A stretch of DNA of 49,145 nt from positions 1-49,145 of the forward strand of contig JASHRG010000020.1 of assembly GCA_030037495.1 (NCBI GenBank). The letters are read 5' to 3'. The notes under the pieces are model-generated. The model was not told the DNA's origin and made no database searches. It was given only the letters and a program-made list of their open reading frames with translations. Made by a program: the position numbers and the translations under genes. The first letter of the stretch is position 1; each line of letters opens with the position of its first letter. Origin of the DNA: Microcaldota archaeon (GTDB lineage Archaea; Micrarchaeota; Micrarchaeia; Micrarchaeales; Micrarchaeaceae). Positions 1 to 49,145 of the stretch are shown piece after piece.

Positions 1-195
1 TCCTTTTTCCAGGCAGTAGCACTTTTCTTATTTAACGATCCAAAGAGGCCTTCTAATTGTGATATATCCCCTTTACTGCCTTTGCCCTTAATCAGTGCCT
101 CTATCGTTTTTGAGAATGATTCGTTCTTTTTCATTTTCTGCAGCTCACTGTATACGGTTTCTGATACAACTATTACTCTAGACACTGATCTCATC
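1..195 (-). CDS. VapB-like (DUF217-type) antitoxin, truncated by window edge
   Basis: Not in ORF track. Minus translation from ATG at 195: MRSVSRVIVVSETVYSELQKMKKNESFSKTIEALIKGKGSKGDISQLEGLFGSLNKKSATAWKK...; same architecture as the VapB-like ORF at 17184-17399. Confidence 0.75.
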
Positions 196-219
196 TATAT
201 ATATTTCTATATATAGATA
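194..219. promoter_or_regulatory. Perfect inverted repeat ATCTATATATA-TTTC-TATATATAGAT at the start codon of the VapB-like gene; putative operator
   Basis: 11-bp arms, 4-nt spacer, read directly. Confidence 0.5.
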
Positions 220-263
220 TAAAAACCTTTCTATCTCAAATGGTCAATTCATATTGAGAGGTC

Positions 264-325
264 AAGCGTCCAGCCCACGCGAAGTGATGTGGACTTCATG
301 CATGTTTATATACCTGTCAATATAT
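264..325. repeat. Copy A of a direct repeat (copy B at 1550-1612)
   Basis: 33/37 identical core (264-300 vs 1550-1586), then looser similarity through TTTATATA...TCAATATA. Confidence 0.75.
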
Positions 326-343
326 CAACATTCACGAATATAG

Positions 344-541
344 CTATTCTATTTCTTTTTTATGATTCTTAAACCATGTCTTAAATTGATTAGTGGTGCA
401 GCAACAGTCGCAGCCATGTCTAAAATCATTATATTCAGATTTTACTGTATGGCCTATTCCATGTTCGCAGACTATCTCTATGCGGCCGTCTGCTCTTCGA
501 TTGAATTTAAAAGTGTTTGGCGTAGCTATCCCGCTAAAAAT
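344..541 (-). CDS. Small Cys/His-rich protein, putative, no canonical start codon
   Basis: Not in ORF track. Open frame 344-544: ..IFSGIATPNTFKFNRRADGRIEIVCEHGIGHTVKSEYNDFRHGCDCCCTTNQFKTWFKNHKKEIE*; only ATT/ATA starts; overlaps 3' end of the Fic gene. Confidence 0.45.
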   Translation of the reverse strand: MFSGIATPNTFKFNRRADGRIEIVCEHGIGHTVKSEYNDFRHGCDCCCTTNQFKTWFKNHKKEIE

Positions 542-1467
542 GTTTTAATTTGTTGGTAGTACTGTTTAAATGCAAATTCAACAAAATTTCTTGGATCTTC
601 AGTTTCGACCGACCTTATCAATGCATCAAAGTAGGCCTCTTTGTTAATAGAGATGTTAATCAACGGAAATTTGCTATCAAACAGTGTTTTATTGAATATT
701 AATCTACAGATTCTTTTGTTTCCGTCCAGAAATGGATGGATCATATATAATTGATAGTGCGCAATAGCCGCTTTTTCTACAGGATTAAGATCAGTATCAT
801 TGTACCATCGTAAGAATTTTTCAAGCAATTTGATAACCTTTTTATGTTCTGGTGGACGATATTTTAGCTCTCTGTCTCCAGAAGAGTCGAACGATCCTTT
901 TTTATATAGATACACTTGCTTCTTCCTAAAGTTTCCTGGGCTCTTTTGCTCGAATGTGGACATTATAGTATTATGAAGCTCAAGGATATACTCTCTATCA
1001 AGCTTGTGAGGCTTTTTTATTGATTCAACAGCACGCAACATATTCTTACTTATTTGTTCCCTTAAGGTCAACCCAGACGCCTTAACCAACGCGTTTGTAA
1101 CGTCAGTTAGATCTACGTCAACTTCCTCTGTTGTTAATGTGGTCAATGTAAATCTCACCATACTATCGATATCGTACTTTCTTCTTTTCGAATTTGTTAA
1201 TTTCTGATACTTCTTGTTAAATGCAGCACTAAAAAGCAGACTTTTAACGATCTCGTCTTTATCTACTAATGAACCAGAATAAGTTTTCCCAGATAATTTT
1301 TGTATGAGCCCTATTCTAAATATGTTTTCAATTTTTTCAAGTTCCTTTTCGGTAGGTTTTCTCGAGCCTATGTACTTGCTAAAACTCTTTGGTTTAGTTG
1401 CTACCCTATAACTCAAAAATGAGTAGTAGTAATTCCCTCCTCTAATCTTTTTAACAAGTAGCGCCAT
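526..1467 (-). CDS. Fic/Doc family protein
   Basis: Fido motif HPFLDGNKRICR in a helical context; Doc-like NKR rather than NGR. Confidence 0.88.
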   Translation of the reverse strand: MALLVKKIRGGNYYYSFLSYRVATKPKSFSKYIGSRKPTEKELEKIENIFRIGLIQKLSGKTYSGSLVDKDEIVKSLLFSAAFNKKYQKLTNSKRRKYDIDSMVRFTLTTLTTEEVDVDLTDVTNALVKASGLTLREQISKNMLRAVESIKKPHKLDREYILELHNTIMSTFEQKSPGNFRKKQVYLYKKGSFDSSGDRELKYRPPEHKKVIKLLEKFLRWYNDTDLNPVEKAAIAHYQLYMIHPFLDGNKRICRLIFNKTLFDSKFPLINISINKEAYFDALIRSVETEDPRNFVEFAFKQYYQQIKTFLAG

Positions 1468-1474
1468 AATATAA

Positions 1475-1549
1475 TTAGGTAGACAAAATATTTAAATCTG
1501 TCTACCTAACAGGTTAGGTAGACAAAATGTTACTTTAATGTCTACCTAA
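1475..1549. promoter_or_regulatory. Operator-like array of four alternating half-sites upstream of fic; A/T-rich AAATATTTAAAT inside
   Basis: TTAGGTAGACA (1475-1485), TGTCTACCTAAC (1499-1510), GTTAGGTAGACA (1513-1524), TGTCTACCTAA (1539-1549). Confidence 0.8.
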
Positions 1550-1612
1550 AAGCGCCCAGTCCACGTCAAGTGATGTGGACTTCATGAATATTTATATATG
1601 CATCAATATACG
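1550..1612. repeat. Copy B of direct repeat (see 264-325)
   Basis: AAGCGCCCAGTCCACGTCAAGTGATGTGGACTTCATG vs AAGCGTCCAGCCCACGCGAAGTGATGTGGACTTCATG. Confidence 0.75.
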
Positions 1613-1613
1613 T

Positions 1614-2246
1614 CTATACTTTCTTTGGCGCTCCTTCTACAGCAAGCCAAACGCAATCAGTATCTGCATAATATGCATGCCATGGATAGTTGCCTTTTTC
1701 ATCGTAGAATGGCTCATGTGTATATCCAGGGCTCATGAATACCTCTTGGTAGAGCATAGACCTATCTTCTTTGTAGAACTTTTGCATTCTGCCTATTCCA
1801 AATATCTGAGTGTGGATCTCCAGAAAGTCATTTGGATGTTTATGGATTCTGCAATCAGTACCTGCTGCTGCAAACCACAAATAAAACTTTAGCTTGCCTG
1901 CACTATCAACATCAGATTTCCATAGTCCTGTTTTTTTGAATTTTGCCAGGGGGTAAAGTTTGTATATATGTGTCCATTTTTTCTTTGCAAGGGCAGCATA
2001 TCTGAATGATTTCTGCGCAATAAAATCCGGTTTAATGTTTATGCAGATAAGTTTCTCTGCACTTGCAATTGTTACATTGGTAAAAATAGATGACTTCCAA
2101 GGCGTAAGCCAAACAGTTCCTACTTTTATTGGCTTCTTGCCTATGTTATAAACTATGGTCTTGCCTCTAATCTTGTGATTTCTAACTTTTTCTAGATACT
2201 GCACTTTAACAAAAGGCTCAGAAAACTTCAAAATTTTAGATTTCAT
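1614..2246 (-). CDS. Cupin-like hypothetical protein
   Basis: His-rich cupin-like stretch HKHPNDFLEIHTQIFGIGRM...YQEVFMSPGYTHEPFYD. Confidence 0.5.
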   Translation of the reverse strand: MKSKILKFSEPFVKVQYLEKVRNHKIRGKTIVYNIGKKPIKVGTVWLTPWKSSIFTNVTIASAEKLICINIKPDFIAQKSFRYAALAKKKWTHIYKLYPLAKFKKTGLWKSDVDSAGKLKFYLWFAAAGTDCRIHKHPNDFLEIHTQIFGIGRMQKFYKEDRSMLYQEVFMSPGYTHEPFYDEKGNYPWHAYYADTDCVWLAVEGAPKKV

Positions 2247-2349
2247 TTACACACTAAATTTGTTTATCTACTAATGTATAAGAACCCTCCTAGTTTAATG
2301 AAGTGGACCTGGAGTCCATTTTTGACGTTTTGTCGTCGATAAACCTTAT

Positions 2350-2419
2350 GGACTTGGCGGGAATCGCACCCGCGACTCCCCGTTGCGAACGGGGTATTTT
2401 ACTACTATACTACAAGCCC
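2350..2419 (-). tRNA. tRNA-Ala(CGC)
   Basis: Acceptor GGGCTTG/CAAGTCC with G3:U70 (Ala identity pair), anticodon arm CCCCG-TTCGCAA-CGGGG, T-arm GCGGG-TGCGATT-CCCGC, A73; divergent D-arm and T-loop. Confidence 0.8.
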
Positions 2420-2473
2420 TCGAAGCATATCAAGTATTTTAAGGTTTATTATTATATCCTTATTGTTGGTGCC

Positions 2474-3892
2474 ATGGCTAGCGAGAAAAAGCCGCTGATA
2501 CCTGCTCATAAGAGGGCGGAGCTCGAGGCACTGCTCGGCAGGATCCTTAAGGATGTGAAGCCAACCGAGGCAGAGATGGGGCTGGCCACTCGATACGCAA
2601 ACGAGGTCATGCTGCGTTTGAAGAAGGTGGTGCCAGGCAACGTTGAGATACTCTCTGTGGGGTCTGTTGCAAGGGGCACGCAGCTGAGGGGCTCCTCAGA
2701 TATAGACATCTTCTTGTTGTTCCCCAAAGGCACTGCTGAAGACAAGATGGAGAAGAAGGGGCTTGCCCTGGCAAAGAAGATAGTAAAAAAAGGCAAAAGG
2801 GAATCATACCAGATAAAGTATGCGGAGCATCCATATCTTATGCTCACTTTCGAGGACGTAGGCCTCAAGGCAGACATAGTGCCAGCGTTCAAGATAAAGG
2901 ATGCATCAGAGAGGATTACTGCCGTTGACAGGACACAGCTGCACAATGTATTTGTTAACGACAATCTTAGCAGAGGGCAGAAAGACGACGTCATACTTCT
3001 CAAGGCATTCCTAAAGGCGCATGGAATATACGGAGCAGGAGCAAAGATCGAGGGATTCTCCGGCTACTTGTGCGAGCTGCTCATACATCATTATGGCTCA
3101 TTCATAGATGCGTTAATCGGAATGTCAATGCTGAAGCCCCCAGTGACAATCTTGCCAAGCTCAAGAAAGGAGTATAGATATCCATCAAAGGAGTCCATAG
3201 AGTTCATGAAAAAGTTTGACAAAAAGCTTGTCGTGATAGACCCAACTGACTCAAACAGGAACGTTGCAGCAGTCGTAAGCGACGAATCGCTTGCAAGGTT
3301 CGCGATAACATCAAGGATACTGCTCAAGAACCCAAGCTCAGGGGTCTTCTACGGCCCAAGCTACTCTGATGTCTACTCTGAGCGCAAGCTCTCAAGGATA
3401 AGAAAGGAACTGGACCTTAACATCTATGTGCTGCATTTTAGGACACCCGACATAGCAGAGGACATAATCTGGCAGCAGATCCGAAGGCTGGGGTCATCCC
3501 TATCAGGTATACTCCGAAAGAGCGGCTTCCACCCTGTGCTGGTGCTTGAAAACGTAGGCAATGGCGAGGCCATACTCTCGTTTTTCATTTCGAGAAGCTA
3601 TGCAAGCTATCTTGTCGTTGAGGGGCCGAGCGTATTCATGGAAGAATCAGCGGAACGCTTCATGCAGGCCCACTCGAAAAGCCTCGGAATGTTGTTCAAC
3701 AGCGATAGGATCACTTTCCTTGAAGAGCCAAGATTCAATGGCCCCAGGGAGGTGATCCAGGCATCGTTGCTGGACAAGCACCTGCTTCCCTCATATATAA
3801 AAAAGGAGCACATGAAGCTCCACATCAACACAATGCCTGAATCGGCGGCAAAGCTGCTCTACGATGCGTTCATGAGGAAGACAAGCCTATAA
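2474..3892 (+). CDS. cca: CCA-adding enzyme (archaeal class I tRNA nucleotidyltransferase)
   Basis: GSVARGTQLRGSSDIDIFLLFP nucleotidyltransferase signature; ATG at 2474 preferred, since the ORF-track start at 2303 reads through the tRNA. Confidence 0.93.
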   Translation: MASEKKPLIPAHKRAELEALLGRILKDVKPTEAEMGLATRYANEVMLRLKKVVPGNVEILSVGSVARGTQLRGSSDIDIFLLFPKGTAEDKMEKKGLALAKKIVKKGKRESYQIKYAEHPYLMLTFEDVGLKADIVPAFKIKDASERITAVDRTQLHNVFVNDNLSRGQKDDVILLKAFLKAHGIYGAGAKIEGFSGYLCELLIHHYGSFIDALIGMSMLKPPVTILPSSRKEYRYPSKESIEFMKKFDKKLVVIDPTDSNRNVAAVVSDESLARFAITSRILLKNPSSGVFYGPSYSDVYSERKLSRIRKELDLNIYVLHFRTPDIAEDIIWQQIRRLGSSLSGILRKSGFHPVLVLENVGNGEAILSFFISRSYASYLVVEGPSVFMEESAERFMQAHSKSLGMLFNSDRITFLEEPRFNGPREVIQASLLDKHLLPSYIKKEHMKLHINTMPESAAKLLYDAFMRKTSL

Positions 3893-4468
3893 CTAGAGCC
3901 CGTACTTGTTCCCGGATTTAATCAAACTAGTAAGCCCATGCAGCTCATCAATTATCTCCAGCTTTGGCCTTTTTGCCCTTGAGCCTTTTGACACTGAAAC
4001 AATGTATTTTATCAGTTTCCTCTTGTCTGCATCTGTCCCAGCTTCATAAAGCTCCGAGCATTTTCCAGAGATTCTTGTTCCGCAGTAGTCGATTGCTTCA
4101 GACGCAATGTTCTCGACCATCATCTCCCTAGGATACTTCCTTTTTTCAAGCCTTTTCACAAGCTCGCCAAGCCTGCATCTCGTAACGACTGCAATCCTGT
4201 ACCTTAGCCTAAGCTCTGGCGCAAGATGCCCCACAAGTATCACGGTGCATGTTTTCTTTTTCCTGAGAAGCCCGGCCACATTCCTGTTAAGCCTTCCCAG
4301 GTCCACTATCATAGTACCGAATCTGTCCTTTTTTGAGTAGAGTCTATATCTCTTCACAAGCTCGTTTATTTCTATAATCAAGGAATCGCCCAGCGACTTG
4401 CCCAGCCTCCTGGCAAACGTGCTCTTGCCGCTGCCAGGCGTTCCTGTCACTGCTATCAAAAGCCCCAT
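3893..4468 (-). CDS. AK6/Fap7-like adenylate kinase family NTPase
   Basis: MGLLIAVTGTPGSGKSTFARRLG Walker A; length and NMP-kinase pattern; internal ATG at 4468. Confidence 0.85.
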   Translation of the reverse strand: MGLLIAVTGTPGSGKSTFARRLGKSLGDSLIIEINELVKRYRLYSKKDRFGTMIVDLGRLNRNVAGLLRKKKTCTVILVGHLAPELRLRYRIAVVTRCRLGELVKRLEKRKYPREMMVENIASEAIDYCGTRISGKCSELYEAGTDADKRKLIKYIVSVSKGSRAKRPKLEIIDELHGLTSLIKSGNKYGL

Positions 4469-4520
4469 GAAATTCGTAATCTTATTAAATTCCAAGTTAA
4501 TAATCCATACGGTCGCTTTT

Positions 4521-4769
4521 ATGAAGGAAGACGATGCAGCAACAAGGAAGCGCATAGAGAAGGACATACGGGGCTTTTATGCAAACCTTGCAAAAATCTC
4601 ATCGCTCGGCCACGAGAAACAGGCCATGAAGGTAATAGAAATGTCAAAGATGTACGCAAGCGACTCAAGCAGCTACCTTGAGAAGGGCGACCTCTACACA
4701 GCGTTCTCGTGCATATCATACGCGCACGGGCTCCTCGACGCAATACTCGAGCTAAATGACCAGAAGTAG
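4521..4769 (+). CDS. DUF357 family protein
   Basis: MKEDDAATRKRIEKDIRGFYANLAKI...SYAHGLLDAILEL; adjacent to trm1. Confidence 0.7.
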   Translation: MKEDDAATRKRIEKDIRGFYANLAKISSLGHEKQAMKVIEMSKMYASDSSSYLEKGDLYTAFSCISYAHGLLDAILELNDQK

Positions 4770-5862
4770 TGTTCCAATGTACAGTGAAGGAAAGGCGAAG
4801 ATAAAATATCACGGAGCTGCGTTCCTGAACCCAAGCGCAAAGTTTCTTAGGGATCTCAGCGTCGCGTTCATCGCGCAGTCCGCAAAGAGAAGCACAAGGA
4901 TACTGGACCCGACAGGAGCAACCGGGATTCGTGGAATAAGGTTTTATCTCGAGACAAAGTCAAGGAGCATAACGATAATTGACATAAACAAAAAAGCGGC
5001 GAACATGGCAGCAAGAAACGCGAAGTTCAACGGGGTCAGGGCAAAAGTGCTCCACACAAGCATACAGGAATTCTCAAGCGCCAAAAGAGACAAGTTTTCA
5101 GTCATAGACCTGGACCCGTTCGGCGGCTGCACCCCGTACATAAACGACCTAATGAGGATATCAAAGAACGGCACATGCCTGCTTGCTACAGCAACAGACA
5201 CGGCTGTGCTCTGCGGAGCCCACGAGAAGGCGTGCGTCAAGATATACGACGCAAAGCCCATGCACAACGAACTTTGCCATGAGGTCGGTATAAGGATACT
5301 CCTTGGGTACATAGCAAGGGTGGCAGCGCAGTTCAACTACGGGATAAAGGTGATAATGGCCCTTTCATACCTGCACTACATGAAGGTGTTCGTGAAGCTC
5401 GAGTACGGCGCAGAAAAGTCAATGAATTCCGTAAACAACCTTGGGTACGCATTCTACTGCAACGCCTGCGGCGCCAGGAGCATTGAAAAGGGGATGTTCC
5501 CGCGCAATGCTGCCTGCGGTTTCTGCAAGGCCAGGCTAGCCATTGCAGGCAAGCTCTGGGCAGGGCCAATCAAGGATCAGGTTTCCATAAAGCAGATGCT
5601 TGACTTTTTCATTGAGAACAAAATGGACAAAAACGAGATAAAGGTGCTTGACATGCTATACAACGAGCCCGAGGTTCCCCTATACTACTCAATACCCAGG
5701 GCAACAAGCAGGCTCAGGCTACAGTCTGTAAGCCCATCAAGCGTGGTTGAGAGGCTGAGGCAGATGGGCTTTCTCGCAGCCAGGACGCACTTCGATGATT
5801 CAAGCGTAAAGACGAACGCCACCATAAGGGATATAAACACCGTACTTGCTCCAAAAAAGTGA
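4756..5862 (+). CDS. trm1: tRNA (guanine(26)-N(2))-dimethyltransferase
   Basis: DPTGATGIRGIR SAM site, DLDPFGG motif, C-terminal zinc ribbon CxxC..CxxC. Confidence 0.93.
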   Translation: MTRSSVPMYSEGKAKIKYHGAAFLNPSAKFLRDLSVAFIAQSAKRSTRILDPTGATGIRGIRFYLETKSRSITIIDINKKAANMAARNAKFNGVRAKVLHTSIQEFSSAKRDKFSVIDLDPFGGCTPYINDLMRISKNGTCLLATATDTAVLCGAHEKACVKIYDAKPMHNELCHEVGIRILLGYIARVAAQFNYGIKVIMALSYLHYMKVFVKLEYGAEKSMNSVNNLGYAFYCNACGARSIEKGMFPRNAACGFCKARLAIAGKLWAGPIKDQVSIKQMLDFFIENKMDKNEIKVLDMLYNEPEVPLYYSIPRATSRLRLQSVSPSSVVERLRQMGFLAARTHFDDSSVKTNATIRDINTVLAPKK

Positions 5863-5958
5863 TTGCTCACTTCCGCTTCTCAAGGGTATTTACATGGGTC
5901 GCAAAAGGCTTAAATACCTGCTTCACTGCTAAAATCATGTACATCAGCGCCTGGGTGG

Positions 5959-6390
5959 GTGAAGATGGATAGGGAGATACAAACCTGTATGACTGGGGAG
6001 GGTATGGAAGAATTTGCAGAGAGCGAGCGCTGCAAAAAATGCGGAATGGAGGTATATCCATTCTCAAAAAAGTACTCGGTCAGCAGCGGCGACTACTTCT
6101 GCATCAAGTGCGCGGAGAAGGCTGACAGGGACTACCTGATAAAGAACAGCTGCTCTGTCTGCAAGAGGCTTCTTGACAGAGGCGAGGTCAAGATAGTGAT
6201 GCCATCCAAGATCTATGGCGCAGAGCGCATGCCAGTCATAGACAGGCTCATTTGCATGGGCTGTTACAGGAGAATGGGCTCAAGAAGCATGGACAGGAGG
6301 TCATTCAGACATAAGATATCCCAGATAAGGCTTGGCATAAGGAAGGGCTTTGCCAAGAGGGCAATGCAAAGGCAACCCAGCCAAACTTAG
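5959..6390 (+). CDS. Tandem zinc-finger (LIM-like) protein with basic C-terminus
   Basis: CKKC..CIKC and CSVC..CMGC pairs, then Arg/Lys-rich tail; GTG 5959 or ATG 5965 start. Confidence 0.6.
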   Translation: MKMDREIQTCMTGEGMEEFAESERCKKCGMEVYPFSKKYSVSSGDYFCIKCAEKADRDYLIKNSCSVCKRLLDRGEVKIVMPSKIYGAERMPVIDRLICMGCYRRMGSRSMDRRSFRHKISQIRLGIRKGFAKRAMQRQPSQT

Positions 6391-6394
6391 TCTA

Positions 6395-6814
6395 TCATCT
6401 GCCATCTGTGGCTTTAGCTGCTGCTGCAAAGAACCTAGGATTATGCTTCTGCGAGTATACGCTTAAAGAGGTTACTCTGTGTGCTTTTTGTAGTTTTCTT
6501 CTAAGAGCTCCAAGAAGTGCTGTCCCTATCCCTAGCCCTCTGTGCTGTGGGTCAACCGTCAAGCCATCTGCCGCGCCTTCGCCGTTATCAAGCCATCCAA
6601 ATATAGAACCAACCACGCCAGCATCTTGGACTGCAACAAAACAAAGGCCCTTCCCCTCGTTGCTGAGGAGAGTCATGAATGCCTGTTCTGTAAACCCTTC
6701 TCTTAGCATACTCTCTTGTTTCAACAACGCCCTGATCTTAGGAAAATCTCCAGGAACAGCCTCCCTTATCCTAAGTTCTGCTCTAGGCAAAGGCCTAGGT
6801 TTATGTACCATCAA
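6395..6814 (-). CDS. GNAT family N-acetyltransferase
   Basis: DGLTVDPQHRGLGIGTALLGALRRKL acetyl-CoA binding motif. Confidence 0.88.
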   Translation of the reverse strand: MMVHKPRPLPRAELRIREAVPGDFPKIRALLKQESMLREGFTEQAFMTLLSNEGKGLCFVAVQDAGVVGSIFGWLDNGEGAADGLTVDPQHRGLGIGTALLGALRRKLQKAHRVTSLSVYSQKHNPRFFAAAAKATDGR

Positions 6815-6820
6815 ACCAAG

Positions 6821-7513
6821 TTATCTCTTCTTGAAGTTCCTTGCGCTGACGCTTATCATGTGATGTTCAGAATCGTAGCCAAGCGCGCTCTTGAAGGTGT
6901 CAGGGTCAAGCTCAACCGTGCTGTCAGAATAAGGGTCATTTACGTATATGGTGTCCTTGTCATAACCCTTCACAACAACCCAGTGTGGCTGCGGCTCTGC
7001 GCCTGGATTTAGCGCATTTAGGTTGACAAGCACTATGGGTATCCTTCCCTGGTTTATCTGCTTCTTTATAGTGTTTACTGTAGTAACTCCGTACTGTTCC
7101 TTTACGTTATATTCATGGGTCTTCTTCTTTATCTCATCAAACGCAGAGGTCAGCGTTTCAAGGTTTATGCCCTCATAGACTGCAAGCTTCTTTTCGTAGC
7201 CAGCATCCTTCACGTTGCTGAATATCTGCGGAGATGCACCCCTCTTTGCCAACGCATAAGCTATTCCGTACCTTGATCCGTGCCAGACGCTGCCCCCTAT
7301 CGCATCCATGTAGATTGCCTCCTTTTCGTCCTTTGTGAGCTTGAAATGCTTGTTCAGGTACTTGAGCACCATCATTATGCTGGCTGCGCTGCTCATGAAC
7401 TCGTACTCCTGCCCATACACTGGAACCTCAAAGAGTTTTGACTCTTTGAGCTTTGGTCTGGAAGGTCTTGGAGATCTCTTCGCCTTCATTCTCTTCTGCT
7501 TCTTCATAAACAT
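6821..7513 (-). CDS. C39-like peptidase-fold protein, possibly catalytically inactive
   Basis: MSSAASIMMVLKYL (position of CGPAS) and PHWVVVKGYDKDTIYVNDPYSD; ATG 7513 or 7507 preferred over the TTG inside the tRNA. Confidence 0.7.
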   Translation of the reverse strand: MFMKKQKRMKAKRSPRPSRPKLKESKLFEVPVYGQEYEFMSSAASIMMVLKYLNKHFKLTKDEKEAIYMDAIGGSVWHGSRYGIAYALAKRGASPQIFSNVKDAGYEKKLAVYEGINLETLTSAFDEIKKKTHEYNVKEQYGVTTVNTIKKQINQGRIPIVLVNLNALNPGAEPQPHWVVVKGYDKDTIYVNDPYSDSTVELDPDTFKSALGYDSEHHMISVSARNFKKR

Positions 7514-7521
7514 CACATTAT

Positions 7522-7618
7522 GCAGGGAGGGAGATTTGTTCAATGGTTTTGAACTCCCGCAGGCCTAAGCCAACAGATCTTGAGTCTGCCGCGTTTGACC
7601 AAGCTCCGCCATCCCTGC
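7522..7618 (-). tRNA. tRNA-Leu(CAA) with ~13-nt insertion/intron in the T-loop
   Basis: Acceptor GCAGGGA/TCCCTGC, anticodon GCAGA-CTCAAGA-TCTGT, long variable arm, T-stem GGGAG/CTCCC enclosing a 20-nt loop. Confidence 0.85.
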
Positions 7619-7813
7619 ACGGTATATTTTTGGACATATTAATTAAATACATGATTGTAGGCACGCAACGCATCGCCATATCCTATAACAACGAACCAGT
7701 CCCGCCCCTTTACCCAAGTATTCTATTAGCCTTAAGTAATATTTATACCTTCCTTCGTCAGCATCTCTAAGCATGACCAAACTTTACCGACGACATTCTC
7801 AGCAATTTTAAAA

Positions 7814-8335
7814 TTATCTGCGCTTTTTTGACATTTTGGACCAGAGAAGCAGCAACCCAGCAACGGTCGTTGTGTCGTTTATCTCTCCGCTGTATACCAT
7901 CTCAATTGCCTTTGAGAACTTGAGCCTCTTTACCTTGATGAATTCATCTTTTTCAAGCGCCATCTTCGTTTTCTTGAGCCCTGTCGCAACAAGGAAATAC
8001 TGCACATCGTCTGTCATAAACGGCGCGGTGTATACCCTGCCTATAACCTTTATCGTTTTCGCCCTGTAACCCAGCTCTTCTTCAAGCTCATGCGCGGCAT
8101 TCTGCAGCGGGGTTTCCCCGCGGCCAATGGTTCCTCCAGCAAGGTTGTAAATCCACTTGTTTACCGCTGGCCTGAACTCCTTAGCTATCAGTATTGTGTC
8201 TTTGTCCACAAACGGAATAATGTTAGTCCCTGCTCCCATGAGCTGTATAACCTTATTGAATAGGACAACTCTCCCATCAGGCATCCTAACCTTTACCTTC
8301 TTCATTATTCTTCTGCCAGGCTTATATTCATCCAT
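7814..8335 (-). CDS. Nudix hydrolase (ADP-ribose pyrophosphatase-like)
   Basis: Nudix box GGTIGRGETPLQNAAHELEEELGY. Confidence 0.88.
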   Translation of the reverse strand: MDEYKPGRRIMKKVKVRMPDGRVVLFNKVIQLMGAGTNIIPFVDKDTILIAKEFRPAVNKWIYNLAGGTIGRGETPLQNAAHELEEELGYRAKTIKVIGRVYTAPFMTDDVQYFLVATGLKKTKMALEKDEFIKVKRLKFSKAIEMVYSGEINDTTTVAGLLLLWSKMSKKRR

Positions 8336-8342
8336 AGAACCA

Positions 8343-9425
8343 CTAGCGGGTTACCTGATAACCTTTGACAGTTTCATAAAGCTCCCTTGCAGCTTTGTTC
8401 TTCTCAAAGTGTTCCCTTATTGGGGCAATTTCCTGTTCTATTCCATATGCAACGAACACCTTCAGGTCAGCGGGGTGGAGCCTGCCCTCCCTGTAAATCG
8501 ATACAAGTTCATCAAAGTTCTTTGCCTCAACAGGGCCCCCGTACTTCTGCGATCGCTCTATCCTGATCGGTGCATCCTTGTCCTTCAGTACTATCTTGTC
8601 TAGGTAGTCGAAAAGCGGGTTTCCTTCAACAACCTTCTCAGGACAGTAGGCTGAGCCGATCTTCTCCCTTATTGTCTCGAAGCTGTCATGCACCAGTATT
8701 GATGACTTAGGGTCAGACTTTGACATCTTGTACGCCATGCCCTCTGCGTCTCCCATCGTCTTCAGCGCAGAAGGCGCACCCCTCAGGCCAAGCAAATAAG
8801 GATGGTGCACTGCCACAGGAACCTTCCACTTGTACTTCTGCGCAGTTTCCCTTGCAAGGATATTAGCCTTTCTCTGGTCCATTCCCAGCTGGCAGATATC
8901 AATGTCCATTCTAAATATGTCAGTTACCTGCATTATTGGGTAGAACACCTGCGCTGTGTCGACGAGTTCCCCCTCCTTCCTCCCCATTATCGTTATAGCC
9001 CTCTTGGACCTCTCAAGCGTGACTGCCTTTCCAACCCTTATGAAGGTGTCCCAGTAGTCGAGGGTGCTCATCAGGTCCTTTGCCCAGATTATGTTTACCT
9101 TCTTTGTGTCGACTCCTGCTGCCTTCCAGACCTCAACAAAATACCTCCCAACTGTTCTGATCTTGTCTATATCTCCGCCCATCTTGTTGTTTATGAATCC
9201 AAAGTAATCAGCAAGGTAGAGGTTAAACCTGACTCCTATGCCAAGAAGCGTCTTTATGTTCTTTGCCCTGAGGACTCCAAAGTGCAGGGGAGCCAGGCCT
9301 GATGGCTCAAAGCCATCGTATGCCAATGGATGCTCATTAGTCTCAAAAAGAGTCTTCAGCTCAGGCTCTGTAACTATCTCTTGGGCAAAGCCCCTTATCG
9401 CGGCTAGCTTCGTCTCTACGTCCAT
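8343..9425 (-). CDS. tyrS: Tyrosyl-tRNA synthetase
   Basis: PSGLAPLHFG and KMSKSDP motifs, archaeal TyrRS-like layout. Confidence 0.92.
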   Translation of the reverse strand: MDVETKLAAIRGFAQEIVTEPELKTLFETNEHPLAYDGFEPSGLAPLHFGVLRAKNIKTLLGIGVRFNLYLADYFGFINNKMGGDIDKIRTVGRYFVEVWKAAGVDTKKVNIIWAKDLMSTLDYWDTFIRVGKAVTLERSKRAITIMGRKEGELVDTAQVFYPIMQVTDIFRMDIDICQLGMDQRKANILARETAQKYKWKVPVAVHHPYLLGLRGAPSALKTMGDAEGMAYKMSKSDPKSSILVHDSFETIREKIGSAYCPEKVVEGNPLFDYLDKIVLKDKDAPIRIERSQKYGGPVEAKNFDELVSIYREGRLHPADLKVFVAYGIEQEIAPIREHFEKNKAARELYETVKGYQVTR

Positions 9426-9513
9426 TGCATCAGCACGTATTGATAGCTAAGAATGAATTTAAGCCTTGTCTATACGAGCATGTTTTTATAGCTGTATTTG
9501 GCTATACTCAACT

Positions 9514-9843
9514 ATGCCAAGCTGGATAATCCCTCTGGGGCTCGTGGTATTGGGCATAGTCCTTGGATTATTTCATCCATTCCTGATATTATTCTTCTCT
9601 GCGGCTGCGTTCGGCTCCCAGTGCGCATTCGTAGCTGGCATCCCCTCAAGGTGCATGTTGATGCCAACAGTACTGAATCTACTGATATTCTTCATACCCA
9701 CAGCGCTCGTCATAGTGCTGGGATTCGGAGTGAAGAAGGCGCTTGACGCATATTCCACTAAGGACGCTACTTTATTGGCGCTGGTCTTCATCGCAATTTT
9801 CGTACTTGCTTCCTTTGCATCAATCGCACTGCAGTTGCCCTAA
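9514..9843 (+). CDS. Small membrane protein
   Basis: Three hydrophobic segments; ATG at 9514. Confidence 0.5.
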   Translation: MPSWIIPLGLVVLGIVLGLFHPFLILFFSAAAFGSQCAFVAGIPSRCMLMPTVLNLLIFFIPTALVIVLGFGVKKALDAYSTKDATLLALVFIAIFVLASFASIALQLP

Positions 9844-9883
9844 GAACAGGCATCCATCCAAGGCTTTTTACACAGAGTGCAAA

Positions 9884-9954
9884 GCCTCAGGAGGGAATTG
9901 AACCCTCGGCCTTCTGCTTACCATGCAGACGCTCTACCACTGAGCTACTGAGGC
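9884..9954 (-). tRNA. tRNA-Thr(GGT)
   Basis: GCCTCAG/CTGAGGC acceptor, anticodon arm TCTGC-ATGGTAA-GCAGA, T-arm GAGGG-TTCAATT-CCCTC. Confidence 0.95.
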
Positions 9955-9995
9955 ATTTGCTAGGATATAGCCTAGCAATTATATAAGCGCTTTCC

Positions 9996-11711
9996 TCACG
10001 TAGTTTGTGTTATTACATTGCCGAAGGATGCGCCCGGCATTATGCCATCTGGAGGGGAACCCCTGATCCTAACCCAGTTTATGATAGCGCTGCCTCCTGA
10101 GCTGACCCCTCCGACATTGTTCTGTATATATAGTGGCGCAATCCCGCTGTAGATAAACGTGTTCCAGACCCATGTTGCGCTGGCAAGCGATGGCCCAACG
10201 CCATAGCAGTATATGCCACCTACGTCATTGCAAATACTGTACATGCCATAGTTTACTGTAATTCCATTCGTAAGCGTGTAGCTGCCAATCGAGTCAACAA
10301 CATTGTATATTGAAGAGCCGGTCGCGTAGTAGCCTGTGGAAGGAGATCCGGCAGGCGGCAACGGCCCCCCAAACGTGCCCATGGAATTTGCAGAATACCA
10401 GATCCAGTTCGGGTATTCAGAGCTTAGCCACAGGTTGTAGTCTCCGCCCATTACATAAAGCGCACTGTTTGATGGGGCGTTGTATGCTCCGAATCCAAAA
10501 TTCATTGAGTTTGCCACAGATGGGGCAAACGCCTCCCAGCTCAGGTCAAAGGTGCGGCCAAGCGCAGAATAAGAATTAACGCTCTTCACATAGTTGGTAC
10601 TCCCTGCTGGCAGGGTCAGGCTGTTGCTGACAGTTAGGCTGCCAACGCTGTTCCACGCTGAGCTGAGCGTTCTGCCAGCAAAATTGTCATAAAAGTCGAA
10701 CACGTGCGCTCCATCATCGTACTTTGTTCCATATACTCCAATATACGAATTGAGGTTGAAGATGTTCGGCGCTATTCCTAAAGGTCCATTTACAGACACT
10801 GTGCTGTAGGGGAGGAAGTTGACGTATATAGTTTCAGATGAGTTTGCCTGAATCCCCTGAGGCAGGTCAACCCAGATCAGCCAGTTCCCCGCATATGCTC
10901 CGCCAGGCGCTCCAAGCGCGTCCACCTCTATCCATGACTCAAGCACAGTGCCTCTTTCAGCCGGGAGCGTGCTGAACTCTATGTTGTCAGGCACGCAGGA
11001 GTGATGACAGGTGGTTGGCGTTATTGTCTTTAGGTATGGAGCATAACTCCCATTAACCGGGAACCAGAATGCAACCTGGAGAGGCCCAGATGAACCGACC
11101 GGCTGGTTGTTTGTTATTGTAATTGGCGCATAGTAGAATGTGATGGGCGCGTTTGCAATTAGCGTATTAAGCGTACTTGTCAAGGGAGAATTAGCCGATG
11201 GCTCCACTCTGATGCTGCCGCCGTATGTGAGGGAATTTGACGCTGGGCAGTTGACCGTTGAAAGGTTTCCTGCCTGGCTTGTGCAGTAGTTTGCTGACAT
11301 GTTGAAGGTTCCATAATAGATGTTTGAGAGCACTGGGGTGAAACTGAAATTTGCAACGCAGTAGACATACTGCCCGTCAAGTATCCTTGACGGCAGGCAG
11401 AATCCATTTGTGCTTGACTGGTAGTTGATCACGCCGTTGAACACGCTTGCGTTTACAACTCCAGGCTGGTTGTCTATCGCAGCCACTATAAGGGATGCGC
11501 CTGCATTTGATGGTATCAACACCGCGTCTGTGCACGTGAATCCGCTGTAGAAATTGCACTGGAATGGTATCGTTGTCTTAGGAATCCCGAGGAACAGGAC
11601 AAGGATCCCCACGGCTATTGCTATCGCAAGAAAGACGTAGCCATACGTCATCATGAATTCCATTGCGCTCTGGCTCCGGAGCATGCGCATACTAATTACT
11701 AAATAAAGCAC
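9996..11711 (-). CDS. Pilin-like surface protein with class III-type signal peptide and DUF2341-like domain
   Basis: SQSAMEFMMTYGYVFLAIAIAVGILVLFLG N-terminus; ITNNQPVGSSGPLQVAFWFPVNGS... and W-rich beta region. Confidence 0.75.
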   Translation of the reverse strand: MLYLVISMRMLRSQSAMEFMMTYGYVFLAIAIAVGILVLFLGIPKTTIPFQCNFYSGFTCTDAVLIPSNAGASLIVAAIDNQPGVVNASVFNGVINYQSSTNGFCLPSRILDGQYVYCVANFSFTPVLSNIYYGTFNMSANYCTSQAGNLSTVNCPASNSLTYGGSIRVEPSANSPLTSTLNTLIANAPITFYYAPITITNNQPVGSSGPLQVAFWFPVNGSYAPYLKTITPTTCHHSCVPDNIEFSTLPAERGTVLESWIEVDALGAPGGAYAGNWLIWVDLPQGIQANSSETIYVNFLPYSTVSVNGPLGIAPNIFNLNSYIGVYGTKYDDGAHVFDFYDNFAGRTLSSAWNSVGSLTVSNSLTLPAGSTNYVKSVNSYSALGRTFDLSWEAFAPSVANSMNFGFGAYNAPSNSALYVMGGDYNLWLSSEYPNWIWYSANSMGTFGGPLPPAGSPSTGYYATGSSIYNVVDSIGSYTLTNGITVNYGMYSICNDVGGIYCYGVGPSLASATWVWNTFIYSGIAPLYIQNNVGGVSSGGSAIINWVRIRGSPPDGIMPGASFGNVITQTT

Positions 11712-11744
11712 ATATAAATAGCATATTGTCCTCTTGGTGCTGCA

Positions 11745-12542
11745 TTGATTGAGTTGGACTACAAGAAAACCATAAACGCCATTTCCCCATATAAGAGGCT
11801 TGGCCAGAACTTCCTGGTAAACAGGAACATAGCGAAGAGCGAGGCCAACTTCGGGATTGGAAGGAGTGTGCTCGAGCTAGGTCCGGGTCTTGGAATGCTG
11901 ACAAGGGAGCTCTGCAGGGTAGCAAAGCACGTCACTGCGGTGGAGAGGGACAAGAGACTGTATGAGATCCTATCAGGAAGCATAAGCAGCAAGAAGCTAG
12001 AGCTGATAAACGCTGATTTCTTCTCTGTAAGCGGGTCAAAGCTCAGGGCAGACATAATGATATCTAATATTCCATACAATCTGTCCAGCAAGACTGTTGG
12101 CTGGCTTGGCCAGGTGCAGATGCCTGCTGTTCTCTGCCTTCAAAAGGAGTTTGCCGAGCACATGGTTGCAGGTCCTCCAGAAAGGAGCTATTCAAGGCTG
12201 AGCGTCTTCTGTGCGCTGCAGTTCAAGGTCACTTATATAATGGATGTGCCATCAAACGACTTTTACCCTGAGCCTGATGTGGGCTCTTCACTCGTGTACC
12301 TGAAGCCAAAAGGATTGAAGATAACCGAGAGAAGCTATGAGCTGCTCTCGTTGCTAATGATGCACAAGAAGAAGAAATTAAGGAATGCGCTCATAGACTC
12401 GGCGAAACTATTGGGAATCGAAAAGGGCGATGCACAGAAGATATCCAGTGCAATAGCAAACGGAGAGAAGAGGCCATTCCAGCTGACTCCCGAAGAGCTC
12501 CTGGAAAGCTCCAACCAGATCGCAAAGATGCTTGATGATTGA
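11745..12542 (+). CDS. rsmA: 16S rRNA dimethyladenosine transferase (KsgA/Dim1)
   Basis: RLGQNFLVNRNIAKS, VLELGPGLGMLT, SNIPYNLSSK. Confidence 0.93.
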   Translation: MIELDYKKTINAISPYKRLGQNFLVNRNIAKSEANFGIGRSVLELGPGLGMLTRELCRVAKHVTAVERDKRLYEILSGSISSKKLELINADFFSVSGSKLRADIMISNIPYNLSSKTVGWLGQVQMPAVLCLQKEFAEHMVAGPPERSYSRLSVFCALQFKVTYIMDVPSNDFYPEPDVGSSLVYLKPKGLKITERSYELLSLLMMHKKKKLRNALIDSAKLLGIEKGDAQKISSAIANGEKRPFQLTPEELLESSNQIAKMLDD

Positions 12543-13208
12543 CTAGAAGCCGTACTTCGGCTCCTGCACCTCCTTCATTACGAGCGCGTTCTTAAGCCCC
12601 TTCCTGAACTTCTCCTCGGCTGCAGCGGATCCATCCTTGCCAAGCAACTGCTTGTAGTGCATGGGCACGGCATGCTGTGCGTTTATCGCCTTTGCGGCTT
12701 CGATGGCCTCATCAACAGTCATTACGTATGTGCCTCCTATAGGGAGAAGAGACGCACCTATGTTCTTCAGGGATTTCATCTCGTTTATGAAGTCAGTATC
12801 GCCGGCGTGGTAAATGTTGAAACCGTTGACATCAACTATCCATCCAATCCACCTGTTCTCCTTGGGATGGAACGCAAGCCTTTCCTTAGCGGTGTTGTAG
12901 GCGGGCACAGCGCTTATCTGCGTTCCCCTGAACTTGTCCCTGAAACCAGGTTCTGCCACCATGAAGTTCTTGAAATCACCATCCTTGAAGCATCCCGGAG
13001 CACATATGATCTCTGTATCAGGCTTCATCACCTTCATTACATCCTGTTTGTTGCAGTGGTCGTAGTGAGCGTGCGTTATGAGTATCAGGTCTGCCTTTTC
13101 CCTAATCGCGCTGCCTATATTGAAAGGATCAATAAAAATAGTGCCGTTATCTGTCTTTATGTAAAACGAAGCGTGGCCTATCCAGAAAAGGGTCTTGTCC
13201 ATGTCCAT
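12543..13208 (-). CDS. MBL-fold metal-dependent hydrolase
   Basis: LITHAHYDHCNKQD, YHAGDTDF, PMHY. Confidence 0.9.
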   Translation of the reverse strand: MDMDKTLFWIGHASFYIKTDNGTIFIDPFNIGSAIREKADLILITHAHYDHCNKQDVMKVMKPDTEIICAPGCFKDGDFKNFMVAEPGFRDKFRGTQISAVPAYNTAKERLAFHPKENRWIGWIVDVNGFNIYHAGDTDFINEMKSLKNIGASLLPIGGTYVMTVDEAIEAAKAINAQHAVPMHYKQLLGKDGSAAAEEKFRKGLKNALVMKEVQEPKYGF

Positions 13209-13225
13209 TCAATCACCCTTTAGTA

Positions 13226-13954
13226 TTATTGAGTTATTCCTTTTATAATCGCTTCTCCCATTTCGTTTCCTGCTGTAACCTCCGGCATTATCATGCGCTG
13301 CGCACCAGCGCTCTTCAGCTTTGCTATGCTGTCAAGGTCGCTCACCCTTGATATTATCTTGGCCCTTTGGTTGGCCGTCTTTGCGGTTATGCTGATCAAT
13401 GCATTCTGTATATCGTCTTCAGCGCACGCAATAACGTACTTTGCGCTTGATATGCCTGCAACCTTGAATGCCTCTATGTTCTTCGGATCTGCTATCAGCG
13501 CGACCTCTCCACGCCTGTAGAGCCTGTGGGCCTCAGCTTCGCTATCAGTTATTATCACGGTTTTCTGCCCCATCGCCCTGAACTCCTTGTTCAGGCTGTG
13601 CGCAAAGTTGTTGTACGGCACTATTATTATGTGGTCTTTCATGTGCCTTATCCTTGAGAGCATTATCCTCCTTGACAGGTTTATCTGCTTTATGAAATCA
13701 AAGAAGAGCGCAACCAGCACAACAGTGACAAGCGCAAATATGAACGCATCAATGAGGTTTGCCGTCAGAACAAGCGGCTGTGCTTGGGATATGCCTGGCA
13801 GCAGCGCCAGGCCTACATCAAGAGAGGAAAGCAGGTTCCACGCCAGGGCAAGCCTTGGGTCTATGCCGCTGTAAACCAGCATCAGGTATGAAACCTCAAA
13901 GAGCAGCAGGGCTATCACAAGCAGCACGAGCGTGGTTCTGGTGTATCTCCTCAT
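13226..13954 (-). CDS. RCK/TrkA-N protein with pore-like N-terminal membrane region
   Basis: Two TM segments plus HIIIVPYNNFAHSLNKEFRA...VIITDSEAEAHRLYRRGEVALIADP Rossmann. Confidence 0.8.
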   Translation of the reverse strand: MRRYTRTTLVLLVIALLLFEVSYLMLVYSGIDPRLALAWNLLSSLDVGLALLPGISQAQPLVLTANLIDAFIFALVTVVLVALFFDFIKQINLSRRIMLSRIRHMKDHIIIVPYNNFAHSLNKEFRAMGQKTVIITDSEAEAHRLYRRGEVALIADPKNIEAFKVAGISSAKYVIACAEDDIQNALISITAKTANQRAKIISRVSDLDSIAKLKSAGAQRMIMPEVTAGNEMGEAIIKGITQ

Positions 13955-14739
13955 TTCAACCCCTTGCTTGCTATGGCTTCTCCAAGGTCAATCCCCGCAA
14001 GGACCTCTGGCACAACGCAGAGCTCGGCGCCTGCCCTGTGGATTTTCGTTATTGTATTGCTGTCGCTCGCCCTTGCTATTATCTTGACGTTGCTGCTGAT
14101 GTGCCTTGCAGTTATAACTCCAAGCAGATTGTCATAATCGTTGTATGTCAGGAACATCACGCTTTTCGCAGAATCAACGTACGCGTTCTTCAGCGCCATG
14201 TCGGTTGTGAAGTCCTCATGGAGCGCGGCATAGCCCGCTTCCTTTATCTCATCAGTCTTGGATTCGTCCCTGTCTACTATTATGAACGGGATTTTCTTCC
14301 CAACAAGCTCCATGGCGACCTTTTCTGCCAGCAGGGAATACCCACATATCACCACGTGGCCCTTCCACCTCCTCCTCGAGAGCACAGCCAGCTTTGTGCC
14401 TATGTCAAATGATGTTATGATGTTGATGAGCGTGGCAAGGAAGAAGCCTATTATAATTATCTTTATCAATCCATCAAAAGCGGATAGCGTTACTATGACA
14501 TCAAAGGGTATGCTGAACACAGGCACGGCGCTGGCAATCACCGCGCCCTGGTCTATCCCAACAGCATCAAAGAGCGCGGCCAGTGTGTAGTAGCTAGACG
14601 CGTAGAAGTTGCCGGTTATGTAGGTTATTATCAATATGGAGAACACTGTGAAGAATAGCGTGGTCAGTACAAGTGAGATCAGGACCCTTGTCTCTACGCT
14701 GCCATCGCGCTGCGAAACCTCTACCACTGCATCAACCAA
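13951..14739 (-). CDS. RCK/TrkA-N protein with pore-like N-terminal membrane region
   Basis: TM-P-TM-like region plus GHVVICGYSLLAEKVAMELVGKKIPFIIVDRDE. Confidence 0.83.
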   Translation of the reverse strand: MVDAVVEVSQRDGSVETRVLISLVLTTLFFTVFSILIITYITGNFYASSYYTLAALFDAVGIDQGAVIASAVPVFSIPFDVIVTLSAFDGLIKIIIIGFFLATLINIITSFDIGTKLAVLSRRRWKGHVVICGYSLLAEKVAMELVGKKIPFIIVDRDESKTDEIKEAGYAALHEDFTTDMALKNAYVDSAKSVMFLTYNDYDNLLGVITARHISSNVKIIARASDSNTITKIHRAGAELCVVPEVLAGIDLGEAIASKGLK

Positions 14740-14743
14740 AATG

Positions 14744-15175
14744 TCATGCTGACTTGAACAGCTCCTTGACGATCTCCTTGCTCGCCGCCTTCTGCGGCAT
14801 AACTATGTAGTCAGCACCAGCCTCTACAAGCTTTTCCCTTACGAAATCATCGTTTGCCCTCGTGGCAATGAAAATATTCTTGTTCATGTCCCTTGCTGTC
14901 AGAACGCAGAAAAGGTTCTTTGCGTCGTTGTCCATGGCTATTGCTATGGCCTTTGCATTTTCTATTCCAGAATCGCGCAGGGTCTTTGAAAGCGTGGCGT
15001 CGCCGTTGAGCGCCTTGTGGCCCAGCTCCTTGGCCTTCTCCACCACCTCTGCGTCGTTGTCTATTATGACAAACTGGGCCCCTTTCTCAACCAGGATGTC
15101 AACTACCTTCTGGCCAACAGCGCCAAACCCACACACTACAACATGTCCCTTCAAGCCCGGGAACTTGCTTGCCAT
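14744..15175 (-). CDS. Soluble TrkA-N (RCK_N) domain protein
   Basis: GHVVVCGFGAVGQKVVDILVEKGAQFVIIDNDAEVVE. Confidence 0.9.
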   Translation of the reverse strand: MASKFPGLKGHVVVCGFGAVGQKVVDILVEKGAQFVIIDNDAEVVEKAKELGHKALNGDATLSKTLRDSGIENAKAIAIAMDNDAKNLFCVLTARDMNKNIFIATRANDDFVREKLVEAGADYIVMPQKAASKEIVKELFKSA

Positions 15176-15225
15176 AAAATCATTCAGAATTGAGCATTAA
15201 TCTATAAAATAGTTGGGTTTTCAGA

Positions 15226-16620
15226 TCAGGGGAGCCACTGCCTAAGAAGCGCCTCTGAGCTTGGCGCCGGTATCGTAACCGGCATTGTGTTCCAGTGGTA
15301 GGTTACAAGATTTCCACTGCCCCCGGGGTCGCCATTTGACCCGCATGCCTGGTTGCCACCTCCTCCTCCAGAGCCTCCATATGAGTTGGAATACGAGCCG
15401 CCTCCAGCTCCGCCTGTGACGCCAGCGCCTCCTCCCCCTGCTCCGGTAAGGTAGTTGACAATGCCGCCTGTGTACCAGGATTTTATCCCGACGCTGTTCG
15501 CTATCGGGGGTGTGGGCGTTCCACCGCTTACCCCAGAAGCATCAGTGACTGCGCAGGAACCGGCGCCGCCAGCAACAAGCGTATTTCCTCCGTTTCCTCC
15601 GCAGGTTGCCTTGTTGTTGACACAGACATTGATTCCCGTGCCTCCTCCGCCTCCAGAATAGGAGTAGTTGCCAGCAGTGTAGTATGAACCATAAGCAAAC
15701 ACCAGGGTGCCGCCCCCGCCTCCCCCTGCTCCTGCCCTGCCGCTGCCTGCTAGCGATGCGCCTGTGCCGCCAACCGCGTATACCGTGCCTGGGGAAAGGA
15801 AGCCTGCCTGCATGTATATTCCATAAGCTCCACTCCCGCCTCCTGCGCTGCCTCCCTTAGCAACGTTACCTGTAAACACCATGCCATTGTTGATTATTGC
15901 ACCCCACGCCAGCAGGCTGTATCCATTTGTGCTGAGCGTCACGCCAGGATTTACAGTGATGCTCAGGGCCGTAATATTGCTTGTAAGCAGCGTGTTCTGG
16001 GTGTAGCACACGGGTGTATTTGTATTTGAGAAGCTCGATGGATTGAGCTGGCAGGTAGGCGCGCCAAGCGCAAGCTCTGGCTCAATCTCAGTGTGCCCGC
16101 TGTAGCTGCCAAGCAGGGTCTGCTGTCCTCCAGCGCATGCGCTTGAAACAAGATAGTTGGCGCTCAGGCCGCAGTTTTTGACTGTTAGGTAAACCGTACC
16201 GGAAACGAATTCCCCCTGATAGAGGTTTGAGTTTGATGGAAGCACGATCCCGCAGTACATTGACCCTCCAGGCGGAGTATACGTGGATATCGAAAGCTGC
16301 AACGGCCCGACACATGTACCCCCGGTATAGTTTGCCCCGTTTATATTAAGGGTAAATATCCCGTTTGCTAGCGCAGACGAGCCCTGATTTGTAGCCTCAA
16401 AATACAGGACACCGCTTCCTGTCGCAGACCCGAACAGCGCCGCAGAGAGGTCATCGCAGTACACCACCTGGTTGAAGGTGCAGGTATTTGGCACAGATGT
16501 CCTCGGTATGTACAGGAAGTAGTAGAGAAGCCCAGCCGCAACAGCGATTATTATCAGCGCAAAGCCATAAGTCACAAGATACTCCATGGAGGACTGCGCC
16601 AGCTTCTCCTTTCCTTGCAT
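15226..16620 (-). CDS. Pilin-like surface protein, Gly-rich
   Basis: KLAQSSMEYLVTYGFALIIIAVAAGLLYYF class III-type signal; GGAGAGGGGGGT and GGAGGGGAGVTGGAGGGS tracts. Confidence 0.75.
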   Translation of the reverse strand: MQGKEKLAQSSMEYLVTYGFALIIIAVAAGLLYYFLYIPRTSVPNTCTFNQVVYCDDLSAALFGSATGSGVLYFEATNQGSSALANGIFTLNINGANYTGGTCVGPLQLSISTYTPPGGSMYCGIVLPSNSNLYQGEFVSGTVYLTVKNCGLSANYLVSSACAGGQQTLLGSYSGHTEIEPELALGAPTCQLNPSSFSNTNTPVCYTQNTLLTSNITALSITVNPGVTLSTNGYSLLAWGAIINNGMVFTGNVAKGGSAGGGSGAYGIYMQAGFLSPGTVYAVGGTGASLAGSGRAGAGGGGGGTLVFAYGSYYTAGNYSYSGGGGGTGINVCVNNKATCGGNGGNTLVAGGAGSCAVTDASGVSGGTPTPPIANSVGIKSWYTGGIVNYLTGAGGGGAGVTGGAGGGSYSNSYGGSGGGGGNQACGSNGDPGGSGNLVTYHWNTMPVTIPAPSSEALLRQWLP

Positions 16621-16801
16621 GCAATCGATGATAAAAGGAGACTTAAATTTAAATTAATTAGCTCCAGCCTATATCTATATTGAATTTCGGATTATAGGTA
16701 CTATTCTTTTATTTAATACTTATTTGCTAATGCGCCTTTTCTGATTTTATCCAGTTTAGTATCTTCTTACAGCTCTTACATAAAATTAATTAGCCACGCT
16801 A

Positions 16802-17179
16802 TTACACTATCTTTATTCGGTCATCTTTGATTCTACTATAACCCTTTCTATCTTGTGTAACTAGCAGCTCCCCATTAGAGAAAGCGATGCACATTATTAG
16901 CAGATCTGCCTCGCTCAAGCTTGACCCGGACGCCTTCATCTTCCTATGCAATTCTCCCGCCATCCACGCTGCTTTGATGTCCAAGTTGTACACCGTAATC
17001 TTTTCCAGAAAGGATAATAGCATGTCTTTATGCTCTTCTTCCAGGCCCTTAACTAGCTCATACCCAGTAATTGAAGTGATCGCTGCGCTCTCCAATCCAC
17101 TATACTTATCTATGACATCTCTTGCTTTTTGGGATCCATTTAAGAAATCTATGATTATATTCGTATCAAATATAGCCAT
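16802..17179 (-). CDS. vapC: PIN-domain toxin
   Basis: MAIFDTNIIIDFLNGS...LSEADLLIMCIAFSNGELLVTQDRKGYSRI. Confidence 0.88.
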   Translation of the reverse strand: MAIFDTNIIIDFLNGSQKARDVIDKYSGLESAAITSITGYELVKGLEEEHKDMLLSFLEKITVYNLDIKAAWMAGELHRKMKASGSSLSEADLLIMCIAFSNGELLVTQDRKGYSRIKDDRIKIV

Positions 17180-17183
17180 TTCA

Positions 17184-17399
17184 TTACCCCGTAAACATTG
17201 TTTTTCTCTCTTTTTTGAGTCTTGCTTTAAGCGCAGTTGCCTCTCTTTCTTTCATTTCAAGCGCTCCAAAGAAGTTCATAATGTCGCTCTTTTTTTTCTC
17301 AGTTAGCTCAAGTATTACAGTCGTGAAAGACTTTTCTCTACCTTTAAGTTTAGTAAGTCTTGAATATGCCTCTTCGGATACAGCTATCAATTTAGCCAT
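17184..17399 (-). CDS. vapB: VapB-like (DUF217-type) antitoxin
   Basis: MAKLIAVSEEAYSRLTKLKGREKSFTTVILELTEK; directly upstream of vapC. Confidence 0.85.
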   Translation of the reverse strand: MAKLIAVSEEAYSRLTKLKGREKSFTTVILELTEKKKSDIMNFFGALEMKEREATALKARLKKERKTMFTG

Positions 17400-17421
17400 G
17401 TTTATATATATGTATATAAAC
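17400..17421. promoter_or_regulatory. Inverted repeat GTTTATATA-TATG-TATATAAAC abutting the vapB start; putative operator/TATA
   Basis: 9-bp arms, 4-nt spacer. Confidence 0.55.
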
Positions 17422-17469
17422 ATATAAATAACTTTCGCCAGGCGACCTATCTCAAAGATGGACTTCGGA

Positions 17470-18072
17470 TTATAAGGTACTTTTCATTGTTTTTTTATTT
17501 AGTTGCTTTCTTCTAACCAGAGCCATTGCAACAAATAAAGCATCTATAATAACAAGCGTGAGTGGAAACGTTATAGTGACAGCATTGACTGACTGGAGTG
17601 CAAATATAGATAATGAATAAGATACAACGGCAATCATGTAATTAGATGTTGTTTCCTCAAAAGGCTTCGAATATGCTTTCCTAAATGTTGGTATGAATCC
17701 AAGTACATCAACAGCAGCTGCAAGAACCACCGCAGTAAGTGGATTGCTTGTTATAATCCAAAGAGCTATACCAATTAACGCAAGAACAAGACTATAAACG
17801 TCAAGTCTAACTATCCCCTTTTCTCCTCTAAATAGCGACATGACAAATACTACAGAACACATTATAGTTCCGAATGCAATAAGCCAAGAGCCTGCTCCAG
17901 CATCTCTTGAAATCTGGGCAACGTATGTCACTCCTTGCAAAAGAGCCCAGATAAACCAAGTAAACGAATGTGGTTTTATTTTCTTTTGTAATATTGCTCC
18001 TATGTAAAGTATGAAGCCTAGGCTATCTATTATCGGTGCTATAATTCCTAGAATGATTTGATAATCAATCAG
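17470..18072 (-). CDS. Multi-pass membrane protein, N-terminus longer than ORF track, non-canonical start
   Basis: In-frame 44 codons upstream of the TTG: LIDYQIILGIIAPIIDSLGFILYIGAILQKKIKPHSFTWFIWAL; no ATG/GTG/TTG before the upstream TAA. Confidence 0.55.
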   Translation of the reverse strand: MIDYQIILGIIAPIIDSLGFILYIGAILQKKIKPHSFTWFIWALLQGVTYVAQISRDAGAGSWLIAFGTIMCSVVFVMSLFRGEKGIVRLDVYSLVLALIGIALWIITSNPLTAVVLAAAVDVLGFIPTFRKAYSKPFEETTSNYMIAVVSYSLSIFALQSVNAVTITFPLTLVIIDALFVAMALVRRKQLNKKTMKSTL

Positions 18073-18077
18073 ATAAT

Positions 18078-18091
18078 TACCTAATTAGGTA
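18078..18091. promoter_or_regulatory. Perfect palindrome TACCTAATTAGGTA upstream of the membrane protein gene
   Basis: Direct reading. Confidence 0.4.
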
Positions 18092-18126
18092 TAAGGCGAA
18101 GTTCAAACTTCATATTATAAGATTTT

Positions 18127-18198
18127 AGCTCCAGCCAGATTCGAACTGGCGTCCGCAGGTCCAGAGCCTGCTATCCTTGACCACTAGACGATGGAGCT
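18127..18198 (-). tRNA. tRNA-Gln(CTG)
   Basis: AGCTCCA/TGGAGCT acceptor, anticodon arm GCAGG-CTCTGGA-CCTGC, T-arm GCCAG-TTCGAAT-CTGGC. Confidence 0.95.
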
Positions 18199-18249
18199 TT
18201 CTCACTATATTTGCAACAAACTGCTTTTATTAATTACCTAAATAAAAGT

Positions 18250-18984
18250 ATGCCTTTTATAGCTGCTTTGCAAAAACTGGTTATGCCAATGCGCGAAAAC
18301 ATAGTAACAAGCGACGAGATAAAGGAGATAATAAAGGCAGACATAGTGCTCATAATTGCCTTCTCGCTGACACTTGCAGGTGGCCTTGGCGAACTAGCCG
18401 CAAACCGGACAATGTTCCTGAATACCATCGTAATGGCGGCGCCAATTGCCGCGCTCGCTGTCACCCTCAGCTTCATACTGCATGAACTAATGCACAAGTT
18501 CGTTGCGCAGCACTATGGCGCGATTGCTGGCTTCAGGTCATCAACCATGGGCCTTGCAGTCACACTGATAACTGGCGCGTTTGGTTTCCTTCTTGGGATA
18601 CCTGGCGCCACTATGATATATGTGCACAGTTTCACAAGGAAAGAGAATGGCATAGTATCCCTTGCAGGGCCTCTTACAAACCTTGCGGTTTTTGTTGTGT
18701 TCCTTGCTCTTCTCATAGGCTTCAGTCCATCCCAAGGAAGCTATCTTTACAACGCGATATCATTTACAATATTCATTAGCCTGCTGCTTGCGTTCTTCAA
18801 CATGCTTCCTATAGCGCCGCTTGATGGAAGCAAGGTGCTTGAATGGAGCTTCCCTGTCTATGTTGTGACAATGGGCGCAATACTGATACTTATAGTTACG
18901 TTTGGAGTTCTGCCATGGTATGACATACTCTACCTTGTGATAATAGCGCTCATAATCTCAAGCTTCACAAGGCGCATGTTCTAA
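18250..18984 (+). CDS. Site-2 protease-like M50 family metallopeptidase
   Basis: HELMH and NMLPIAPLDGSK motifs in a multi-TM protein. Confidence 0.88.
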   Translation: MPFIAALQKLVMPMRENIVTSDEIKEIIKADIVLIIAFSLTLAGGLGELAANRTMFLNTIVMAAPIAALAVTLSFILHELMHKFVAQHYGAIAGFRSSTMGLAVTLITGAFGFLLGIPGATMIYVHSFTRKENGIVSLAGPLTNLAVFVVFLALLIGFSPSQGSYLYNAISFTIFISLLLAFFNMLPIAPLDGSKVLEWSFPVYVVTMGAILILIVTFGVLPWYDILYLVIIALIISSFTRRMF

Positions 18985-19053
18985 CAAAATTACCTCAGAA
19001 AAAGCCTCCATAGTTATTTAATCGTTTGTTTGCATTAGTTATATGTGTAGACC

Positions 19054-20310
19054 ATGCCGGGCAAACCCAGCGAGGCTAAGACGACCATAGACTCGCTAGC
19101 CGAACTCCTTAGAGCAAAGGGTAAGATGGAACTTGGCAAGATAGCGCAGGAGCTGGGCGTTACTCCAAGCATAGTTGAGAACTGGGCAAAGGTGCTTGAG
19201 CAGGGATCAATGGTAAAGATCACCTATGAAGTAGGGAAGATGTACGTAGAGCCAATAACGGTCTCAAAGGAACAGGAGACCGCGCTTGCTGCCACAGTAG
19301 ACGCGGAGAAGGTGAAGCTGGAGAACGACCTTGCGCTGCAGAGAAGCTCCCTTGACAAATACGCACAGAGGCTTGAGGGGATAAGCCAGTCGGTAACAGA
19401 TGCCACCGTGCTTTTCCGTGCCAAGTTCCCAGCTCTTGAGACCCAACTGGAGGGAATAAACAAGATATATGCTGCACTTGTTGCCGAGAACCAGCAGATA
19501 GACGCCATAAAGAAAAACGCGGAGAACACCTACGAAACAGTAAACAAGAGGATCAACACACTATTCAACAGGATAGAGGGCACAGATGCAGGCTCTATAC
19601 AAAAAGCAAAGGACGAGCTCCAGAAGGTGCAGGATATTTTCAGGAGGGCGGGCGAGCTGGAAAGCCAGCTGACTCTTTTGTCAAAGAGCAAGGACAAGGC
19701 CCTCGAAACTATAAAGAAGACGATAGAGGACCAGCTTAAATCGCTGACAAAGGACCTCGCAAAGGCGCAGCAGAGCATAGAGGCGCAGCTCAAGGGAGAC
19801 GAGGCGCAGATAAGGCAGAGCGTCAAGGTAATAAGGGAGCAGGCAAAGAGCCTTGACGAGATAGGCAAGCAGATAAACAGCTTCAAGCGTGACAAAGAAT
19901 CAGTGAAGAAGTCGCTCAATGACGCGCAGAACGCGTTCAACGACGAATACACAAAGGCGTCTACAAAGATGGACACTACAGGAAACGCGCTAAGGGAGCA
20001 GATAAGATCCATGCTAGAAGAGATTGCAAGGCTGAAATCAGACTTCGGGGAAGTGAGCAAGCTCTACGACGTGCTTCAAAGGACAAAGACAGATATAGAC
20101 TCATTGCAGAAGAAGATAGCCCAGCTGAAGCAGGAAGCCGACAAGATCGATGATGCAATAAGGGCGCTGCAAACAATGAAGGGTTCCACCGAGGCAAAGG
20201 CCAGGGCAACGCAGGCTGCTTCGGACAAGATGAAGGACTTCGGAGAAGGCGTAAGGAGCGTAGACACCGATACCGCAAACCTTGCAAAGGGCCTTGCCGG
20301 CGGAGACTAG
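19054..20310 (+). CDS. Long coiled-coil protein with N-terminal winged-helix-like domain
   Basis: KMELGKIAQELGVTPSIVENWAKVLEQGSMVKI wHTH pattern then ~300 aa heptad-rich region; upstream of secretion ATPase. Confidence 0.7.
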   Translation: MPGKPSEAKTTIDSLAELLRAKGKMELGKIAQELGVTPSIVENWAKVLEQGSMVKITYEVGKMYVEPITVSKEQETALAATVDAEKVKLENDLALQRSSLDKYAQRLEGISQSVTDATVLFRAKFPALETQLEGINKIYAALVAENQQIDAIKKNAENTYETVNKRINTLFNRIEGTDAGSIQKAKDELQKVQDIFRRAGELESQLTLLSKSKDKALETIKKTIEDQLKSLTKDLAKAQQSIEAQLKGDEAQIRQSVKVIREQAKSLDEIGKQINSFKRDKESVKKSLNDAQNAFNDEYTKASTKMDTTGNALREQIRSMLEEIARLKSDFGEVSKLYDVLQRTKTDIDSLQKKIAQLKQEADKIDDAIRALQTMKGSTEAKARATQAASDKMKDFGEGVRSVDTDTANLAKGLAGGD

Positions 20311-20327
20311 ATTAGAAGTGATGGATA

Positions 20328-21842
20328 ATGGCTGAAAAAGAGAACGGAACAGAGCAGCAGGGGACCATACTCTCACACTACGCGATAAACGCCAACGGAA
20401 TACCTGTTGATGTTGACATAAGGCAAACTGGTGAATTCGCCCCGCTATATGAGATAACCTACCAGGGAATAGGTGTGGCGACAAAGCTGCTGCTGCTCTC
20501 GCTCAGGAACGACCTGCTGGCGATGGTCCCAATAGACGTTGCAAAGATCCAGAACAAAGAGTATCTGGATGAGCTGACAAGGAGGGTTCTATCCGCAAGC
20601 CTGATCCTTATAGACAAGTACCTCCCAGGCACGAGCGAGCAGACGAAGTCCCTGCTATCAGCATACATGAGGAACCTAATGCTGGGCCTCGGAGACCTCG
20701 AAGCACCACTAGCAGATGAAAATCTCGAGGAGCTTGCCGTGAACGGGTCAAGGGAGCCGATCTGGGTCTTCCACAAGAAGGTCGGCTGGTGCAAGAGCAA
20801 CATAAAACTACCAGGTGAAGAGGTCATCTACGACATATCAGAGATGATAGGAAGGAGAGTAGGCAGGGAAATAAACAACCTGGCGCCGCTTATGGACGCG
20901 GAACTGGTTGATGGATCAAGGGTCAACGCAACGCTATACCCTATATCACAAGTAGGAAACACGATAACCATAAGAAAGTTCGAGAAAAACCCGTGGACCA
21001 TGCCTGCATTTGTGAAGAACGGGACGATAAGCCCGCAGATTGCAGGTCTGATATGGCTGTGCATACAGAACGAGGTGAGCCTGCTGATATCAGGAGGAAC
21101 CGCTTCTGGGAAAACCAGCTTCCTCAACTCATCAAGCATATTCTTCCCTGCAACAAGAAGGATAATATCAGTGGAGGAGACAAGGGAGCTTTCACTTCCA
21201 AGGTTCTTCCAGTGGGTCTCGATGATATCTAGGAGGCCAAACCCGGAGGGCAAGGGGGAGGTGACGCTATATGACCTCATGGTTAATGCGCTCAGGCAGA
21301 GGCCTGACATAATGCTCGTAGGGGAAGTGAGAACAGGAAAAGACGCAGAGACGCTGTTCGAGGCAATACACACGGGCCATGCAGTCTATGGAACCCTACA
21401 CGCGGATAACGCGCAGGACACTATTGTAAGAATGACAAACCCGCCAATCAACACCCCCAAAATAATGATCAATGCGATCGGAGGCATGGTCGTGATGTTC
21501 AGGCACAGGACCAGGGGGATAAGAAGGGCGCTAGAGTTTGCGGAGATAATGAGGACTGGCGACGCCAACACGCTCTACAGGTGGAGCATGAGGAACGATA
21601 CGTTCAACCAGGTGGGGGACATGCTGCGACTGCAGGAGGTAATAGGGCTTTATGGCGGCCTCAACCTCAAGGAGATAGAGGAGGACGTAGCCGAGAAGGC
21701 AAAGATACTGCTGTGGATGGCCAAGCACAACGTGACGATGGTGGACGATGCGGCGTTCGTCGTGTCGAACTACTACAAGAAAAAGGAGAAGGTGCTTGAG
21801 ATAGTCAAAAACGACGTTGAGTTCTCGCAGAATTTGTTTTGA
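20328..21842 (+). CDS. Type II/IV secretion system ATPase (TadA/GspE/VirB11-like)
   Basis: Walker A ISGGTASGKTSFLNS; DIMLVGEVRTGKDAETLFEAIHTGHAVYGTLHADNA. Confidence 0.93.
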   Translation: MAEKENGTEQQGTILSHYAINANGIPVDVDIRQTGEFAPLYEITYQGIGVATKLLLLSLRNDLLAMVPIDVAKIQNKEYLDELTRRVLSASLILIDKYLPGTSEQTKSLLSAYMRNLMLGLGDLEAPLADENLEELAVNGSREPIWVFHKKVGWCKSNIKLPGEEVIYDISEMIGRRVGREINNLAPLMDAELVDGSRVNATLYPISQVGNTITIRKFEKNPWTMPAFVKNGTISPQIAGLIWLCIQNEVSLLISGGTASGKTSFLNSSSIFFPATRRIISVEETRELSLPRFFQWVSMISRRPNPEGKGEVTLYDLMVNALRQRPDIMLVGEVRTGKDAETLFEAIHTGHAVYGTLHADNAQDTIVRMTNPPINTPKIMINAIGGMVVMFRHRTRGIRRALEFAEIMRTGDANTLYRWSMRNDTFNQVGDMLRLQEVIGLYGGLNLKEIEEDVAEKAKILLWMAKHNVTMVDDAAFVVSNYYKKKEKVLEIVKNDVEFSQNLF

Positions 21843-21849
21843 TGAGTGA

Positions 21850-22605
21850 ATGGCAGAAGACACAAGTGAGTACGGGAGGCTTGTAGAGCTAATCGATGGC
21901 ATAGAGAAAGACTCAAAGAAACCAGAGTCAGGATTCATAGACCTGTCAGAAATAGTGAACGCGGCAGCAGTGCCAGCGCACGGGACCTACGCTGCTGCGC
22001 TGCAGCTAATAGGCGAGGTGGAGAGCGGCGGCAGGAGGATGCGCGAGCAGCCTATGCAGATACCTACGCAGCAGGCGCCCGAGCAGCACCTGATAACGAC
22101 AGGAGTCACACAGACTCCGTTCAAGCAGGGCGAGGTGCCGAAGCCGCAGAAGGAGAAGAAGCCTTTCGCACTCTTCCCGCAGAAGCAGGCGCAGGAGGCG
22201 CAGCCCGTAGCGCAAAAGCAAACGGAGGAGATGCGCAAGCAGAAAACGGCAATGGAGCTGTCTGCGATAATGGGCAAGCTCCAGTCAGTAAGGCCGAGCA
22301 TTCCAGAGTTCAAGAGGAGGAAGCTCAACGTGAAGGATCTTGTGCTTCCAAACCTGTCAATAGCAGACCAGATATCCGAGCTCGAAAGGATTATAGAGGG
22401 CCTCAATGAGCACGTTTTCGACGGCGACCACATGGAGATAGTTTCACAAGAGGTATTCGGCCTGCAGCAGGTAATCGCTGACCAGCGGAAGAAGGCAAAG
22501 GGAAAGCGGGAGGCGCAGAGCCCTCTAGAGCAGTCGCTGATAGATGTAAGGGACCAGAGGCTGGGCGATGCAGCATCCCTGCTCCAGCAAAGCGGTGCTA
22601 AATGA
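21850..22605 (+). CDS. Hypothetical Gln/Pro/Lys-rich pilus-locus protein
   Basis: Sits between ATPase and T2SF genes; low-complexity centre, helical C-terminus. Confidence 0.6.
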   Translation: MAEDTSEYGRLVELIDGIEKDSKKPESGFIDLSEIVNAAAVPAHGTYAAALQLIGEVESGGRRMREQPMQIPTQQAPEQHLITTGVTQTPFKQGEVPKPQKEKKPFALFPQKQAQEAQPVAQKQTEEMRKQKTAMELSAIMGKLQSVRPSIPEFKRRKLNVKDLVLPNLSIADQISELERIIEGLNEHVFDGDHMEIVSQEVFGLQQVIADQRKKAKGKREAQSPLEQSLIDVRDQRLGDAASLLQQSGAK

Positions 22606-23936
22606 TGGGCCTATTCAAGAAGAAAAACAAGGTTATCGAGGTCGGAGGCCAGAAGATAGAGCTGCAGCCAAAGCCAAAGAAAGGAGTTTTTGCATTATTC
22701 AGCAAGAAGGGGGCGCAAAAACCAGCACCAAAATCTGTATCATCGCAGCCAGCATCACAGCTTTTCACGCCAACCCAACCACAGGCTCCGCGCGCGCCCG
22801 AGCCGCAGATGCCCAAGAGCACGGTCCAGATGCAGCCTGAGCAGAAACAACCACAGCAGATGAACAAGATAGAGGCTGACTATGGAAGGCCGCAGCCCAG
22901 GCCCCAGGCAACTGTGCAGAAGCCAAAGCAGGGCCTGTTCTCAAGGTTCGGCAGCAAGAGCGTATTGAAGCCTGGAGGCGCTGCAAAGGCGGAGACTCCA
23001 CGGCTGGAATTTCCAAGTGCGATAGCAGAAGGGTCAAGGGTGCAGGCGATTCCAGGGCAGCCCGCTGCCCGGGGGCAATACGCCAAACCGAAGGGCAAGC
23101 AGAGCCCGCTTGACAAGTACATAGAGAAGACTGCAGCAAAGCAGAAGGGGCTCGAAGCTGCGCTGCGCGAAGCGGGAATGAAATCGGACGTGATAAGTTT
23201 CGTGAAGCGCATGTTCTTTGCTTCGGTTGCGCTCTCTATAGTCCTTGCAATAGTCGTGTTTGTATTCTTTAGCGCGATAGGACTGACGGCTATAGAGGCC
23301 GTGCTATTCGCTGTTGTGCTTGGAATTGGGATATTCCAGACGAGCCAGAAATCATTCCTTCAGTATCCGCTTGCAAGGGAGAAGAGCACCGCAAAGAACG
23401 TTGAAAGGGACATACTGTTTGCGGCAAGAGACCTGATAATATCGTTACGTTCAGGAATGCCGCTGTTCAACGCGCTCACATCCGTAAGCACAGGCTACGG
23501 CGACGCGAGCAAGGAGTTTGCAAAGATAGTCGACAGGGTGCAGCTAGGCATGCCGCTTGAAGACGCAATCGATGACACGATAGCTTCGACCAAGAGCGCC
23601 TCATTCAGAAGAATAATGCTCCAGGCTTCTGTGAGCATAAAGGCGGGAGCTGATGTTGTGAGCGCACTTCAGAGCATAATAGAGCAGCTGTCTCAGGAAA
23701 GGATCATAGAGCTCAGGAGCTACGGCCAGAAGCTCAATGCAATCGCGATGTTCTACATGCTTTTCGGCGTCATACTGCCAAGCATGGGAATAGCTGTCAT
23801 AACAATACTCACGACTTTCATAGCGCTGTTCACTGTTGACACCACTGTATTTGAATTCGTGCTCATAGGTATAATAGGGCTCCAGGTTATATTCCTGAGG
23901 TTAATAACAGGCTCAAGGCCTGTGTTCTCGATGTGA
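22602..23936 (+). CDS. Type II secretion F-domain (TadC/FlaJ-like) membrane protein with long disordered N-terminus
   Basis: AARDLIISLRSGMPLFNALTSVSTGYGDASKEFAKIVDRVQLGMPLEDAIDD T2SF pattern, C-terminal TMs. Confidence 0.87.
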   Translation: MMGLFKKKNKVIEVGGQKIELQPKPKKGVFALFSKKGAQKPAPKSVSSQPASQLFTPTQPQAPRAPEPQMPKSTVQMQPEQKQPQQMNKIEADYGRPQPRPQATVQKPKQGLFSRFGSKSVLKPGGAAKAETPRLEFPSAIAEGSRVQAIPGQPAARGQYAKPKGKQSPLDKYIEKTAAKQKGLEAALREAGMKSDVISFVKRMFFASVALSIVLAIVVFVFFSAIGLTAIEAVLFAVVLGIGIFQTSQKSFLQYPLAREKSTAKNVERDILFAARDLIISLRSGMPLFNALTSVSTGYGDASKEFAKIVDRVQLGMPLEDAIDDTIASTKSASFRRIMLQASVSIKAGADVVSALQSIIEQLSQERIIELRSYGQKLNAIAMFYMLFGVILPSMGIAVITILTTFIALFTVDTTVFEFVLIGIIGLQVIFLRLITGSRPVFSM

Positions 23937-23940
23937 TGCC

Positions 23941-24954
23941 ATGCCAGGAAAAGGCCCAAGACTACCGCCAATGAATTTCGAGAGATTCCTCTCTAGGCCG
24001 CTTGCGAAGGCGATATCAGAAGAGCTTGACATAGCCGGGGTGCACACATCTGTAAATACCCTCGTAGAGTACGCCACAATACCTGGCTTTGCGATCCTTG
24101 TCATAGGCTCTATTGTTGCATTTGCGCTTGGAATTCCCATATACTTCGACTGGCTTGTGGGTATCGGAGGCGCAGCCCTTTACGTGGCCTTCATTTACCT
24201 CTACCTTGAATACCTGATAGACAACAGGAAGACCAAGGTCGAGACGATGCTTCCTGATTTCTTCCAGATAGTTGCTGCTAACCTGAGAAGCGGCATATCC
24301 CTTGAAAGGGCGATGCTCCTTGCCGCAAGGCCAGAGTTCGGCTTCCTTTCCGATGATGTAAAGGAAATGACAAGAAGAGTATTTGGCGGCGAAACCCTCG
24401 AAGTTTCCATCAAGGACTTTGCCGCAAAGTACAGGTCTTATCAGCTCAGGCATGCCGTAAGAATGATAACAGAAGCGCTCAGGTACGGCGGCGCGATGGC
24501 AGACCTTATAGCACAGATATCGAGGGACATAAGGAGCCAGCAGTTGATACAGAAGGAGGTTGCCGGACAGCTGATGATGTACTCCATATTCGTGGCTTTC
24601 GCAGGGCTCATAGCAGCCCCGGTCCTTTATGGGCTGACAACCCAGATGATAATAATAACAGACGGAGTCTGGAACGGAATTCTCGCAAGCAATCCCGGGG
24701 GCCTTCCAACAACAGGAGTCGCATTCCTGAAGCCGAGCCCGCCAAAGATAACGCCAGCTGAGTACCAAGCGTTCTCCTACGCGGCAATATTGATAATAAC
24801 CGCTTTCGCAAGCCTGATAATGTCAGCGATATCTACAGGGTCAGCGGTCAGGGGTCTGAGGTTACTCCCGGTATTCGTCATAATAGGGTTCATCATATAC
24901 TTCATAGTGCAGAACGTCATAGGCTCGCTTTTCAGCAGTATAGGCACCGTGTAA
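23941..24954 (+). CDS. Type II secretion F-domain (TadC/FlaJ-like) membrane protein
   Basis: ANLRSGISLERAMLLAARPEFGFLSDDVKEMTRRVFGGETLEVSIKDFA; TM segments. Confidence 0.88.
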   Translation: MPGKGPRLPPMNFERFLSRPLAKAISEELDIAGVHTSVNTLVEYATIPGFAILVIGSIVAFALGIPIYFDWLVGIGGAALYVAFIYLYLEYLIDNRKTKVETMLPDFFQIVAANLRSGISLERAMLLAARPEFGFLSDDVKEMTRRVFGGETLEVSIKDFAAKYRSYQLRHAVRMITEALRYGGAMADLIAQISRDIRSQQLIQKEVAGQLMMYSIFVAFAGLIAAPVLYGLTTQMIIITDGVWNGILASNPGGLPTTGVAFLKPSPPKITPAEYQAFSYAAILIITAFASLIMSAISTGSAVRGLRLLPVFVIIGFIIYFIVQNVIGSLFSSIGTV

Positions 24955-24973
24955 GGCGTAGCGCGAGCTCTCT

Positions 24974-25966
24974 TTACGTGCAGGCTTCCCATCCAGAGCC
25001 ACAGGTGTAGCTTCCCTGCCCATTAGGATATATTATAGTTCCGGATGTCTTTGTGCATGTGCTGGGGCACACAAGCGATGAGACGCTTGTCTGGTAGCAC
25101 ACATAACAGGCAAGGTTTGTCGACTTCTCCGTCACTGTTGTGCCTCCGCCGGCTGAATTCAGAGTAAGCACAGCCAGCAGGGAATTTGCTGGAAGCACCG
25201 GAGAGGCCGGTGCGGAAGACGCCCAGCTGTTGAACGCGAAAGAGGAGGGCAGCGCAGCATAAAGGTTGTAGTTTCCTGGCGTTATCAGCATCGCGTTCTG
25301 CCCGCTTGCATACGGGACCCCATTCATATATATTATTGCATTGCTGCCAACTGCTGTGCCGGTTATCCCATTGACCTCTTTGGACATGAATGACACGGTA
25401 TAAGTATTGATTGTAGCAGGAGCGACAGAGACGCTGCCGTAGCCCGTTGACTTGTACAGTGTAGCCGAGCAGCTGCTCTGCGAATTGCTCTGACACAGGT
25501 AATACGACAAGGTGAAGAGCAGGTTCACCGTGGTTCCTACAGGGGGCGATAAACTGCCGGTTACGCTTATCGTGCAGAGAACAGGGCTTCCAGACAGCGC
25601 AAGGTATGGCGCACATGTCCCATAGTTAAGCTTGCTTCCTGGCACACCCACCCCTGTTGTCGAGAGGTTTATCGCGTTCGAAGTTGGGAACAATATCGGG
25701 TTCTTGAAGTCATTGGTGAAACTGATATAGAATACAATGCCGCTCTTTGCAGAGTAGTTTGTCAGGACAACGTCGCCGCACGGCAGCAGAGGTCCTATAG
25801 TGCACTCTGAGGAAAACTGCGCCTGGCTTGTGGTCGAGGTTGTGAGTGTTATTATCACAAGTATGAACAGGGATATTATCAGTATGGCCCACGCATACGC
25901 GCTCAGCATTTCCAGCATAGACTGGGCGCGCAGCATATTCTCATTGCCTTTTTTCATGATCCGCAT
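24974..25966 (-). CDS. Pilin-like secreted protein
   Basis: LRAQSMLEMLSAYAWAILIISLFILVIITLTT; Cys-rich C-terminus. Confidence 0.7.
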   Translation of the reverse strand: MRIMKKGNENMLRAQSMLEMLSAYAWAILIISLFILVIITLTTSTTSQAQFSSECTIGPLLPCGDVVLTNYSAKSGIVFYISFTNDFKNPILFPTSNAINLSTTGVGVPGSKLNYGTCAPYLALSGSPVLCTISVTGSLSPPVGTTVNLLFTLSYYLCQSNSQSSCSATLYKSTGYGSVSVAPATINTYTVSFMSKEVNGITGTAVGSNAIIYMNGVPYASGQNAMLITPGNYNLYAALPSSFAFNSWASSAPASPVLPANSLLAVLTLNSAGGGTTVTEKSTNLACYVCYQTSVSSLVCPSTCTKTSGTIIYPNGQGSYTCGSGWEACT

Positions 25967-26000
25967 TTGCCTACCATTATAGATACCAACAGAAAATTAT

Positions 26001-28826
26001 TTATGGCGGCCCTATGCTTAGGCCGCAGGTCAGGTTCATAACGCTGCCTAGGCTGCACGGCGCAGTGCTCCCTGTTGTGAATATACCAGTGTCGCCCGCC
26101 ACTGTCTCAGGCGTAAGGTTGTCAAAGCCCCGATAGTATGAGCTGAGCGGCATGTTTATGCTTGGAGACGCGGCTGGGCCCGCGTTCACGCTTCCGTTGA
26201 GGTAGAGCGACAGCATCTGGTTTGAACTGAGCACATTGTTGTATATCTGGAAGTTCGCCAGATAGCCGCTGAACGACGGTCCGCTTCCGAAATTGGTGCT
26301 GTCGCTCCTGCCCAGCGAATAAAATATTGGGTTGTTGAGGCTGAGCCTGGCTGCGCCAAAGCCTGCTACCTGTACGCCGTTTATGTATGTGGTAACAAAC
26401 TGCGATATGCTGTTGTAGGTGAACCCTATCTGGGTCCAGTTGTATATTGCAGGCGTTGTTGTGAGCTGCTCGTCCGCAAGGGTGGAGCACACATAAACGC
26501 CAACATAGATGTGGTCATTGTAGACCCCTACCATCTCCTCATGAAGGAACCCGGTGTAACCGCAGCTGTCCTGCTTTGAAGCTGTGTAATTGTTCTCATC
26601 AACGATCACTCCGTTGAACACAGTGGGGTATGCCCATATAGACATGCTGAAAGAGTTCGCAGAATTGTCCAACCACGATATCGAGTTCTGCTCAGTGATA
26701 TACGCGGTTGTGCCTCCGCTCATGCCAGGACGCACATTGTAGAGCCCAAGCACATCGGGCAGCACCGCGTTGCCTAGTCCCAGGGCTGAGCTCTCGCCCA
26801 GTGCTACATTACCTACATAGCTCAGCGGATATCCCCCGAGGTAGAGGTGTCTTTGCTGTGAGGTGCACTGGTCAAGGCTGCCGCAGTTCAGTGCTCCAGG
26901 AACCGCATACGTGGTGGAGTTCGTTAATATATTCCTATATATCGGGTCAGCGTAGTATCCGGAAAGGTAGTTGTAGGTTACTCCTACAACATTACCGTTG
27001 TAGTTGTGGCCGCTATAGTCATTTGCATTGCCATTGAGCGGATACCATGCTATGAGGTTTGCGCTTGCAACAGGAAGTCCAGTTATCCCCTCTCTGTACA
27101 GCTGCTGCGCATAGAATGCGCTCAGCGGTGTATTGTATATCTGGATGTTTGAGAGCGAGCCGTTGAATCCGGACCAGATCGCGCCCTCCCCGCCTATGTA
27201 GAGGGAATTTGCGTCAACAGGCAGGTTGTTTATCACATAGTTGCCCGCAGGGTTTCCGTTTATGTACCAGCTCAGCGTACCATGGCCAACCACCACCGTT
27301 GCCTGGATCCAGGTTCCAGGGTTTGTAGAGGTGGACGGTGTTCCTGTGTAGTGGAGCGTCCCAGATGCGTCAGTGTATGCAACGTCAAGTAGGCCGTTCC
27401 ATGTGGAGCCCCCAAACGTGCATGGGCTCGGTGCAAAATTAGGCACGCTCAAAATGTCAAAATACGTAGAGTGCAGCGAGTTGCCGAAATAAATTAAACT
27501 ATCGCAGCCTGTGCTTGGATCCAGCGCAAACGCGCCCTTGTTCAACCAAAACGATATCGTAAATGTGCTCGGGAGCACTATGCCTGATTTCACCAGTATG
27601 CCTTCCTGCTGGAACTCGGTGAAGTTTGGGGCTTCCCAGTTCAATGATCCAAAAGAGAACAGGCCGTTCACCTGCCTCTGCGTGAAAACGTTTTGCTGAT
27701 CTATGTAGCTTGGAACATACGGAGAGGTGAAATACTTGTCTGTCTGTATCGCGCTTTGTAACGATGATGTGTTATATGCGGCTAGCCCCGCCCCGTCCAG
27801 CAGCACCTGGCTGAGGTTTGCCCCCTGCCACAGGCTGTTGAACGCGTTTGACGTCGGATACACAAGATATGGCACGTCCACGGAAGAATAGCTACTGCAT
27901 ACCCCTCCGGAAGGCACTGACAGGTCATCGGTTATCACGCCCGCAAATCCGCAATCCGGCGGCGGTCCTGTAGGTAAGCAGGGCTGCGTGTCATAAATCA
28001 GGTAGTAGGTATTGCTGGTTACGAGTATGTAGTGCGGCGCGTTCTGCGTGGTCGCGAAACTGCCCAGAGATCCGCAGGTCGGTCCCCCTCCTGACTGCGG
28101 GTTTTGCAGTGCTGTCAGTACTGTCCCGTATGCAAAGGAGAATTTCCCTGTAGAGCCTGCTGTCGCATATGAATTTCCAACAAGCACAGCTGTTGGAAGG
28201 CTCTTCTGTATTGATATTGTGGAAGGCATGCCCTGCTGCGCCCCGACTATGTCAAGGGTTCCATTAAGCTGCACGCTGGTTGTGGCCCTTATCGGGTATG
28301 TATACGTTCCAGCCGTAGTGTTCACCATAGCGACCGCGTAGTAGCTCGCATTTATTGTTGATGGGGTTCCCTGAAACACCGTGAGGTTCCCCCCAATTAA
28401 CCTAATCGAGACTCCTTCGCTGGCAAGGCTTGCGTTTATCGAGTTGCTGAAGTTGCTTATCAGCGCAGCATCCATGTACTGCCCGAAGCTAGCGCCATAG
28501 ATTGTCCCATTTTCCATCAGCGATGTCAGCGAATACTGGGTGTTATTTACTATGATGCCCTGCCTTGCCAGGGTATTGCCCTCTATCGTTTCAAGCGTTC
28601 CAAGGGCAGCCAACAAGCTCGTATGCAGCATACTGGTGATACTGAGCGAAACCAGGGATGCGCTTACGCCGCCCGCAGATGCGCTTGCTGCCTGTTGCGT
28701 CAGTGAATCATAGTTTACGTTTATTACAACATAGGTGATGACCTCGCCAAGCATAAGAACGAATAGCACTATAACAAGCAGGGTAAGCAAAAGGCCCTTC
28801 TTGTTTTTCGATTGAATCATCGCCAT
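26001..28826 (-). CDS. Giant surface protein with pilin-like N-terminus and two LamG-like domains
   Basis: KKGLLLTLLVIVLFVLMLG N-terminus; repeated ...ISFWLNKGAF..., ..IQIYNTPLSAFYAQQLYREGITGLPVASANLIAWYPLNGNANDYSG. Confidence 0.78.
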   Translation of the reverse strand: MAMIQSKNKKGLLLTLLVIVLFVLMLGEVITYVVINVNYDSLTQQAASASAGGVSASLVSLSITSMLHTSLLAALGTLETIEGNTLARQGIIVNNTQYSLTSLMENGTIYGASFGQYMDAALISNFSNSINASLASEGVSIRLIGGNLTVFQGTPSTINASYYAVAMVNTTAGTYTYPIRATTSVQLNGTLDIVGAQQGMPSTISIQKSLPTAVLVGNSYATAGSTGKFSFAYGTVLTALQNPQSGGGPTCGSLGSFATTQNAPHYILVTSNTYYLIYDTQPCLPTGPPPDCGFAGVITDDLSVPSGGVCSSYSSVDVPYLVYPTSNAFNSLWQGANLSQVLLDGAGLAAYNTSSLQSAIQTDKYFTSPYVPSYIDQQNVFTQRQVNGLFSFGSLNWEAPNFTEFQQEGILVKSGIVLPSTFTISFWLNKGAFALDPSTGCDSLIYFGNSLHSTYFDILSVPNFAPSPCTFGGSTWNGLLDVAYTDASGTLHYTGTPSTSTNPGTWIQATVVVGHGTLSWYINGNPAGNYVINNLPVDANSLYIGGEGAIWSGFNGSLSNIQIYNTPLSAFYAQQLYREGITGLPVASANLIAWYPLNGNANDYSGHNYNGNVVGVTYNYLSGYYADPIYRNILTNSTTYAVPGALNCGSLDQCTSQQRHLYLGGYPLSYVGNVALGESSALGLGNAVLPDVLGLYNVRPGMSGGTTAYITEQNSISWLDNSANSFSMSIWAYPTVFNGVIVDENNYTASKQDSCGYTGFLHEEMVGVYNDHIYVGVYVCSTLADEQLTTTPAIYNWTQIGFTYNSISQFVTTYINGVQVAGFGAARLSLNNPIFYSLGRSDSTNFGSGPSFSGYLANFQIYNNVLSSNQMLSLYLNGSVNAGPAASPSINMPLSSYYRGFDNLTPETVAGDTGIFTTGSTAPCSLGSVMNLTCGLSIGPP

Positions 28827-31123
28827 ACAACCACGCTAACGTTCCTGTTCGTATAATTGCCATTCACGTTTATCGTCAATGGAACCGTAGACCTGCTTAT
28901 CTGGTATGAGCTCTGCAACCCTGGCGGCATCGACGGAACTGCCGTGTACCTGACACTGTTGGACTGGAACACGGCAAAGCCCTCATAATCGTTTGAATCT
29001 CCGTCAAGGGGCAGCCACGCCACAGCGCCCTGCAGCGGCACTCCCCCGGTTCCCTCGCTGTAAAGCTGTTGCGCCTGGGACTGGCTAAGCGCATAATTGT
29101 ACAGCTGAAGATCCTGTACGTCCCCGGTCATGTACGTTCCAAGAACCGCGCTGCCTCCAACCGTCAACGGTATGCCATATTCTGAGAGGTATGGAGGGCA
29201 CGCTGATGGCGGGGAGCAGGAGGCAAAAGCTTGCGACCGCACTGCTGCGCCATTTATGTAAGTGATAAGCGCAATTCCATTATAGGTAATTACAACATGG
29301 GTCCAGCTGTCTGGTAAAATATTCGCAGCGTACGCAAGGGAGGCTCCGTAGCCAGGTATGCCCACAAAAGATGTAATGGAATTGGAGTTGGCGTTCTGCT
29401 GCAGGTAGAACCCATGCGTCTTGGACTGGTCTATCATTCCAGCTATGAAGCCATTGCTTGTAGAGTCAGCAGGTAGATATACCCATACGGACATGGAGAA
29501 CAATGTGCTATAGATTTTCTGCGATGCATTAATCTCATACAAATAGCTGTTCCCTGTGAAAGCAGCCGCCTTGAGCGAAGGCGCGTATGTGTTGTTTATC
29601 AAAAGCGCAACCTTACCGTAACCGTAGCTTTGGTTCAGTATCTGCGTCGCGCACGCGCCTGCCGTATTAAGGTACATGGTGGTAAGCGCTTGTAAGAGGC
29701 TGCCGTTCGGGTCAGCGCTGCAAGTGCCTATTGCGTATATCATATTGCCCACGGCAACATATGCATTGCCATATGCTACAGCTATGTCAGTGAGCGCATT
29801 AATCGGAACAGGGGCCTGGCTTGGCAGCGTAGCATTCCAAATCATAGCGCCGGTTATTGGATTGAAATCCTGGAGCACGTTCCCGTTCGATAGGACATAC
29901 AGCGCATTGCTGGTCAACGTGGGAGTGGCATTGATGTATCCTTGCACTCCCAGCGATTTGAAGAGCCTGTTTCCATTCTGCGCATAGCCATATACCGTAT
30001 TGCCTGCGCCGAGATAGACAGAGCCGTTAGACGCAGCTGGCCCTCCAATCATCGGCGAATAATACGCGAGCATCGCGTTCCATAGGACAGTACCATTTGT
30101 ATTTACCGCGTAGAGCGCGGGATACGGTGTTCCTGCAATTCCGCTGTAGTATGGCGAATACCCAAAGTACATGGTGTTGCCAAAACTGCTGACAGGGGTT
30201 ATTGCAGGCGTGAAGTACATTATAGGCCCCATCAAACTCGTATTTACTGCGGTTATGCTGCTGCCGTAGTTCCATGCGATTTCGGGGGTGTAGCAAGAAT
30301 ACGAGCCGGACTGGCAGTATGTATACGCGAGGCCAGAATACCTGCCGTTGCCGTAAACCATTGGGACATTGAGGTAAAGCGGGGACGAAGCTGTGGTTGA
30401 TGCTGCAGCATACTCCACGCCATTGGCGGGATTGGTCAGCGTCATGTTGGTTTCCAGCGAGCCTCCCTCCACATCGAGGATGCTCCTAAGACTGTTTTCA
30501 AACTCAAATGGGAAGATCCCGCCCCAGCTATACCTGATCTGCGTGCCCCAGAGCATCTGCCCGTTCTCGGTATATGCAACAATGAAGTTGTTTGCCGTCA
30601 GTGTGTATATGAAATGGTTGAATATCACAGGGTCTGAAATGAAGGTCCCTGTTACTGCATTGGGCGGCAGCACGTTGAACACAAGTGAGCCGGTCGTTGC
30701 ATTGAGCGCGTACAGGTAAGACCTCGTCCCGTTGGTGGAGAACACCAAAAGACCGTCGGCAACGGCGGGCGCAGGGTTTATTGCATTGAATGTCTGATAC
30801 GAGAACAAGACAAATGGGTATGCTGGTCCCGAGCTCGGCGTGCTTGACGAGACGTTCGCACCGTACCCATATTGAGGCCATGTATACTGCGCGGAGTTCC
30901 ACTTCGACACCGCAACCAGGGCCAGGCCCCTTCCAGCGGCAGCCTGTCCGAGCGTGCTCTGCATGAAGCTCTGTGATACAGCCAGCGCCTCGCTCTGCGT
31001 TCCCTGTATCTGCGTTGCTGGCGTGTATAGGGAAAGAAGCAGCAGCGAGGTTGCTGCAGCCGCAACTATGAGCGCAAATATCGCGTCAAGCGTGAATACG
31101 AATCCCTTGAAGTTACTCATCAA
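28817..31123 (-). CDS. Surface protein with pilin-like N-terminus, PQQ-like beta-propeller and LamG-like domain
   Basis: FKGFVFTLDAIFALIVAAAA; repeats such as LYALNATTGSLVF, YAVNTNGTVLWNA, VLQDFNPITGAMIWNA; LQLYNYALSQSQAQQLYSEGTGGVPL. Confidence 0.78.
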   Translation of the reverse strand: MMSNFKGFVFTLDAIFALIVAAAATSLLLLSLYTPATQIQGTQSEALAVSQSFMQSTLGQAAAGRGLALVAVSKWNSAQYTWPQYGYGANVSSSTPSSGPAYPFVLFSYQTFNAINPAPAVADGLLVFSTNGTRSYLYALNATTGSLVFNVLPPNAVTGTFISDPVIFNHFIYTLTANNFIVAYTENGQMLWGTQIRYSWGGIFPFEFENSLRSILDVEGGSLETNMTLTNPANGVEYAAASTTASSPLYLNVPMVYGNGRYSGLAYTYCQSGSYSCYTPEIAWNYGSSITAVNTSLMGPIMYFTPAITPVSSFGNTMYFGYSPYYSGIAGTPYPALYAVNTNGTVLWNAMLAYYSPMIGGPAASNGSVYLGAGNTVYGYAQNGNRLFKSLGVQGYINATPTLTSNALYVLSNGNVLQDFNPITGAMIWNATLPSQAPVPINALTDIAVAYGNAYVAVGNMIYAIGTCSADPNGSLLQALTTMYLNTAGACATQILNQSYGYGKVALLINNTYAPSLKAAAFTGNSYLYEINASQKIYSTLFSMSVWVYLPADSTSNGFIAGMIDQSKTHGFYLQQNANSNSITSFVGIPGYGASLAYAANILPDSWTHVVITYNGIALITYINGAAVRSQAFASCSPPSACPPYLSEYGIPLTVGGSAVLGTYMTGDVQDLQLYNYALSQSQAQQLYSEGTGGVPLQGAVAWLPLDGDSNDYEGFAVFQSNSVRYTAVPSMPPGLQSSYQISRSTVPLTINVNGNYTNRNVSVVVWR

Positions 31124-31124
31124 A

Positions 31125-31685
31125 TCAACTTATTGCGGCCGAGCTGTTACTCCAGAGCAGCACCTGCATTGTCACTGGTATGCCGTTAAGGAACGCGCTC
31201 CTCTTTTCGACGTAGACTGTCAGCGCGTTGTTAAGGTTAGGATTGGACCCTATCGTTATGTTTATCGAGGGCCCGGTTATTATCACGTAGTAATCATAGC
31301 CTATTCCGAGCTGTGTTTTTGTTGCCTGGTAGTTCTTGTTTGCCATCGCCATGAAGGTGTACAGCTTGCTCGACGAGAGGTTCCCGGCTATTCCTGCTGA
31401 ACCAAGGCCTATGCTGACGTTGCTCCACGTCAGCGTGTTCGTGGAATTGACCACGCTTTGCCAGTTTGTCGGGTATCCCAGCGAAAGAAGGGTCTGCGCA
31501 AGGGAGTGCGCCTGCAACTGCGCTATCACGGCTCCGCTTCCGTAGCCAAGCGAAAGCTGGTTGTTTACGTTATACCAGACGAATCCCAGAATCGTAAGCG
31601 CAGTTATGAATATTATTATCGCGAAGATCACGTCAAAGCTCCAGAACTGGGCCCCTAGTCCCTTACCCAGCGATCCATTGTACAT
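31125..31685 (-). CDS. Pilin-like protein
   Basis: GAQFWSFDVIFAIIIFITALTILGFVWY N-terminal helix. Confidence 0.65.
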   Translation of the reverse strand: MYNGSLGKGLGAQFWSFDVIFAIIIFITALTILGFVWYNVNNQLSLGYGSGAVIAQLQAHSLAQTLLSLGYPTNWQSVVNSTNTLTWSNVSIGLGSAGIAGNLSSSKLYTFMAMANKNYQATKTQLGIGYDYYVIITGPSINITIGSNPNLNNALTVYVEKRSAFLNGIPVTMQVLLWSNSSAAIS

Positions 31686-31686
31686 T

Positions 31687-34566
31687 TTATTTCACCGATA
31701 CGTTCAGCCTCACAACAGGAGGTATTCCCTGTTCGTAAAGCTGCAGCAGCTGCTGTTGCGACAACGTTGTGTTGTATACCTGCAGGTCAGTGATAGATCC
31801 ATTGAATACATCAACTGCAGCTATCAGCGGCCCCCCTCCGGGAGTGGTGCCCCCTACTATCAGCGGCTGTTCTGGCCCGCCTGAGTCCCACGTATATTGC
31901 AGGGTCCCATTTGTCCACCTGCCGTTTATGAATACGCTAATTTTCTGCTGAGAAACCTCTGCTGCCATAAAATTCCACGAATTGAAGTTTACTCGCGCGC
32001 CGCTTGTGGGCGCAAAGACGTCAGCCTTGCTGGCCGAGGACGGGGCGCTGAAATAGGGAAGCCCGCTGTGCTGTATGCCCAGTGCAAGCCCAGGTCCTAC
32101 CGATGCCTCGTCACCACCATAACTAAAGAATATGCTATTGGTGTTGCTGTTCTGCACAGGCGTGGGCTTTATCCAAGCAACTATCGTGAATATGTTGGCA
32201 GCTACGCTCCCTCCTATGTCAGTGAAGGATGCGCTACCGCTTCCTTGCGCATAATACACATTGGCGCTTACAGGGTTGAAGCTTAGCGCGTATGCAGACG
32301 GGCCCAGCAACGAATAATTAGTGAATGTAACGCTGCCGAATTTGGCGCTGCCTCCAATAGTGCTGTTCTGGTTGCCTACGCTGCTGAGGTCGGTCAGGCT
32401 GCCATCCAGCGCCCACCATCCTATAAGTCCTGTGTTCTGCAGCGGCACTCCTGTGATTCCCTGGCTGTAGAGCGCGCTTACCTGGGACTGGTTAAGATAA
32501 GAGGAATACAACTGGACATCGCTTATAATACCGTTCATTGCGCCTGACTGCCCACTCTGCCAGAAGTCGTCGCCTATGATGTATGGCCCAGGCCTTGTAA
32601 CCAGCAGGCCTGACCCAACAGTATTGGCTGCGAACAGCGATGAATTCAGGTATACGCTTGCTACCCCGCTAGCCTTGTTGTACTCCGCTGTGATCATAAC
32701 CCATGACCCGGCGGTGAGGTTTGTTGCGTGCCCTGATGGCCAGTTCACTATCCTATTCGACACCTGGAACACCCCGGTTGCAAGCCCGTTCGCCATTATC
32801 TGGAAGCCGTTCGCAGTTGTCCCAGTGTTTGTTGACAGGTCGCCGAAAACTCCTTGCGTGTAGCCGTCGTTGCCTCCGTAGTAGACCCACGCGACAGCTG
32901 TGAATGTCCCGTTGTTGTTTATGTTGTAGTATGCCGAGTCTGTGCCTATTACTATGTTGCCCCCGCTGCTTGCGCCCGCAAAGTTTGCCGCCTGGAAGTT
33001 CGTGATGTTCCTGTTTGCAGCAGTCCATCCCGGGAATCCCTTGTAGACGTTGAGCGCCTGAAGTTGCATCTTGAATGGCCCCATGTCATACACGGTGTTG
33101 CCATAGCCACTGTTGAGCGGAAACCATACGGTCAGTCCGTTGTGCCCTATCAGGTTCGTATTTATCAGCGTATTGTTTCCATTGAACTCGGTTACCGTGA
33201 GGTTGATCAGGCCATGAGCTCCATTTGATACCAGAAAAGCAGTTGCAACCCCAGGCGCGGGACTGCCGTAGTATGCGCCGTTGGCGCTTAGCGTTCCGGC
33301 GCTGGATGAGAATCCAGTAAGCTGGTATACAGGAAGACCCTGGCCAAGCGCAGGTATAAGCACCTTTGAGCCATTTGTAAGAAGGGGGTATGCATTTACC
33401 TGCACCACGTATTGATATGTAATGCCGTTTGCGATCAACACATCGTATCCATTTCCGCCATAGTCGTATGTGTCTCCGTTTAGAGGGTACCACGCAACCA
33501 CATTCTGCGTAGCCACGGGAGGCCCGCTTATGCCCTGGCTATAGAGCGCCAGCACCTGGCTTGCACTCAGCGAAGTGTTGTATATCTGCACGTTTGTCAT
33601 TATGCCATTAAACATGTAAGGAGCAAGACAGGTTTCATCGGCAAAACAGTCAGTGCCCAGCGCTATGCCTGTTGAGCTGCTGCCCGCTGCCCAATTTACT
33701 CCTGATATTGAGTTCACGCTCTGGCCGTTTATGTAGAGCGTCTCCACCCCGGAAACCGAATTGTAGGTGCCTGCTACAAATGTGAACGTCTGCGTTGGTA
33801 TATTGGCGGGGTTGCAAACAACTGTAGTCTGCGCCTGGAAGAAACACGGATATAGGTTGCCAGATGGGCCAAAGCCCACGCTGAGCCCAGCGTTCTGGAA
33901 CCCCACAACAGAGTTTGCGCTTTCGGAAGCAGCCGTGGGGTCAATCCATGCAACTACTGTTTCGGCCTTGAGGTTGGCGGCAAAGGCTGGCGCCAGGCTG
34001 TACCCACCAACGATTCCGTTGAAGACACCCGCAAGGGTCTTGCCCGCCATCCTTGCATAGAGGTTGCTTGCAAGATTCACAGTAGATGCGGGAAGCCTGT
34101 TCACGAAGAGCACTCCGTTTATGTTCGACACCTGGAACACTCCTGTGCTTGGCAGCACGTACAGCTGTATGCTGTTCGTGCTCTGCGATGAATATGTGCC
34201 ATTGACAATCAGGCTCCTTGCGCTGCTGAACGCGTATGCACTCACAACCTGCGAGCCAACCCTGCTAGACACTATAACAACACCAGTAGATGATATTGTT
34301 ATGTTGTATGGAAGCGTGCCTATGCTTCCTGTTAAAGGCGTGGATATGTTGTAGCCGCTCCCGGCATAGACCGCCTGGTCGAGGTACCCGGCAACGTCCT
34401 GCGCGACCAGCTGGAGCGCAGAATAACTCTCAGCATTGAGCGCTGACGCCCTTTCCGAAGTTACCAACAAGAATATGACGGCAAATACCAGCACAACAAA
34501 GGAGTAGACAACAAGGAACTCAAATGATATCTGTGACTTGCTTCTATCGCTGGCACTCCCACTCAT
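31687..34566 (-). CDS. Giant surface protein with class III-type signal peptide and three LamG-like domains
   Basis: SKSQISFEFLVVYSFVVLVFAVIFLLVTSE; three YN/YS..LS..Q...LY.QGI modules. Confidence 0.8.
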   Translation of the reverse strand: MSGSASDRSKSQISFEFLVVYSFVVLVFAVIFLLVTSERASALNAESYSALQLVAQDVAGYLDQAVYAGSGYNISTPLTGSIGTLPYNITISSTGVVIVSSRVGSQVVSAYAFSSARSLIVNGTYSSQSTNSIQLYVLPSTGVFQVSNINGVLFVNRLPASTVNLASNLYARMAGKTLAGVFNGIVGGYSLAPAFAANLKAETVVAWIDPTAASESANSVVGFQNAGLSVGFGPSGNLYPCFFQAQTTVVCNPANIPTQTFTFVAGTYNSVSGVETLYINGQSVNSISGVNWAAGSSSTGIALGTDCFADETCLAPYMFNGIMTNVQIYNTSLSASQVLALYSQGISGPPVATQNVVAWYPLNGDTYDYGGNGYDVLIANGITYQYVVQVNAYPLLTNGSKVLIPALGQGLPVYQLTGFSSSAGTLSANGAYYGSPAPGVATAFLVSNGAHGLINLTVTEFNGNNTLINTNLIGHNGLTVWFPLNSGYGNTVYDMGPFKMQLQALNVYKGFPGWTAANRNITNFQAANFAGASSGGNIVIGTDSAYYNINNNGTFTAVAWVYYGGNDGYTQGVFGDLSTNTGTTANGFQIMANGLATGVFQVSNRIVNWPSGHATNLTAGSWVMITAEYNKASGVASVYLNSSLFAANTVGSGLLVTRPGPYIIGDDFWQSGQSGAMNGIISDVQLYSSYLNQSQVSALYSQGITGVPLQNTGLIGWWALDGSLTDLSSVGNQNSTIGGSAKFGSVTFTNYSLLGPSAYALSFNPVSANVYYAQGSGSASFTDIGGSVAANIFTIVAWIKPTPVQNSNTNSIFFSYGGDEASVGPGLALGIQHSGLPYFSAPSSASKADVFAPTSGARVNFNSWNFMAAEVSQQKISVFINGRWTNGTLQYTWDSGGPEQPLIVGGTTPGGGPLIAAVDVFNGSITDLQVYNTTLSQQQLLQLYEQGIPPVVRLNVSVK

Positions 34567-34611
34567 CGGAATCAGAATATATTAAAAAGCAAGAAATAAA
34601 TAGAGTTGCAG

Positions 34612-34890
34612 TCAGGCTTTACTCCTTCCCGAGACCCCGCTTTTGAGTTCTGCTATGGTCTCATCAAGCTCTTCAAGCGCCTTCTGTAGTGCCTCTTTGG
34701 CCTTCCTCTTATCTGTCTTTATCACCAACCTTGGCTTTCCCACCTCTGGATGGTCCTTCGCAGCTCCAGCGAACTCAACATCGTCGTTCTGCTGTAGCTG
34801 GCTTGCTATAAGGTCTGGTATGGTAATATCAGTAGTCTCAAACTCTATAACAAGCTCATTGCTTTCATCTTTTAGGATTTTCATCTTCAT
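34612..34890 (-). CDS. rpoL: DNA-directed RNA polymerase subunit L
   Basis: MKMKILKDESNELVIEFETTDITIPDLIASQLQQNDDVEFAGAAKDHPEVGKPRLVIKT. Confidence 0.9.
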   Translation of the reverse strand: MKMKILKDESNELVIEFETTDITIPDLIASQLQQNDDVEFAGAAKDHPEVGKPRLVIKTDKRKAKEALQKALEELDETIAELKSGVSGRSKA

Positions 34891-34910
34891 AACATCACCA
34901 AATACTATAT

Positions 34911-35564
34911 TTACACGAACAATTTTATTATTTCTTGGGGTTTCCCATAGAGGGCGCTTATCTTCCTCTGCTCCCTGTGCTTGCATGCGGGGCAGGAAAG
35001 GGTTCCTGGCACACCTGCATTTGCCTCAAGGTGTGAGCTGCACATCTCGCACTCCGCGTAAACCACCCCTGCATTAGCGTCATCAAGTTCAAGTGTGAAG
35101 GCATCTAGCTCTTCAAATCCTATCTTGGCAAGTATCACGTCTCCGACAGAGCACTGCTTCCCCCTTGGTTCAGCGTCTCTGCCCCCGCTGTCCATGTCCC
35201 GGCCCCTCTCCCTTTCCCTGCTGAAGCCGCCACGCATGGGTCTTCTCCTCCCAGTTATTATCTTGCCATCCTTCAGCGCAAGGTACTCCGCGCCATTCAC
35301 ACGGACATTGTCTAGCTTGACAAACATCACGCTTTTCACATCATCTGAAACGCTGCCTATCACCATCATGCCCCTCTTGAACCTCTTTACATTGTGCTTA
35401 TCGTTGATCACGCTTATCCTGCCCTGGTTCATAACGATTGTTCCTGCAATAGTTGCCCTTATGCTGCCGTCGTCATCAACAAAGGTATTCTCTGCCGCTA
35501 CGTATTCCTCTTCAACGCCTATCTTGTCGCCTGGCATGACCTGCATTCTAATCTGTTGCTCCAT
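34911..35564 (-). CDS. csl4: Exosome RNA-binding protein Csl4
   Basis: MPGDKIGVEEEYVAAENTFVDDDGSIRATIAG, S1-like centre, C-terminal zinc ribbon CEMC..CPAC. Confidence 0.9.
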   Translation of the reverse strand: MEQQIRMQVMPGDKIGVEEEYVAAENTFVDDDGSIRATIAGTIVMNQGRISVINDKHNVKRFKRGMMVIGSVSDDVKSVMFVKLDNVRVNGAEYLALKDGKIITGRRRPMRGGFSRERERGRDMDSGGRDAEPRGKQCSVGDVILAKIGFEELDAFTLELDDANAGVVYAECEMCSSHLEANAGVPGTLSCPACKHREQRKISALYGKPQEIIKLFV

Positions 35565-35571
35565 CCAATCT

Positions 35572-36252
35572 TCACTGTTTGCTCATCGCACTTATCTCCA
35601 TAGTGTTCTTCATGCTCGCTATGCTCATCAGTGCCCTGTATGTCGCCATGAGCACATTGTACTTAGCCCTTGTCCTGCCCCTAGAGAAGCTCCATAGGTC
35701 CTTTACCCCTGCAAGCTCAAGCATCTTCTTCACTGGCTCGCTTGCAACCACGCCAAGGCCTCTCGGCGCCGGTTTTAGTATAACCTCTACGCTGCCGCAC
35801 TTGCCCCTCGCCATGAGCGGGAGGCTGTGCTGGGTTCCGCACGTGCACTGCCAGGACCCGCACCCAAGTATTATCGGCATTATGTTGATCTTCGCGTTCT
35901 TTATCGCGCTGTCTATTGCTGCCTTTACTTCCACGTCTTTTCCTGCGCCTACCCCGACGTGGCCCTTCCCATCGCCTACTATCACGGTTGCGCGGTACTT
36001 CTGCTTCCTGTTGTTCTTTGTCATCCTCTGCACGCTTATTATCTCTATCACCTCGTTCTTGAGTTCTGGCAGGAGCGCTTCCACTATCTCCACTTCCTCT
36101 ATCCTCTTTCCTTCGTGGAATATCTGCTCTATGGACGTTACCTCATGGAGCTTCACACGCTTGCCCACGCTCGTCTTTGGCTCCCACGCCTCAGCGTTGA
36201 ACGGGACGCGTTCTTCCCTCCTTTCACCTCTTCTAAAAAAGCCAGGCAACAA
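35572..36252 (-). CDS. rps5: Ribosomal protein uS5
   Basis: VIVGDGKGHVGVGAGKDVEV..ILGCGSWQCTCGTQHSLP. Confidence 0.96.
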   Translation of the reverse strand: MLPGFFRRGERREERVPFNAEAWEPKTSVGKRVKLHEVTSIEQIFHEGKRIEEVEIVEALLPELKNEVIEIISVQRMTKNNRKQKYRATVIVGDGKGHVGVGAGKDVEVKAAIDSAIKNAKINIMPIILGCGSWQCTCGTQHSLPLMARGKCGSVEVILKPAPRGLGVVASEPVKKMLELAGVKDLWSFSRGRTRAKYNVLMATYRALMSIASMKNTMEISAMSKQ

Positions 36253-36253
36253 A

Positions 36254-36823
36254 TCACTCGCTCATAATCTTCTTCTTGACTTCATCAAAAGCAGAATCAA
36301 GCCTCTCAACAACAAACTTCCCCGAACCGTAACCAGAAAACTGCTTATTGTATTTCTCAGCATTCTGCTTAATAAGCTTAGCGTATCCCGATATGTGCTC
36401 TCCGCGTATCCTCTTTTCGTCAACCTTTATGTCGTTCAGCACCTTGAGGCCGCCGTCCGCGGCGCCCCTAACAGCTGCAAACAGTATCGATGACTTTCCA
36501 GGCTTGTACAACCCTGTGTCAACCACAACCTCTCCGAGATTCAGCTTCTTTGCCTTCTTCGCTAGCGCAAGTCCAGTAAGATACGCTGTGGGCGTGTTGC
36601 TCCTCGGCATCCAGTTGAGCTTCTTGAGTTCCGATGATGTAACTCCCGTAAGTACCCTGTCTCCATTGGGCTGGAACGCGACTATCTGGGCAGTTACGCC
36701 CCTGTTGCTCTTCCTTATTACGATCCTAGGCATGCTCCCCATGAGCAGGGCTACCCTTTTCCTGTAGTCAGTGAGCGCCTGCCTCCTCCTTTTCTTCACC
36801 ATTCTGTATCTCATCATTTTCAC
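36254..36823 (-). CDS. rpl18: Ribosomal protein uL18 (start may be an internal ATG a few codons in)
   Basis: RRRQALTDYRKRVALLMGSMPRIVIRKSNRGVTAQI. Confidence 0.95.
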   Translation of the reverse strand: MKMMRYRMVKKRRRQALTDYRKRVALLMGSMPRIVIRKSNRGVTAQIVAFQPNGDRVLTGVTSSELKKLNWMPRSNTPTAYLTGLALAKKAKKLNLGEVVVDTGLYKPGKSSILFAAVRGAADGGLKVLNDIKVDEKRIRGEHISGYAKLIKQNAEKYNKQFSGYGSGKFVVERLDSAFDEVKKKIMSE

Positions 36824-36824
36824 T

Positions 36825-37298
36825 TCATATGTGCTTTAGCTTCTGGAACTTCTCATCGGTTATGCTTACTCCCTTGCTCCTTATGTGGCCGAGCAGCGAC
36901 GCCTTGCTCGCAAATGATCCTCCCCTCACGAGCTTGTAGAACTCCTTGAAGAGTTCGTTGTTTATTGTGCTGTCTTTCTTGAGCGACAGAAGTACACGCC
37001 TCTGGCCCCTTATCTTTTTCTTGTACTCGACGGATTTCCTTGCGTTGACTGTGCCGCGCTTCCTTCCGCTGCCCCTCCTCCTTCCCTGCGCCCTCTTCTT
37101 CTTCAGCAGTTTCCCGTAGGTGCTTACGTTGCGCTTTTCTGCTACCGCGTAGACATTGCCGTCGCTTATCAGCTTTCTTACATCCTCTCTTGTTATCGCC
37201 TTGTCTGCGTCCTCCAGTCCCTTCTCCTTTATCCTTATGCTGCGCTCCCCCCTGTGCAGCAGGTCAGCAGCGATTCTCTTCGTGAGCTTTATAGTCAT
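36825..37298 (-). CDS. rpl19e: Ribosomal protein eL19
   Basis: LTKRIAADLLHRGERSIRI..KKRAQGRRRGSGRKRGTVNARKS. Confidence 0.95.
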   Translation of the reverse strand: MTIKLTKRIAADLLHRGERSIRIKEKGLEDADKAITREDVRKLISDGNVYAVAEKRNVSTYGKLLKKKRAQGRRRGSGRKRGTVNARKSVEYKKKIRGQRRVLLSLKKDSTINNELFKEFYKLVRGGSFASKASLLGHIRSKGVSITDEKFQKLKHI

Positions 37299-37672
37299 TT
37301 TACACCACTGTTTGTAACGCGTATCTTGTTCTGGTTTGCCAGCGCGATTATCTCCAGCCTCTTCTTTCTTGATAGACTGCTCGCCAGCGAAACGTCATAA
37401 TCCGCTATGTCAGGGTCGGCAAGCATCTGCTTCAGCTCGTTTATGTTCTGTATCAAGAGCACCTTTTTGCCATTTGCCCTCACGCCCCTGGTCTCTTCTG
37501 GGTTCCCATAGCCTATGTTTGGCTCAGCTCCCGCGAACGCCTTCTTTATCCTCTTCTTGTTGTCTGCTCCGCGCTGCTTTCTCCAGCGCTCCTTGACGCG
37601 TTTCCTGTTCTTGGCGCCGAAGTTCGGCACATTGAACTTTGGATGCGATTTCTTCTTCATTGCCATGGACAT
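37295..37672 (-). CDS. rpl32e: Ribosomal protein eL32
   Basis: HPKFNVPNFGAKNRKRVKERWRKQRGADNKKRIK; ATG at 37672 overlaps the rpl6 stop (TGATG). Confidence 0.92.
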   Translation of the reverse strand: MSMAMKKKSHPKFNVPNFGAKNRKRVKERWRKQRGADNKKRIKKAFAGAEPNIGYGNPEETRGVRANGKKVLLIQNINELKQMLADPDIADYDVSLASSLSRKKRLEIIALANQNKIRVTNSGVK

Positions 37673-38193
37673 CACTCTATAGCAAAGTAAATTCCGTCCT
37701 GGAATACCCTGCTGTCTTTCTCCCTTATTTTGCACGCCTTCCTCATGTTTGCGCATGTCTGCGAAACGTCATCAATATTTGGCCCATAGACCCTTATGTT
37801 TGCGCCCTTGACATCCACCTTTGTGGACCCGACAAGCCTCGCCGTCCTTGGCGCCCTCTCCCCTATAAGGTTCTTTATCAGCAGGGTGTCTCCCTTGGCC
37901 TCGACGGTTATGGGAAAGTGCGCAAACACCACCTGCATGCTCCTCTCAAACGGGACGCCGACCCCCTGCATATCATTCCTTATCTGCTTTGCAATCGATA
38001 TTTCGGCCATGCCAGCCTTCTTCATGAGCTGCTTGTGCGCTACAGATTCTATCACCACCTTGCTGCCCTGCTTGCTCAGCTTCAGCAGCGCGTCGTTGAA
38101 CCTTCTTGTGTTTGAGCCGTCGCTCCCCTTTGTGGAGACCTCATTGCCCTTTATCTCCACCTGGACACCAGAAGGAATCTCTATCTCTATCAT
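37672..38193 (-). CDS. rpl6: Ribosomal protein uL6
   Basis: IEIPSGVQVEIKGNEVSTKGSDGSNTRRFN; synteny. Confidence 0.94.
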   Translation of the reverse strand: MIEIEIPSGVQVEIKGNEVSTKGSDGSNTRRFNDALLKLSKQGSKVVIESVAHKQLMKKAGMAEISIAKQIRNDMQGVGVPFERSMQVVFAHFPITVEAKGDTLLIKNLIGERAPRTARLVGSTKVDVKGANIRVYGPNIDDVSQTCANMRKACKIREKDSRVFQDGIYFAIE

Positions 38194-38209
38194 AAGCTCA
38201 TCAACTCAT

Positions 38210-38593
38210 CTAGTACATGTAGGCGACAAGCCTGCCGCCTATGTTTTTCTCTCTTGCTTCCCTGTTTGTCATCAGCCCCTGCGATGTAGATACTATCAAT
38301 ATGCCGAAGTCCCTGCTTGGAATGTACCGCATTTCATAGCCCTGCATCTGCTTTGATGTGACGGAATACCTGGGCTTTATCACTCCTATGTCATTGATTC
38401 TGTTTGTGAGCGTAACCCTGAGCTTCCTCATGCGCCCCTCGGCGAATTCGTCATAGCCGCCTATGTAGGACTCTTTCTTCATTACGTCAAGTATGGCCCT
38501 TATGAACTTGGTGGAACTGAGCGTGCACTGAGCCCTGCCAATGCGCTCATGCGTCTTTATCGTGTTTATTGCGTCAGCAACTCTGTCTACCAT
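38210..38593 (-). CDS. rps8: Ribosomal protein uS8
   Basis: MVDRVADAINTIKTHERIGRAQCTLSSTKFIRAILDVMKKESYIGG; ATG at 38593. Confidence 0.95.
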   Translation of the reverse strand: MVDRVADAINTIKTHERIGRAQCTLSSTKFIRAILDVMKKESYIGGYDEFAEGRMRKLRVTLTNRINDIGVIKPRYSVTSKQMQGYEMRYIPSRDFGILIVSTSQGLMTNREAREKNIGGRLVAYMY

Positions 38594-38601
38594 GTCATCA
38601 C

Positions 38602-38760
38602 TCAGCCGTATTTTACGAAGCCTATGTCCTTTGCCGCTTCCCTGAAACACCTTCTGCATATGTAGAGCTTGTGCGACCTTATCAGTGCCCTTGCATTGCC
38701 GCACAGCTTGCACCTTCTGGTGCCCTTGCCCTTGAACTTTTCCTCAAGTCTTACCTTCAT
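38602..38760 (-). CDS. rps14: Ribosomal protein uS14 (zinc-binding)
   Basis: Below ORF-track size: MKVRLEEKFKGKGTRRCKLCGNARALIRSHKLYICRRCFREAAKDIGFVKYG. Confidence 0.96.
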   Translation of the reverse strand: MKVRLEEKFKGKGTRRCKLCGNARALIRSHKLYICRRCFREAAKDIGFVKYG

Positions 38761-38769
38761 GTTTTCACT

Positions 38770-39288
38770 TCAAACAAATTCCACGCTGAAATGCCGCTTC
38801 ATGTAATCCTTTACGGCGTCCCTTGACACCACCCTGTGCCTCTTTCCCACAACGCCGCGCTTCCTCTTCCTGAGCATCACGCGCTCACCCATCCGTTTGA
38901 AAGAAAGGTTGGTGTTCATTCCCAACATTCCTATCTTCGGGTCATACTTGACCCCGCTTATGTCTATGTATTCACGGATGCCAAAACTGACGCTGTTGTC
39001 CGTCACGCTGCTCTCCTTCAGCTTGTTGTCAACAGCGTCAAGAAGCCTCTTTGCAAGTGGCTCTATCTGGTTTCCCCTTACGGTTACAAATGCGCCTATG
39101 TGCTGCCCCTTTGATATCTTGAAGGCGGGGTTCCTCTTCTTCGAGAACGCAGGCGAGGGCTTCCTCTGCGTTATGAGCTCAAGCAGCGCCTTGGCGTTGT
39201 TGAACGTTTTTTCCTCTCCTCCGCTGCCTATGTTTATGACCAGCCTTTCTACATAAATGCTTCTCATCGGGTTTTCTTTATCTGCCAT
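38770..39288 (-). CDS. rpl5: Ribosomal protein uL5
   Basis: NPMRSIYVERLVINIGSGGEEKTFNNAKALLELITQRKPSPAFSKKRNPAF. Confidence 0.96.
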   Translation of the reverse strand: MADKENPMRSIYVERLVINIGSGGEEKTFNNAKALLELITQRKPSPAFSKKRNPAFKISKGQHIGAFVTVRGNQIEPLAKRLLDAVDNKLKESSVTDNSVSFGIREYIDISGVKYDPKIGMLGMNTNLSFKRMGERVMLRKRKRGVVGKRHRVVSRDAVKDYMKRHFSVEFV

Positions 39289-39293
39289 AAATA

Positions 39294-39980
39294 TCAGCCA
39301 ACCACCATGATGTTCCTTATTATGGTTTCAAATTCCTCTCCGGATTTCGGGGCGATCACAGCGCTCGCTTCCCTTTTTTCAGTGCCCTCCTTTATGCTCT
39401 TTATCCTGCCGGCAGCACCGACGTGCACGCCGCTCACTATGAAGCATTCGGCGCCAGCTCCCATGTTTAGCACCTTCTTCACGTTCCTCTTCGAATCTAT
39501 TACAACAGAATCATTGACCCTTACATCGTTGCTCGCCTTTGCTATGCTTCCGTCATGCAGCCTTATCATCACCTGGCCCTTCCTAGCCATGTACTTCCCT
39601 ATAACTCTGTAGAGCTGCGAGTCGTGGTTCGGCTTCTCAACCGGGTCGAACTTCACCTTCGCAAGGTTGTCAATGGTTATCATGTGCGCGGGGTGCACCC
39701 CCTGGACCTCTATCACATCGTTCAGGCCGACAGGGAACTTCATCTCCATTATTCTCTTACCGTTGACGCGCACCTTGCCTTCCCTGAATATCTTTGATGC
39801 CTCTGATTTGGTCCCTGCGACTCCAAGCTTCTTGAGCGCAAGCAGCACAGGTATTGACCTTTCAAGAGTGTGCCTTCCAGGGTTCGGCTTCGCTATGTAG
39901 TAGTGCTCCTTCCTCCTCACCGCGAAGTACTTCGGTGCGGCAAGACTTGCCATGTGCCTGCTCTTTCCCTTGTTTGCCAT
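39294..39980 (-). CDS. rps4e: Ribosomal protein eS4
   Basis: PNPGRHTLERSIPVLLALKKLGVAGTKSEASKIFREGKVRVNGK. Confidence 0.95.
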   Translation of the reverse strand: MANKGKSRHMASLAAPKYFAVRRKEHYYIAKPNPGRHTLERSIPVLLALKKLGVAGTKSEASKIFREGKVRVNGKRIMEMKFPVGLNDVIEVQGVHPAHMITIDNLAKVKFDPVEKPNHDSQLYRVIGKYMARKGQVMIRLHDGSIAKASNDVRVNDSVVIDSKRNVKKVLNMGAGAECFIVSGVHVGAAGRIKSIKEGTEKREASAVIAPKSGEEFETIIRNIMVVG

Positions 39981-39982
39981 TT

Positions 39983-40474
39983 CTATAACCCAGCTGCCGC
40001 TTTCTGCTCCGCCTTTTCAGGGGCTTCGTGATGTTGCGTCTTTGCAGCGGTTTCCGCTGCCTTCTTACCCAAGTCTGTCGCGGCTTTCTCCTCCTTCTTC
40101 TGCGGGGCAGCAGCAAGCTTCAATTTTGCTGCTCTGTATTTATCGGTAAGATTAAGGTCAGTGATGTAGACATTGCTTGCATAGATCTTTAGCTTGAGCT
40201 CTTTCCCTCTCAGGCTTTTTCTTGACAGCGAGTCAAGCATTATCCTGCCAGACCTAAGGTCAACGGCGATTACCTTGCCTGTCGAGCCCCTCTTTGAGCC
40301 AGACATCACTTTTACAGTGTCGCCCTTTGATACTTGAACTGTCCTGTTCGCTATCTTCAGTTTGCTTCTGAGTGCTTTGTCGATGTGGACATGGAGGAAG
40401 TGCTGCCTCTGGTGCATAGGCGCGTTGAAACGAAATCTCCTCTGGTATCTTGGCTTGCTGCTCTTTATCATCAT
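39983..40474 (-). CDS. rpl24: Ribosomal protein uL24 with Ala/Lys-rich C-terminal tail
   Basis: KGDTVKVMSGSKRGSTGKVIAVDLRSGRIMLD (KOW). Confidence 0.94.
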   Translation of the reverse strand: MMIKSSKPRYQRRFRFNAPMHQRQHFLHVHIDKALRSKLKIANRTVQVSKGDTVKVMSGSKRGSTGKVIAVDLRSGRIMLDSLSRKSLRGKELKLKIYASNVYITDLNLTDKYRAAKLKLAAAPQKKEEKAATDLGKKAAETAAKTQHHEAPEKAEQKAAAGL

Positions 40475-40869
40475 ATCACCCTTGAGGCTATCCCCGCCAG
40501 TTTTATGTACCTCTCAACTATCTCCCTTGCCATAGCTCCCTTGACCTCTGTTCCCACGGCAAGGTTTGCATCTGTTATAAGTATTGCAGCATTGTCCTCG
40601 AACCTGACCCGGACGCCGTTCGCCCTCCTTATCGGGGTCTTCTGCCTGATTATCACCGCTCTTACCTTCTTCTTTATGTAAGAGGGGTTGCCGCTCTTTA
40701 CGCTCGCCATTATTATGTCGCCGATTCCGCATTCCGCCATTCTCTTGTGGTGGCCTCCCTTTCCTATCTTGTTGATTATCATGAGCGTCTTTGCCCCGCT
40801 GTTGTCAGCACAGGTGAGCACCGACCCAGGCACAAGCCCCTTCTGTATAGTTGTTGATAATCCCTTCAC
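40471..40869 (-). CDS. rpl14: Ribosomal protein uL14
   Basis: GSVLTCADNSGAKTLMIINKIGKGGHHKRMAECGIGDIIMASVKSGNP. Confidence 0.96.
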   Translation of the reverse strand: MKGLSTTIQKGLVPGSVLTCADNSGAKTLMIINKIGKGGHHKRMAECGIGDIIMASVKSGNPSYIKKKVRAVIIRQKTPIRRANGVRVRFEDNAAILITDANLAVGTEVKGAMAREIVERYIKLAGIASRVI

Positions 40870-40873
40870 TGCA

Positions 40874-41164
40874 TCACTTCTTCTTGTTTACCTTAGTGAC
40901 AACGAAAGATATAGTCTTGCTAAGCCTCCTTGTCCCAGATATCTGGACAGAATCGCCGGTCTTTGCCCCCATGCATGGCGGGTTGTGTGCAGGCACACGC
41001 GAATTCTTTCTCAGCGACCTCTGGTATTTCTTCAGAAACGTGGTGTATCCGTGCTCTACTATAACAGTAGACCTGAGCTTGTCGCTGACAACAACCCCGT
41101 CAATTATGTAACCGTGGGTCTTCAATGACCCGTGCACCGGGCACTTCGCATCTTTGCATTCCAC
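40874..41164 (-). CDS. rps17: Ribosomal protein uS17
   Basis: CPVHGSLKTHGYIIDGVVVSDKLRSTVIVEHGYTTFLKKYQRSLRKNSRVPAHNPPCMGAKTGDSVQI. Confidence 0.95.
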   Translation of the reverse strand: MECKDAKCPVHGSLKTHGYIIDGVVVSDKLRSTVIVEHGYTTFLKKYQRSLRKNSRVPAHNPPCMGAKTGDSVQISGTRRLSKTISFVVTKVNKKK

Positions 41165-41204
41165 TAGATCACTTCACACGAACAAGGAAAACGAGCGGTT
41201 GTGG

Positions 41205-41501
41205 CTACAGCTTCCTTTTCTTGTAAAACTTCATCGACTTTTCAATCCTTTCGTAGCTCCTGAAGTTTATCTCCTTTCCATCGACGACAAAGCTTCTTGT
41301 CCCATAATGGAACCTGAAGACAGATATATCCTTTGCAACGCGCTTTACTCCAGACGGAGTGTCAACGAGCAGGGTATTCTTCGTTTCGTCAATTACAGTA
41401 CCATGAATTCCTATCTGGCTCTGGTCGTTGCTTCTTACCACATCAACCAGCAAGCCTCTAAGCTCGTGTAGCACTATAGTCTTATTATTATACGAGGGCA
41501 T
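41205..41501 (-). CDS. rnp1: Ribonuclease P protein component 1 (Rpp29/Pop4)
   Basis: LHELRGLLVDVVRSNDQSQIGIHGTVIDETKNTLLVDT; next to rps17 as in other archaea. Confidence 0.9.
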   Translation of the reverse strand: MPSYNNKTIVLHELRGLLVDVVRSNDQSQIGIHGTVIDETKNTLLVDTPSGVKRVAKDISVFRFHYGTRSFVVDGKEINFRSYERIEKSMKFYKKRKL

Positions 41502-41530
41502 TAATAAACCTTTCTCCAGGCAGACCAGGC

Positions 41531-42763
41531 TTACCTTATTATTACTCTGTCGGATACGTTTGTGATCCTGTCTATGTCGTACTTAAGGACATTGCCATAA
41601 TCCGTCTTGACAAGCATTATCCCTCTCTTTAGATCAATGTCTGTGACCTTGCCTATGTAGGCGCCTATGTCGTTTATCACCTGCTTGTTCTTCATCCTTG
41701 TCCTCTTCACAGCCCTGCTTCTTAGGACCATGCTGCTCCTTGAAACTGCATAACCAAGGATGAGCACAAGTACGCTGTACTCAAGGAACTGCGAGAAGTA
41801 TATTGTCCCTATTATCCATGCAGCTGCAACGTAGAGCAGCACTATTGCTGCTATCGCGTAGCCCATGTAGGTGCCCTCGGCTATGGCCCTATAGCGCATC
41901 CTCTTGCTTTCCAGGTCGGTTACCCTTCCTACAACGAACAGCGCGATTGATATTGGTAATATGAGAAGGAACCCCTCCAATCCAAATGAGAAGAGAGTGA
42001 GCGGGTCATAGCCCTGCCCTGCCGCCGCAGCATTCGCAAACGTGCCGTAGCCCACAACAGCCGCAATGATCAGGAATATAAGCGCAGACATGTAGAACAC
42101 AAAGCTCATCCTGTAAATGCTGAAGCCGAACCCTCTGGACGATTCCACAAGCACGTCCTCCAACCCAAATCCCTTTATCAGAAGATAAGCGCCTATGATT
42201 ATTACTGGGGGCTGCCAGCCGTAGTTGAAGTAGTAGCTAAGCGCGAATAGCAGGAAGAGTATTGCCGGTATGCCGAACACAATCCTTGCGTAGTGGGGCT
42301 CCCTGAGTTTTTCCAACAGTGTGAAGTATGTGTTCTCGAACTGCTCAGCCTGCTTCATCCTAAGTATGTCAACGCTGTTGACCTTCACTCTCGACTTAAG
42401 CAACGGTATTATCCTATTGTCGCTAGCTCCGTCAGTTACAAGGACGCAAGAGTCAGCCTTGAACTTGTCAAGGACTATGTCCAACTGCCTTGATATCTCT
42501 GAATCTGCTACATAGCCCTCCTTCTCTGCTCCTGTTATTGTGACAACTGCAACCGAGTTGCCAGCCCTCTTGAGCTCATCATATTTCTTTACAGCTTCAA
42601 ACATGGTGTTAGAATCGGTGTCCTTTGGGTCGGCCAGGGCAAGCCTTGCTGCCGCTTTCAGGATGTCGCTCCTGCCTATAACAGGCCCTGTTATCTTGGT
42701 CTTCCTGTAAAGATCGTTGTCGACGTCAACAGCAAGAACAAGGATTCGCTCTGCCATGTTCAA
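41531..42763 (-). CDS. DUF373 family membrane protein
   Basis: ERILVLAVDVDNDLYRKTKITGPVIGRSDILKAAARLALADPKDTDSNTMFEAVKKYDELK plus C-terminal TMs. Confidence 0.88.
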   Translation of the reverse strand: MNMAERILVLAVDVDNDLYRKTKITGPVIGRSDILKAAARLALADPKDTDSNTMFEAVKKYDELKRAGNSVAVVTITGAEKEGYVADSEISRQLDIVLDKFKADSCVLVTDGASDNRIIPLLKSRVKVNSVDILRMKQAEQFENTYFTLLEKLREPHYARIVFGIPAILFLLFALSYYFNYGWQPPVIIIGAYLLIKGFGLEDVLVESSRGFGFSIYRMSFVFYMSALIFLIIAAVVGYGTFANAAAAGQGYDPLTLFSFGLEGFLLILPISIALFVVGRVTDLESKRMRYRAIAEGTYMGYAIAAIVLLYVAAAWIIGTIYFSQFLEYSVLVLILGYAVSRSSMVLRSRAVKRTRMKNKQVINDIGAYIGKVTDIDLKRGIMLVKTDYGNVLKYDIDRITNVSDRVIIR

Positions 42764-42847
42764 CCCTATATATACAAATAACGTGTAACCATGATATAAA
42801 AGACTTTTGCTTGAGTTAGGTGCCTGCTGTAATTAGTGGAATAATTA

Positions 42848-44092
42848 CTAGGCAACATAGTCACTGATTCTTTTTTGCGTGAGTATGTCATTCAAAATCC
42901 TGCTGTTCTTGACCCAGTGCGCCACCTTTATGTCCAGTCTCTTGGCTATGCATTCAAACATTTCCTTGCTGCTGTAGAGGATTTCCGGCTCTGTTGCGAG
43001 GGTCTCCCTGACGTGCTCCCTGACGTTCCAGACGCCAACTGGCATTATGTAGCCCTCGTGCACCTCCCTCAAGATTAACGCCACAGCCTGTTTCTTCAGG
43101 CTCTTCAGTTTCTCTGTAACGGCAAGCCTTCCGGAGTAGTAGCAGCCACCTATTTCTGCGTAGGTTTTCCTGCCCTTATAACCCTCATAGGATCCGAATA
43201 TGCTTATGTTCCTACCATCCTCGTTCCAGACCGTGCCAGGCCACCACGCCTCTATTGACTCATACTGCCAGTTTCCCGGCATGAACAGGATGAGCCACCT
43301 ATTGTCAAGCGCAACGTTGAAATACGCCCTTATCGCGTCAACGCTCTCATAGTCCCTAACATCTACAAGGTTGTCCTTCCCAATAGTGTCGTCCACAGCG
43401 GTTATGCTCCATCTTGTCGGGACAAATCTTCTGTTCTTCTTGAGGCCGAACAGCCCTGCAGAAAGCCCTCTCTGTATCTTTGAAACATCTATGCCTTTAT
43501 TGTACAGCTCAACTATCGATGTCTTTGCAGTTGCATCTGTATCAAAATACTTGTCTTCGACCTTCTGGTTGGCTTTCACATTATCCACCCTAAACTCCTT
43601 CATCGGCGCGCTCGGCCCAAACGGCTGTACCTCGTCCCTGAAATCAAGTTTCACGAACGGCATCTTCAAGAACGATATCTCCGTATCGGCGGGGCGCTCT
43701 GCCAGCGCAAGGTCCCTGACGCGCTCCTGCGTCCGCCCCTTTTCAACATCGGTTACCTTTGAAAGGTACATTCCCCTCACGAGCTTTGACCTGAAGTCCA
43801 CTATCTCCTCTATTGTAAGAGACCTCCACCTCTCAGGGGTTGCAAGCAGCGAGGTGTCCCCGCTTTCAGGCGGTACCAATGGCCCTATGTTTACATAGGG
43901 ATAGCCAAACCTGCCTACAAAAACGTCTGTGGGCGATGAGCCTTCTATGCCCAAGCTGCTCAGCGCTGATACTGTCTTTACCTTGTAGTAGTAGCGCAAC
44001 AGGCTGGGGTCCCTCATGTGCCTGTAAATTATATCAGAGCGCTTTACCGAAGGCTGCTGCGCAATCTCCTCCATCATGGACTTCCTGTCCAA
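42848..44092 (-). CDS. Nre family DNA repair protein
   Basis: VFVGRFGYPYVNIGPLVPPE, LFGLKKNRRFVPTRWSITAVDDTIG; C-terminal PIP-like QKRISDYV. Confidence 0.9.
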   Translation of the reverse strand: MDRKSMMEEIAQQPSVKRSDIIYRHMRDPSLLRYYYKVKTVSALSSLGIEGSSPTDVFVGRFGYPYVNIGPLVPPESGDTSLLATPERWRSLTIEEIVDFRSKLVRGMYLSKVTDVEKGRTQERVRDLALAERPADTEISFLKMPFVKLDFRDEVQPFGPSAPMKEFRVDNVKANQKVEDKYFDTDATAKTSIVELYNKGIDVSKIQRGLSAGLFGLKKNRRFVPTRWSITAVDDTIGKDNLVDVRDYESVDAIRAYFNVALDNRWLILFMPGNWQYESIEAWWPGTVWNEDGRNISIFGSYEGYKGRKTYAEIGGCYYSGRLAVTEKLKSLKKQAVALILREVHEGYIMPVGVWNVREHVRETLATEPEILYSSKEMFECIAKRLDIKVAHWVKNSRILNDILTQKRISDYVA

Positions 44093-44143
44093 GCGCTCAC
44101 CTTTAATAGCAACGCAGAGAGCGCTTATATCACTTCTTGCTTT

Positions 44144-45259
44144 TCATATGTTTTGGGGTACATACCGCTGGCCTGTGCCGTTTATGAATATGGTGTATGA
44201 GGCGGCAACGAACTGGTTGCACACCGTTGCCCCTCCCGAAGCGGTGAAGCACATGTTTTGTGCAGGGCTGCTGCTGTTTGTGAGCAGCACTAGCACGGTG
44301 TATTCTCCTGCCCCATACCCTGAAGTCAGGTTGTCGATGTTGAACGCAACATCAAATTCGTTCTTCTGGGTTATGTACGTGCTTGCGTAAACAGTCGTTA
44401 TGTTCGGGAAGTAATACCTGGTCAATCCCTTGGAGTAGCCAACGCCGGCAATGCCCTGGCCGTAGCTGTAGTCCGAGGTTGAATCAAGCTGTGAAACAGT
44501 CATGTTCTGGACCTGAGGATCGTAGTCTATGTCTATGCTTGAGAGCGTGTACCCAGGTGGCGCGCTGCCCTCAAGGCTCACTACGCCATCATTATAGCTG
44601 GGGGTTCCGTACTGCCACGTCACATAATTGCTGATGAAATCTTCCGTCAGGTAGACTGTTGTGCGGTTGTATGCAACCCCTATGCTGACCTCGTTGTGCT
44701 GCGGATTTAGTATATTGTACCTGTGGCCATTGTTGCAGCATTCTGAGTCATTGTAGACCATGTTGTTTTCCATCCTGCTTATCGCCTGGGTCACATTGAC
44801 ACCAGCGCTGTCATATATGTAGGCGACGTTCTCCTGTATGCTCTGGTTGCCGCCAAGAAGCGTGTACCTCATGTATGGCTTCATGCCATATATGTCCCAG
44901 TGGCTGAAGTAACCATTCTGCAGCATTGACTCAGAGTGCTGCTGGGCGGAGCTCTCATTGGAGTATGTCACATTTGCTATGCCAAATGTATTTCTGTTGC
45001 TGTTTATCAATGACAGAGTGTACGCTATTACCTGGTTTTGGGGTATGTAGTTCCGTGGAGGCTCGATGATTGATGGATAAGAAAGATTAAGGCTTTGCGT
45101 CGAGTTGATTCCCAGGCTATCAAGCGCATTGTATATTCCAGGTATGTAGTTGTTGATTAATGAAAGGCCTGGCTCGTGGCCGAAGTAGGCATATATTACG
45201 ACAACTAGGATTACGAATATTATCAGGTCCAACAGTAGCCTAAAGACCAGCCGCATCAC
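44144..45259 (-). CDS. CAP (SCP/PR-1) domain extracellular protein with N-terminal TM anchor
   Basis: HSESMLQNGYFSHWDIYGMKPYMRY..ENVAYIYDS..NNGHRYNILNPQHNEVSIGVAY. Confidence 0.83.
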   Translation of the reverse strand: MMRLVFRLLLDLIIFVILVVVIYAYFGHEPGLSLINNYIPGIYNALDSLGINSTQSLNLSYPSIIEPPRNYIPQNQVIAYTLSLINSNRNTFGIANVTYSNESSAQQHSESMLQNGYFSHWDIYGMKPYMRYTLLGGNQSIQENVAYIYDSAGVNVTQAISRMENNMVYNDSECCNNGHRYNILNPQHNEVSIGVAYNRTTVYLTEDFISNYVTWQYGTPSYNDGVVSLEGSAPPGYTLSSIDIDYDPQVQNMTVSQLDSTSDYSYGQGIAGVGYSKGLTRYYFPNITTVYASTYITQKNEFDVAFNIDNLTSGYGAGEYTVLVLLTNSSSPAQNMCFTASGGATVCNQFVAASYTIFINGTGQRYVPQNI

Positions 45260-45386
45260 TCATAATGCGAGCTATAGCTTATTAAAGCTCGCATGAGCTT
45301 TAGGTTTTGGAGGTGGTTTTGCGACAACTCTAAGCGGCAGGCTGGGAAAGCTGTTTGAGAACGCAAGGTTTGATGCGCTGCTTATA

Positions 45387-46406
45387 ATGAATACCGAGTT
45401 CAGGGATCCGAACTTCGCCTACCTCACGGGATTCACAAGCGGCGTATTCGAGCGCGCGCTGCTCATAGCCACAAGAAGCAAGCTCTACCTTATAACAAAC
45501 CAGCTAGAGTATGAAATCGCAACAAAGCAGAAGCCCAGGGAGATGACTGTAATAAATGCAAAGAAGCGAAGCGACACGCTGCGGCAGCTGAGGAGGCTGC
45601 TCGGCAGGAAGAGCGTGGGGGTCAACTCCGGCTTCCTCCCATACAGCAGCTACAAGAGATTGAAAAAACTCTCCAGGGCAAAGCGGTTCGTAGATGCCAC
45701 GCCAGCGCTATACAAGGCTAGGAGCATAAAGGACAAGACAGAACTGCGATACATCAGCACTGCAAATAGGATAATAAAGAAAGCACTAAGGAATGTCCAG
45801 GCTTTCTTCAAAGAGGGGATAACCGAGAAGCAGATAGCCGCGAAGATTGACTCGCTCATGGTAGAATACGGGGCAAGCGGGCCCTCCTTCCCAACGATAG
45901 TGTGCTTTGGCGAGAATTCATCGATGCCGCACCACATGCCTGAGGAGAAAAGGCTGGCAAGGAACAGCATAGTGCTCATAGATTGCGGAGCCGTCTACAA
46001 GAACTACTGCTCTGATGTGACAAGGACATACATATTCAAGCCAGACAAGAAGTCAGCGAAGTACAAAAAAATGGTCGACATGTACAACACGGTAAAAACC
46101 GCGCAGAAAATCGGCCTTGCAGCCATAAGGCCAGGCGCAAGGTGCGAAGCCCCGCACAACGATGTGGCAAAGTTCATAGACACGACAAACGGGAAAATGT
46201 ACAAAGGGAGATTCATCCACAGCTTGGGCCACGCCATAGGCGTTGAGGTTCATGACCTTGGCCCAGGCCTGTACCCAGGAAGTAAGGAGAAGCTAATGGA
46301 GGGGATGGTGCTGAGCGACGAGCCAGGAATCTACATACCAGGGTTTGGCGGGGTCAGGGTAGAAGACGATGTAGTCGTAATGAAGACAGGTGCAAAGATA
46401 ATCTAG
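45387..46406 (+). CDS. M24 family metallopeptidase (Xaa-Pro aminopeptidase/prolidase-like)
   Basis: VLIDCGAVYKNYCSDVTRTY, HSLGHAIGVEVHDLGP, LSDEPGIYIPGFGGVRVEDD; N-terminus may extend upstream. Confidence 0.9.
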   Translation: MNTEFRDPNFAYLTGFTSGVFERALLIATRSKLYLITNQLEYEIATKQKPREMTVINAKKRSDTLRQLRRLLGRKSVGVNSGFLPYSSYKRLKKLSRAKRFVDATPALYKARSIKDKTELRYISTANRIIKKALRNVQAFFKEGITEKQIAAKIDSLMVEYGASGPSFPTIVCFGENSSMPHHMPEEKRLARNSIVLIDCGAVYKNYCSDVTRTYIFKPDKKSAKYKKMVDMYNTVKTAQKIGLAAIRPGARCEAPHNDVAKFIDTTNGKMYKGRFIHSLGHAIGVEVHDLGPGLYPGSKEKLMEGMVLSDEPGIYIPGFGGVRVEDDVVVMKTGAKII

Positions 46407-48328
46407 CCTTTTTTCTTGGAGAGCAGCTCGTTCAGCTCCGAGCCATCGACATTGAGCCTGTACTTCGACATTATTATGTTCCTGAGCTCATTGACGTTTG
46501 ATGGGTCAGCAACGTTCTTCCTCGATTCTGCGACAAGCGCTTCAAGCTCTTTCCCGCGTATCCTTCCCAATCGTTTCAGCTTTATGAGCTCTGCAACGCT
46601 CTCCCTCTTAAGCGCCATCTCCTTGAGTAGTTCATCAACCGCCTGCTTTGTTATCTGGTTTTTCCCATATTCCGTAAATAGGTCGACAAGCCTCTGCTCG
46701 TCCAGGTTCTCTATCATGAACCCTGCTCTCTTAAGCTCTGTGAACTTCTGTATTATCGTGTTTGCTATGAAGTTGGGGTCGGCCTTTGTGGAGCCTATCA
46801 CAGTCTTGTAAAGCTGCAGCCTTGGCGACAGGAGCAGCTGCTCAACTATGTCCCTGTTGTCAAGCACAGAGAGCAGGGCCTTTCTTTCCTTCTCTATGTC
46901 AGGCACGCTCCTTGTTGCGGCTTCAGCATGCTCTTTTGTTATCATGATCGGTTTTGCGTCAGTTTCCGGGTACATCCTTGATCCTCCCGGCAAGGGCCTC
47001 ATGAACTTGGTTGTGCAGAGCTCGTTGTTGAACACCGCCCTGGTTTCAAACGGAACCCCGACAAGCGCGTGTCTCGCTCTCTCCGTTGCAAGCACTACCG
47101 CTTTCTCAACATCGCTCCTGACACCGGCTATGATTACGAAAGCATCGTTTGCACCAAGGTCAAGCACTGCCCTAAGCCCTGTTATTTCGCCATGGGTGAA
47201 GCCGTACGCCTCAAGATTCTCATCGCTGTGTATCAACCCATTCACCTTTGCCATCTTGGCATAGTCGCTTATTTCCGTGCCAAGCCTTCTTTCAGGGTTG
47301 ACCTCCTTTCCAAGCATGCCCTTGAAGCCGCTTAGCCTGAAGCCATACGCAACCCCGTTCTTCTGCAAATGGTTTGACACCACCTTTACGCTGTTGTTTT
47401 TCCTGAACACTTCAGAAACGTCCTTTGCCTCCCCCACAGAAGCCCTCGCCTTCTTGAGCTCTTCCTTTATCTCAAGCAACCGCTGCTGCCTTGTTATCTC
47501 ATTCTCGATAAACCTGTCGATCTTGTCAACCTCTTGAAGCCCCTTGATCTCCACCCTCGCCCCTCCCTTTATCGATACGTTTACGTCCTGCCTTATGGAG
47601 CCTATGCCGCGCTGCACCTTTCCTGATATCCTTAGAAGCGTGCCTATGTAAAGAGCAATTGCCTTTGCCGCCACAGGCGTCGGTATATACGGATCAGTGT
47701 CGATCTCAACAAGAGGTATGCCAAGCCTGTCTGTATCATAGGTTATGTTCTCTTCTGCTGCCGCGACTATCCCCGAGGATTCCTCCTCGAGAAACAGAGA
47801 CGGCACATTTATCTTGTAGCCATCTACTTTTATGCTTCCATCTGTCGCTATAAGCGTGCTCCTTTGGAATGCACTTGGGTCGCTTCCGTCAACAACCTCC
47901 TTCCTCATCGGCTGCAGCTCATCAACAACTACCATGCCCATCGCCTTTGACAGCGAAAGCGCCACCCCCAGTGCCTCAGGGTTCAGCTCATGCGGCGGCT
48001 CTTCATCGATTTCAACAAGGCAGGTGTGCATGTCGTGCACCTTGTAGGTGAACTTCCTGTCCCTAAGTTCTTCAAACTCTGCGCTCCTGTCTATGTTGCC
48101 GAGCTCGCCCGCGACAGCCCTCTGGTACCTGGAAACGTTCCCTATCACTTCATCTGATTCGGTGGCGATTGTTGCGGGGCATGAGCAAAACAGCTTTTCT
48201 CCAGTAGCAAGTCTCTGGTGAATCTCAAGTCCGCACATGAACCCTATCTCTTTGTAGCGGGTTTCTGCTGGTTCCTTGCGCTCCATCTTCTCTATTTTCT
48301 TTACAGGTTTCTTTCCCATCAATATCAC
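46403..48328 (-). CDS. gatE: Glu-tRNA(Gln) amidotransferase subunit E
   Basis: MCGLEIHQRLATGEKLFCSCP..RSTLIATDGSI..GSIRQDVNVSIKGGARVEIKGLQEVDKI. Confidence 0.95.
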   Translation of the reverse strand: MILMGKKPVKKIEKMERKEPAETRYKEIGFMCGLEIHQRLATGEKLFCSCPATIATESDEVIGNVSRYQRAVAGELGNIDRSAEFEELRDRKFTYKVHDMHTCLVEIDEEPPHELNPEALGVALSLSKAMGMVVVDELQPMRKEVVDGSDPSAFQRSTLIATDGSIKVDGYKINVPSLFLEEESSGIVAAAEENITYDTDRLGIPLVEIDTDPYIPTPVAAKAIALYIGTLLRISGKVQRGIGSIRQDVNVSIKGGARVEIKGLQEVDKIDRFIENEITRQQRLLEIKEELKKARASVGEAKDVSEVFRKNNSVKVVSNHLQKNGVAYGFRLSGFKGMLGKEVNPERRLGTEISDYAKMAKVNGLIHSDENLEAYGFTHGEITGLRAVLDLGANDAFVIIAGVRSDVEKAVVLATERARHALVGVPFETRAVFNNELCTTKFMRPLPGGSRMYPETDAKPIMITKEHAEAATRSVPDIEKERKALLSVLDNRDIVEQLLLSPRLQLYKTVIGSTKADPNFIANTIIQKFTELKRAGFMIENLDEQRLVDLFTEYGKNQITKQAVDELLKEMALKRESVAELIKLKRLGRIRGKELEALVAESRKNVADPSNVNELRNIIMSKYRLNVDGSELNELLSKKKG

Positions 48329-49145
48329 AGGAGGAATTCATCATACGTTGTTCTTTTGCCTATTTCACCAACCATGTTCTTGTCAAGCAGTTTCTTTGCC
48401 TCAAAGTTCTGGTAGTTGCCAAGCAGCCAGCCAAGCTTCACGTATGCGGTTTCAGTAGTCATGTCTTCGCAGTGGATTGCGCCGGCATCAGATAACAACC
48501 TTAGGTTTCTGTAGACTCTCGGGTTTACCCTGCCGTAGGCGCACTGGGAGGTTATTCCCATTACCATCCCATCCATAACAGCATTCTTGACGTAAGGGAT
48601 CCACATCCTGCCCAGCTGTGTCGTCGAAACAGGAATATGCCCAAGGCCGGTGCCCTCAAGTATCAGTCCGCGGTAACCCTTGTCAGAGTAATACTGGATT
48701 ATTTCAGGATCAGAATTCGGAAACACCTTGACTATTGCGGTTCTTGGCTCAAACTTTGTCATTGCCGTGACCTTGTTCTTCGTTGTTGTGATTTTTTTGT
48801 AACTGCTGTTATAAGAGATCTCGCCTTTTGTTCCCACATAAGCTATCGCGCGGTCATTTATCGGCCTAAACGCGTCCCTTCTTGACGTGTGCATTTTTCT
48901 TGCCCTGACTCCCCTTATGAAGTGCATCTTCTCATCTGAGCTTGAGCTGTGCATGCATATGCCAACCTCGGCTATGTCTGATTGTGCGGCTATCCTTGTG
49001 GCAGCCGCAAGGTTGAGGAATGCATCGCTAGATCCACGGTCTCCGCTTCTCTGCGACCCTGTGAATACTACCGGCGCATTCAGGTTTTTGAGCATGAAGC
49101 TGAGCGCAGCTGCAGAATAATGCATTATGTCGGTTCCGTGTGCTA
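48325..49145 (-). CDS. gatD: Glu-tRNA(Gln) amidotransferase subunit D (5' truncated by window edge)
   Basis: AHGTDIMHYSAAALSFML..PVVFTGSQRSGDRGSSDAFLNL..LEGTGLGHIP; ATGA overlap with gatE. Confidence 0.94.
   Translation of the reverse strand, partial: AHGTDIMHYSAAALSFMLKNLNAPVVFTGSQRSGDRGSSDAFLNLAAATRIAAQSDIAEVGICMHSSSSDEKMHFIRGVRARKMHTSRRDAFRPINDRAIAYVGTKGEISYNSSYKKITTTKNKVTAMTKFEPRTAIVKVFPNSDPEIIQYYSDKGYRGLILEGTGLGHIPVSTTQLGRMWIPYVKNAVMDGMVMGITSQCAYGRVNPRVYRNLRLLSDAGAIHCEDMTTETAYVKLGWLLGNYQNFEAKKLLDKNMVGEIGKRTTYDEFLL

Follow-up and report, generated by a model that had tools for sequence, protein, structure and literature searches.

The tRNA introns of ARMAN-1 and ARMAN-2 are reportedly processed by the epsilon-2 splicing endonuclease (EndA), in work said to be that of Fujishima in 2011 and Hirata in 2012. 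Archaeal tRNA introns at noncanonical positions, with bulge-helix-bulge (BHB) or relaxed (hBH, HBh', BHL) motifs, have been reviewed (PMC4090602, PMC6379350), and T-arm and T-loop introns and relaxed motifs have been published as a class (PMC12397907, PMC6379350, PMC4090602). The T-arm positions named in one of these reviews are 53/54, 56/57 and 59/60, in a list that closes with 'etc.', and the same review describes introns at 25/26, 37/38 and 56/57 in tRNA-Pro(UGG) of Pyrobaculum islandicum (PMC4090602).

The locus described here is a tRNA-Leu(CAA) gene with 13 extra nucleotides in its T-loop. Based on sequence comparison, we put at roughly 0.95 the probability that proteins splice these out as an archaeal tRNA intron at the noncanonical position 58/59. 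Such an intron would share with other noncanonical archaeal introns a short length (median 12-25 nt), a place in a tRNA loop, a central helix of exon with intron, predicted cut sites in 3-nt bulges and a splicing endonuclease, but PMC4090602 does not name 58/59 among its examples and the insert is kept here across almost a whole order. The P. islandicum tRNA-Pro(UGG) gene likewise has a noncanonical T-loop intron, while its position, isotype and lineage differ. The ARMAN-1 and ARMAN-2 introns with their epsilon-2 EndA (Miyata 2025, PMC12397907) come from the same phylum, and the EndA encoded here is homologous over its full length, with the ARMAN-specific loop residues kept. No published description of a 58/59 intron in tRNA-Leu(CAA) was found in the literature searched, which did not cover Fujishima 2011. 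In our view this intron adds a new, well-supported case to a known archaeal type.

The interrupted tRNA-Leu(CAA) gene

A preliminary description of this locus had reported a tRNA-Leu(CAA) with intact acceptor stem, anticodon, class II variable arm and T-stem and a T-loop of 20 nt; direct reading gave all of these elements, with exactly the same coordinates (Table 1). The other four leucine tRNAs of the genome (UAG, CAG, GAG and UAA) all have the T-loop TTCAAAT. A second, intact tRNA-Leu(CAA) gene, which had been named as a possible objection to an intron, was sought across the 870-kb genome (44 contigs, 93% complete), including hidden copies, and none was found.

When ARAGORN and Rfam (at the gathering score) were run on the window, the whole 49,145-nt stretch analysed, only Ala, Thr and Gln tRNAs were reported and tRNA-Leu(CAA) was missed. 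With relaxed thresholds, the Rfam tRNA model scored 18.9 bits (cut-off, 29) and misplaced the 3' half. In a set of 67 interrupted sequences, ARAGORN recognised none of the genes with the insert present and identified all 67 as tRNA-Leu(caa) with the insert removed. The stems remain paired across relatives: changes in the anticodon stem and at T-stem pairs 1 and 2 are compensatory.

Table 1. Features of the tRNA-Leu(CAA) locus (positions within the window)
Feature	Position	Strand	Remarks
tRNA-Leu(CAA) gene, T-loop interrupted	7522..7618	minus	97 nt without discriminator base (A at 7521); direct reading; ARAGORN calls the spliced form tRNA-Leu(caa) and does not recognise the unspliced form
Acceptor stem, perfect	GCAGGGA 7618-7612 / TCCCTGC 7528-7522	minus	direct reading
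Anticodon CAA	7580..7582	minus	direct reading
T-stem, perfect	GGGAG 7558-7554 / CTCCC 7533-7529	minus	direct reading
T-loop TTCAAAACCATTGAACAAAT		minus	20 nt instead of 7; direct reading
Predicted 13-nt intron AACCATTGAACAA, between positions 58 and 59	7536..7548	minus	only junction fitting all 120 distinct orthologous T-arms
5' exon, ending ...GTTCAA (A58)	7549..7618	minus	
3' exon, starting A59 U60 CUCCC	7522..7535	minus	
Predicted central helix H, 5' strand, G53 U54 U55 C56 (exon)	7551..7554	minus	pairs with intron -6..-3 in 120/120
Predicted central helix H, 3' strand, GAAC (intron -6..-3)	7538..7541	minus	variants GGAC, GAGC, GAAU and GGGC in relatives pair too
Predicted 5' bulge AA^A (A57 A58 ^ +1), 5' splice site	7548..7550	minus	in terminal loop here; register predicted for this gene, as in the strict BHB of L169 and L224
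Predicted 3' bulge AA^A (-2 -1 ^ A59), 3' splice site	7535..7537	minus	intron -2,-1 = AA in 113/120
Predicted outer helix h', 5' strand, G49-A52	7555..7558, with 7534-7531 (U60-C63)	minus	slipped T-stem register
C39-peptidase-like protein gene, directly downstream of the tRNA	6824..7510	minus	Pfam DUF3335 / Peptidase_C39_2

Predicted splice junction and motif

Because AAA is repeated, the cut site is hidden in any single sequence, and the preliminary description, which had correctly proposed that removal of 13 nt restores TTCAAAT, had left the junction ambiguous. Comparison of 120 distinct interrupted T-arms, all from the same Micrarchaeota order, fixes it. Variants with TTCAAT... rule out later 5' sites, those with ...CACAT and ...CATAT rule out earlier 3' sites, and only TTCAA^...^AT, that is 58/59, produces TTCAAAT in every case; the intron of the present gene is therefore AACCATTGAACAA (7548-7536). 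The inserts are 10-21 nt in length (mode 13), and their length and middle vary, the latter being near random in sequence, while their ends are fixed. Archaeal tRNA introns are published as spanning 11-129 nt (PMC4090602), so the shortest insert (10 nt, in genome G057) lies slightly under the stated minimum.

A BHB-type intron with its true cut sites elsewhere is very improbable. Both 56/57 and 59/60 are published positions (PMC4090602) and the AAA repeat makes several junctions equivalent in one sequence, but with TTCAAAT as the mature loop 56/57 fails in 7 of the 120 T-arms and 59/60 in 34, whereas 58/59 fails in none. Positions that differ from species to species would be possible but less simple.

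With the junction at 58/59, a 4-bp central helix between the 5' exon and the 3' part of the intron is found at the expected offset in 120/120 T-arms, compared with 0-1 of 119-120 for slid controls and about 2% for shuffled introns (67-sequence set). Intron positions -6 to -3 read GAAC in 89 T-arms, GGAC in 12, GAGC in 10, GAAU in eight and GGGC in one, all of which pair with G53-U54-U55-C56; as the T-loop strand is not free to vary, this evidence comes from one side only. The TTCAA/TTGAA pairing noted in the preliminary description is present in this sequence, but it was dropped as the key element, as relatives conserve only GUUC/GAAC, a 4-bp helix that starts one base earlier.

As modelled, 5'-GUUC-AA^N ... 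GAAC-AA^A would have bulge-helix-bulge geometry: a helix of 4 bp flanked by bulges of 3 nt. The form with two 3-nt bulges, a strict BHB, would involve a slipped outer helix of positions 49-52 with 60-63, all four pairs of which are possible in 118/120 T-arms. Folding energies do not prefer this helix over the normal T-stem for GGGAG/CUCCC arms: an ordinary T-stem with a 5-nt bulge is favoured in many copies, including the present gene, where the slipped register is not the energy minimum. One GAGAG/CUCUC arm (L095) adopts the slipped helix unprompted. A stable inner helix is absent from most Micrarchaeota tRNA-Leu(CAA) copies, which makes relaxed BHL or HBh' a fairer label for the motif than strict BHB. 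Single-sequence folding alone left the motif unsettled, the lowest-energy fold being a near-normal T-stem with GUUCAA paired to UUGAAC.

Distribution of the insert and other introns

The comparison with relatives that had been suggested for this gene placed the insert in nearly all of them. A search with the 97-nt gene gave a match in 58 of 60 relatives, nearly all with an insert in the corresponding loop, and named records sharing the T-arm were mostly from Candidatus Micrarchaeota. With a pattern catching both interrupted and uninterrupted genes, the sequence could be read in 138 genomes belonging to two families of the same order; by hand count, 130 are interrupted and eight are uninterrupted with a normal 7-nt T-loop. 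Three more genomes, read outside the 138, are likewise interrupted. Five of the uninterrupted genomes are species of a single genus, within which G039 carries the insert. Two more each come from a genus whose other readable members are interrupted (G005, G018), and the last is a singleton genus (G102). In other families of the class, tRNA-Leu(CAA) genes have normal loops, with the exception of one doubly interrupted gene (L229). The simplest history suggested by this distribution would be a single gain at the base of the order, with at least three or four exact losses since then. One pattern match (G177) is not a tRNA and was set aside as chance. Genome G009 has two different tRNA-Leu(CAA) genes (C18:14354-14450, L093; C32:1662-1760, L048), one of which resembles that of the other family; the second was not counted as a paralogue, as it is probably on a contaminating contig from another family.

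The same-strand downstream neighbour is a C39-peptidase-like gene in 100/100 loci with a match (L046-L075, L105-L184), usually within about 120 nt, which supports orthology of the tRNA locus. In the one locus lacking a match, the sequence ends 5 nt past the tRNA. This arrangement suggests that a tRNA-mRNA cotranscript may have been kept across the order.

Inserts at 58/59 were also identified in other tRNA genes, with isotypes assigned by eye from the anticodon loops. A scan of named records found them in five Thorarchaeota tRNA-Pro(UGG) genes (L127, L143, L161, L169 and L181), which carry an anticodon-loop intron in addition, and in a Micrarchaeota tRNA-Thr(UGU) gene (L118); three further matches (L115, L125 and L134) are not tRNAs and were set aside as chance. 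When a pattern based on the commonest T-stem was applied to 302 genomes, all six matches were tRNA T-arms, compared with one match for the reversed control pattern. These genes (L224-L229), which come from other Micrarchaeota, are Ile(UAU), Leu(GAG), Ser(GCU), two Thr(CGU) and a Leu(CAA) with an additional anticodon-loop intron. In L169, an inner helix (CAAUAGGG/CCCUAUUG) gives a strict bulge-helix-bulge in exactly the same register, and the Micrarchaeota Ile(UAU) gene L224 similarly forms a strict BHB in this register.

The genome of the present gene has further introns at 37/38, for example in the Tyr, Ser(UGA) and Trp tRNA genes. Its tRNA-Leu(UAA) gene (L040, G000:C20, approximately 64.1 kb) has a D-loop insert of about 20 nt near AATGGCATCTATTGCCACGG and is a candidate for another noncanonical intron. 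Three 3' tRNA-gene fragments lie near intact genes: L043 (G000:C15:31333) by Arg(CCU), L044 (G000:C2:29613) by Ser(GCU) and L041 (G000:C33:379) by Ala(GGC). Small integrated elements may have left these as scars of their attachment sites.

Splicing endonuclease, proposed excision and significance

The ARMAN-type (epsilon2) endA to which the preliminary description had pointed is present in the same genome (G000:C20). It encodes a protein of 383 aa, residues 5-383 of which align to residues 8-387 of the ARMAN-2 epsilon-2 enzyme (4fz2; structures 4fz2/9w2k) with an E-value of 4.5e-165, so that the three-unit architecture is matched over its whole length. In the alignment, counted by hand, it keeps the ARMAN-specific loop residues Tyr160-Lys161 and the catalytic residues Tyr236, His251 and Lys282 (roles of Y160, K161, Y236, H251 and K282 from PMC12397907). 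The ARMAN-2 enzyme cuts BHB and BHL substrates in vitro (PMC12397907). A full-length homologue was found in 10/10 other Micrarchaeota genomes tested, including four without the tRNA-Leu(CAA) intron; in two Thorarchaeota genomes, the match extends over only about 150 residues, in short EndA frames.

The noncanonical intron of about 13 nt put forward in the preliminary description is supported by the 120 distinct T-arms, by intronless orthologues having 7-nt loops and by this EndA homologue. We infer that the insert is almost certainly removed by the tRNA-splicing enzyme. In the precursor, G53-U54-U55-C56 of the T-loop would pair with GAAC near the 3' end of the intron, with the outer helix perhaps in the slipped register. 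The 5' cut would then fall in a bulge AA^N, here part of the terminal loop, and the 3' cut in a bulge AA^A, as in a relaxed bulge-helix-bulge or bulge-helix-loop. The three-unit EndA would then cut both sites, and a tRNA ligase would join A58 to A59 to restore TTCAAAT.

It is very unlikely that the mature tRNA instead keeps the insert, its T-loop being enlarged and either tolerated or functional in its own right. A retained insert could form a hairpin that stacks on the T-stem, but its length and middle drift freely, with only the GUUC-complementary part and flanking AA kept, and orthologues lacking it have an exact 7-nt loop. It would also conflict with the T-loop itself, which is near-universal and required for the D/T-loop elbow. 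A pseudogene or assembly error, to which the failure of standard tRNA finders might point, can hardly be credited for a single-copy gene that is the sole tRNA-Leu(CAA) of its genome, has orthologues in about 130 other genomes with the insert at the equivalent place and with intact, compensated stems, and shares its downstream gene with every locus where one was matched.

Read as a spliced intron, the insert extends the known class in three ways: it is retained order-wide, its position is resolved, and introns recur at 58/59. This recurrence suggests that GUUCAA of the near-universal T-loop is a prefabricated half of a splice motif, so that any insert ending in GAACAA before A59 would be cuttable. 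Position 58/59 would then be a general landing site, with repeated origins across isotypes and phyla and near-fixation in one order; we hold this proposal to have an even chance of being correct. A similar idea, in which introns relocate to sites able to form the motif, has been published (PMC4090602).

In practical terms, tRNA-Leu(CAA) can be called missing in these genomes by ARAGORN or Rfam-style searches. A single noncanonical intron has been kept through nearly a whole archaeal order (130/138 genomes), which offers more than 100 natural minimal substrates (introns of 10-21 nt) for the ARMAN-type endonuclease, an enzyme of broad specificity so far tested on few RNAs. Finally, because introns recur at 58/59, a simple hypothesis of where tRNA introns land can be tested directly.

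Follow-up and report, generated by a model that had tools for sequence, protein, structure and literature searches.

How do DPANN symbionts recognize and hold their hosts? The question is open, and the locus described here poses it in a specific form: what might an archaeon do with a set of very large pilin-like proteins that carry LamG and propeller modules and are encoded next to genes for the assembly of a type IV filament? The locus lies in a stretch of 49,145 nucleotides (the window) from a metagenome-assembled Micrarchaeota genome of 870 kb that is 93% complete and whose named relatives are Micrarchaeota; the source archaeon is tiny and probably host-dependent. The analysis names specific candidate proteins, with heads that can be tested.

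Layout of the Locus

The features of the locus are listed in Table 1. All ten genes of the original prediction proved to be open reading frames with the positions and lengths claimed for them, and the plus- and minus-strand sets do converge to within 19 bp (24955-24973). The minus-strand genes are tightly packed: 1 bp separates p959 from p186 and p186 from p768, and coordinates and junctions indicate an overlap of 10 bp between p768 and p941.

Table 1. Genes and modules of the locus (positions are those of the window; a slash in a motif precedes residue +1)
Feature	Position	Strand	Match or motif
Cytoplasmic protein, weak N-terminal winged helix then long coiled coil; gene 1 of the assembly operon	19054..20310	+
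Secretion/assembly ATPase, GspE/VirB11/FlaI superfamily	20328..21842	+	T2SSE 3.6e-32
Gln/Pro-rich soluble protein, conserved in place	21850..22605	+	27-56% identical homologue in relatives
Platform membrane protein, T2SSF (TadB/FlaJ-like half)	22602..23936	+	PF00482 1e-16
Second platform membrane protein, T2SSF	23941..24954	+	PF00482 1.4e-14
p330, Glu5-type pilin, 330 aa	24974..25966	-	MLRA/QSMLEMLSAYAWAILII
p941, pilin-type, 941 aa: core (about aa 1-391), LamG, linker, LamG	26001..28826	-
p941 LamG module 1 (partial Pfam span)	27117..27377	-	7.2e-10
p941 LamG module 2	26217..26663	-	1.7e-10
p768, FxFTxDA-type pilin, 768 aa; propeller and one LamG between conserved N- and C-terminal parts	28817..31123	-
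p768 BamB/PQQ-like beta-propeller (about aa 100-470)	29714..30826	-	PQQ_2 4.1e-12
p768 LamG module	29075..29527	-	1.1e-17
p186, bare minor pilin, 186 aa	31125..31685	-	26-sequence alignment
p959, Glu5 pilin, 959 aa: three LamG modules after a core (about aa 1-160)	31687..34566	-
p959 LamG module 1	33553..33993	-	5.8e-18
p959 LamG module 2	32476..32922	-	6.4e-14
p959 LamG module 3	31750..32244	-	1.8e-16
Further Glu5-type pilin, DUF2341-like head	9996..11711	-	QSAMEF motif; DUF2341 1.2e-4, 22.9 bits vs cut-off 23.4
Further Glu5-type pilin, Gly-rich head	15226..16620	-	QSSMEY motif

Assembly Machinery and Prepilin Signals

Pfam recognizes the predicted secretion ATPase and both T2SF proteins (Table 1). 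Among solved structures, the ATPase is closest to 2oap, an archaeal GspE (3.6e-61), with FlaI at 1e-49. Archaellum identity was rejected, because the match to the FlaI model reaches 233.9 bits against a curated cut-off of 550; FlaH, FlaF and FlaG were not recognized among the neighboring ORFs read. The ATPase was matched in all 60 genomes searched, the match in some of them being a distant paralogue only, and in most the orthologue is 57-82% identical. The product of the first plus-strand gene (19054) matches HTH_11 and FlaC_arch, both below the Pfam cut-off, and its homologue adjoins the ATPase gene in essentially all relatives. The Gln/Pro-rich gene (21850) has no Pfam match and belongs to no known family, and its homologue sits between the ATPase and platform genes in relatives. 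Features of the type IV filament superfamily (T4P, T2SS and archaellum) that are present are the ATPase, the T2SSF platforms and, by motif and conservation, subunits with class III prepilin signals.

These signals take several forms. The class III Glu5 pattern occurs in p959 (KS/QISFE) and p330 (RA/QSMLE); p186 (GA/QFWSFD) and p768 (KG/FVFTLD) have an Asp at +6 and no canonical Glu5; and p941 (KG/LLLTLL) has no early acidic residue. They were assigned by motif and conservation because the Pfam Class_IIIsignal model missed them, a search of the archaeon's own genome with that model giving one weak match only, elsewhere in the genome. The pilin-like N-termini claimed in the original prediction are borne out for p959, p186, p768 and p941, the four genes that we call the cassette: comparison of 25-70 orthologues per gene shows that conservation is highest at the N-terminus of each protein, which follows a gene-specific pattern, with the consensus K(G or A)/QIALEF, including Glu5, for p959, KA/QFWSFD for p186, KG/FIFTLDA for p768 and KG/ILLTLL, again with no early acidic residue, for p941. 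The two extra pilin-like genes that had been claimed nearby (9996 and 15226) likewise show the class III Glu5 pattern (RS/QSAME and LA/QSSME). Pfam matched no family in gene 15226 and no known domain in p186 or p330; homologues of p330 were found in L066, L067, L068, L069, L071 and L072, and the gene is confined to part of the genus. The genome also encodes a candidate A24 prepilin peptidase (in L062), a membrane protein of 294 aa that matches with E-values of 8.1e-5 to 8.2e-4, below the Pfam cut-off.

LamG and Propeller Heads

Three of the pilin-type proteins match the LamG family PF13385, the 941-aa protein at 2.6e-17, the 768-aa protein at 8.8e-16 and the 959-aa protein at 1.3e-42. All six of the LamG modules anticipated were located, two in p941, one in p768 and three in p959, together with the PQQ-like propeller of p768. 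In the models, made for p768 and p941, the LamG folds resemble pentraxins and laminin LG domains by structure comparison, so that the objection that LamG folds might not be predicted at all falls away. In Foldseek, the modelled propeller matches BamB (8orr, E 1.4e-14), and the first helix in the predicted structure of p941 has 75 residues and is followed by three long strands.

The heads vary between species. LamG is found in 23 of 23 p959 orthologues and in none of the 73 p186 orthologues, and the number of modules per protein is 2-4 in p959, mostly 2-3 in p941 and 1-2 in p768. PQQ_2 was found in 36 of the 36 p768 orthologues of propeller length that were scanned, the members having been picked by length. 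The p768 proteins of about 570-620 aa, including that of the cultured Ca. Micrarchaeum A_DKE, have two LamG modules and no propeller (5/5 scanned); judged by domain content, some species have a second LamG in p768 in exchange for the propeller. The frequency of the most common residue is 0.30-0.37 in the heads, 0.39-0.56 in the cores and 0.64-0.70 in the N-terminal helices. DUF2341 is present in two of 37 p941 orthologues. The two parts of a modular lectin pilin of the Streptococcus sanguinis PilC type, a pilin module and a grafted ConA-like module, are both present.

A Four-Gene Cassette and Its Bare Relatives

The gene set is syntenic across the order, A_DKE (NZ_CP060530) included: that genome encodes the ATPase, the Gln/Pro-rich protein and both platforms as well as the four cassette pilins. 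Platform or ATPase genes converge on the cassette in 46 of the 54 loci with enough sequence (named genomes); in a few genomes, the machinery and cassette halves are separated. The convergent arrangement is not due to chance, and the prediction did not fail for want of synteny in relatives. A match to p768 was obtained in 60 of 60 genomes searched, some of the matches being to its LamG part only. An apparent fusion of p768 and p941 (1220 aa) in L097 is spurious and results from a run of N.

The most conserved of the five pilin-type genes is p186, with a mean column identity of 50% in a 26-sequence alignment. Its profile finds relatives in 157 of the 196 genomes of a phylum sample, from more than 20 families, and none in the PDB. 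Around the p186 relatives of other orders, the gene order is the same, and in several of these orders the genes are mostly short and bare, with lengths of 142-193 aa for the p959-like, 166-226 aa for the p768-like and 460-690 aa for the p941-like proteins. Here, bare is used only where Pfam was run or where the length leaves no room for LamG; for example, Pfam found no LamG in eight bare p941 relatives. Judging from this shared order, p959-p186-p768-p941 is a class-wide minor-pilin cassette of four genes.

Profile comparison (hhalign) aligns the bare p959 relatives of 142-193 aa with residues 1-160 of decorated p959 (99.5%, E 3.1e-23) and the bare p941 relatives with residues 1-391 of decorated p941 (99.5%, E 3.7e-22). 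Bare and decorated p768 are linked at 97%, over the N-terminal ~95 residues only. The conservation profile of p768 displays a conserved helical link and conserved C-terminal strands, which together with the model suggests that the pilin domain encloses the propeller and LamG. On these alignments, three of the four cassette pilins have gained LamG or propeller heads in this order and p186 never has. Decoration is recurrent, since LamG has also been gained in p941 of another family (L271 and L272, where a six-sequence LamG profile missed it and Pfam finds it) and in two pilins of L281. Within the archaeon's own family, L287 has bare p768- and p941-like genes and a decorated p959 alone. For archaea, this makes a clean evolutionary series that leads from bare minor pilins to decorated ones and parallels the bacterial modular pilins.

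LamG Pilins Elsewhere in the Genome

An expansion of LamG genes and its link to T4P loci were reported for Ca. Mancarchaeum acidiphilum Mia14 in 2017 by Golyshina et al. (PMC5498576); in the accessible portion of that paper, their pilin nature is not stated. Of 65 LamG ORFs that stand alone, are 230-420 aa long and come from the archaeon's own genome and ~40 relatives (a few of these ORFs may be one gene fetched twice), 54 show a helix behind a strict class III motif (the background is 5/195 ORFs), and the remainder have a pilin-type N-terminus by eye. LamG matches per genome reach the thirties. Because these stand-alone genes of ~300 aa are pilins by their N-termini, the Micrarchaeota LamG expansion is largely one of lectin-headed pilins. 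Their shared N-terminus, QSAMEYLMTYGWAILIIAVVL, suggests co-assembly. A further step, possible but doubtful, is that the whole filament is lectin-clad, the ~300-aa LamG pilins with their near-identical N-terminal helices serving as interchangeable major pilins. If so, a single pilus would display a species-specific, variable array of lectin heads able to recognize different partner cells.

Comparison with Known Systems

A close likeness in architecture is the S. sanguinis PilABC system, in which a large ConA-like module sits on a pilin, the minor pilins share one operon and one member lacks Glu5; the PilC module is a true lectin that binds glycans as part of a tip complex (PMC9934059). PilABC is bacterial and has one lectin module in one pilin, whereas three of the four pilins of the present cassette have heads, with up to three LamG modules each plus a propeller. 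Modular pilins that bear a ConA-like module abound in bacteria, and PF13385 is among the frequent architectures of a survey made with the bacterial motif IPR012902 (PMC8179133). The saccharibacterial episymbiont Nanosynbacter lyticus TM7x offers another likeness, as its T4P-2 pilus has a minor pilin, PilX2, with a C-terminal beta-propeller and a noncanonical signal, and deletion of PilX2 approximately halves host binding (PMC12206443). However, that pilus is a bacterial T4aP, the propeller is of the seven-bladed RCC1 type and no LamG module is described (PMC12206443). The HIJK tip complex (GspHIJK or FimU-PilVWX) consists of four minor pilins from one operon, with a K subunit that lacks Glu5. 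In the present cassette, four minor pilins are encoded together across orders and p941 has no early acidic residue, but a canonical Glu5 is absent from p186 and p768 too, which have Asp at +6; the comparison is one of working only. With three of its members carrying adhesive-type heads, the cassette fits the logic of the bacterial modular pilins.

In archaea, the clade 1 T4P of Methanococci, Methanobacteria and Thermococci combine an ATPase and two TadC-like proteins with five or more minor pilins and with two large DUF2341 proteins that are putative tip adhesins (PMC4858521), and the Mia14 authors placed one of their T4P loci in the clade 1 group (PMC5498576, in the portion available). The present locus has LamG instead of the large DUF2341 adhesins, DUF2341 being near the cut-off in gene 9996. 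L097 very probably corresponds to the Mia14 T4P loci MIA14_0170-0177, as position and gene number fit; the accessible part of the 2017 text describes neither class III pilins headed by LamG nor a cassette of four genes with its bare relatives (PMC5498576). The original contrast with small archaeal pilins was overstated, given these earlier DUF2341 candidates (PMC4858521) and the association of LamG genes with T4P loci that was noted in Mia14 (PMC5498576, same portion). The literature search found no paper joining LamG, type IV pilin and archaea. There is partial prior art for what is an archaeal, multi-head version of the modular lectin pilin, known in bacteria and scarcely described in archaea.

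Proposed Function and Alternatives

We consider it probable, with some reserve, that the locus encodes a type IV filament in which the minor-pilin complex has become a multi-lectin head that grips glycans of the host or matrix. The FlaI/GspE-type ATPase and the two platform proteins would, from their domains and the signals, assemble class III prepilins, among which p959, p186, p768 and p941 would form a set of four minor pilins, conserved as a group, comparable to the HIJK complex and, by that analogy, probably located at the filament tip, with p941 perhaps in the K-like cap position. Comparison with the bare relatives shows that in this order p959 received LamG modules C-terminal of its core, that p941 received them too and that p768 received LamG together with the propeller. 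Binding of glycans, a place at the tip and a function towards the host are predicted for the heads: held away from the cell, they would bind glycans or glycoproteins of a host cell or matrix and so keep the small cell attached to its partner. Other LamG-headed pilins of the genome may join the same filament through their near-identical N-terminal helices.

The domains, the machinery, the conserved signals, the synteny, the p768 head swap, the folds, the stand-alone LamG pilins and the candidate peptidase all argue for this multi-lectin head. Points against it are that LamG folds are not always lectins, that p186 and p768 have Asp at +6 and no Glu5, that the bare-decorated link of p768 is so short and that the peptidase match is below the cut-off. 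Of the roles first suggested, adhesive tip subunits or a surface array for host or glycan contact, the former is the best reading because the four-pilin cassette occurs bare in other orders, the heads change faster than the cores and there are bacterial precedents; the pilin N-termini, folds and synteny are now in place beneath it, and adhesion and tip location stay at the level of prediction.

The class III LamG proteins could instead form a sugar-scavenging array near the membrane that captures host or environmental carbohydrates, as in the Sulfolobus bindosome, where class III signals are found on sugar-binding proteins. The ATPase does match BasE (1.3e-33), but it fits the FlaI model much more strongly (3.5e-69), no sugar transporter was recognized beside the cassette among the window ORFs read and the minor pilins that make up the cassette have bare counterparts in other orders, which makes scavenging unlikely. 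The heads might also be structural, tethering or spacing the pilus against the S-layer or bundling pili, with no host ligands. The S-layer of A_DKE (PMC8975820) would accommodate this, and a mere spacer would suit the interchange of propeller and LamG in p768; however, heads evolve faster than cores, and the many LamG pilin paralogues per genome are easier to reconcile with diverse ligands than with a fixed spacer, so we give such a role little credence. It is very improbable that the system is a pseudopilus for DNA uptake or general secretion whose heads are cargo or help to capture DNA: DNA import by DPANN pili has been proposed (PMC7414124) and the machinery is common to T2SS and T4P, but no competence gene was recognized by eye among the window ORFs and ConA-like folds typically bind carbohydrate or protein.

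The multi-lectin head can be approached directly, since the presence of the locus in two cultured co-cultures, A_DKE and very probably Mia14, makes binding, proteomic and imaging tests possible. The A_DKE authors suggest that the host may form the contact filament, which counts against an archaeal pilus, and pili and LamG are unmentioned in their main text (PMC8975820); for both reasons, a link between these filaments and the locus is only a hypothesis. Contact sites in the A_DKE co-culture show filaments, and lectins of the galactose and mannose type stain the matrix (PMC8975820).

Pilin heads and giant proteins beyond the window

Additional Glu5-type pilins occur on two other contigs of the same genome (L288 and L292, on C9 and C41), and their Gly-rich heads resemble that of the pilin encoded at 15226 near the pilin operon; therefore, one pilin stem bears several head types in this genome. 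In three loci from another family (L268-L270), the relative of the 186-aa minor pilin adjoins pilins of 1166-1659 aa with the N-terminus AQTAVEFLTTYGW, which are another route to giant pilins. The genome search gave a LamG match within the secreted giant protein of L294, although hmmscan on the full-length protein found no LamG. The second secretion ATPase is kept in most relatives.

Upstream DNA and other genes

The gap between the pilin operon and the gene for RNA polymerase subunit L upstream of it is just 45 bp (34567-34611), and it contains an AT-rich, TATA-like stretch. Ahead of the operon lie the ribosomal-protein/rpb11 genes, and the CAP-domain gene is located upstream of these. The stretch holding the Fic-type gene has a low GC content (0.35), and this gene was possibly acquired.

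Additional features in the window and in other loci
Feature	Position	Strand	Evidence
Fic-type protein	526-1467	-	HPFLDGNKR motif, by eye
PIN-domain, VapC-like protein	16802-17179	-	by eye
CAP-domain protein, secreted	44144-45259	-	PF00188, 2.2e-7
Second secretion ATPase	L293:1404-2717 (G000 C36)		T2SSE, 2.2e-29
Secreted giant protein, 2727 aa	L294:972-9152
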